Assembly (NCBI GenBank): GCA_900543475.1
Contig: UQRU01000013.1
Span: 1 to 31,922, forward strand
DNA length: 31,922 nt
Reading direction: 5' to 3'
DNA from: an uncultured Eubacteriales bacterium
GTDB taxonomy: Bacteria > Bacillota > Clostridia > Christensenellales > CAG-138
Under the pieces are notes generated by a model, which had not been told where the DNA came from, ran no database searches, and saw nothing but the letters and a program-made list of their open reading frames with translations. Of the stretch, positions 1 through 31,922 are shown piece after piece (position 1 is the stretch's first letter; each line of letters opens with the position of its first letter). The translations under genes were made by a program, and so were the position numbers.

Positions 1-118
<118 letters not shown>

Positions 119-220
119 GCTTCGCGCCCCGCCGCCGCCCCCCTGGGAGCCCATGGCGACCAGGAAGGGAGGGACGGGCGCAGAAAAAGCAACGGCAAAA
201 AAGGGGGAAAGGCTAGAGCG

Positions 221-859
221 CTATAGCCCCCGGATGCGTACCTCCACCACCCGGCCGATGATCTGCACATCCCCGCCGGCAACAATGATGGGTTCATAGC
301 GGGTATTGGAGGGGATCAGGACCAGCTGGTTGTTCATCCATTTGACCTTGCGCAGGAGGACCTCGTCCTCCAGGCGGACTACGGCGATCTGCCCATTTTC
401 CACATGCTGCTGCATCCGGACCAACACCAGGGCCCCCTCGGGGATGCAAGCGCCTACCATACAATCCCCCTCAACTTCCATATAGAAGTAATCGCCCCCC
501 TGGACGTCTGCTGCGGGGACCGGCACGTATTCCGAAATGTTTTCGGCAGCCAACATAGGCAGCCCTGCGTGAACGCATCCAACCAGGGGCACGCCCACGG
601 CGTCGGATACAGGATGAAATCGAGGGGAAAGGGATGCCGTGGGCTTGAACTGCGGGGAAACCAGGACAGGCTCTTCCCGGCAAAGCATATAATCAGCGGT
701 AACGCCGAAGAAATCACACAGCACTACTAGGGTGTCTGGGGGAATGGCTACCCGGCCGGTCTCATATTTACAAATGGCTGCTTTTTGCACCCCCAGCAGC
801 CGGGCGATCTCCTCTTGGGTAAGGCCTTTTGCCCGGCGCAGCTCTTTCAAGCGGTTCAT
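221..859 (-). CDS. XRE-family repressor with S24/LexA-like C-terminal domain
   Basis: This is a 212-residue transcriptional repressor. Residues 1-60 form a Cro/CI-type helix-turn-helix, with the LTQEEIARLLGVQKAAICKYE pattern split over the two helices. Residues about 85-212 resemble the S24 fold of LexA and CI. In this family a Ser in a GDSM motif and a downstream Lys cut the protein during SOS. Here the motif reads GDCM (tgt codon, near residue 132), so the nucleophile is Cys. The Lys position, in LLRKVKW, seems to fall on Arg with a Lys beside it. Self-cleavage may therefore be altered or lost. The start has a good AGGAGG six bases upstream. The gene is divergent from a small membrane protein and has a TATC-N7-GATA operator inside its own promoter, so autoregulation is likely. 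It could be a LexA substitute or a stress-responsive repressor. No prophage genes are nearby. Confidence 0.85.
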   Translation of the reverse strand: MNRLKELRRAKGLTQEEIARLLGVQKAAICKYETGRVAIPPDTLVVLCDFFGVTADYMLCREEPVLVSPQFKPTASLSPRFHPVSDAVGVPLVGCVHAGLPMLAAENISEYVPVPAADVQGGDYFYMEVEGDCMVGACIPEGALVLVRMQQHVENGQIAVVRLEDEVLLRKVKWMNNQLVLIPSNTRYEPIIVAGGDVQIIGRVVEVRIRGL

Positions 860-884
860 AGGGCCTCCTGAAATGTTTTTTATT

Positions 885-913
885 ATTGTATCTCAATTGG
901 ATACAAATTGCAA
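885..913 (-). promoter_or_regulatory. SigA-type promoter of the XRE/S24 repressor gene
   Basis: Read on the minus strand, a TTGCAA -35 box (908-913) and a TACAAT -10 box (885-890) are separated by exactly 17 bases. The initiation point would lie about 20 bases before the repressor start codon. Operator O1 (889-903) fills the spacer and touches the -10 box, so the repressor should block its own transcription. Confidence 0.7.
889..903. promoter_or_regulatory. Operator O1, TATC-N7-GATA
   Basis: TATCTCAATTGGATA is an imperfect 15-base palindrome, and its outer arms extend to a TTGTATC/GATACAA pair at 886-906. The same half-sites and spacing recur at 939-953 and 1012-1026. This copy sits between the -35 and -10 boxes of the leftward promoter. 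Confidence 0.65.
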
Positions 914-931
914 GAAATTGAAAAAAGTTTC

Positions 932-960
932 TTGACAGTATCCTAATAGGATATTATAAT
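932..960 (+). promoter_or_regulatory. Consensus SigA promoter of the small membrane protein gene
   Basis: TTGACA (932-937) and TATAAT (955-960) are both perfect consensus boxes with a 17-base spacer. This is the strongest-looking housekeeping promoter in the window and would need tight repression. Operator O2 occupies the spacer almost completely. The transcript would begin near 967 and run into the gene that starts at 1042. Confidence 0.85.
939..953. promoter_or_regulatory. Operator O2, perfect palindrome TATCCTAATAGGATA
   Basis: This is a 15-base perfect inverted repeat, seven bases on each side of a central A, lying entirely within the spacer of the rightward promoter. It is the best copy of the TATC-N7-GATA operator set and should be the site at which the divergent repressor silences the 1042-1263 gene. 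Confidence 0.75.
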
Positions 961-1011
961 GAAGATAACAAAGGAATTGGAAACTTTTGCCAAGATTATT
1001 TGGAAACTTTG

Positions 1012-1026
1012 TATCCTGTTGCGATA
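1012..1026. promoter_or_regulatory. Operator O3, TATC-N7-GATA in the 5' leader
   Basis: TATCCTGTTGCGATA keeps the same half-sites and 15-base length as O1 and O2. It lies in the untranslated leader just ahead of the ribosome binding site at 1031, where bound repressor could act as a roadblock or take part in looping with O1 and O2. Confidence 0.5.
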
Positions 1027-1041
1027 TTATGGAGGGCCGCT

Positions 1042-1263
1042 ATGAATTATTTTGGCTTGTTTTTCTCCTTTATGATCCCGGGCATTATCCTGGGGATGCT
1101 GGCCGTGGGCTCCATCCGGGAGGCGGAGCAAGGCCGGCGGCGCAAGGCTGCGCGCCGTCGGCAGGGGAGCGGGCGGTCTGCCCAGTCTGTTGGCCGGCCG
1201 AAGCAAGCCCTGTATGTGGTAGACCTTTCCCGGCAAGAGCCGTCCCATTCCCGGGCAGCCTAA
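1042..1263 (+). CDS. Small single-span membrane protein under repressor control
   Basis: This encodes 73 residues. One hydrophobic helix covers about residues 3-22, followed by a strongly basic stretch (RRRKAARRR) and a polar tail, so the expected topology is N-terminus out and C-terminus in the cytoplasm. The start at 1042 was chosen over an in-frame ATG at 1000 because GGAGGG lies at 1031-1036. I do not recognise the family. The arrangement (S24-type repressor facing a small membrane protein behind a strong, operator-covered promoter) resembles lexA facing the SOS division inhibitor yneA in Bacillus. However, no LysM domain is visible here, so that is only an analogy. Toxin-like or stress-response roles are also possible. 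Confidence 0.65.
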   Translation: MNYFGLFFSFMIPGIILGMLAVGSIREAEQGRRRKAARRRQGSGRSAQSVGRPKQALYVVDLSRQEPSHSRAA

Positions 1264-1298
1264 ATTTGGGCAGGCCCCTGCTTTAATAGTTTCCTGAT

Positions 1299-1432
1299 AG
1301 GCTGTTGCCTATGGGGGATCGGTTCACAAAATCCATAGGCCGGTTTTTCCTATGCAGCCTTGCCTGCGGATGAACCCCTTTGTAAGATCCCTTCGTCTGA
1401 AGCCATGCACCCTGTTCCCATAGACCCGCCTT
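1299..1432 (+). ncRNA. Candidate structured RNA, possibly 6S-like
   Basis: This non-coding stretch has several nested complementary segments: AGGC 1299-1302 with GCCT 1428-1431, CTATGG 1309-1314 with CCATAG 1418-1423, GGGATC 1315-1320 with GATCCC 1386-1391, and GGTTCA 1321-1326 with TGAACC 1371-1376. Between them are a small CTTC/GAAG hairpin at 1391-1402 and an apical CATAGG/CCTATG hairpin at 1334-1354. A long rod with a one-sided bulge that holds a small hairpin recalls 6S RNA, and terminator-like hairpins follow directly. No convincing promoter of its own was found. It may instead be the structured 3' untranslated region of the preceding gene, and an alternative GCCTATGG/CCATAGGC stem (1307-1340) would act as that gene's terminator. 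Confidence 0.35.
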
Positions 1433-1433
1433 G

Positions 1434-1459
1434 GGGCGCCGAATATGTGCCCGGCGCCC
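1434..1459 (+). terminator. GC-rich hairpin with short downstream T run
   Basis: GGGCGCCG (1434-1441) pairs perfectly with CGGCGCCC (1452-1459) around a 10-base loop. A short T run follows at about 1464-1468. It is positioned to end the candidate RNA or the 1042-1263 transcript. Confidence 0.5.
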
Positions 1460-1475
1460 GCCCTTTTTCCCTTTC

Positions 1476-1504
1476 GCCCGTTTCCCACGACGGGCATTTT
1501 TTCT
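1476..1504 (+). terminator. Rho-independent terminator, plus strand
   Basis: GCCCGT (1476-1481) pairs with ACGGGC (1490-1495) and is followed by ATTTTTT. It ends rightward transcripts before the converging methyltransferase gene. Confidence 0.65.
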
Positions 1505-1537
1505 ATCTCATAGTCTGCGGTTCCAAGGGGATGGCTC

Positions 1538-2266
1538 CTAAGGCTTCGCCGCTTTGACCAGCAACATCATGGGGCGGCGCATTTCGTCCGCCATGTCGGG
1601 ATCGTCTAGCCACGCCGCAGGCGGCATAACTTCCTCCACCGCCTGGAGCACAAACCCACCCGCCAGCAGGCCGTTCAATACCTGCGTGAGGGTATGGTGT
1701 TGTTTGACCACCTGGCAGCCCAGGAACCGGGTTTCCCGGGGGCCGGGGTAAAAATAGTTGTCCACAGGCCAATGCAGCCGTTGCCCTGCCTGGTTCTGGA
1801 CCCAATCCTGATTTACGCCGGCCGTAAATACCGGATGCTCTATGTTGAATAGAAAGCAGCCGCCTTGCTTCAAGGTGGAATATACCCGACCGTAGATCCA
1901 GTCTAAATCCGCTATATAGTGCAAAACAAGGTTGGAAAGCACTAGATCGAAGGCGGCCGAGGGATAAGCATAGTCCTCCAGCCCGCACACCGTATACTGG
2001 ATATTCGGATGTGGGTTTTGCCGTCGGGCTTCAGAGAGCATCTTCTCGCTGGCGTCTATGCCCACCACAGTGGCTGCGCCCATCTGTACGGCGTATTGGC
2101 AATGCCAGCCATAGCCGCACCCAAGATCCAGCACCGCTTTCCCCGCCACTTGGGGAAATAGCGGCCGCAGTTGTCCCCATTCCCCGGCGGCAGCAAGGCC
2201 CGCCCTGCTCCGGGGCATATGGGCATAGGCTTGGAAAAAACCTTCATCATCATAGGTGTGTTGCAT
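1538..2266 (-). CDS. Class I SAM-dependent methyltransferase
   Basis: This is a 242-residue protein with a Rossmann methyltransferase fold. Motif I is VLDLGCGYGWHCQYA (about residues 45-60), the acidic end of strand 2 is in VVGIDASEKML, and motif IV/post-I sequence is FDLVLSNLVLHYI. It has the layout of the UbiE/BioC-like Methyltransf_11 group, for which the substrate cannot be read from sequence. An upstream in-frame ATG at 2386 would add 40 residues. The start at 2266 is preferred because AAAGGAGCG stands just ahead of it and conserved-looking sequence begins there (MQHTYDDEGFFQAYA). It is monocistronic and converges on the terminators at 1434-1504. Confidence 0.85.
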   Translation of the reverse strand: MQHTYDDEGFFQAYAHMPRSRAGLAAAGEWGQLRPLFPQVAGKAVLDLGCGYGWHCQYAVQMGAATVVGIDASEKMLSEARRQNPHPNIQYTVCGLEDYAYPSAAFDLVLSNLVLHYIADLDWIYGRVYSTLKQGGCFLFNIEHPVFTAGVNQDWVQNQAGQRLHWPVDNYFYPGPRETRFLGCQVVKQHHTLTQVLNGLLAGGFVLQAVEEVMPPAAWLDDPDMADEMRRPMMLLVKAAKP

Positions 2267-2609
2267 ACCTGTACGCTCCTTTCCAGATCCATACCCCTTG
2301 CACTTGTGGCAAAAGCGTTGCCTTATATCGGGACTTTGCACACCCGCGCCGCTGGGGATTACAGCGTAGCGGAACAGGAAAGCCACCGAGGGCTATCGCC
2401 CACGGCTTCGCCCTATCCACATCTTCATAGCCGGCAGCAGACGGCCTGCATCGGGGCCTTTTCCCAAGGCCCCATGACGCTGCTGTCAAGCCCCATGGGG
2501 CATTATTATTAAAACATACTTGCAGCTGAGACGCAAGGCGCTCTGGGCTTAGACGGGAACGGGGCGGGCTTGTACATAATTTATTCATAGATCCAAGGCG
2601 CCCTTCCGC
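2267..2609. other. Intergenic region between divergent genes
   Basis: About 340 bases separate the methyltransferase start from the next promoter. It holds two GC-rich palindromes, GGGGCCTT/AAGGCCCC at 2453-2473 and GCCCCATGGGGC near 2489-2500, the latter followed by an AT-rich stretch. Neither has a proper T run on either strand. No gene could be supported. Confidence 0.5.
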
Positions 2610-2638
2610 TTGTGTCCAGGCCATAAGTAGGGTATAAT
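2610..2638 (+). promoter_or_regulatory. SigA-type promoter upstream of the PQQ-repeat gene
   Basis: TTGTGT (2610-2615), a 17-base spacer and a consensus TATAAT (2633-2638) lie 35 bases before the start codon at 2674. The leader carries AAGAGGT at 2661-2667 as the ribosome binding site. Confidence 0.65.
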
Positions 2639-2673
2639 TTAACAGGTACTTTATTGAAAAAAGAGGTAGAATT

Positions 2674-4515
2674 ATGGGTTCTCAGCTAGGAAAGAGACGG
2701 CGGCGCCGCCGCCGTAGGGTACGGGTCAATGTAGGAAGGCTGCTATTGATCCTCGTACTGCTGGCAGCGGTCATATTCTTATCGGTGCTTTTGGTGAAGA
2801 GCTGCGCAGCGGATAAGACGGAAGAAGAAAAGGAGTCCTCCGGTTTTATCAGCAGCCTGTTCGGCAAGGAAACGCCTACTCCATCCCCATTGGCCACCGT
2901 GGCGCCTACGCCAACGCCGGTGCCTACCTTTAGCCCTAGCGCTGTCGCCGGCACGATGCCTTCCGACTTTGGCCTGGAAGAGGCGATCGAGGATAATGGA
3001 ACGGTCGTGGACGCCTATACCAGAGCGGAGCCCATTGATTTCCTAGAAGGGGACAAATATACGGAACTGGAGGGCGTCATCACATTCCGGGGCAACAACT
3101 TCCGGGATAGCGCCGCTTATGGCACCGTCACCTGGACGGGGCAGGCTGCGGAGCCCTGGACCTTTTCGGTGGGCAGCATGGCGAAAAAATCCGGCAGCGG
3201 TTCCTGGACCGGCTGCGGTTGGACGGGCCAGCCGTTGATCGTAAAATGGCCGGAAGAGACCAAACGGATCATGAATCTATATGATAGCGCCAAGAACGAT
3301 CCGGAACTGGTGGAGGTCATCTATGCCACCATGGACGGGCATATCTATTTCTTGGATCTATATACCGGCGAAAAAACCCGGGACCCCATCAATGTAGGCT
3401 ATCCCTTTAAGGGGGCCGGCGCGTTGGACCCCCGAGGATATCCCCTGATGTATGTGGGTAGCGGCGACGATAGCACCGCCGGGGATAGCCGCGCCTTTAT
3501 CATAAACCTGATCGATGGGACCATCCTATATGAGTTTGGCGTGGAGGATGGTTTTGCCCTTCGGGATCTAAGCTATTTCGATAGCTCGGCCTTGGTGGAT
3601 GCGGAGACGGATACCCTCATATATCCTGGCGAATCGGGCATCCTGTATACCATTAAGCTGAACACCCAATATGATCCCAACGCCGGCACCATCTCCATCA
3701 ACCCGCAAACGGTAAAATGGCGCTATAAAGGCGCGAGGAGCTTGTCTACGGATACGGTGGATGGTTCCCAGGGCTGGTGGCTGGGCATTGAGGATAGCGC
3801 TATTATCTGGCGGGAGCACGCGATCTTTACGGATAATGGCGGCCATATGATCTGCTTGAATCTGAATACCATGAAGGCCGTTTGGGTGCAGGATACCCTG
3901 GATGATACCAACTGCACGCCGGTGCTGTCCTTGGAGGGGCCGGATAACCATCCTTATGTATACACCTCCACTTCCTTCCATCCCAATTGGCGGGCCAGTG
4001 AAAACAGTACCGCGCCTATCCCCATCTGGAAGATCGATGCGGTGACCGGCCAGATCGTGGCCCAGAACGATACCTATCACTGCCAGACCATCGCCACGCC
4101 CAACCAGGTCTCCGGCGGCGTACAAGGCACATTGGCCATTGGCGAAAAGGATCTGGAAGGGTTGATTTTCGTACCGGTGGCCATGACGGAGGGGACCCGG
4201 GGCAAGCTGGTGGCACTGAATACCTCGGATCTGTCCGTCAAGTGGGAATGCGACTTCGCAGGCTATCCCTGGTCCTCGCCGGTGGCGGTATACGACGATA
4301 GCGGAAAAGGTTATTTGGTCCAGTGCAACAAGACCGGCTATATTCACCTGATCGACGGCCAAACCGGCGAGATCATCAGCGAAATGAGCCTGGGCAGCAA
4401 CGTGGAAGCTTCTCCCGCCGTGTATAACAACATGGTGGTGGTGGGCACCCGGGGCGGCCTGATCTATGGCATGGATCTGAATTACCTGAAAAATTACCAA
4501 CAGCCGGCGGCATAA
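2674..4515 (+). CDS. Membrane-anchored PQQ-like beta-propeller protein
   Basis: This 613-residue protein starts with a run of Arg (residues 8-15), then one transmembrane helix (about 21-43), so it is a signal-anchored protein with its bulk outside. A Pro/Thr/Ser-rich linker follows (about 70-95). The remainder reads as repeated beta-propeller blades of the PQQ/BamB-like type, with blade motifs such as VYIYFLDLYTGEK-like and YIHLIDGQTGEII strands near residues 220 and 605. Such propellers in Gram-positives usually serve as surface binding or scaffolding domains, and no quinone enzyme activity can be inferred. The stop is 18 bases ahead of hflX, so the two may be cotranscribed. Confidence 0.75.
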   Translation: MGSQLGKRRRRRRRRVRVNVGRLLLILVLLAAVIFLSVLLVKSCAADKTEEEKESSGFISSLFGKETPTPSPLATVAPTPTPVPTFSPSAVAGTMPSDFGLEEAIEDNGTVVDAYTRAEPIDFLEGDKYTELEGVITFRGNNFRDSAAYGTVTWTGQAAEPWTFSVGSMAKKSGSGSWTGCGWTGQPLIVKWPEETKRIMNLYDSAKNDPELVEVIYATMDGHIYFLDLYTGEKTRDPINVGYPFKGAGALDPRGYPLMYVGSGDDSTAGDSRAFIINLIDGTILYEFGVEDGFALRDLSYFDSSALVDAETDTLIYPGESGILYTIKLNTQYDPNAGTISINPQTVKWRYKGARSLSTDTVDGSQGWWLGIEDSAIIWREHAIFTDNGGHMICLNLNTMKAVWVQDTLDDTNCTPVLSLEGPDNHPYVYTSTSFHPNWRASENSTAPIPIWKIDAVTGQIVAQNDTYHCQTIATPNQVSGGVQGTLAIGEKDLEGLIFVPVAMTEGTRGKLVALNTSDLSVKWECDFAGYPWSSPVAVYDDSGKGYLVQCNKTGYIHLIDGQTGEIISEMSLGSNVEASPAVYNNMVVVGTRGGLIYGMDLNYLKNYQQPAA

Positions 4516-4533
4516 GCCGGAGACAGGAAGCAT

Positions 4534-6315
4534 ATGACCCAACAGATCAACGGCAATACAGAAGGCATCCGAAACAGCCTCTTGGAGCAGATCCGGGATC
4601 TGTATCAGCTGCGCATGGAGGCGGACACGTTCGCCTCCTTTACGTTGTTGTCCGCCATGGCCGGTTTTACCGGGCAAATTGGCCGGGAGATCTCCGTGTA
4701 CCTATCCCGGGATGGCCGGGTGGTGGATATTTCCATCGGGGATAGCGGCAAGGTATCCATGCCCAATGTGCGGCTGGTGCGCAACGAGGACCGGCTGTGC
4801 GGGGTGCGGTGTATCCATACCCATCCCAATGGGGATGGGCGGTTATCCAGCGTGGATGCAGGGACCCTCCGCTCCATGCGGCTGGACGCCATGGCAGCCC
4901 TGGGAGTGGGGCCGGAGGGCCAGCCCACCAATTTTTATGCGGGCTATCTGGGGGACATGGACGAGGCGGGGAGCCGGGATGTGCTCCTATACGGCCCCCT
5001 TAGGCCCTACAAGCTGCCCCAGAAGGCCCTGATGCGGGAGATCTATCTGGCGGACGACCGGTTCAAAAGCAGCACAAAAGCCGTGGAGGAAGCCCGGCCG
5101 GAGCGAGCCATTTTGGTGGGCTTGGAAAGCGACGCCCCCTACGATACCCTTGCGGAGCTGGGAGAGCTGGCGGCCACGGCAGGGGCCCTGGTGGTGGGCC
5201 GGGCCACCCAGCGCAAGCGGGACATCGACAACGCCACCTACATCGGCAGCGGCAAGGCGGAGGAACTCTCCTTGACGGCCAGCGCCTTGGAAGCGGATCT
5301 GCTGATTTTCGACGACGAATTGAGCCCGGTCCAGACCCGGAACCTGGAGACCATTACCGGGGTGCGGGTCATCGACCGCACGGCGCTTATTTTGGATATT
5401 TTCGCCCGGCACGCCCAGAGCCGGGAAGGCAAGCTCCAGGTGGAGCTTGCCCAATTGAAATACGAGCTGCCCCGGATCTTCGGCCAGGGTAAAGATTTGT
5501 CCCGGCAGGGATCGGGCACCATTGCCCGGGGGCCCGGCGAAACCAAGCTGGAAAGCGACAAGCGACGGATCCGGCGAAGGATCTATGAGCTGGGGGAAGA
5601 ACTCAAGACGGTGGAAAAGCAGCGGGGCCTCCGGCGGGAGCGGCGGCAAAAGGAAGCCGTGGCGCGGATCGCCCTGGTGGGGTATACCAACGCGGGGAAG
5701 AGCACCCTGCTCAACGCCTTGACTGGGGCGGGAGTGCTGGCGGAGGATAAGCTGTTCGCCACCCTGGACCCGGTGGTGCGCCAGGTGGCGCTGCCCAACG
5801 GCAGCCAGGCCCTGCTCAGCGATACGGTGGGCTTTATCAACAAGCTGCCCCACGAGCTGGTAACGGCCTTCCATTCCACCCTGGAGGAGGTGCGCCAGGC
5901 GGATTTGATCCTGCACGTGGTGGATGTTTCCGCCGGCTACTATCCCAGCCAGATGCAGGTGGTGGAGGAGGTTCTGGCAAGCCTGGGGGCGGGGGATATC
6001 CCCTGCATCCGGGTGTACAACAAGGCGGATCAGGCGGAAGGCCCCCTGCCCCAGGATGGGGTGGCCATCAGCGCCCTGCAGGGCACGGGGCTGGAAGCCC
6101 TGCTCCAAGCGGTGGAACAGGCCCTAAGCGCCCGCTACAAGGAGATCTCCCTGGTGATCCCCTATGATAAATACGAGGCCATGGCCCTATTGAAACGGGA
6201 GGGCCGCATCCTGGAGGAGACCCACGAAGGGGCGGGCACCCTTGTGCGGGCCCAGGTGGAGGAAAGCCTGTTGTGGCGGCTTAAACGGATCTTGGGACAG
6301 GGGGAGACGCAATGA
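4534..6315 (+). CDS. hflX: GTPase HflX with N-terminal JAMM/RadC-like domain
   Basis: This 593-residue protein is a ribosome-associated GTPase that splits or rescues stalled ribosomes. From about residue 190 it is a normal HflX: N-terminal HflX domain, a glycine-rich GPGETKLE linker, a basic coiled coil near 340-370, then the G domain with G1 GYTNAGKST (about 383-391), G3 DTVGF (about 430) and G4 NKAD (about 495). The first ~180 residues are extra. They contain HTHPNGDGRLSSVD (His95, His97, Ser105, Asp108), which lines up residue for residue with the RadC/JAMM metal-binding pattern HxHPxGDxxxSxxD. The start at 4534 follows a weak AGGAAG. It overlaps the next gene by ATGA. The extension may be a lineage trait of Clostridial HflX rather than a new fusion. 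Confidence 0.92.
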   Translation: MTQQINGNTEGIRNSLLEQIRDLYQLRMEADTFASFTLLSAMAGFTGQIGREISVYLSRDGRVVDISIGDSGKVSMPNVRLVRNEDRLCGVRCIHTHPNGDGRLSSVDAGTLRSMRLDAMAALGVGPEGQPTNFYAGYLGDMDEAGSRDVLLYGPLRPYKLPQKALMREIYLADDRFKSSTKAVEEARPERAILVGLESDAPYDTLAELGELAATAGALVVGRATQRKRDIDNATYIGSGKAEELSLTASALEADLLIFDDELSPVQTRNLETITGVRVIDRTALILDIFARHAQSREGKLQVELAQLKYELPRIFGQGKDLSRQGSGTIARGPGETKLESDKRRIRRRIYELGEELKTVEKQRGLRRERRQKEAVARIALVGYTNAGKSTLLNALTGAGVLAEDKLFATLDPVVRQVALPNGSQALLSDTVGFINKLPHELVTAFHSTLEEVRQADLILHVVDVSAGYYPSQMQVVEEVLASLGAGDIPCIRVYNKADQAEGPLPQDGVAISALQGTGLEALLQAVEQALSARYKEISLVIPYDKYEAMALLKREGRILEETHEGAGTLVRAQVEESLLWRLKRILGQGETQ

Positions 6316-6989
6316 AAAAAACCAGGGTGATCGCCATCGAGGGCATCGATGGCAGCGGAAAAAGCGTACAGTTCCAGCTTCTGGCCCAGGCCTGCAAGGA
6401 CCGGGGCCTCAGGGTGGAGCAGCGGGAATACCCGGTTTACCATAGCTACTTTGGCGGGGCGGTGGGCCAGCTCCTGTCCGGCCAGGCGGGGGTGCAGGCG
6501 GATCAGGTGGATGGAAAATCCATGGCCCTGTGGTTTGCCCTGGACCGGTGGGAGGATCTGCAAACTTACCGGGACGGCCAGGCAGACGTGCTGCTGATCA
6601 ACCGGTATGTGCTCAGCAACGGGGTATACCAGTCCATCCGGGAGATCGATTTGGGCAAGCCGGACCTGGTGGATTGGGTGTTCGATCTGGAATATAACCA
6701 TTTCGGTTTGCCCAGGGCGGACGTATTCGTATTTTACGACGTGGAGCCGGCCCAGGCCGGGGAAAACGTATTGAAAAAAGGCCACCGGGACTACCTGGGC
6801 AACGAGTGCCGGGACGTATACGAGGCGTCCGGCGGCATCCAGCGCCGGGCCAGGGAGAAATATCTGGAGGCCGCCGCCCGGCGGACGGATATCCTGGTGA
6901 TCCAGTGTATGCAAGGGGGCTGCTTCCGCACCCCGGCGGACATTTCCCGGGAAACCCTGGAAGCCTTGCGCAGCCGGGGGATCTTGTAG
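6312..6989 (+). CDS. Thymidylate kinase-like nucleoside monophosphate kinase
   Basis: This 225-residue P-loop kinase has the Walker A EGIDGSGKS near residues 10-18, followed by a helix beginning VQFQLL where dTMP kinases have TTQ. The region LLINRYVLSNGVYQ matches the family's DRY motif region, but the Asp is Asn. FALDRWEDL corresponds to the FAADR segment. A lid-like Arg-rich region near 175-190 (QRRAREKY) is present. The family converts dTMP to dTDP. The altered DRY motif and divergent lid mean the substrate could differ, so no gene symbol is given. Its start overlaps the hflX stop by four bases, indicating translational coupling. Confidence 0.75.
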   Translation: MKKTRVIAIEGIDGSGKSVQFQLLAQACKDRGLRVEQREYPVYHSYFGGAVGQLLSGQAGVQADQVDGKSMALWFALDRWEDLQTYRDGQADVLLINRYVLSNGVYQSIREIDLGKPDLVDWVFDLEYNHFGLPRADVFVFYDVEPAQAGENVLKKGHRDYLGNECRDVYEASGGIQRRAREKYLEAAARRTDILVIQCMQGGCFRTPADISRETLEALRSRGIL

Positions 6990-7073
6990 AAATTCCCATG
7001 GGCCTATGCCCTTGCTTTGGGACAAACTAATCCCATACATTTGCGCCCCATGGGGCGGGAAGGAGGCAAGGGC

Positions 7074-7235
7074 ATGATGAAAGCGCTACCGTTTATGGTG
7101 GGTGTGGTGGCCGGGGCCGCCGCAGGGTATATGGCGGTGACCGCCATGTATCCGGACGTTGCCCGGCGTATGCTGCGGGATTCCAGCCGGGCCATGCGCA
7201 GCGGCAAACGGATGGTCAGCAACATGTTCCGCTAA
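7074..7235 (+). CDS. Small YtxH-like membrane protein
   Basis: This encodes 53 residues. The first ~25 are a glycine/alanine-rich hydrophobic helix (GVVAGAAAGYMAV), and the rest is basic and amphipathic, ending SNMFR. This is the pattern of YtxH-type small proteins, whose function is unknown. The start at 7074 was chosen because a perfect AGGAGG lies at 7061-7066. An upstream in-frame ATG at 7017 lacks such a site. A Rho-independent terminator follows at 7263-7288. Confidence 0.7.
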   Translation: MMKALPFMVGVVAGAAAGYMAVTAMYPDVARRMLRDSSRAMRSGKRMVSNMFR

Positions 7236-7262
7236 GGGGCATCCCGGCGGGTCCATCCATGG

Positions 7263-7288
7263 AAAAAGCGGCATGAACGCCGCTTTTT
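7263..7288 (+). terminator. Rho-independent terminator
   Basis: AAAAAGCGGC and GCCGCTTTTT form a perfect 10-base stem with a 6-base loop, ending in five T. The flanking A and T tracts make it usable in both directions. It ends the run from the PQQ-repeat gene to the small membrane protein. Confidence 0.88.
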
Positions 7289-7341
7289 ATCGTGGCGGGC
7301 AGGCGCGCTTGCCCGCCATCCCGAACAAAAGGAGGAAACGG

Positions 7342-7875
7342 ATGGGGGAAATGCAGCAAGGGGTACAGTTCCGCTTTGCGGGGCCGGAGGATACGGCCCT
7401 GATCCTCCGCTTCATCCGGGCGCTGGCCCGGTATGAGGGGATGGAGGCGCAGGTGGTGGCGGATGAAGCCATGCTGGAGAAATGGCTCTTCCAGCGGAAA
7501 AAGGCGGAGGTGCTCTTCGCCCTTTCGGATGGGACGGAGGTGGGCTTCGCCCTGTTTTTCCATAATTTTTCCACCTTCCTGGGCCGGGCGGGGCTGTATC
7601 TGGAGGACCTGTTCGTGCTGCCTGCCTACCGGGGCCGGGGGTTTGGCAAGGCCCTTTTGCAAAAGCTGGCGGCCATCGCCCTGGAGCGGGAATGCGGCAG
7701 GATGGAATGGTGGTGCCTGGACTGGAACCGGCCCAGCATCGACTTTTACAAGGCCCTGGGAGCGAAGCCCATGGAGGAATGGACCGTATACCGGATCGAT
7801 GGGGAGACCTTGAAGGCCCTGGGCCAGGCAGGCGCAAAGGGCGCGGGTCCCGGGCAGGCCGCGGAATTGGATTGA
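7342..7875 (+). CDS. GNAT-family N-acetyltransferase
   Basis: This is a 177-residue single-domain GNAT. The acetyl-CoA binding motif A is clear: LYLEDLFVLPAYRGRGFGKAL (V..YRGRGFGKxL, about residues 88-107), followed by the helix LLQKLAAIALERE, motif B MEWWCLDWN and SIDFYKALGA. This layout resembles diamine/spermidine acetyltransferase-type enzymes, but the acceptor cannot be assigned. An in-frame ATG exists at 7159. The start at 7342 is preferred because AGGAGG lies at 7330-7335 and the upstream part is crossed by the terminator at 7263-7288. Confidence 0.88.
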   Translation: MGEMQQGVQFRFAGPEDTALILRFIRALARYEGMEAQVVADEAMLEKWLFQRKKAEVLFALSDGTEVGFALFFHNFSTFLGRAGLYLEDLFVLPAYRGRGFGKALLQKLAAIALERECGRMEWWCLDWNRPSIDFYKALGAKPMEEWTVYRIDGETLKALGQAGAKGAGPGQAAELD

Positions 7876-7900
7876 AAAAACCCTGGGTTCAGGGTATACT
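7872..7900 (+). promoter_or_regulatory. SigA-type promoter for ireB-ruvX
   Basis: TTGAAA (7872-7877) overlaps the stop codon of the acetyltransferase gene. A 17-base spacer and TATACT (7895-7900) follow. It would start the ireB-ruvX-DUF1292 transcript about 25 bases before the ireB start. Confidence 0.75.
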
Positions 7901-7930
7901 GAACACATACTGGAAAAGGGGGTGGGCTGC

Positions 7931-8194
7931 TTGGCGGACATTCATAACGATACCATGCAGTTTCGCGTAGAAAAGGAAAAAAGCAAGGCCAGCGATGTGA
8001 TCATGCGGGTCTATGCGGCCATGGAGGAGCGGGGCTACGACCCGGTGAACCAGATCGTAGGCTACCTGATCTCCGGGGACCCAACCTACATCACCAGCTA
8101 TAACAACGCCCGGTATATGATCCGCATTCTGGAGCGGGACGAGCTGTTGGAAGAGCTGGTCCGCTACTATGTGCAAACCCACGAGGTGGATTGA
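7931..8194 (+). CDS. ireB: IreB-family regulatory phosphoprotein (UPF0297)
   Basis: This 87-residue protein has the near-invariant family core YDPVNQIVGYLISGDPTYI, followed by NNARYMIRILERDELLEELV. In Enterococcus, IreB is phosphorylated on N-terminal Thr by the Ser/Thr kinase IreK and tunes cephalosporin resistance. A Thr at residue 8 could be the equivalent site. I chose a TTG start at 7931 because GGGGGTG (7918-7924) sits six bases ahead of it and it yields the usual short N-terminus. A GTG at 7922 would lie directly against that purine run. The pair ireB-ruvX is conserved in Firmicutes. Confidence 0.92.
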   Translation: MADIHNDTMQFRVEKEKSKASDVIMRVYAAMEERGYDPVNQIVGYLISGDPTYITSYNNARYMIRILERDELLEELVRYYVQTHEVD

Positions 8195-8196
8195 GT

Positions 8197-8619
8197 ATGC
8201 GGCGGGTGTTGGCGCTGGATGTGGGGGATAAGCGGATCGGCATCGCAGTGAGCGATCCCCTGGGGCTGACGGCCCAGGGGTTGGAAACCTATACCCGCAC
8301 CGGGGACGAGGCGGCGGACGCAGCCTATATCCGCAGCCTGGCGGCGCAGTATGCGCCGGTGCGGCTGCTGTTCGGCTTGCCCCGGAATATGGACGGCAGC
8401 TACGGCTTTCAAAGCGAAAAGGTCAAAGCCTTTGCGGACCTGGTGCTATCGGGCTTTGAAGGGGAGCACGCCTTTTACGACGAACGGCTTACCACCGTGG
8501 CGGCGGAACGGGCCCTGGGGGAGGCTTCCCTGGATTGGCGGGCCCGGCGCAAGGTGGTGGATAAGGTGGCTGCGGTGATGATCCTCCAAGGATATCTCGC
8601 CACCAACCCTAAGCTATGA
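8197..8619 (+). CDS. ruvX: RuvX/YqgF RNase H-fold nuclease
   Basis: This is a 140-residue YqgF family protein with an RNase H-like fold, linked to Holliday junction resolution and pre-16S rRNA processing. Visible motifs are LALDVGDKRIGIAVSDP (first catalytic Asp), LLFGLPRNMDGS (family signature GLPxxxDG) and FYDERLTT with a second acidic residue. The C-terminal DKVAAVMILQGYL has the last Asp. The length is normal. ATG at 8197 is preferred over TTG at 8191 because GAGGTG lies at 8183-8188. It begins two bases after the ireB stop and so is probably translationally coupled. Confidence 0.95.
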   Translation: MRRVLALDVGDKRIGIAVSDPLGLTAQGLETYTRTGDEAADAAYIRSLAAQYAPVRLLFGLPRNMDGSYGFQSEKVKAFADLVLSGFEGEHAFYDERLTTVAAERALGEASLDWRARRKVVDKVAAVMILQGYLATNPKL

Positions 8620-8641
8620 TTCATTCTAGGAGGGAAGCGAA

Positions 8642-8923
8642 ATGGAACATGACCTGCTGGACGAAGTGGTCCTTTTGGATGAAGCGGGGGAACCCGCCCG
8701 GTTTTCCCATATCCTGACCTTCCTCTATGAAGGGGAACGGTATATCGCCTTGAGCCCCTTGGAGGAGGAAGCCTCCGAAGAGGAGGCGGAGGTGGTGCTG
8801 CTCCATGTGGTGCCGGAGGGGGAGGAGGAAACCTACGTGACCATTGAAAGCGAAGTGCTGCTACAAGAGGTGTTCGCCCATTTCCTGGCCCTGATGGATG
8901 AGATCCAGGAAGGGGAGGCCTAG
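8642..8923 (+). CDS. yrzB: DUF1292 protein (YrzB-like)
   Basis: This 93-residue acidic protein belongs to the family that follows ruvX in Bacillus and many Clostridia (yrzL-yrrK-yrzB order). Typical features are the N-terminal segment ending in a VVLLDE strand, the pattern ERYIALSPLE, a stretch of Glu (residues 40-50) and a C-terminal VFAHFLALMDE helix. Its function is unknown. AGGAGGG lies about 8 bases before the ATG. It is likely cotranscribed with ireB and ruvX, and a SigE-like promoter begins right after its stop. Confidence 0.88.
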   Translation: MEHDLLDEVVLLDEAGEPARFSHILTFLYEGERYIALSPLEEEASEEEAEVVLLHVVPEGEEETYVTIESEVLLQEVFAHFLALMDEIQEGEA

Positions 8924-8927
8924 GGGA

Positions 8928-8956
8928 AAATATTCAGGCTCCAGCCCGCATACCAT
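8928..8956 (+). promoter_or_regulatory. SigE-like sporulation promoter for yqfC
   Basis: AAATATT (8928-8934), a 14-base spacer and CATACCAT (8949-8956) closely match the Bacillus mother-cell SigE consensus (ATA-containing -35, 13-15 bases, CATACA-T). It lies 23 bases before the yqfC start. Bacillus yqfD is a known SigE-dependent gene. A very similar arrangement precedes spoIIID at 19926-19954. Confidence 0.65.
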
Positions 8957-8978
8957 ATCAAGTATGGGGGCTTTTATT

Positions 8979-9269
8979 ATGCAGAAAAATAAGCGGCGCA
9001 TCAAGCTGGGCAGGCGGTTCCTTTCCGCCCTGGACCTGCCGGAGGAAGCGGCGGGCACGCCCAAGGTGACCCTATTGGGCAGGGATTGGGCCCTGGTGGA
9101 AAATCACAAGGGCTTGTACCAATATCGGGAACAGGAGATCTGTCTGTATACCCGGGAGGGGATGCTGGTGGTGAGCGGCAAAGGGCTTACCCTTAAGGAG
9201 CTGAGCCCGGAACGGATGTTCATTTGCGGCAACGTAGAGGCGGTTCGATACGGGGAAGCAGGGAAATAA
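8979..9269 (+). CDS. yqfC: Sporulation protein YqfC
   Basis: This 96-residue protein belongs to the YabP/YqfC family. It shows a basic N-terminus, a beta-rich core (VTLLGRDWALVENHKGL, LYTREGMLVVSG) and the closing pattern LTLKELSPERMFICGNV. In sporulating Firmicutes it always pairs with YqfD and is expressed in the mother cell. The start at 8979 follows GGGGG at 8966-8970. An ATG at 8964 has no ribosome site. A SigE-like promoter lies just upstream. The molecular role is not settled. Confidence 0.92.
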   Translation: MQKNKRRIKLGRRFLSALDLPEEAAGTPKVTLLGRDWALVENHKGLYQYREQEICLYTREGMLVVSGKGLTLKELSPERMFICGNVEAVRYGEAGK

Positions 9270-9326
9270 TGGTGAACAAACTGTAAAAAGCGGCCAGGCG
9301 CCATCCGGCAGAGGGGAGGAAGCGGC

Positions 9327-10469
9327 GTGGATATGTGGAATTCTCTTGCGGGATATGTTATGATAAAGCTGGAAGGAGCTGGCCTGGAGCGGTTTGTGAA
9401 CCGGGCCATGGAGGCGGGGCTTTCCATTTGGAACGTGCAGCGCACGGGCCGGAACACCATGACCGCCAACGTGAGCGTAGGCAGCTTTTACGCCCTGCGC
9501 AAGCTGAACCGGAACCTGGGCTGCCGGATCCATATCCTGGAAAAGCATGGCCTGCCCATCGCCCTATCCCGGCTGTGGTTTCGCAAGGTGTTGGCCTTGG
9601 GCTGGATCGCCGTATTGGCGGCGCTGCTGCTAAGCTCCCGGTATGTGTGGTTTTTTCGCTTCGAGGGCTGCGACCAGGTGACCCCCGCCCAGCTCATGGC
9701 CACGCTGGAGGAGATGGGCATCCGGGCGGGAACGCCCCGGGGCCAGGTGATCACCAGCCAGCTGGGCAAGGCGGTGATGGCTACAGACCCACGGATCGCC
9801 TGGGCGGGAGCGGAACTCAAAGGGGTGGTGTTGCAGCTGTCCATCCAGGAGGCGGGCCAGGAGCCTACCGTGTTGGAGGAGGGCCCGCCCCAAAGCATCT
9901 ATGCCGCCCGGGACGGGGTCATCCGCCGGATCGTCCCCCTGCAGGGCAAGGCCCTGTTTCAGGCCGGGGACGCGGTGCTCAAGGGGCAGAAGCTGATCAC
10001 CGGGGAGCTGGGGGAGGATCTGGCCGTACAGGCCCGGGGAGAAGTGATCGCCCGGGTATTGTACCGGTTCTCCTATACGGCGCCCTATGCCCAGGTGGCC
10101 CCCTGCCGCACCGGGGAAACCTATACCTATACCCAGCTGTCCCTGTTGGGCTATACCCTGCCGGAACCGGCCGTCCCTTTTGAAGAATACGAGACGGAAA
10201 CCAGCCAAGGGGCGGTGCTGGGGGTGGGGGCGCCCCTAAGGGTGCAGGAAGTAACCTGCTACCAGCTGGCAGATATGCCAAGGACCTTTACCCAGGCGGA
10301 GCTTTTGCCCATGGCGGAGGCGGGTGCCAGGGCGCTGATGGACCAGGGGGTGGATAAGACCGCCCGCATCCTATCGGTACAGACCGTCAGCAGCCAGGAT
10401 GAAACCGGGGTCACCGTGGAACTCCAGGTGATCGCGGAAGAAAATATCGCACAAAGTGGAGCGTTGTAA
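9327..10469 (+). CDS. yqfD: Sporulation protein YqfD
   Basis: This 380-residue membrane protein of the sporulation YqfD family begins with a soluble segment (GYVMIKLEGAGLERFVNRA) and has one transmembrane helix near residues 92-110. A large extracytoplasmic domain follows, containing IYAARDGVIRRI and the repeated-strand region typical of the family. It probably acts in the mother cell membrane during engulfment or later stages. A GTG start at 9327 is used because GGAGGA at 9315-9320 fits it better than the ATG two codons later. It is close to phoH and likely lies in the same operon. Confidence 0.92.
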   Translation: MDMWNSLAGYVMIKLEGAGLERFVNRAMEAGLSIWNVQRTGRNTMTANVSVGSFYALRKLNRNLGCRIHILEKHGLPIALSRLWFRKVLALGWIAVLAALLLSSRYVWFFRFEGCDQVTPAQLMATLEEMGIRAGTPRGQVITSQLGKAVMATDPRIAWAGAELKGVVLQLSIQEAGQEPTVLEEGPPQSIYAARDGVIRRIVPLQGKALFQAGDAVLKGQKLITGELGEDLAVQARGEVIARVLYRFSYTAPYAQVAPCRTGETYTYTQLSLLGYTLPEPAVPFEEYETETSQGAVLGVGAPLRVQEVTCYQLADMPRTFTQAELLPMAEAGARALMDQGVDKTARILSVQTVSSQDETGVTVELQVIAEENIAQSGAL

Positions 10470-10477
10470 ACAAGCGT

Positions 10478-11494
10478 ATGCAGGAATTTGATCGGGAAAC
10501 CATGGGCGCCCAGGCGCCCCGGCAATATGAGATCGCTGTAGAAAGCATGGACGAGGTGCTGCGGCTGTTCGGGGTATTCGACGAGAACCTGAGCATCATC
10601 CAGCAGGAGACCGGCGCCAACATCAAAACCGATGGAGGGAGCATTTCCATTACCGGGGAGGCGGAAGCCGCTGCCTTGGCCCATGAGGTGGTGGACAGGC
10701 TGCTGACCATCCTGCGCCGGGGGGAAAACATCGACCGGAGCCGGATCCGCTATGCGGTGGACCTGGCCAAGGAGGGCAACGGGGAGCTGATCCTGGAGCT
10801 GCTGGACGATGTGGTGGCTTTCACCAACAAGGGCCGCAGGATCAAGTGCAAGACCCTGGGCCAGAAAAAATACGTCTCCGCCCTCAAACGGCATACGGTG
10901 GTATTCGGGGTGGGCCCCGCAGGCACCGGCAAGACCTATTTGGCGGTGGCCATGGCGGTATTGGCCTTTAAGAATAAAGAGGTGGACAAGATCATCCTGA
11001 CCCGGCCCGCGGTGGAAGCCGGGGAAAAGCTGGGATTCCTGCCGGGAGACCTGCAAAACAAGGTGGACCCGTATCTGCGGCCGTTGTACGACGCCCTATA
11101 CGACTTCCTGGGTTCGGAAAATTTCCATCAGCTGGTGGAACGGGGAGCCATCGAGGTGGCGCCGCTGGCGTATATGCGGGGCCGCACCCTAAATAACGCC
11201 TACATTATTTTGGATGAGGCCCAAAACTGTACCTGCGAGCAAATGAAGATGTTCCTCACCCGCTTTGGCGAAGGTTCCAGGGTGGTGGTGACCGGGGACA
11301 TTACCCAGATCGACCTGCCTCGAGAGAAAAAGAGCGGGTTGGTCCATGCCCTGGAGGTATTGCGGGACGTGGAAGGCATCAGCCAGGTGTATTTGACCCA
11401 CAAGGATGTGGTGCGGCATGAAATGGTGCAGCGGATCATCCGGGCTTACGACCGGGCGGAAGCTGGCCGGAACCGCGGGCAGGATGAAGGATAG
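10478..11494 (+). CDS. phoH: PhoH-family P-loop ATPase
   Basis: This 338-residue PhoH/YbeZ-type protein has an N-terminal KH-like region (INTKTDGG..SITGEAE-type, about residues 40-75) and an ATPase core with Walker A GPAGTGKT at 146-153. The family segment TRPAVEAGEKLGFLPGD follows, then Walker B YIILDEAQN and the sensor VVTGDITQIDLP. PhoH proteins are putative RNA helicase-like ATPases that work with YbeY in rRNA processing, and ybeY is two genes downstream here. The ATG at 10478 is eight bases after the yqfD stop. Confidence 0.93.
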   Translation: MQEFDRETMGAQAPRQYEIAVESMDEVLRLFGVFDENLSIIQQETGANIKTDGGSISITGEAEAAALAHEVVDRLLTILRRGENIDRSRIRYAVDLAKEGNGELILELLDDVVAFTNKGRRIKCKTLGQKKYVSALKRHTVVFGVGPAGTGKTYLAVAMAVLAFKNKEVDKIILTRPAVEAGEKLGFLPGDLQNKVDPYLRPLYDALYDFLGSENFHQLVERGAIEVAPLAYMRGRTLNNAYIILDEAQNCTCEQMKMFLTRFGEGSRVVVTGDITQIDLPREKKSGLVHALEVLRDVEGISQVYLTHKDVVRHEMVQRIIRAYDRAEAGRNRGQDEG

Positions 11495-11512
11495 AGGGAA
11501 GGGAGGCCTACC

Positions 11513-13636
11513 ATGGCAAAGCAGCGGGAACGCAAGACCAAGCCAGGCGTATATAAGCAAGCCGTCGCAGGGGTGCTTCTGATCCTGACCCTACTTTCCG
11601 CGTATTTTGCGGGGTTGGCCTGTATTACCCCCCGGCGCTATCGGGTGGCAGAGGGGGAACCGGCGCCCGTTACCATCCATGCCAACCAGACCATGGATGA
11701 CGAAGGCGCAACGGAATCCTTGCGGCAAAGCGCTATGAATGGCGTGCAGCCGGTTTATCAAATCGACCAAGCGCTGGTAGAAACCTTGGAACAGGGGGCG
11801 TCGGGCTTTTTTGACAGCCTGACGGACGTGCGGGCAAAGGCTTTGCAGCAGGCGGCCACCGAGGCCCCTACCCAAGCAGAATGGGAAGCCTTGCTTACAG
11901 AGCAGTTGGTTTCCTCCTTGGGTGGGGTAACTACGCCGGCTCTGGACCGGGAGGCCCTGTTGGGGGTACTGATGGCCACAGAAGCGGAGATGACCATGCT
12001 GCGGGAGATCGTGCTGCCCAAGATCACCACCGCCCTTACAGGCGGCCTGACGGAGAGTAGCCTTGAAAACGTGCGGACGGCTGCTATTGCAGAGGTAAAC
12101 GCGGCCGCCAGCTTGAGCGCCGGCCTAAAGCAGACGGGCGAGCTGGTGCTTACGGAATATTTGCAGCCCACCTATATCGTAGATGAGGCGGCCACCCAGG
12201 CGGCCCGGCAGACGGCGGCCCAGCAGGTGGAACCGGTGCAGATCAAACGGGGCGATGCGATCGTACGGGAAGGGGCTACGGTGACCAGCGAGCAGATGGC
12301 CCTGTTGACCCAGATGGACATGGTGGAGGGCGGCTCCAACGATACCTTGATCCGGGTGGGCTTGGCTTTGTATGTGCTGCTGGCCTATGCCCTGTTTGCC
12401 TGCGGCCTGTATGCCCTGCAGCCCCAGACCCTACAGGACCTAAAGCGGCTGCTGATCATGGGCCTGTTGTTAACGGCGGCGCCGCCCCTGGCCTTGTTGT
12501 GCAATATGCTGGATATCCACTTGACCCCCCTGCCCTTGGCGGCCATGCTGATCGCCATCCTGGTGGGGGAGCGGGCAGGCCTGTGCAGCGGGGTGCTGTT
12601 GGCCCTGTTAGGCGGTATGCTGGCCTCCCAGCCAGGCAGCGCCTTCGGCTTTGACGCGGGGGCCATGCTGCTCTTTACTCTGGCCTTCGCCCTGGCTTCC
12701 ACCTTTGCCCTGCGCAAGGTGCAGACCCGGGGAGCGATCATCGCCGCAGCCGGCGTGGGCGGCGCGGCAGGCGGCATCTGCCTGGTGGCGGTGTATGTGA
12801 TCGCCAGCAAGAGCCTAGGCACCACCTTGATGGATGCGGCCTGGGTGCTGTTGAGCGCCCTGTTTAGCGGCCTATTGGTGGTGGGCTCCCTGAGCATTTG
12901 GGAGAACCTGTTCGATATCGCCACCCCCGCCCGGCTCAACGAGCTGCTCAATACCAGCAATCCCCTGTTAAAACAGCTGATGTACGAGGCCCCCGGCACC
13001 TACCAGCACAGTATGAACGTAGCCGCTTTGGCAGAGGCTGCGGCAGAGCGGGTGGGCGCAGACCCCCTGCTGGCCCGGGTGGGGGCTTGCTACCACGATG
13101 TGGGCAAGCTGCGGCGGCCCCAATATTTCAAGGAAAACCAACAGGGCGCCAATATTCACGACACCTTGGCCCCGGAGGAGAGCGCCGCGGTGATCATCGC
13201 CCACCAGAAGGACGGGGCGGCCCTATTGGCCAAATATAAAATGCCCAGCCAGGTGATCCGCATCGCGGCGGAGCACCATGGCAATTCCTTGGTGGCGTAT
13301 TTTTATTACCAGGCCCAGAAAAAAGCCGGGGGCGAGGTGGACGCAAGGAAATTCCGCTATCCTGGCAACCGGCCTTCCAGCCGGGAAGGGGCCATCGTCA
13401 TGCTGGCAGATTGCTGCGAGGCGGCGGTGCGCAGCCTGGGGGATTGCACCCGGGAGGCCCGGGAGGAAATGGTGCACAAGGTGATCTGGAGCAAGCTTAC
13501 CGATGGGGCGGAAAACCTGCTGTCCAACGCTCCCCTTACCTTCCATGAGCTTACGGAGATCGAGCGGAGCTTTTTGCGGACCTTCAGCGGCATTATGCAC
13601 GATCGGATCGAATATCCTGAGGAGAAAAAGCCATGA
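11513..13636 (+). CDS. pgpH: 7TM-HD phosphohydrolase PgpH (YqfF)
   Basis: This is a 707-residue membrane enzyme that degrades cyclic di-AMP in characterised homologues such as Listeria PgpH. An N-terminal helix (about 16-37) is followed by an extracellular 7TMR-HDED domain (about 45-270). A seven-helix membrane block (about 285-465) and a cytoplasmic HD domain come next. The HD motif is in ACYHDVGKLRRP (His528, Asp529), with YQHSMNVAALAE ahead of it supplying the first metal His and AEHHGNS supplying later ones. GGGAGG stands before the ATG. Its stop overlaps the ybeY start (ATGA). Length and order match the usual Firmicutes cluster. Confidence 0.95.
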   Translation: MAKQRERKTKPGVYKQAVAGVLLILTLLSAYFAGLACITPRRYRVAEGEPAPVTIHANQTMDDEGATESLRQSAMNGVQPVYQIDQALVETLEQGASGFFDSLTDVRAKALQQAATEAPTQAEWEALLTEQLVSSLGGVTTPALDREALLGVLMATEAEMTMLREIVLPKITTALTGGLTESSLENVRTAAIAEVNAAASLSAGLKQTGELVLTEYLQPTYIVDEAATQAARQTAAQQVEPVQIKRGDAIVREGATVTSEQMALLTQMDMVEGGSNDTLIRVGLALYVLLAYALFACGLYALQPQTLQDLKRLLIMGLLLTAAPPLALLCNMLDIHLTPLPLAAMLIAILVGERAGLCSGVLLALLGGMLASQPGSAFGFDAGAMLLFTLAFALASTFALRKVQTRGAIIAAAGVGGAAGGICLVAVYVIASKSLGTTLMDAAWVLLSALFSGLLVVGSLSIWENLFDIATPARLNELLNTSNPLLKQLMYEAPGTYQHSMNVAALAEAAAERVGADPLLARVGACYHDVGKLRRPQYFKENQQGANIHDTLAPEESAAVIIAHQKDGAALLAKYKMPSQVIRIAAEHHGNSLVAYFYYQAQKKAGGEVDARKFRYPGNRPSSREGAIVMLADCCEAAVRSLGDCTREAREEMVHKVIWSKLTDGAENLLSNAPLTFHELTEIERSFLRTFSGIMHDRIEYPEEKKP

Positions 13637-14079
13637 TAGAGATATCCATGGAAACGGTTGCTCCCGGCGGCTTGGATGTGGAAGGGGCCATTGGCCGGGC
13701 AGGTCAGTTCGCCTTGGAGCAGGAAGGGCAAGGGGATGCCTGGTTGTCGGTGCAGGTGGTGGACGATGAAGCCATCCGGGTCCTGAATCGGGATTTTCGG
13801 GCTTTGGACCGGCCTACGGACGTGCTGAGCTTCCCCATGGAGGAGGGGGCGCAGATTGCCGCCATCCCGGACGGGTTCCTGGGGGATATTGTGATCTCTT
13901 TGGATAAAGCCTTGGCCCAGGCTATGGAGTACGGCCATTCCCCGGTGCGGGAGTTGAGCTTTTTGACGGTACATGGGGTATTGCACCTGTTGGGCTATGA
14001 CCATATGGAGCCGGAGGACGCTGCCCAAATGTATAGTAGGCAAGAGGAGATCCTGGAGAAGATGGGAGTATTGCGATGA
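13633..14079 (+). CDS. ybeY: Endoribonuclease YbeY
   Basis: This 148-residue metalloenzyme is needed for 16S rRNA 3'-end maturation and ribosome quality control. The zinc motif is complete: HGVLHLLGYDH with His114, His118 and His124. The family sequence LNRDFRALDRPTDVLSFPM lies near residues 50-70, and GDIVIS is present before the motif. It overlaps both neighbours by four bases (pgpH and cdd), so translation is coupled. In Bacillus dgkA lies between ybeY and cdd, and it is absent here. Confidence 0.97.
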   Translation: MIEISMETVAPGGLDVEGAIGRAGQFALEQEGQGDAWLSVQVVDDEAIRVLNRDFRALDRPTDVLSFPMEEGAQIAAIPDGFLGDIVISLDKALAQAMEYGHSPVRELSFLTVHGVLHLLGYDHMEPEDAAQMYSRQEEILEKMGVLR

Positions 14080-14489
14080 GCGGCATACACGAATTTGAAG
14101 CGAGAAGCATGGTGCGCATGGCCACTGAGGCAAGGAGTCGGGCCTATGTCCCCTATTCCAAATTCCGGGTGGGGGCTTGCTTGAAGGCCAGCAGCGGGGC
14201 CTACTATATGGGTTGCAACATCGAAAACGCATCCTATAGCCCCACCAATTGCGCGGAGCGCACCGCCATGTTTAAGGCGGTATACGAGGGGGAACGGCGT
14301 TTTGACGCCCTGGCCATTATATGGGATGGGGAGGGGTATGCAGTGCCTTGCGGGGTATGCCGGCAGGTGCTGGCGGAGTTTTGCCACCCCCAGATGCCGG
14401 TGGTGTGCGCCAATAAGGACGGGGAATATACCATCTACACCCTGGAACAGCTGTTGCCGGCGGCCTTTACGGCGGGGGATATGGGATGA
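14076..14489 (+). CDS. cdd: Cytidine deaminase
   Basis: This 137-residue homotetrameric-type cytidine deaminase turns cytidine and deoxycytidine into uridine forms for pyrimidine salvage. The zinc ligands are seen in NCAERTAMF (Cys59, catalytic Glu61) and PCGVCRQVLAEF (Cys92, Cys95). YVPYSKFRVGACLKA is the substrate-binding N-terminal motif. It starts inside the ybeY stop and ends inside the era start, both as ATGA overlaps. Confidence 0.97.
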   Translation: MSGIHEFEARSMVRMATEARSRAYVPYSKFRVGACLKASSGAYYMGCNIENASYSPTNCAERTAMFKAVYEGERRFDALAIIWDGEGYAVPCGVCRQVLAEFCHPQMPVVCANKDGEYTIYTLEQLLPAAFTAGDMG

Positions 14490-15373
14490 GCTATCGGTCG
14501 GGGTTCATATCCATCATCGGCTCCCCCAACGTGGGGAAAAGCACCCTGATGAACCAGATGATCGGGCAAAAGGTGTCCATCGTGTCCCAGCGGGCCCAAA
14601 CTACCCGGAACCGGGTGATGGGGGTGCTGACCCGGCCGGGACGGCAGATGGTCTTTTTGGACACGCCCGGGGTGACCACGCCGAAAAACCGCCTGGGGGA
14701 ATATATGTGCAAGGTGGCCTTCGACGCCCTGAACGAGGTGGAGGCCATTCTCTTTGTGGCGGACGCCAGCCGGGGGATCGGGCCCAAGGACGAGACGTTG
14801 CTGGGCCGGCTGAAAGAGGCCAAGGCGCCGGTGGTGGCTGCCATCAATAAGGCGGACCTGTGCACCCTGGATCAGATCGAGACGGCTCGGGAACGGCTGG
14901 AAGGGGAAGGGTTTTTACAGGGCATGGTGAAGCTGTCCGCCTTGGAAGGCCGGGGCTTGGATCAGCTGGAAGCCATGCTGACGGGGTATCTTGTGGAGGG
15001 CCCCCAGTATTTCCCCGACGACATGGTGACGGATCAGCCGGAACGGGTGCTTTGCGGGGAGATTATACGGGAAAAAGCCCTGGAGCTGCTCCGGGAGGAA
15101 GTCCCCCACGGCCTGGGGGTAAGTATGGATAAGATCGAAGCCCGGCCAGACGGGGTACAGGATATTTGGGCCACCATCTATTGCGAGCGGGCCGGCCATA
15201 AGGGCATCATCATCGGCAAAGGCGGGGCCATGCTCAAACGGATCGGCTCCGAGGCCCGCAAGGATATGGAATGGTTGCTGGGCAGCCGGGTGAACCTACA
15301 GCTGTGGGTGAAGGTGAAGGAGGACTGGCGCAACAACCCCAGCTTCCTGGGGGAGCTGGGCTACGAAGGATAG
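14486..15373 (+). CDS. era: GTPase Era
   Basis: This 295-residue protein is the essential GTPase that binds the 3' end of 16S rRNA during 30S assembly. The G domain has G1 GSPNVGKST (about 12-20), G3 DTPG (about 58-61) and G4 NKAD (about 123-126). The C-terminal KH domain has its signature in GKGGAMLKRIG (about 248-258). The length is standard. It ends the ATGA-coupled chain pgpH-ybeY-cdd-era. Of its 18 isoleucine codons only 2 are ATA by hand count, which typifies the left part of the window. Confidence 0.97.
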   Translation: MSYRSGFISIIGSPNVGKSTLMNQMIGQKVSIVSQRAQTTRNRVMGVLTRPGRQMVFLDTPGVTTPKNRLGEYMCKVAFDALNEVEAILFVADASRGIGPKDETLLGRLKEAKAPVVAAINKADLCTLDQIETARERLEGEGFLQGMVKLSALEGRGLDQLEAMLTGYLVEGPQYFPDDMVTDQPERVLCGEIIREKALELLREEVPHGLGVSMDKIEARPDGVQDIWATIYCERAGHKGIIIGKGGAMLKRIGSEARKDMEWLLGSRVNLQLWVKVKEDWRNNPSFLGELGYEG

Positions 15374-15398
15374 GGGCCCGGACGGTCGGGCGCATAGA

Positions 15399-15597
15399 CA
15401 GGCTGTCGAAAAAGTGGCTTGCGCCACTTTTTCGAGGTGTGCATAGCTCCCTTGCGCCTACGGCGCGGCCAGGGAGCTATGCAAGGAAACCCTTGCTACG
15501 CAAGGCTTTTTGCGGATTTGACGCGCATGTCGCCAAATCCGATCAAAGCCTCCGGGGGCTGCGGCCCCCGAACCCCCGGGGGTTTTTCGACAGGCTG
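15399..15597 (+). repeat. TIR repeat element, copy 1 (~199 bp)
   Basis: This is a non-coding element bounded by CAGGCTGTCGAAAAA (left) and the inverted form TTTTTCGACAGGCTG (right), which match at 14 of 15 positions. Blocks inside it are shared in the opposite orientation with the element at 19634-19836. These include CTTGCGCCTACGGCGCGGCC, CCTTGCTACGCAAG, a GCGGATTTG...CATGTCGCCAAATCCGA pair and GGGGGCTGCGGCCCCC. No transposase is encoded, so it is MITE-like. It lies 25 bases after era. Unlike copies 2 and 3 it has no matching hairpin on both sides, so it may be older or rearranged. Confidence 0.8.
15409..15432 (+). terminator. Terminator hairpin inside repeat copy 1
   Basis: AAAAAGTGGC and GCCACTTTTT form a perfect 10-base stem around TTGC. 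As it stands just after era it probably ends that operon, and the A tract makes it work on the opposite strand too. Confidence 0.75.
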
Positions 15598-15599
15598 AG

Positions 15600-15622
15600 A
15601 AAAGTGGCCCAAGGCCACTTTT
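15600..15622 (+). terminator. Second terminator-like hairpin after repeat copy 1
   Basis: AAAAGTGGCC (15600-15609) and GGCCACTTTT (15613-15622) form a 10-base stem with a CAA loop, directly next to the right end of the element. It could be the original era terminator or a partial copy of the element's own terminal hairpin, which it resembles. Confidence 0.6.
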
Positions 15623-15755
15623 CCCTATGGGGCTGGCGGGCGACCGCGCTAAGGGAGCCGCTGCAGATATGCCAGCAGGGCGCCCGGCAACCCTTTTCAG
15701 GCTGGGTTCGCACCGTCCGGTATCGGGCAAGCGGCGGGCGCTTCCGGACCGCCCG

Positions 15756-15899
15756 CTAGGGGCGTTCCCCGCCTGGGGCGGGAGATGGGCCCTGGGGCAA
15801 ACGGGCCCGGGCTTGGGCTTGGCGATATGCCAGGTAGTCCGCTGGGGCGCCGGTTTTGGCAAAGCGGGCCCAAGCGGTGACAACAGGGGATTGGGGCAT
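15756..15899 (-). CDS. Small YqzL-like protein, inverted relative to recO
   Basis: This encodes 47 residues. The segment VVTAWARFAKTGAPADYLAY follows the pattern of YqzL, the tiny protein encoded between era and recO in Bacillus (W..F..TG....YL.Y). The start at 15899 has a near-perfect ribosome site, AAAGGAGATC at 15905-15914, which is the main reason to believe the gene. A longer frame up to 15986 is possible but has no such site. The odd feature is orientation: it reads against its neighbours, whereas yqzL in Bacillus is collinear with them. The C-terminal 15 residues are Pro/Gly-rich. Function is unknown. Confidence 0.55.
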   Translation of the reverse strand: MPQSPVVTAWARFAKTGAPADYLAYRQAQARARLPQGPSPAPGGERP

Positions 15900-16016
15900 G
15901 GCTGGATCTCCTTTCCCAAAGAGGCGGATCAGTCCGCCCAGGTTATTTTCAGTATCGGTGGGAAGGCAGGGGAACATGCCAAGCAATCCCTGACAAAAAT
16001 GGAAAGGAGGAAGGCT

Positions 16017-16748
16017 ATGCCCACATGGACCTTGACAGGCATCGTGTTGCGCTATGCCAATTACCGGGACAGCGACCGGATCCTTACCATTTTGACCCGG
16101 GAACGGGGCAAGCTTTCCGCCGCTGCCCGGGGATGCCGGAAACCAAATTCCCGGCTTTTTGGCTGTAGCGAGCTCTTCACCTATGGGGAATATGTGCTCT
16201 TTGAAGGGAAGGGCAAGATGACCGTGGATAATTGCGACGTGCGGGAACGGTTCTACCCTTTGCGGGAGGATGTGGGCCGGTTTGCCGCTGGGGCGTATAT
16301 GCTCTCCGTGGCTGATGCCATTACAGCCCCCGGCCAGCCCAATGAAGGGCTGTTTGGCCTACTGTATTACGCCCTTAGCTATGCCGCCTACAAGGAACAA
16401 AACCCCACGGACCTGGCCATCTGCTTCCTGGCCCGGTGCCTGGCCTTACAGGGCTATGCCCCCAGGCTCACCCATTGCGCCCGCTGTGGGCAAGACCTGC
16501 GGCACTTGAACCAATTGTCCTTTTCCCCCCGGGCCGGCGGGGCGGTGTGCATGGATTGCCGGGACGGGGATAGCCTGGACATCAGCCCCCTGGCCTTGGA
16601 AGCGGTGCGCCGGATGCTCCTGCTCTCCAACCAGGATATGGACCGGGTGGTGCTGCCGGAGGCGGTGCGCAGCCAGCTCAAAACGGCTTTGCACGCCTAC
16701 GGGGAATACGTTTTGGAGCGGCCTTTTCGGGCTATGGAACAGCTATAA
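16017..16748 (+). CDS. recO: DNA repair protein RecO
   Basis: This 243-residue recombination mediator works with RecF/RecR to load RecA at gaps. An N-terminal OB fold starts WTLTGIVLRYANYRDSDRIL. A helical domain follows. The zinc motif is CARCG (about residues 158-162) and CMDC (about 179-182), giving four Cys as usual. The start at 16017 has AGGAGG a few bases ahead. The frame stays open upstream to 15627, but that part is GC-rich filler that overlaps the YqzL-like gene antisense. It is the last gene showing the CGG-rich codon habit of the left part. Confidence 0.93.
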   Translation: MPTWTLTGIVLRYANYRDSDRILTILTRERGKLSAAARGCRKPNSRLFGCSELFTYGEYVLFEGKGKMTVDNCDVRERFYPLREDVGRFAAGAYMLSVADAITAPGQPNEGLFGLLYYALSYAAYKEQNPTDLAICFLARCLALQGYAPRLTHCARCGQDLRHLNQLSFSPRAGGAVCMDCRDGDSLDISPLALEAVRRMLLLSNQDMDRVVLPEAVRSQLKTALHAYGEYVLERPFRAMEQL

Positions 16749-16854
16749 GCTGAAATAATACCTATCTGGGAAAGCACGTGCAATTCTCGAATCATTTAAT
16801 CTTGTTATAAAGAAATAGAATGCAGGGAATGCTGCAAAATAATGCCCCAACCGG

Positions 16855-16882
16855 TTGAATATTTTCGGTGGTATGTTATAAT
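16855..16882 (+). promoter_or_regulatory. SigA-type promoter of ppdK
   Basis: TTGAAT (16855-16860), a 16-base spacer and consensus TATAAT (16877-16882) lie in the AT-rich gap after recO. The leader to the ATG at 16969 is about 80 bases and carries AGGAGG at 16956-16961. The region 16749-16850 holds no gene that I can see and is where base composition changes. Confidence 0.7.
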
Positions 16883-16968
16883 TAGGAAGCCACAAGAAAT
16901 TGGGGCTTTATCGCTTTCTGCAGGCTTACAAACAAATTTATATATCATTTACAGCAGGAGGACAAACC

Positions 16969-19599
16969 ATGGCAAAAAAGTACGTATACCTTTTTAGCGA
17001 AGGCAACGCCCAGATGCGTGAGCTGTTGGGCGGCAAGGGCGCAAACCTGGCCGAGATGACCGGCTTGGGTCTGCCTGTTCCTCCGGGATTTACCGTGACT
17101 ACCGAAGCCTGCACTCAGTACTATGAGGACGGCAAGTGGATCAACGAAGATATCGTAGCCGAGATATTCGAATACCTCGGAAAGCTGGAGAAGATCACCG
17201 GCAAGAAGTTCGGCGACAGTGAGAATCCCCTGCTGGTATCCGTCCGCTCCGGCGCCAGGGCCTCTATGCCCGGCATGATGGATACCATACTTAATCTGGG
17301 CCTCAATGAGCAGGTGGTAGAGGTGATAGCAAAGAAGTCCAACAACCCCCGCTGGGCATGGGACTGCTACCGCCGCTTCATCCAGATGTATTCCGACGTA
17401 GTTATGGAGGTTGGCAAAAAGTACTTTGAGCAGCTCATAGATAAGCTCAAGGCAGAGCGCGGAGTCACCATGGACACCGAGCTCACGGCTGATGACCTCA
17501 AGACCCTTGCCCATCAGTTCAAGGGCGAATACAAGAAGAAGATAGGTAAGGATTTCCCCGACGATCCCAAGGATCAGCTCCTCTATGCCATAAAGGCCGT
17601 ATTCCGCAGCTGGGATAATCCCCGTGCCAACGTATACCGCAGGGATAACGACATACCTTACTCCTGGGGCACCGCTGTAAACGTACAGATGATGGCATTC
17701 GGTAACATGGGTGATGACTGCGGCACAGGCGTTGCATTCACCCGCAACCCCGCCACCGGCGAAAAGAAGCTGTTTGGCGAGTTCCTGACCAACGCTCAGG
17801 GCGAGGACGTTGTGGCCGGTGTCCGTACTCCTATGCCCATCAGCGAGATGGCGGAGAAGTTCCCCAAGGCATTTGCACAGTTTGAAGATGTTTGCAATAT
17901 ACTTGAAAAGCACTACCGCGACATGCAGGATATGGAGTTCACCGTAGAGAACCAGAAGCTCTACATGCTCCAGACCCGCAACGGCAAGCGTACCGCCTCC
18001 GCCGCACTGAAGATCGCCTGCGATCTGGTGGACGAGGGCATGATAAGCGAGCAGGAAGCTGTGGCCATGATAGAGCCCCGCACCCTTGATACTCTGCTCC
18101 ATCCCCAGTTTGACGCCGCAGCGGCCAAGAAGGCAGAAGTCATAGGTAAGGCTCTTGGCGCATCTCCCGGCGCTGCTTCCGGCAAGATCGTATTCACTGC
18201 CGAAGATGCAAAGGCTGAGGCCGCAAAGGGTGAGAAGGTTGTACTGGTACGTCTTGAGACCAGCCCCGAGGACATAGAAGGCATGAAGGCCGCACAGGGC
18301 ATACTGACCGTGCGCGGCGGCATGACCAGCCACGCTGCGGTAGTAGCCCGCGGAATGGGCAAGTGCTGCGTATCTGGCTGCTCTGCCATCACCATGGACG
18401 AAGCAAACAAGTGCTTTACCCTCTCTGGCAAGACCTATCACGAGGGTGATTGGATAAGCTTCGACGGTTCCAACGGCAACGTATACGACGGCGTTATTCC
18501 CACTGTTGACGCTTCCATAAGCGGCGAGTTCGGCCGCATCATGGGCTGGGCGGACAAGTACCGCAAGCTCAGCGTGCGCACCAACGCCGATACTCCTCAC
18601 GATGCTAAGAAGGCCCGCGAACTGGGTGCAGAGGGCATCGGTCTCTGCCGCACCGAGCATATGTTCTTTGAGGGCGACCGCATCGAGGCTATCCGCGAGA
18701 TGATTTGCTCCGATACCGTTCAGGAGCGCGAGACTGCTCTTGCAAAGCTGCTGCCCATGCAGCAGAGCGACTTCGAGGGCATATATGAGGCAATGGAAGG
18801 CTACCCTGTAACCATTCGCTTCCTGGATCCTCCGCTTCACGAGTTTGTTCCCACAGAGGAAGCAGACATTGAGCAGCTTGCAAGGGCGCAGGGCAAGACC
18901 GTTGAGCAGATAAAGGGCATTATTGCCGGTCTCCACGAGTTCAACCCCATGATGGGTCATCGCGGCTGCCGCCTGTCCGTTACCTTCCCCGAGATCGCTG
19001 CGATGCAGACCCGCGCGGTCATTCGCGCAGCCATCAACGTGCAGAAGAAGCATCCCGACTGGAACCTGGTACCTGAGATAATGATTCCTCTCATAGGCGA
19101 TGCGAAGGAGCTTGCATACGTCAAGGCGATCGTCACCAAGACCGCCAACGAAGAGATGGAAAAGGCCGATTTCAAGCTGGACTACAAGGTCGGCACCATG
19201 ATAGAGATCCCCCGCGCGGCGCTTACTGCCGATGAGATCGCAAAGGAAGCCGAGTTCTTCTCCTTCGGTACCAACGACCTGACTCAGATGACCTTCGGCT
19301 TCAGCCGTGACGACGCGGGCAAGTTCCTGAACGCCTATTACGACAAGAAGATCTACGAGAACGATCCCTTTGCCAAGCTCGACCAGAAGGGCGTTGGCAA
19401 GCTGGTAAAAATGGCCGCCAAGATGGGCCGTGAAACCCGTTTCGACATTCACATGGGAATATGCGGCGAGCACGGCGGAGATCCTTCCAGCATCGAGTTC
19501 TGCCATAAGGTAGGTCTGGACTACGTATCATGCTCCCCCTTCCGCGTACCTATAGCTCGCCTTGCGGCAGCTCAGGCTGCCATCAAGGAAAACAAGTAA
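16969..19599 (+). CDS. ppdK: Pyruvate, phosphate dikinase
   Basis: This 876-residue enzyme interconverts PEP, AMP and PPi with pyruvate, ATP and Pi, and is common in PPi-based glycolysis of Clostridia. The ATP-grasp domain starts at GGKGANLAEM. The phosphohistidine domain has GGMTSHAAVVARGMG with His455, the same number as in the C. symbiosum enzyme. The TIM-barrel domain carries the metal ligand region and GICGEHGGDP with the catalytic Cys832. Length is typical. The start follows AGGAGG. Codon choice is highly biased to CGC and AAG, as in strongly expressed genes, and ATA appears often. The gene often lies near recO/glyQS in Clostridia. A terminator hairpin follows. Confidence 0.98.
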   Translation: MAKKYVYLFSEGNAQMRELLGGKGANLAEMTGLGLPVPPGFTVTTEACTQYYEDGKWINEDIVAEIFEYLGKLEKITGKKFGDSENPLLVSVRSGARASMPGMMDTILNLGLNEQVVEVIAKKSNNPRWAWDCYRRFIQMYSDVVMEVGKKYFEQLIDKLKAERGVTMDTELTADDLKTLAHQFKGEYKKKIGKDFPDDPKDQLLYAIKAVFRSWDNPRANVYRRDNDIPYSWGTAVNVQMMAFGNMGDDCGTGVAFTRNPATGEKKLFGEFLTNAQGEDVVAGVRTPMPISEMAEKFPKAFAQFEDVCNILEKHYRDMQDMEFTVENQKLYMLQTRNGKRTASAALKIACDLVDEGMISEQEAVAMIEPRTLDTLLHPQFDAAAAKKAEVIGKALGASPGAASGKIVFTAEDAKAEAAKGEKVVLVRLETSPEDIEGMKAAQGILTVRGGMTSHAAVVARGMGKCCVSGCSAITMDEANKCFTLSGKTYHEGDWISFDGSNGNVYDGVIPTVDASISGEFGRIMGWADKYRKLSVRTNADTPHDAKKARELGAEGIGLCRTEHMFFEGDRIEAIREMICSDTVQERETALAKLLPMQQSDFEGIYEAMEGYPVTIRFLDPPLHEFVPTEEADIEQLARAQGKTVEQIKGIIAGLHEFNPMMGHRGCRLSVTFPEIAAMQTRAVIRAAINVQKKHPDWNLVPEIMIPLIGDAKELAYVKAIVTKTANEEMEKADFKLDYKVGTMIEIPRAALTADEIAKEAEFFSFGTNDLTQMTFGFSRDDAGKFLNAYYDKKIYENDPFAKLDQKGVGKLVKMAAKMGRETRFDIHMGICGEHGGDPSSIEFCHKVGLDYVSCSPFRVPIARLAAAQAAIKENK

Positions 19600-19613
19600 T
19601 GCAGTAAATTTAA

Positions 19614-19633
19614 AGAAGGCCGTAAGGCCTTCT
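19614..19633 (+). repeat. Left copy of duplicated terminator hairpin (20 bp)
   Basis: AGAAGGCCGTAAGGCCTTCT is a palindromic stem-loop 14 bases after the ppdK stop, with a GTAA-type loop. An identical copy sits at 19837-19856 on the other side of repeat copy 2. The left copy lacks the T run, which stayed with the right copy, so the original terminator was split by the insertion. Confidence 0.9.
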
Positions 19634-19836
19634 CAGTCTGTCGAAAAACCCCGGGGTTGATAAGGGGCCGCAGCCCCTTATGGCTTTATTCGGATTTGGC
19701 GACATGTGCGGCAAATCCGCAAAAGGCGCTTGCGTAGCAAGGCTTTCCCTGCATGAGGTGCTGGCCGCGCCATAGGCGCAAGCACCGAATGAGAAAACTC
19801 AAAAAAGTGGCGTTTTGCCACTTTTTTGACACTCTG
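19634..19836 (-). repeat. TIR repeat element, copy 2 (~203 bp)
   Basis: It is bounded by CAGTCTGTCGAAAAA and, inverted, CAGAGTGTCAAAAAA (12 of 15 match). It is the same family as copy 1 in opposite orientation. Inside are GGGGCCGCAGCCCC, the pair GGATTTGGCGACATG / GGCAAATCCGC, CTTGCGTAGCAAG, GGCCGCGCCATAGGCGCAAG and a terminal AAAAAAGTGGC/GCCACTTTTTT hairpin (about 19801-19827). There is no open reading frame of substance. The element is flanked by perfect 20-bp hairpin duplications, so it entered the ppdK terminator. Confidence 0.88.
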
Positions 19837-19860
19837 AGAAGGCCGTAAGGCCTTCTTTTA
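19837..19860 (+). terminator. ppdK terminator, right copy of duplicated hairpin
   Basis: This is the same 20-base stem-loop as at 19614-19633, followed by TTTA. Joined to the sequence before 19634 it gives a normal Rho-independent terminator for ppdK, which supports the idea that the intervening element was inserted. Confidence 0.85.
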
Positions 19861-19925
19861 GTATGCCGAAAAAGTAAAACATATCAAAAACAACGGGCGG
19901 CGATGCATTCCATTTGACTGCAAAA

Positions 19926-19954
19926 AATAATTGCAGCCCTGTCCCGCATACATG
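19926..19954 (+). promoter_or_regulatory. SigE-like promoter for spoIIID
   Basis: AATAATT (19926-19932), a 14-base spacer and CATACATG (19947-19954) resemble the SigE consensus and have the same spacing as the yqfC promoter. It lies 49 bases before the spoIIID start. Bacillus spoIIID is transcribed by SigE. Confidence 0.5.
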
Positions 19955-20003
19955 GCGTATGCCGCTCATAAGCTTTACCAAAGCATATTGGGGGTAAGGC
20001 TAA

Positions 20004-20306
20004 ATGTACGAATATATAGAGGACAGGGTATTGGAAGTTGCGAATTATATAGTCGAGAGCGGAGCTACAGTACGACAGGCCGCAAAGAAGTTCGGTATAA
20101 GCAAGTCTACAGTTCACAAGGATATGAGTGAGCGTCTCAGGTATATCGACCCCAATGTGGCGGAGCAGGTACGCGAAGTGCTGCAAAAAAACAAGGACGA
20201 GCGGCATATGCGCGGCGGCATGGCTACATATATGAAATACAAGGAAAAAAGAGAGAAAAAGGCCGCGTTGACAGGAATGGGAAAAAATGATAAAGTCCTA
20301 ATGTGA
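20004..20306 (+). CDS. spoIIID: Sporulation transcriptional regulator SpoIIID
   Basis: This 100-residue DNA-binding protein controls many mother-cell genes after SigE activation. The family core is obvious: YIVESGATVRQAAKKFGISK with STVHKDMSERL forming the helix-turn-helix (about residues 14-48), then INP-like YIDPNVAEQV and RHMRGGMATYMKYK near 70-85. The basic C-terminal tail needed for DNA binding in Bacillus is present (KEKREKKAA). GGGGGTAAGG precedes the ATG. Three of its four isoleucine codons are ATA. Confidence 0.97.
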   Translation: MYEYIEDRVLEVANYIVESGATVRQAAKKFGISKSTVHKDMSERLRYIDPNVAEQVREVLQKNKDERHMRGGMATYMKYKEKREKKAALTGMGKNDKVLM

Positions 20307-20362
20307 TATATTAAGATACATGATAACAGGGCGATTCGCCCGGATACGAGGCCGTAATCTGA

Positions 20363-20806
20363 ATGATGCTTGAAAAAATGCTAAAGACCTTTCAAAAGCT
20401 GAGACTGGAATTCTATCGCAAAATATTTACCCGAGTAAGGGAAAGAGATGGGAGCCTCAGTGCCATGGAGGTTTTTTCGCTTGAGATAATATACGCTCTG
20501 GGCAGACCAACAATAGGACAATTTGCCCGGTTCATAGGAATATCCCAGTCGAACGCCACATATAAGGTCAATTCTCTCATGAAAAAGGGATATATAATAC
20601 GGCAGCCCTCGCAAGAGGACGGCAGGGAATACAACCTTGAGCTTTCCGAGAAGTTCTACGGTTACAGCGACATGCTGGAGGAAAATGTAAGGACCATAAC
20701 ACGGAACGTTCTGGAGCAGCTCACGCCGGAGGAGATAGCAGTGATAGACAAGGCGGCGGATATACTCAATAAAGAACTTGATGCCAGGGCGGGCTTAAGA
20801 GATTAA
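20363..20806 (+). CDS. MarR-like winged-helix regulator
   Basis: This 147-residue protein has a predicted winged helix: LSAMEVFSLEIIYALGRP, then TIGQFARFIGISQSNATYKVNSLMKKGYI (recognition helix region, about residues 52-80), the wing RQPSQEDGREYNLELSE, and a long C-terminal dimerisation helix (NVRTITRNVLEQLTPEEIAVIDK). This is the MarR/SarA plan. No ligand or target is evident. The ribosome site is weak (GAGG about 12 bases ahead), and a second ATG follows at 20366. It converges on the minus-strand gene at 21071 across repeat copy 3. Confidence 0.82.
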   Translation: MMLEKMLKTFQKLRLEFYRKIFTRVRERDGSLSAMEVFSLEIIYALGRPTIGQFARFIGISQSNATYKVNSLMKKGYIIRQPSQEDGREYNLELSEKFYGYSDMLEENVRTITRNVLEQLTPEEIAVIDKAADILNKELDARAGLRD

Positions 20807-20810
20807 TAAT

Positions 20811-20833
20811 AAGCCGGGAAATATTCCCGGCTT
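20811..20833 (+). repeat. Left copy of a second duplicated terminator hairpin (23 bp)
   Basis: This is a palindromic stem-loop with arms AAGCCGGGAA and TTCCCGGCTT, 4 bases after the MarR-like gene. It is repeated perfectly at 21033-21055. Its sequence is unrelated to the hairpin that flanks copy 2. Confidence 0.9.
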
Positions 20834-21032
20834 CAGTCTGTCAAAAAACCCCAGGGATGATAAGGGGCCGCAGCCCCTTATGTTTAATCCGGCTCTGACG
20901 ACATGTGCGTCAGAACGGATGAAAACCCAGAGGTTTTCGTACTTTGCGGATTTTGCCGCCCGGGAGCGAATGCGAGAGGCAAAACCCGTAAAACTCAAAA
21001 AAGTGGCATTCAGCCACTTTTTTGACACTCTG
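20834..21032 (-). repeat. TIR repeat element, copy 3 (~199 bp)
   Basis: It is bounded by CAGTCTGTCAAAAAA and, inverted, CAGAGTGTCAAAAAA (13 of 15 match). It shares both end regions with copy 2, including GATAAGGGGCCGCAGCCCCT and the AAAAAAGTGGC/GCCACTTTTTT terminal hairpin. The centre differs: a GACGACATGTGCGTC core and GGTTTTCGTACTTTGCGGATT-type sequence replace the copy 2 middle. It sits between two perfect copies of a 23-bp terminator stem-loop. It has no coding capacity. Confidence 0.88.
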
Positions 21033-21055
21033 AAGCCGGGAAATATTCCCGGCTT
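21033..21055. terminator. Bidirectional terminator, right copy of the 23-bp hairpin
   Basis: This stem-loop is followed by TTTG on the plus strand and lies 15 bases from the stop of the converging minus-strand gene. Before the insertion it would have served both the MarR-like gene and the 21071-21919 gene. The element's own A/T-flanked hairpin at about 21000-21023 now adds a second bidirectional terminator. Confidence 0.7.
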
Positions 21056-21070
21056 TTGCGCGCTTAAAGA

Positions 21071-21919
21071 TCAGCTTTGGCCAGAAGCTCTGTATACAAG
21101 CTCCTGATGCTCGGCATCTGGCAGCGAGCCTACGTGGGAAAGGCTGCCGTCAAAGTAAAGGCAGATATGTCCGTTCATGTCGTTGGAAGGTATGGTATCG
21201 CTGCCGTGGGGCCAGCCCTGAAGCGATGCGGCTATCTGCTTGCCGTTTATGGTGACGGTCACGGCTCGCTTTGAAAAATTGAACTCACCGCCGAACACCT
21301 CTCTCACAGCGGCGGAGCTTTGGGAATCTCTGACCTCCATCTCGGCGTGGTTTTCACCGCTTGCATATTGGAGGTAGAAGGTGGAGCCGGTATTGTAATC
21401 GGTAACGAGATAGGAACTGCCCACGGACAGGGCAGCCTTCACATCGCTCCATACCATGGCCTCGCCTTTTACGGCGCCGTCCTTTACCTGGCTGGTGCCT
21501 ATGGGTATATTGGCCGCTATATCGGCTCTGCTCACACCGTGGCGAAAGAGTATGGTCATGGTCTGGTCGCCTATGGTACCGTCTGATATCATGGGCGCGC
21601 CGTCATCGGTGGTGTGCTTGAGCTGGAAGGCCTTTGCCGCATTGGCGGTCATGCTCTGGTAAATTCCGGTGGGCTTGAAATTGAAGTAGCAGAGATCCCG
21701 CAGGCGTATCTGCACACGCACCACGTCGTCTCCGGAATAGTTCATGCCGATAAGGCCGGAAAAGGCGGGCACGTTGCCGGAATAAGGCGTTATGGCCGGG
21801 TTTGGAGCAGGCGTGGGCGAGGGCGTAACGTCCGGAGCCGGTGAGGGCGACGCCGCATTGGCCGCTGCCGCCGCAAACAGCACACATATTGTAAGTATAA
21901 ATACCGTCAGCTTTTTCAT
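21071..21919 (-). CDS. Secreted peptidoglycan-binding protein with unnamed C-terminal domain
   Basis: This encodes 282 residues. A signal peptide (1-22, ending AAAAANA) is followed by a Pro/Ser/Thr linker (23-50) and a PG_binding_1-like helical domain (about 58-130; VVRVQIRLRDLCYF and GTIGDQTMTILF). The C-terminal 130 residues are homologous to those of the protein at 26430-27566, with shared TDxxTG, HA(E/D)xE, VTxNGKxxAAS, PH, and GHxCxx...S..H...HQ. Where the paralogue has GHFCIH this one has GHICLY, so one His is lost. A longer frame to 22012 exists, but the start at 21919 begins the signal peptide. It has no ribosome site. An extended -10 box ends six bases before the ATG, suggesting a leaderless transcript. 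It follows yunB by 52 bases. Confidence 0.75.
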   Translation of the reverse strand: MKKLTVFILTICVLFAAAAANAASPSPAPDVTPSPTPAPNPAITPYSGNVPAFSGLIGMNYSGDDVVRVQIRLRDLCYFNFKPTGIYQSMTANAAKAFQLKHTTDDGAPMISDGTIGDQTMTILFRHGVSRADIAANIPIGTSQVKDGAVKGEAMVWSDVKAALSVGSSYLVTDYNTGSTFYLQYASGENHAEMEVRDSQSSAAVREVFGGEFNFSKRAVTVTINGKQIAASLQGWPHGSDTIPSNDMNGHICLYFDGSLSHVGSLPDAEHQELVYRASGQS

Positions 21920-21925
21920 GGCACA

Positions 21926-21934
21926 ATTATACCA
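21926..21934 (-). promoter_or_regulatory. Extended -10 promoter predicting a leaderless mRNA
   Basis: On the minus strand TGGTATAAT (an extended -10, TGnTATAAT) ends six bases before the ATG of the 21919 gene. Normal spacing puts the first transcribed base at or within a base or two of the A of ATG. No good -35 box was found, as is usual for extended -10 promoters. Confidence 0.55.
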
Positions 21935-21971
21935 TGGGCAAGTCCCGTGCGCCATATGTGTAAATGTAAAA

Positions 21972-22670
21972 TCAATCCAGCGGTTCTGTGGGTATAAGGT
22001 TGAGCATATCATCTGTGCTCTCTACGTTGGTGTATACCTGCGGAACCTCGCCTACGATTATGCTTTCGGCTATGGCCGCCTCGGAGCTTACCTTTATGCT
22101 CCGGGATATGCCGGGCATAATAAGCCGTATGCTTGCGGTGAGCCTTAGGTTTACCCTGTACAGGGACTGGTTTATGCCTGAGGAGGAAAGAGTGGAGCAG
22201 AACTCGCTGTATACGCTGCCTGCGGGGGTGAAGGTGACCCTTATGCGGGGGCCGCGGCCGGTAAGGTAGGTTATCCCGGACACGGTGCCCAGAGGCAAGG
22301 ATACGCCCTGCTCCCCGACTTCTGCTATGCGTTTTTGTGCTGCGGCACAGCACTCGGATGCCAGCAGATTCATGCGTCTTGCGTCAGCCTGGAGCATATA
22401 GACTTTTTCGCCGTTGTCATATGAGGTTATGAGGCAGTCATAGTCTGAGCCGCTGTTGAGGCTTTCGGTTATAGCCTGATTCATGGCTTCCGTGGCAATG
22501 GAATTTATGCGGGTCTCCGCAAGGTTTGCGAGGGCGGGACGCATACTGTTGTTTACGGATATGATGAGCCATACTATGCCAACGGCAGCCAGCATTGCAA
22601 GGGCGAGGCAGAGCTTTCTTATGTATGGTTTCCTGCGCTTCCTCGAAGATATATCTCCACAGTTTTCCAT
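21972..22670 (-). CDS. yunB: Sporulation protein YunB
   Basis: This 232-residue protein has one N-terminal transmembrane helix (about 18-38) after a basic start. Family signatures are RINSIATEAMNQAI (near 55-68), VYMLQADARRMNLLASE, LPLGTVSGI and the C-terminal VNLRLTASIRLIMP and VPQVYTN. YunB is made in the mother cell under SigE in Bacillus and is needed for normal spore development, though its mechanism is unknown. AAAAGGAGC precedes the ATG at a normal distance. A CATATAAT sequence (minus strand, 22732-22739) could be a sporulation-type -10, but I see no matching -35. Confidence 0.92.
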   Translation of the reverse strand: MENCGDISSRKRRKPYIRKLCLALAMLAAVGIVWLIISVNNSMRPALANLAETRINSIATEAMNQAITESLNSGSDYDCLITSYDNGEKVYMLQADARRMNLLASECCAAAQKRIAEVGEQGVSLPLGTVSGITYLTGRGPRIRVTFTPAGSVYSEFCSTLSSSGINQSLYRVNLRLTASIRLIMPGISRSIKVSSEAAIAESIIVGEVPQVYTNVESTDDMLNLIPTEPLD

Positions 22671-22753
22671 GTTGCCGCTCCTTTTGAAATTTGTCCTTCG
22701 ACATAAAAAGTCATGAACTGATTGTTAATTCATTATATGCCGGCCGTGGCGTA

Positions 22754-22783
22754 TTGAGAAAGGACAGTAAAATATGCTATAAT
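22754..22783 (+). promoter_or_regulatory. SigA-type promoter of the penicillin-binding protein gene
   Basis: TTGAGA (22754-22759), an 18-base spacer ending in TGC and consensus TATAAT (22778-22783) form a -35 plus extended -10 promoter. The leader to the ATG at 22857 is about 67 bases and has a GGCCCATGGGCC palindrome (22814-22825). It is divergent from yunB. Confidence 0.75.
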
Positions 22784-22856
22784 ACACCCAAATATAATGA
22801 AGATAGCAGCGCTTGGCCCATGGGCCGGGCCGTTTTATGAAAGGCAAACGATATAA

Positions 22857-25823
22857 ATGGACGATTTCGAGAATAAGGACAGGGGCTTTGACGGGGCGGA
22901 GCAGGAAGGCGGCACCACCCGTATAGATATGCCGAGGCGGCACAGGCGGGAGGAAGCGCCCGAGGACGCGCCGGAGCGGGAAAAGCGGGACGTGGCGGGC
23001 CGGATAGAGTCCGTCATAAATAAAATTAAGGAGCTGCTTGGCCGCAAAAGTGAAAAGCAGGTGGACGAGGAGCTGTTTACCGAGCGCAGAGGCAGCCGCA
23101 GCTTTATTCTGGAGCTGCTGTTTACCGTACTCAAGGTCATGGCGGTGACCGTAATTATCGCCGGAAGCGCGGGGCTGGGTCTCGTTACCGGTGTAGCCAA
23201 GGCATACATCGAGACTACCGAGGACATAGATCCTGCACAGCTCACCAAGAGCGACAGGACTTCCTACATATACGACAAGGACGGCAAGCTCATAACCACT
23301 TACGCCGGCATGGAATATCGGGACTGGGCGGATATAGGCGAGATACCGGATATGCTCAAGAATGCCCTGATTTCCATAGAGGACGTGCGCTTCTACAAGC
23401 ATGACGGCGTGGACTACAAGAGGCTGTTTTCCGCCGTTATAAATACCCTGCGCAATACCGATACCCACGGCGGCAGCACAATAACCCAGCAGCTTATAAA
23501 GAATAAGGTGCTTTCCAACGAGCAGTCCTACAAGCGCAAGATAAAGGAAGCTTACCTTTCCATGGAGCTCGAGGATATCATGGATAAGGATGAGATACTT
23601 GCGGCGTACATGAACGACGTATACCTGGGCGCCTCCAACTACGGCTTTAAGACCGCCGCCAAGGACTATTTCGGCAAGGAGATGAGCGAGCTTACCATAC
23701 GCGAGTGCGCCATGCTCGCCGGAATGGTGCAAAAGCCCTACTATACCAACCCGCGCTCCAATACCTATACGAGGACGCTGAGCGACTCTGCGCGGCAGGA
23801 GCTGGAGGAGCTGCATAATTCCAAGGGCATAACCGAGGAGCAGTATAAGTACTCCCTCGAAAATAACAACCAGATGTACGTCACCGACAGACGCACCAAT
23901 GTGGTGCTGCTGGCCATGTACGAGGGCGGCTTCATAACCCATGAGCAGTACGAGGCTGCGCTGAACGAGAGGGTGAACATAAAGGAAAAATCCGCCAGCA
24001 CAGAATTGTACGATATGCCCTATTTCGTCGAATACGGCATTCGTGACATAGTTACGCATCTTCTCAAGCAGCGGGATATGCTGGATACGCGCGCCAATCG
24101 TTCCGCAATAGAGAATGAGCTGCGCACAGGCGGATACCATATTTATCTCACTGTGGATACGGAGATGCAGCACATGGTGCAGGATAAGCTCTCCACCTGG
24201 GAGAAATATCCACAGCTTGCAGACCCCAGCACGGCCACAAAGACAGAGACCAGCGCCGATGGCAACACCATAACTACTATCGAGCCTCAGGCAGCGGCTG
24301 TGGTGCTCGATTACCACACCGGCGAGCTTAGGGCCATAGTAGGCGGAAGGGACACCCCCACCATAAAAAAGGGACTTAACAGGGCGCAGAGCCCATCGGA
24401 GGTAGGTTCATCCATAAAGCCTCTGGCGGTATACGGGCCGGCGCTGGATATGGGTGCTTCCCCGGCTACCATAATTAAAAATTTCCCCTGCCCGATCGAG
24501 GGATGGGACAGCGAAAAGGGCTACCCCTACATAGGCAGTGAAAGTTACATAGGCCCTCTGACGCTCAGGCAGGGCGTGGTGAATTCCCTCAACGTGGCGG
24601 CGGCGAGGACGCTTCTTGAACACGTGGGCTTTGACAACAGCGCAAATTATCTTGAGCTGCTGGGAGTAGATCCGTCACGCATATCGAAGACGGGCTCCGC
24701 CATGGCGCTGGGCACCACGAACATAACCCCCATAGAGATGGCGGCGGCATACGGAGCGATAGCAAACGGGGGCGAGTATCAGGAACCGTTGTCCTTTACG
24801 AGGATAGTGGACGAAAGCGGCAAGGTCATACTCGACGCTGACGAGATAAGGGAAAAGCATACCGTATTTAAGAAGTCAACGGCTTATATGCTGGTGGATA
24901 TACTCACAGAGGCGGTAAACTCCGGCACTGGTACCAACGCGAAAATATCCGGCATGACAGTGGCGGGCAAGACCGGTACCAACTCGGATTACGGCAGCGT
25001 GTACTTTGCAGGTATGACCCCCTACTATACAGCTACCGTATGGATAGGCCACGATGACTTTACGCCAAAGCTCAAGAGCAAGTCCACAGGCGGCAAATAC
25101 GCGGCGCCCCTGTGGAAGACCTTTATGTCAAAGATACATGAGGGCTTGCAGAATAAACCCATAATCGATGAGTCTCCCAATGAGATAGGGCTTGAAAAGT
25201 GCACCGTCTGCTCCATATCCGGCAAGCTGGCCACCGACGCCTGCTATGCCGACTCCGCAGGGCATCTTCCAGTGACGGACTGGTTCGCAAAGGACGCGGC
25301 GCCTGCCGAGGTATGCGATATGCATGTACAGACCAGTATATGCCAGGATAGCGGCCAGCTTGCATCGCCCTATTGTTATAATGTTATATCGGGCTCTGTG
25401 GTGCTGATACACAATGACTCAATGTATGCGGACATTGATCCCATATTGGTCAAACAGTACATACCAAATGCCGTTTATACCGGCGTTACCTCCGAGGAGT
25501 ACGCAATGACGATGGAGGGTGGAAGTATGGGAGCGACCTGCTCGCTGCATACGCCTTCGTGGTATAACTACGGCGGAGGCAACGAGGATCTGCAAAATGC
25601 CAAACAGGAGGCACAGCGGCTCATAAGGGAGATAGGGAACTACCTGAACAACGTTCAGAATATCTCGGATACGGACAGGAATACCCTCATACAGGGAATG
25701 CAGGATCTCGAGGATTACGTGAACGCCTCACTTACCGAATATATTAAGCGGGCTACTGAGCAGCTGCGGCTCAACTTCAATGCCATATACGAGGAAAACC
25801 CGCCCGTAGGCGCAGGGTGGTAA
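22857..25823 (+). CDS. Class A penicillin-binding protein (glycosyltransferase/transpeptidase)
   Basis: This 988-residue bifunctional enzyme polymerises and cross-links peptidoglycan. A charged cytoplasmic tail (1-80) precedes one transmembrane helix (about 84-112). The GT51 domain has SIEDVRFYKHDGVD (catalytic Glu) and GGSTITQQ (about 205-212), followed by KIKEAYLSMELE. The transpeptidase has SSIK (Ser518), SLN (about 579) and KTGTN (Lys705). The tail after ~760 has seven Cys, with KCTVC and SPYC-type pairs, then a coiled-coil end (about 905-985). Cys-rich tails of this sort occur in Clostridial PBPs. The ribosome site is weak. It is followed after one base by the glycosylase gene. Length is at the upper end for PBP1a. 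Confidence 0.96.
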   Translation: MDDFENKDRGFDGAEQEGGTTRIDMPRRHRREEAPEDAPEREKRDVAGRIESVINKIKELLGRKSEKQVDEELFTERRGSRSFILELLFTVLKVMAVTVIIAGSAGLGLVTGVAKAYIETTEDIDPAQLTKSDRTSYIYDKDGKLITTYAGMEYRDWADIGEIPDMLKNALISIEDVRFYKHDGVDYKRLFSAVINTLRNTDTHGGSTITQQLIKNKVLSNEQSYKRKIKEAYLSMELEDIMDKDEILAAYMNDVYLGASNYGFKTAAKDYFGKEMSELTIRECAMLAGMVQKPYYTNPRSNTYTRTLSDSARQELEELHNSKGITEEQYKYSLENNNQMYVTDRRTNVVLLAMYEGGFITHEQYEAALNERVNIKEKSASTELYDMPYFVEYGIRDIVTHLLKQRDMLDTRANRSAIENELRTGGYHIYLTVDTEMQHMVQDKLSTWEKYPQLADPSTATKTETSADGNTITTIEPQAAAVVLDYHTGELRAIVGGRDTPTIKKGLNRAQSPSEVGSSIKPLAVYGPALDMGASPATIIKNFPCPIEGWDSEKGYPYIGSESYIGPLTLRQGVVNSLNVAAARTLLEHVGFDNSANYLELLGVDPSRISKTGSAMALGTTNITPIEMAAAYGAIANGGEYQEPLSFTRIVDESGKVILDADEIREKHTVFKKSTAYMLVDILTEAVNSGTGTNAKISGMTVAGKTGTNSDYGSVYFAGMTPYYTATVWIGHDDFTPKLKSKSTGGKYAAPLWKTFMSKIHEGLQNKPIIDESPNEIGLEKCTVCSISGKLATDACYADSAGHLPVTDWFAKDAAPAEVCDMHVQTSICQDSGQLASPYCYNVISGSVVLIHNDSMYADIDPILVKQYIPNAVYTGVTSEEYAMTMEGGSMGATCSLHTPSWYNYGGGNEDLQNAKQEAQRLIREIGNYLNNVQNISDTDRNTLIQGMQDLEDYVNASLTEYIKRATEQLRLNFNAIYEENPPVGAGW

Positions 25824-25824
25824 T

Positions 25825-26433
25825 ATGGGCCTTGTTGAGCTTTACGAAAAAGAGCGGCTGCGCATAGCTGAAACAGCCGACGGCCGTGGTGATTATTCCC
25901 ACCCGGTATTCGGGGAGGGGCCGGTGAACCCGCTGGTGATGCTGATAGGCGAGGCGCCCGGAGGAGACGAGGCAAAGCAGGGGCGGCCGTTTGTAGGTAA
26001 AGCGGGCAAGCAGCTCGATGCGCTTTTAAGCGGCGCAGGTATATACAGAAGCCGGGTGTATATTACCAATACCGTAAAGTTCCGCCCTGTGAATGTAAAG
26101 CCTAAGAGCGTATCAAACCGTACCCCCACGGGCGCGGAACTGAAAGCGGGGCTGCCGCTGCTTAAAAGCGAACTTTGCCTGCTTTCGCCGCGCATAATAG
26201 TTACCCTCGGCAATACTCCCCTTAAAGCCGTTTTAACGCTGGCGGGCGAGCGGATACGCACTGTCGGGGAACTGCACGGCAGAAGCATAAGCGTGACCAT
26301 AGAAGGAAAAGGAATGCTGCTTTCGCCACAGTATCATCCCGCAAGCGTGATTTACAACCGTGCACTGGCTGATACGCTGGCGGAGGATATAGGGCGGCTG
26401 GGGGAAATGATAAGAGCGGAGGAGGAACGATGA
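25825..26433 (+). CDS. Family-4-like uracil-DNA glycosylase lacking the Fe-S cysteines
   Basis: This 202-residue protein has the superfamily motifs GEAPGGDEAKQGRPFVGKAG (motif 1, about residues 43-62) and HPASVIYN (motif 2, about 170-177), along with YITNTVKFRP. Family 4 enzymes hold a 4Fe-4S cluster with four Cys, two near the N-terminus, one in VKCRP and one in a later helix. Here the only Cys in the whole protein is in SELCLLSP, and the VKCRP position is Phe, so no cluster can form. It may still remove uracil, as other UDG families need no cluster. Ten of 12 isoleucine codons are ATA by hand count. It is tightly packed between the PBP and the SH3-domain gene (ATGA overlap). Confidence 0.82.
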   Translation: MGLVELYEKERLRIAETADGRGDYSHPVFGEGPVNPLVMLIGEAPGGDEAKQGRPFVGKAGKQLDALLSGAGIYRSRVYITNTVKFRPVNVKPKSVSNRTPTGAELKAGLPLLKSELCLLSPRIIVTLGNTPLKAVLTLAGERIRTVGELHGRSISVTIEGKGMLLSPQYHPASVIYNRALADTLAEDIGRLGEMIRAEEER

Positions 26434-27566
26434 AGCTTAAACGCATGGCAGGCGCTGCCGCAGTGCTGCTGCTTCTTGCGGTCTGCACAGGGGCGCTGGC
26501 AGCGGATACCGGTATAATCACGGCTGACGGCGTCAACCTCAGGGAATCCCCTGATAAGGAATCCAACGCCATTGGAACGCTTGAGCTGGGCAGCGAAGTA
26601 GAGGTGCTGGCGGTGGAAAACGGCTGGTACAGGATAATGCTCAAAAGCGGAACCGTGGGCTATATCCGCCAGGATTACATCTTTTCAAATTCTTCCGGCA
26701 GCCGCGGCGCGTATGTATTGGACGACGGCACATATATACGCGGAGGCCCCAGCGAGGATACCTACGCTGTAAAGCAGTTAACAGCAGGCAAGGGCGTGCG
26801 CATAAAGGCGGTGTTTGGCGAGTGGTTCTATGTGGTTGCCGATGACGCCACGGGCTATGTTTACCGCACCCACCTGACGCTCACCGGCTCCAACACCGCG
26901 TCCGGAAGCATGCTCCGCACCGGCATGGAGGGCGAAGAGGTGGAGCGGCTGCAGAAGAAGCTGTACGATCGCGGCTTTATGTCAAAGCGGGACATGAGCG
27001 GCGTATACGATAGCGCTACCCGCAAGGCCGTGCTTGAATACCAGAAAAAAGCGGGGCTTTCCTCGGCGGATGGTATCGCCGGTGCTGAGACGCTCAATTC
27101 CGTATTCGACAGCACCAACAAGCTCACAAAGGAAAACGCCACGTTTACCAAGCTCAAGGGCAGCGTAGTGCTGCTGGACTGGTTCAAGGGCGGCAGCGAA
27201 TGGCTGAACAAGGGCGCCAAGTTTACGGTGACTGATGTGCGTACCGGCAAAAGCTTCCGTGCAAGGCGCTTCGGCGGCTGGTATCACGCGGACAGCGAGC
27301 CTATAACAAAAGAAGACACCGCCGTAATGAAGAGCCTGGAGGGCTTTTCGTGGAACAGGCGCCCCATATGGGTTACATACAACGGCAAGACTGTGGCTGC
27401 AAGCATGCATACCATGCCTCATATGGCGAATCCTACCAAGAGCAACGGCTTTGACGGCCACTTCTGCATACACCTGCTTAACTCTAAGGTGCACGCCAAC
27501 AGCAAGGCATGCCCGAGACATCAGGCCTGCGTACAGGAGGCTTATCGAGCCGGAAAGGCAAAATAA
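26430..27566 (+). CDS. Secreted SH3/peptidoglycan-binding protein with unnamed C-terminal domain
   Basis: This encodes 378 residues. A signal peptide (1-25, ending GALA) is followed by two bacterial SH3 domains (about 28-88, VNLRESPDKESNAIGTLELG; and about 91-152, TYIRGGPSEDTYAVKQL). A PG_binding_1 domain (about 165-225, EEVERLQKKLYDRGF) comes next. Residues about 240-376 form the domain shared with the 21071-21919 protein, here with HADSEP, MPHM, GHFCIHLLNSKVHANS and RHQ. The conserved His and Cys suggest an enzyme or metal site acting on the cell wall, but I cannot name the family. It overlaps the glycosylase by ATGA and so lies in the PBP operon. A strong terminator follows. Confidence 0.82.
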   Translation: MKLKRMAGAAAVLLLLAVCTGALAADTGIITADGVNLRESPDKESNAIGTLELGSEVEVLAVENGWYRIMLKSGTVGYIRQDYIFSNSSGSRGAYVLDDGTYIRGGPSEDTYAVKQLTAGKGVRIKAVFGEWFYVVADDATGYVYRTHLTLTGSNTASGSMLRTGMEGEEVERLQKKLYDRGFMSKRDMSGVYDSATRKAVLEYQKKAGLSSADGIAGAETLNSVFDSTNKLTKENATFTKLKGSVVLLDWFKGGSEWLNKGAKFTVTDVRTGKSFRARRFGGWYHADSEPITKEDTAVMKSLEGFSWNRRPIWVTYNGKTVAASMHTMPHMANPTKSNGFDGHFCIHLLNSKVHANSKACPRHQACVQEAYRAGKAK

Positions 27567-27587
27567 AAACAGCATAATTTAATCTGA

Positions 27588-27626
27588 ATATCCCCTGAGG
27601 GCGCGCCGCGTTCTCAGGGGATATTT
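27588..27626. terminator. Strong 12-bp terminator hairpin
   Basis: ATATCCCCTGAG (27588-27599) and CTCAGGGGATAT (27613-27624) form a perfect stem with a 13-base loop. The T run is short. It ends the PBP-glycosylase-SH3 operon before the germination genes. Confidence 0.75.
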
Positions 27627-27704
27627 GCCTGTATTGCATATTTTTGTCCCCTATGGCAGATACTTCTATATATATCGCAGAAGTTTTGCATGGGAGGGCA
27701 GGGT

Positions 27705-29297
27705 ATGAACGGAATAAAGAAGATAGCCTTGGCGCTGGGCTTCACTAGGAAGCGCAGCGAGTTTGAATTGCTGGAAACCGAAAAGGGGGCGCCGGGCTTT
27801 TTTGGCGGCTGGCGGTACGCGGAGGAGCAGAGGCAGGAAGGAAAACAGACAGTAGCTCCCTCGTTTTCCGAAAACATTGGCCGAATTAAAGAAAGCTTTC
27901 GGGCGGATATAAATCCTGACATAATAATACGCCGCTTTGCCGCAGGCGGGCGGGTAGAGGCGGCGGCGGTATTCATGAACGGCATGGCAGATGCGGAAAC
28001 CATAAACGATTATGTGCTGCGGGAGACAATGAAAAAGCCTTTGCCCGATAAGCCTCCGTACATAGATTATATGATTAAAAACGTGCTGACCGCTGGCGAC
28101 GTATCAATGGAGAGCGACTGGTATAAGGTAAAACGGGCTATAACAGACGGGCAGACCGTGATGTTCGTAGGAGATGAGGAACGGGCGGCAATAATAGATA
28201 CCCGCGGCTATGAGCATCGCTCTGTAGGAACCACGGAAAACGAAAAGGTGGTCAGGGGGCCGCAGGAAGGCTTTAACGAGAGCCTGAGGACAAATATAAC
28301 TCTGCTGAGACGCATGATACGCCGGGAAGATCTTGTGTGCGAGATACGAGAGATGGATGTCCAAAATCACATAAGGGCAGCCATAGTTTACCTTGACGGC
28401 AGCGCAAACCCGGCACTGGTGCAGGAGGTTAAGCGGCGCATCGCCGGTGTGCAGACCCGAATGATGTCAAATATAGGCGTACTGGAGCAGCTTACCGAAA
28501 ACCACCCGTTGTCGCCGTTCCCGCAGGTGCTGACCACAGAACGGCCGGATAGAACGGCGTCGCACATAATGCAGGGGTATGTGGCTGTGCTGCTGGACGG
28601 CAGTCCATTTGCAAATATAATGCCTACAACGCTGTTTACGCTTATGAGCAGTTCGGAGGACGTATATCTGAGGCAGATGCAGGGTACGGTGGTGCGGCTG
28701 GTGCGCTATATTGGGGCGTTGATATCCATACTTCTGCCGGGATACTTCTTATCGCTGGTGCTGTACCATCAGGGAATGATGTCAACAGAGGCGCTTAGCA
28801 CCGTTGTGGCCTCGCGAAAAATGGTATTTGCGCCGATGGGCCTTGAGCTGCTGTTCTTGCTGCTTGTGTTCCAGCTTATACGGGAGGCTGGCCTTAGGGT
28901 GCCGGGCAGCATAGGCCAGGCCATCGGCATAATAGGAGGCCTTATACTGGGCCAGGCGGCGGTAAGCGCAAATCTTGCGAGCTCTGTCATGCTGATAGTT
29001 GTGGCCCTGTCCGGGCTTGGCAACTTCTGCATACCGGATTATGCCACGCAGATATCCGCTTCGTATATAAGGGTAGCATTTGTGATAGCTGCATGGATTG
29101 GAGGACTTCTTGGCATGAGCTGCATGCTGGTAGCCTTCTTCGCTCTCATGGCGTCTCTTAAAAGCTTCGGCATACCATTCCTTACCCCGGCATCGCCCAA
29201 AACATACAGCAAGCGGCCCGCTATAGTGCGGGGCAGAATAACCATGCACGCAAAGACCGACGACTACATAAACACCAGAGAGGGGGAACTGCTTTGA
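27705..29297 (+). CDS. gerA: Spore germination receptor A subunit (GerA family)
   Basis: This 530-residue protein is an inner-membrane subunit of a nutrient germinant receptor. A soluble N-terminal half carries family features: SFRADINPDIIIRRF, the segment VEAAAVFMNGMAD, ENEKVVRGPQEGFNESLRTN and LVQEVKRRI. Five or so hydrophobic helices follow between residues 325 and 485, including LISILLPGYFLSLVLYHQG and ASVMLIVVALSGLGNFCIPD. The start at 27705 has GGGAGGG at 27692-27698. An ATG at 27690 lies within that site. It overlaps gerB by four bases. The germinant cannot be told from sequence. Ile codons are mainly ATA. Confidence 0.95.
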   Translation: MNGIKKIALALGFTRKRSEFELLETEKGAPGFFGGWRYAEEQRQEGKQTVAPSFSENIGRIKESFRADINPDIIIRRFAAGGRVEAAAVFMNGMADAETINDYVLRETMKKPLPDKPPYIDYMIKNVLTAGDVSMESDWYKVKRAITDGQTVMFVGDEERAAIIDTRGYEHRSVGTTENEKVVRGPQEGFNESLRTNITLLRRMIRREDLVCEIREMDVQNHIRAAIVYLDGSANPALVQEVKRRIAGVQTRMMSNIGVLEQLTENHPLSPFPQVLTTERPDRTASHIMQGYVAVLLDGSPFANIMPTTLFTLMSSSEDVYLRQMQGTVVRLVRYIGALISILLPGYFLSLVLYHQGMMSTEALSTVVASRKMVFAPMGLELLFLLLVFQLIREAGLRVPGSIGQAIGIIGGLILGQAAVSANLASSVMLIVVALSGLGNFCIPDYATQISASYIRVAFVIAAWIGGLLGMSCMLVAFFALMASLKSFGIPFLTPASPKTYSKRPAIVRGRITMHAKTDDYINTREGELL

Positions 29298-30403
29298 ATA
29301 TAGGCCCAAGCAGGATAGGAAGGCAGGAGAGCGCCGCGATGGTAGGCGTATCCCTGTTCACCGCCACGGTCTTTGCCATGGATTCACAGCAGGCGTACAG
29401 CGGCGGAAACAGTACTTATATATGGATGCCCCTTTCCATATTGATATCTCTCGCTGCGGTGATGGTGATAATGTCGGCCATGGAAAAAAGCGGTGCGGAT
29501 ACGCTGGACAAGCTTTTTACGGCCGCCTTTGGCAGAGTAGTAGGACGTATAGCTGCAATACCCCTTATTTTACTGTTTATCGCAAGCGCGTTCTTCATAC
29601 TTACAGACTTTGTGAACATGATACACAGCTTTGTGTTTTACAATTCCGAATATTGGGAGATAGCGCTGTGGGTGCTGCTCACGTCGCTTTTGCTCAGCTT
29701 TATGGGTCTTGAATGCATATCACGTACTACGCTGCTCATATTGCCCATGTTCGCGGCAGCGGTGCTCGCGGCGCTCCTGATACCCTATAAGAGCTATGCG
29801 ATTTACAGGCTTTCGCCATTTCCCGGCAATTCGCTGGGGGATATGGGCAGGCTGACGCTGCATAACCTGCTGCGTACTTTTGGGGCGATGATGGCGCTGC
29901 TTACAGTTACGGATAAGCTTTGCGGAATGCGGTTCGCCAAAAGCTCCTGCCTTATAGGCGCGGTATGTGCGGCTGCGTTTACCGCGTTGACCCAGTTTGC
30001 CATAGCGATGGCGTTCGATTATATAGACCTTGCGGATATGCTCTTTCCGCTTTACCGAATGGAGATGATAATGGTGGAGGAGGGGTATCTTTTCAGAATG
30101 GACAATCTCTCGCTCTTCTTTTGGCTCATGGCGGGCATAACCACGGCGGCATATTACATTTACAGCAGCGCGATGCTGTGGTGCAGGTGCTTCGGCCCGA
30201 AGGACACACGGCCGGGAGTAGTGGCGTTTACGGTTATGACAGGCTGCGCGGTAGTGATGCAGTCCGAAGGACATTACGATGAGTTCCGCATGCTCTATTA
30301 TAATGTGGGCATATGGGGCTGGACGGTAATATCCCTGCCGCTGATAGCGGCGGCTGTACTGAGCGTAAGACGCGGTATGGCAGTCAGGAGCGGCAAGGTA
30401 TGA
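29294..30403 (+). CDS. gerB: Spore germination receptor B subunit (GerB permease)
   Basis: This 369-residue integral membrane protein of the APC superfamily is thought to hold the germinant-binding site. About ten hydrophobic helices are spread along its length, for example MPLSILISLAAVMVIM (near 45-60) and AIPLILLFIASAFFI (near 92-106). The opening IGRQESAAMVGVSLF is typical of the family. The start codon is TTG at 29294, overlapping the gerA stop (TTGA), with GAGGGGG ahead of it. It overlaps gerC by ATGA, so all three subunits are translationally coupled. Confidence 0.93.
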   Translation: MNIGPSRIGRQESAAMVGVSLFTATVFAMDSQQAYSGGNSTYIWMPLSILISLAAVMVIMSAMEKSGADTLDKLFTAAFGRVVGRIAAIPLILLFIASAFFILTDFVNMIHSFVFYNSEYWEIALWVLLTSLLLSFMGLECISRTTLLILPMFAAAVLAALLIPYKSYAIYRLSPFPGNSLGDMGRLTLHNLLRTFGAMMALLTVTDKLCGMRFAKSSCLIGAVCAAAFTALTQFAIAMAFDYIDLADMLFPLYRMEMIMVEEGYLFRMDNLSLFFWLMAGITTAAYYIYSSAMLWCRCFGPKDTRPGVVAFTVMTGCAVVMQSEGHYDEFRMLYYNVGIWGWTVISLPLIAAAVLSVRRGMAVRSGKV

Positions 30404-31638
30404 AAAAGGCAGCCTTGATGATACTTGCGCTTGTGCTGTGCATGAATATGAGCGGCTGTCTTGGCGCCGTTCAGGCGGACGATTATATATACGTTGTGGG
30501 CATAGGCTTTGACAAGGGTTCTCAGTACAGGTTCAATGTTACGTTTCTGGTACAAAAGGACGTGTCCGGGTCCGAGCAGACATCAACGGGCGGCGCTGAG
30601 ATAATATCTGCCGAAGGCGACACGCTTTTTGACGCAATAACCGTACTGAGCGCGGGAGTGCCGTTTCGGATAAATTTCTCTCGGGTGAATACCTTCTTTT
30701 TTGGCGAGGAGGTGGCTCGCAGCGGCAGTATAAAGGAGCTTTCCAACATAACATTTAACGCGCTGAAGATACGCCAGTCGGCAAAGCTCATGGTATGCCT
30801 CGGCACAGCGCAAAGGCTCATGCAGGGTCTCTGCCTGGAAGATGTGCCAAATATAACCAAGCTGCAATTCAGCGTGTTTCAGGATTACGCCGCAGAGGGG
30901 ATTACGGTCATAACCAATTACGCCGGAATGCTGGAGAGCATAAGAGGACGGCGGTCGGATCCGTTGATGATGCTGGGCGGCGTAGATGTGAGCGCCGTAA
31001 AAAAACAGGAGTCCATTGCGAAGGAAATGACGGGCGAGGGTGAAAAGAGCGAAGGAAGCGACGATGAGCAGGAAGAACAGGAGGAATACACTACCGGCGG
31101 GGTGCGGCGGCTCGGCGGCATGAGCCCTTATGTAGCCGGTACGGCTCTGTTTGACGGCTGGTATATGAAGGGCACACTGAGCGGCTACGATACCATGTTC
31201 CTGCTGCTGGGGCGCGGGGAACTGAAAAAGGGAGCCTTGAAGGTACAGCATAATGAGGAGTGGGCAGTGCTTTACATAAAGGACGAGAAGCCTCCGAGGG
31301 TAAAGCTGACTCTGTCGGGCGTGCCGCGGGCAAAGGTGGAGCTGGAGATGGCGTGCAACATAGTGAAATACAAGGGAGCGGCCAGATCAGATGAGTGGGA
31401 CAGCGGATTGCAGCAGACGGCGGAGCAGCTTATATCGAACGAGATGGCCAGGGTATTCAACATATGCCGCGAGCTGAACAGCGACGCTTTTGGGTTCGGG
31501 GAATACGCGTCTACTCAGTTTTCCGACATCGTGAGCTGGGAGGGGTATGACTGGAAGAGCAAATATCCTCTTATGGAGGCGGAATTCAGCGTTAAGCTGG
31601 AGCTGGCGGATGAAAATGTGACCACAAGGCTTGAGTAA
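30400..31638 (+). CDS. gerC: Spore germination receptor C subunit (Ger(x)C lipoprotein)
   Basis: This 412-residue lipoprotein subunit has a signal peptide ending in the lipobox-like MSGC, so Cys20 should be diacylated. Family features include DDYIYVVGIGFDKGSQYRF near 26-44, the PFRINFSRVNTFFFGEEVA segment and a C-terminal half ending with ..WEGYDWKSKYPLMEAEFSV. Between residues about 208 and 232 there is an acidic linker rich in Glu and Ser. The frame is open upstream to 30313, but 30400 overlaps the gerB stop and has CAGGAGCGG ahead of it. It is the last of the three classical receptor genes. Confidence 0.94.
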   Translation: MKKAALMILALVLCMNMSGCLGAVQADDYIYVVGIGFDKGSQYRFNVTFLVQKDVSGSEQTSTGGAEIISAEGDTLFDAITVLSAGVPFRINFSRVNTFFFGEEVARSGSIKELSNITFNALKIRQSAKLMVCLGTAQRLMQGLCLEDVPNITKLQFSVFQDYAAEGITVITNYAGMLESIRGRRSDPLMMLGGVDVSAVKKQESIAKEMTGEGEKSEGSDDEQEEQEEYTTGGVRRLGGMSPYVAGTALFDGWYMKGTLSGYDTMFLLLGRGELKKGALKVQHNEEWAVLYIKDEKPPRVKLTLSGVPRAKVELEMACNIVKYKGAARSDEWDSGLQQTAEQLISNEMARVFNICRELNSDAFGFGEYASTQFSDIVSWEGYDWKSKYPLMEAEFSVKLELADENVTTRLE

Positions 31639-31649
31639 AGGGAAAAACT

Positions 31650-31811
31650 ATGGAAACGGTGTTTTTGGCGCTGTGCGCGGCGGGCGCGGCATACTGCGTG
31701 CTGTATGGCGCGTATTGTATAAGCGAAGGAAAGGGAAGCAGCGGGGCGAGCACGATGGCGTTGGGACTGCTTGCGGCTTTCTCAGCGGTGTTGCTCGCGA
31801 TAATCGCTTAG
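31650..31811 (+). CDS. Small two-helix membrane protein, candidate germination receptor D subunit
   Basis: This encodes 53 residues, beginning METVFLALCAAGAAYCVLYG and ending LLAAFSAVLLAIIA. Two hydrophobic helices (about 3-22 and 36-53) are joined by a short polar loop (SEGKGSSGAS). The ATG is 11 bases after the gerC stop, with AAGGG about 8 bases ahead, so it belongs to the same operon. Small two-helix D proteins linked to gerA-type operons are known in Bacillus and modulate germination, and size, topology and position fit that class. Sequence identity to them was not tested. A 69-codon frame at 31631-31840 covers the same bases but encodes a basic, non-hydrophobic protein and is rejected. 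Confidence 0.7.
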   Translation: METVFLALCAAGAAYCVLYGAYCISEGKGSSGASTMALGLLAAFSAVLLAIIA

Positions 31812-31823
31812 TTTTGGGGAAAT

Positions 31824-31922
31824 ATGAAAAAGCTGTTTAATAAATCGGTACCATCAGTTGACAAGGACACACAAGGTTTTAGGAGCCAAACAGCACGGCA
31901 TAACTGCGTCGTCCTCATTTGA
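31824..31922 (+). CDS. Short ORF at window end, uncertain
   Basis: A 32-codon frame begins MKKLFNKSVPSVDKD, with GGGGA eight bases ahead, and its TGA is the last codon of the window. It lies 12 bases after the two-helix gene. I do not recognise it. The same bases contain a minus-strand frame (stop at 31854-31856, open to the window edge) reading NEDDAVMPCCLAPK, which could be the C-terminus of a gene entering from the right. Neither can be decided from 100 bases. Confidence 0.25.
   Translation: MKKLFNKSVPSVDKDTQGFRSQTARHNCVVLI

What the first reader, a model, noticed from the sequence alone, without database searches (positions are those of the whole stretch)
19614..21055. Small TIR elements inserted in terminator hairpins, with the whole hairpin duplicated
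Seen directly: two ~200-bp elements with related ends (CAGTCTGTC...GACACTCTG) each sit between two perfect copies of a stem-loop. Around 19634-19836 the duplicate is 20 bp (AGAAGGCCGTAAGGCCTTCT). Around 20834-21032 it is a 23-bp stem-loop of unrelated sequence. Removing element plus one copy restores a normal Rho-independent terminator in both cases. The duplication length follows the hairpin length rather than a fixed number. That suggests recognition of structure, not sequence, unlike ordinary transposase target duplications. The element brings its own bidirectional terminator (AAAAAAGTGGC/GCCACTTTTTT), which would keep the host genes properly ended. Inference: a non-autonomous mobile element specialised for terminators.
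Basis: partly seen in the sequence, partly recalled or inferred. Interest (0 to 1): 0.87.

Follow-up and report, generated by a model that had tools for sequence, protein, structure and literature searches.

The report
Mini-transposons that duplicate terminator hairpins
Small gene-less mobile DNA elements in Clostridia, with transposase-carrying relatives, land on hairpins that look like gene terminators and leave a whole copy of the hairpin on each side, so the length of the copied stretch is set by the target's shape rather than being a fixed number.

Summary
Confirmed and extended. Related elements of about 170-390 bp occur in other Clostridia; 16 of 23 end-pairs lie between duplicated, unrelated hairpins, 6 exactly and 10 with 1-5 mismatches. 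Autonomous partners exist: one clade of IS1182-family insertion sequences with matching ends duplicates hairpins of 19-35 bp, including named ISEfa7. Genome G552 holds such an IS and seven such MITEs. Two predicted IS empty sites were found at 100% identity with one hairpin: Streptococcus phage Javan90 and 20 listed E. faecium plasmids. So duplication arises on insertion and follows the hairpin. Best explanation: IS1182-type MITEs whose transposase joins both ends at the 5' feet of a target cruciform, a path Wan et al. 2017 drew as hypothetical while reporting that IS1272, same family, replaces its hairpin. The cruciform step is inferred. Limits: no genome for the window, no partner IS in it, no MITE empty site, several copies without paired hairpins. 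New variant of a known kind.

The parts
19614..19633 (.). Left copy of the 20-bp target hairpin at element A, the probable ppdK terminator (inference)
   Evidence: 8 perfect pairs, 4-nt loop
19634..19836 (+). Element A: non-autonomous IS1182-type MITE, 203 bp, ends CAGTCTGTCGAAAAA / TTTTTTGACACTCTG
   Evidence: no ORF of 80 aa or more inside
19799..19829 (.). Right-end hairpin of A with A-tract and T-tract, a bidirectional terminator by sequence
   Evidence: arms I6
19837..19856 (.). Right copy of the 20-bp target hairpin at element A, followed by TTT
20811..20833 (.). Left copy of the 23-bp target hairpin at element B, after the MarR-like gene
   Evidence: 10 perfect pairs, 3-nt loop
20834..21032 (+). 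Element B: MITE of the same family, 199 bp
20995..21025 (.). Right-end hairpin of B with A-tract and T-tract
   Evidence: arms I7
21033..21055 (.). Right copy of the 23-bp target hairpin at element B, followed by TT
15399..15597 (-). Element C: third MITE of the family, 199 bp, opposite orientation, not in the finding
15598..15623 (.). 26-bp hairpin beside element C; no second copy on the other side (one-sided)
16969..19599 (+). Pyruvate phosphate dikinase gene (ppdK); A lies downstream
   Evidence: PF01326, PF02896, PF00391
20004..20306 (+). spoIIID-like gene between A and B
   Evidence: PF12116, E 8e-40
20363..20806 (+). MarR-family regulator gene; B lies directly downstream
   Evidence: PF01047

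Best explanation
The elements are MITEs (non-autonomous transposons) mobilised by a DDE transposase of one clade of the IS1182 family. Shown by sequence: this clade and its MITEs choose stem-loops of unrelated sequence, terminator-like where checked; in the clean cases they insert exactly at the base of the stem and leave one whole copy of the stem-loop on each side, so the duplication length equals the hairpin length (19-40 bp). Inferred: mobilisation of the MITEs by that transposase; that the enzyme acts on the palindrome extruded as a cruciform; [quoted passage not shown] Repair of the two single-stranded hairpins then gives a duplication of whatever length is extruded. Because each side keeps a hairpin, and the element has its own terminal terminator-like hairpin, the upstream gene should stay terminated (inferred).
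For: Duplicated hairpins at 16 of 23 MITE end-pairs. IS1182 transposases (NF033551) with like ends: 75 Clostridia copies read, 12 with hairpin duplications of 20-35 bp, all 12 among the 16 copies of one clade; 10 of 16 fetched plasmid/phage copies. Clade of 14 of 63 tree rows, support 99/97; the label needs 3 changes against 10.2 in shuffles, 0 of 500 as low; the 13 plasmid/phage transposases added later all fall in it. Single-hairpin empty sites: 626/626 in phage Javan90 (Javan87 is longer by 1564 = 1538 + 26 bp) and 577/577 in the 20 listed plasmids for ISEfa7. Both ends of IS L097 and the left end of element A share the first 15 bases. IS and MITEs co-reside in G552 and G335. Duplication length against stem pairs r = 0.88.
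Against: Seven of 23 MITE pairs lack the duplication, window C among them. L094, L162 and L198 carry different hairpins on the two sides and L201 has no duplication. No IS1182 match was found in the MITE-bearing genomes G001-G005, and none is in the window's listed reading frames as I read them. The only IS1182 found in G668, which holds at least one hairpin-flanked MITE, is outside the clade with what looks like a 5-bp duplication. The exact 15-base right end is rare: 3 of 297 genomes of one order. No MITE empty site was obtained. Nothing here distinguishes an extruded cruciform from a palindromic duplex.
Confidence: 0.82

Rival explanations
1. The transposase recognises palindromic double-stranded DNA as a bound dimer and makes a wide staggered cut at the two outer edges; no cruciform is extruded.
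For: The same end products would result; perfect inverted repeats are also symmetric binding sites. Staggers would have to span 19-40 bp.
Against: Hairpin sequences are unrelated, stems vary from 6 to 17 pairs (L088, scored out of register, left aside), and duplication length tracks the stem. A duplex-binding dimer with one geometry would favour one spacing.
Confidence: 0.2
2. The transposase acts on the hairpin formed in single-stranded DNA (lagging strand, R-loop or transcription bubble) rather than on a cruciform in duplex.
For: Targets are terminator-like hairpins next to A or T tracts (21 of 21 exact duplications placed by the script; no matched control), where transcription and single-strandedness are likely.
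Against: Two ends joined on opposite strands need both strands; a single-stranded hairpin alone does not explain joining at the 5' foot on the second strand without a further step. Replication-strand bias was not tested.
Confidence: 0.12
3. The two hairpins pre-existed in tandem and the element inserted between them, or a composite hairpin-element-hairpin unit moved as one.
For: A few copies have different hairpins on the two sides (L094, L162, L198).
Against: Two IS empty sites carry one hairpin: 626/626 and 577/577. Flanking hairpins of different copies are unrelated. Mixed hairpins are expected from recombination between IS copies (not shown).
Confidence: 0.02
4. Each side's hairpin is part of a structured RNA element and the whole is a retroelement or group II intron derivative that targets terminators.
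For: The MITE interior has conserved, covarying stems, and bacterial class C introns are known to sit behind terminators (recalled).
Against: No Rfam family reached its gathering score in the window; inverted-repeat ends match a DDE-transposase IS; introns do not leave target duplications (recalled).
Confidence: 0.02

Closest known systems
IS1272 and TnSha1 (IS1182 family, Staphylococcus)
   Same: Same IS family by the papers' own statement; targets are stem-loops of unrelated sequence, often terminators (PMC5678879: abstract, sections 24 and 29 part 1, and passages; PMC4923244: passages).
   Different: IS1272 replaces the target hairpin and leaves no target duplication (its older copies also sit at non-hairpin sites, per the abstract), and TnSha1 partly deletes it; here the whole hairpin is kept and duplicated. 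Wan et al. drew duplication only as an alternative pathway b in a model figure. IS1272 was not placed in my tree.
ISEfa7 (IS1182 family, Enterococcus faecium)
   Same: Falls in the same transposase clade; has CAGACTGTAGACAAAG ends and duplicates 20- and 23-bp hairpins in 2 of 4 fetched copies, with a confirmed empty site for one.
   Different: Autonomous, 1536 bp; the window elements are about 200 bp without a gene. Of the other two fetched copies, L201 had no duplication and in L199 the right end was not found.
IS1549 / IS1634 (IS1634 family)
   Same: Long target duplications of variable length, 8-514 bp, with no published model by 2008 (PMC2266710, passages).
   Different: Another transposase family; hairpin targets are not reported in the passages read. 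Not compared by sequence here.
RUP, BOX and SPRITE repeats of Streptococcus pneumoniae, and bacterial MITEs in general
   Same: Short non-coding folded repeats of intergenic DNA, SPRITE terminator-like (PMC10969869, passages).
   Different: No duplication of a whole target hairpin is described in the passages read.

Membership tests
IS1182 family (for the autonomous partner) | Transposase matches the IS1182 model above cut-off | tested here: met
   NF033551 over cut-off for the clade members listed (L087-L090, L092-L098, L100, L109)
IS1182 family (for the autonomous partner) | DDE transposase architecture DUF772 + DDE_Tnp_1 / DDE_Tnp_1_6 | tested here: met
   two members tested, L096 and L165
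IS1182 family (for the autonomous partner) | Terminal inverted repeats | tested here: met
   e.g. L097 CAGTCTGTCGAAAAA on both ends
MITE derived from an IS1182-clade element (window A, B, C) | Short, no transposase gene, terminal inverted repeats, multi-copy | tested here: met
   G001 has 55 end matches against 0 for the reversed pattern
MITE derived from an IS1182-clade element (window A, B, C) | Ends match an autonomous IS with the same target behaviour | tested here: met
   15/15 terminal bases shared by A-left and L097, 12/15 by A-right; IS and MITEs with like ends and hairpin duplications in G552 and G335
MITE derived from an IS1182-clade element (window A, B, C) | Partner transposase present in the same genome as the window elements | not testable with these tools
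   no whole genome held for the window
MITE derived from an IS1182-clade element (window A, B, C) | Mobilisation in trans by that transposase | not testable with these tools
   needs an assay
IS1272-type stem-loop replacement | Target hairpin lost on insertion, no target duplication | tested here: not met
   both hairpin copies present at A and B; empty sites with one copy for two partner ISs
IS1634 family | IS1634-type transposase | not tested
   partner transposases match IS1182; no IS1634 model was run

The most novel reading that the evidence does not exclude
This clade's transposase is a four-way-junction-directed integrase. It synapses with the base of an extruded cruciform, and the target duplication length is set by the extruded arm rather than by protein geometry. 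Its relative IS1272 performs the mirror reaction at the 3' feet and loses the hairpin. MITEs riding on it form a terminator-to-terminator mobile system that leaves the host gene terminated, hence its high copy number in some genomes.
Probability: 0.5. Interest if true: 0.78.

Novelty: new variant of a known kind. Interest (0 to 1): 0.64.

Why it matters
Target-site duplications are normally a fixed fingerprint of a transposase. Here the fingerprint is set by the target's fold, with a clade, empty sites and MITEs to support it. That makes the open question of variable-length duplications, noted without a model for IS1549/IS1634, directly testable with a DDE enzyme, and it gives natural insertion marks that may report where cruciforms or hairpins extrude in living cells. 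It also suggests a niche: terminators as safe harbours for selfish DNA.

Tried and rejected
Phage and plasmid DNA searches with element A gave no match, nor did a viral contig scan with the right end. Seven of the 14 loci of the genome scan (L001, L002, L005, L006, L011, L012, L014) were judged chance after reading. The exact 15-base right end was found in 3 of 297 genomes of the order of G002; for the four hits outside G002 itself (L023-L026) the repeat search gave no duplicated flank. PF01609 in G001-G005 gave one match, in G003; its reading frames were listed but its ends were not examined. The IS1182 of G668 was tested first and does not duplicate hairpins. A 30-nt pattern in 391 genomes gave one hit, an element without a duplication (L028). 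The motif TTTTTTGACANNCTG with one mismatch is not specific everywhere: against 0 for G001, the reversed-pattern control gave 2 to 20 hits in the other six genomes, where real hits numbered 12 to 59. The E. casseliflavus empty site was not found whole (0 of 5 records at 80% cover), nor that of phage YS387 (0 of 17). Of 30 ppdK orthologue loci, 28 gave readable downstream sequence, and three weak end-like matches (L180, L186, L188) were not taken as elements; at 85% protein identity at best they are too far for a base-by-base empty site and show only, by eye, that many ppdK genes end in one hairpin. G719, the closest genome by ppdK, had no match to the end pattern. The hairpin-at-boundary control was lax (12.5% of random positions pass, against 26 of 32 flanks). 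RNA-element and tandem-hairpin readings are rejected in the rivals. IS1272 itself was not placed in the tree.

Full report
OBSERVATION. Elements A (19634-19836) and B (20834-21032) are each flanked by perfect direct repeats that are themselves hairpins, 20 and 23 bp. The two hairpins are unrelated; the two elements share 94% over a 50-base stretch at the left end and 93% over a 44-base stretch at the right end. A follows a pyruvate phosphate dikinase gene, and B follows a MarR-like gene that lies behind a spoIIID-like gene. Neither element contains an ORF of 80 aa or more. A third element, C, lies at 15399-15597 in the opposite orientation. It has a 26-bp hairpin directly beside one end and no second copy. 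Three elements in 31.9 kb suggest high copy number, but no whole genome is held for the window.

RELATIVES OF THE MITES. A scan of the GTDB species genomes for 18 bases of the right end gave 14 loci. Seven looked like chance on reading. The other seven come from five Clostridia genomes; five loci (L003, L004, L007, L009, L013) show the element between hairpin copies and two (L008, L010) are cut by contig ends. In one of these genomes, G001 (1.9 Mb), the end motif TTTTTTGACANNCTG with up to one mismatch occurs 55 times against 0 for the reversed pattern; since the right end of this subfamily is itself palindromic and matches on both faces, there are fewer elements than matches. In six other genomes the same motif gave 12-59 hits against 2-20 reversed-pattern hits, so it is less telling there. 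Pairing the ends in loci L001-L081 and the window gave 23 distinct element pairs, after merging strands and setting aside one nested pairing in L066. Sixteen have a direct hairpin repeat of 19-40 bp: six exact (A, B, L003, L004, L057, L068) and ten with 1-5 mismatches. Seven do not: L005 (a methanogen, judged chance), L028, L035, L051 (diverged hairpins on both sides), L055 (hairpin on one side), L072 (dubious pairing) and window C. L013 is an additional case, with a 34-bp repeat but a decayed left end. Where contigs break inside the element only one flank can be read; in all, 26 of 32 outer right flanks begin with a hairpin at base 1 or 2, against 12.5% of 40,000 random positions by the same lax criterion.

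AUTONOMOUS PARTNER. IS1182-family transposases (NF033551) occur in 157 of 391 sampled Clostridia genomes, 45 of them with a match above cut-off. I read 75 copies (5, 30, 40 fetched). Twelve have in-register hairpin duplications of 20-35 bp: L087, L088, L089, L090, L092, L093, L095, L096, L097, L109, L117, L118. Two of the twelve are not exact: L088 differs at one base (its reported 28-bp repeat includes four bases next to a 24-bp hairpin), and L109 has its central bases inverted between copies. L117 and L118 are the same IS at two unrelated hairpins; a third copy of it, L094, has different hairpins on its two sides. L098 is a partial case at a contig end. In a tree of 63 distinct transposases the 11 labelled rows (L098 included) lie in a clade of 14 rows (support 99/97); the label needs three changes there, against a mean of 10.2 and none of 500 shuffles as low. 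The three unlabelled rows are L094 (same protein as L117 and L118), L100 (contig edge, not testable) and L141 (no duplication found, long branch). So 12 of the 16 copies in the clade show the full duplication. Among the 49 rows outside, which printed only the best repeat per locus, showed no clear in-register hairpin duplication; L102 has two hairpins with inverted loops, and L129, L132 and L155 have partly self-complementary repeats that I do not count. Several of those loci have short flanks, so this is a weak negative.

PLASMIDS AND PHAGES. Sixteen of the hits were fetched. Ten show the duplication: L158 (Lactococcus, 20 bp), L159 (E. casseliflavus, 19), L160 (Acetoanaerobium noterae, 24), L161 (Sutcliffiella, 30), L163 (Peribacillus, 24), L164 (satellite phage Javan256, 22), L165 (phage Javan87, 26), L166 and L200 (ISEfa7, 20 and 23), L202 (phage YS387, 24). 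Six do not: L157 (end of record), L162 and L198 (a different hairpin on each side), L199 and L203 (an end not found) and L201 (no duplication). Thirteen of these transposases were added to a FastTree tree; all fall in the smallest clade that holds the labelled rows and L094, 26 tips, local support 0.888, midpoint root.

EMPTY SITES. For phage Javan87 the predicted site with one 26-bp hairpin is 626/626 identical to phage Javan90. The two records differ in length by 1564 bp, exactly the 1538-bp IS plus 26. For ISEfa7 on an E. faecium plasmid (L200) the predicted site with one 23-bp hairpin is 577/577 identical in all 20 listed plasmids; 60 of 89 matching records cover at least 80% of it. Two other attempts found no whole empty site. 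These are sites of the autonomous partner clade; no MITE empty site was obtained.

LINK BETWEEN IS AND MITE. The left end of element A, CAGTCTGTCGAAAAA, equals both ends of IS L097 over 15 bases; A's right end matches at 12 of 15. Genome G552 holds the IS L096 (25-bp hairpin duplication) and MITEs of 239-386 bp with similar ends. One search printed 15 pairings for seven genomes' loci; eight pass the duplication test: seven in G552 (L214, L218, L222, L224, L225, L227, L229; repeats 19-34 bp, 0-2 mismatches) and one in G335 (L212, 268 bp, exact 25-bp hairpin). Of the other seven, L205 is the IS itself with its left flank cut off, four are alternative pairings of the same ends in L212, L222 and L227, and L226 and L228 have imperfect hairpins on both sides by eye. 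G335 also holds IS L109. Beside L096 a further copy of the same hairpin lies about 240 bp on, as if one hairpin had been hit twice. Against the link: G001-G005, the first MITE genomes found, have no IS1182 match, perhaps because drafts miss repeats or because the partner is lost.

TARGET. Over 35 duplications (17 MITE, 18 IS; one copy of each taken) length runs from 19 to 40 bp and correlates with stem pairs, r = 0.88; excluding L088, scored out of register, 173 of 102,000 random windows score as well. In 21 exact duplications placed by a script, all 21 have an A-tract before or a T-tract after the hairpin; no matched control was run, and flanks are AT-rich.

MECHANISM. A DDE transposase joins element 3' ends to staggered sites on the two strands, and repair duplicates what lies between (established knowledge). 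[quoted passage not shown] Wan et al. 2017 (PMC5678879; abstract, section 24, part 1 of section 29 and passages) reported that newly inserted IS1272, of the same family, replaces hairpins without target duplication, and drew joining at the 5' feet as an alternative path that would duplicate the whole stem-loop. Furi et al. 2016 (PMC4923244; passages) reported partial hairpin deletion by TnSha1, several targets being terminators. Both cite Siguier et al. 2015, which I did not read, for some IS1182 members targeting palindromes. I also recall, from no call, that reference tables list a wide range of duplication lengths for IS1182. So hairpin targeting in this family is in print. I did not find an account of whole-hairpin duplication as a clade trait, or of MITEs that do it, in ten full-text searches of one open-access library, where most hits were seen only as listings; subscription papers and ISfinder were not searched.

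INTERIOR. Seven MITEs (A, B, C, L004, L007, L009, L045) align over 217 columns with a shared multi-stem fold; 21 of 55 pairs have changes on both sides, and the covariation score is 0.362 against 0.143 shuffled. Element A as RNA folds with z = -4.3. Whether this serves RNA, single-stranded DNA or transposase binding is open; hairpin repair in DNA could also keep arms complementary.

WEAK POINTS. One-sided and mixed-hairpin copies exist; recombination between copies or decay would explain them, but was not shown. Cruciform extrusion is inferred. The MITE-IS relationship is by sequence and co-residence, not by assay.

Noticed in passing
window 15399-15623: A third MITE (C) of the same family, inverted, between era-like and recO-like reading frames (names recalled), with a hairpin directly beside only one end.
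   Followed up: partly
window 19634-19836, 20834-21032, 15399-15597: Conserved, covarying internal stems across seven MITEs from the window and other genomes, with an invariant CGACAT..GCG motif; function unknown.
   Followed up: partly
window 1-16000 versus 16000-31922: GC content falls from about 60% to about 53% near 16 kb; possibly a compositional domain or an assembly join.
   Followed up: no
L102, L109: The two flanking hairpins have reverse-complemented loops or centres relative to each other, as if one had flipped. In L102, outside the clade, the loop letters resemble the ends seen in related ISs of that subgroup.
   Followed up: no
L094, L162, L198: IS copies of the clade with a different hairpin on each side, suggesting recombination between copies.
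   Followed up: no
L096 / L205 (G552): Three copies of one hairpin separated by an IS and a further ~240-bp segment, as if one hairpin had been hit twice.
   Followed up: partly
L082-L086 (G668): Five copies of an IS1182 outside the clade, apparently with 5-bp duplications (by eye) rather than hairpin duplications, in a genome that also holds at least one hairpin-flanked MITE, L040.
   Followed up: partly
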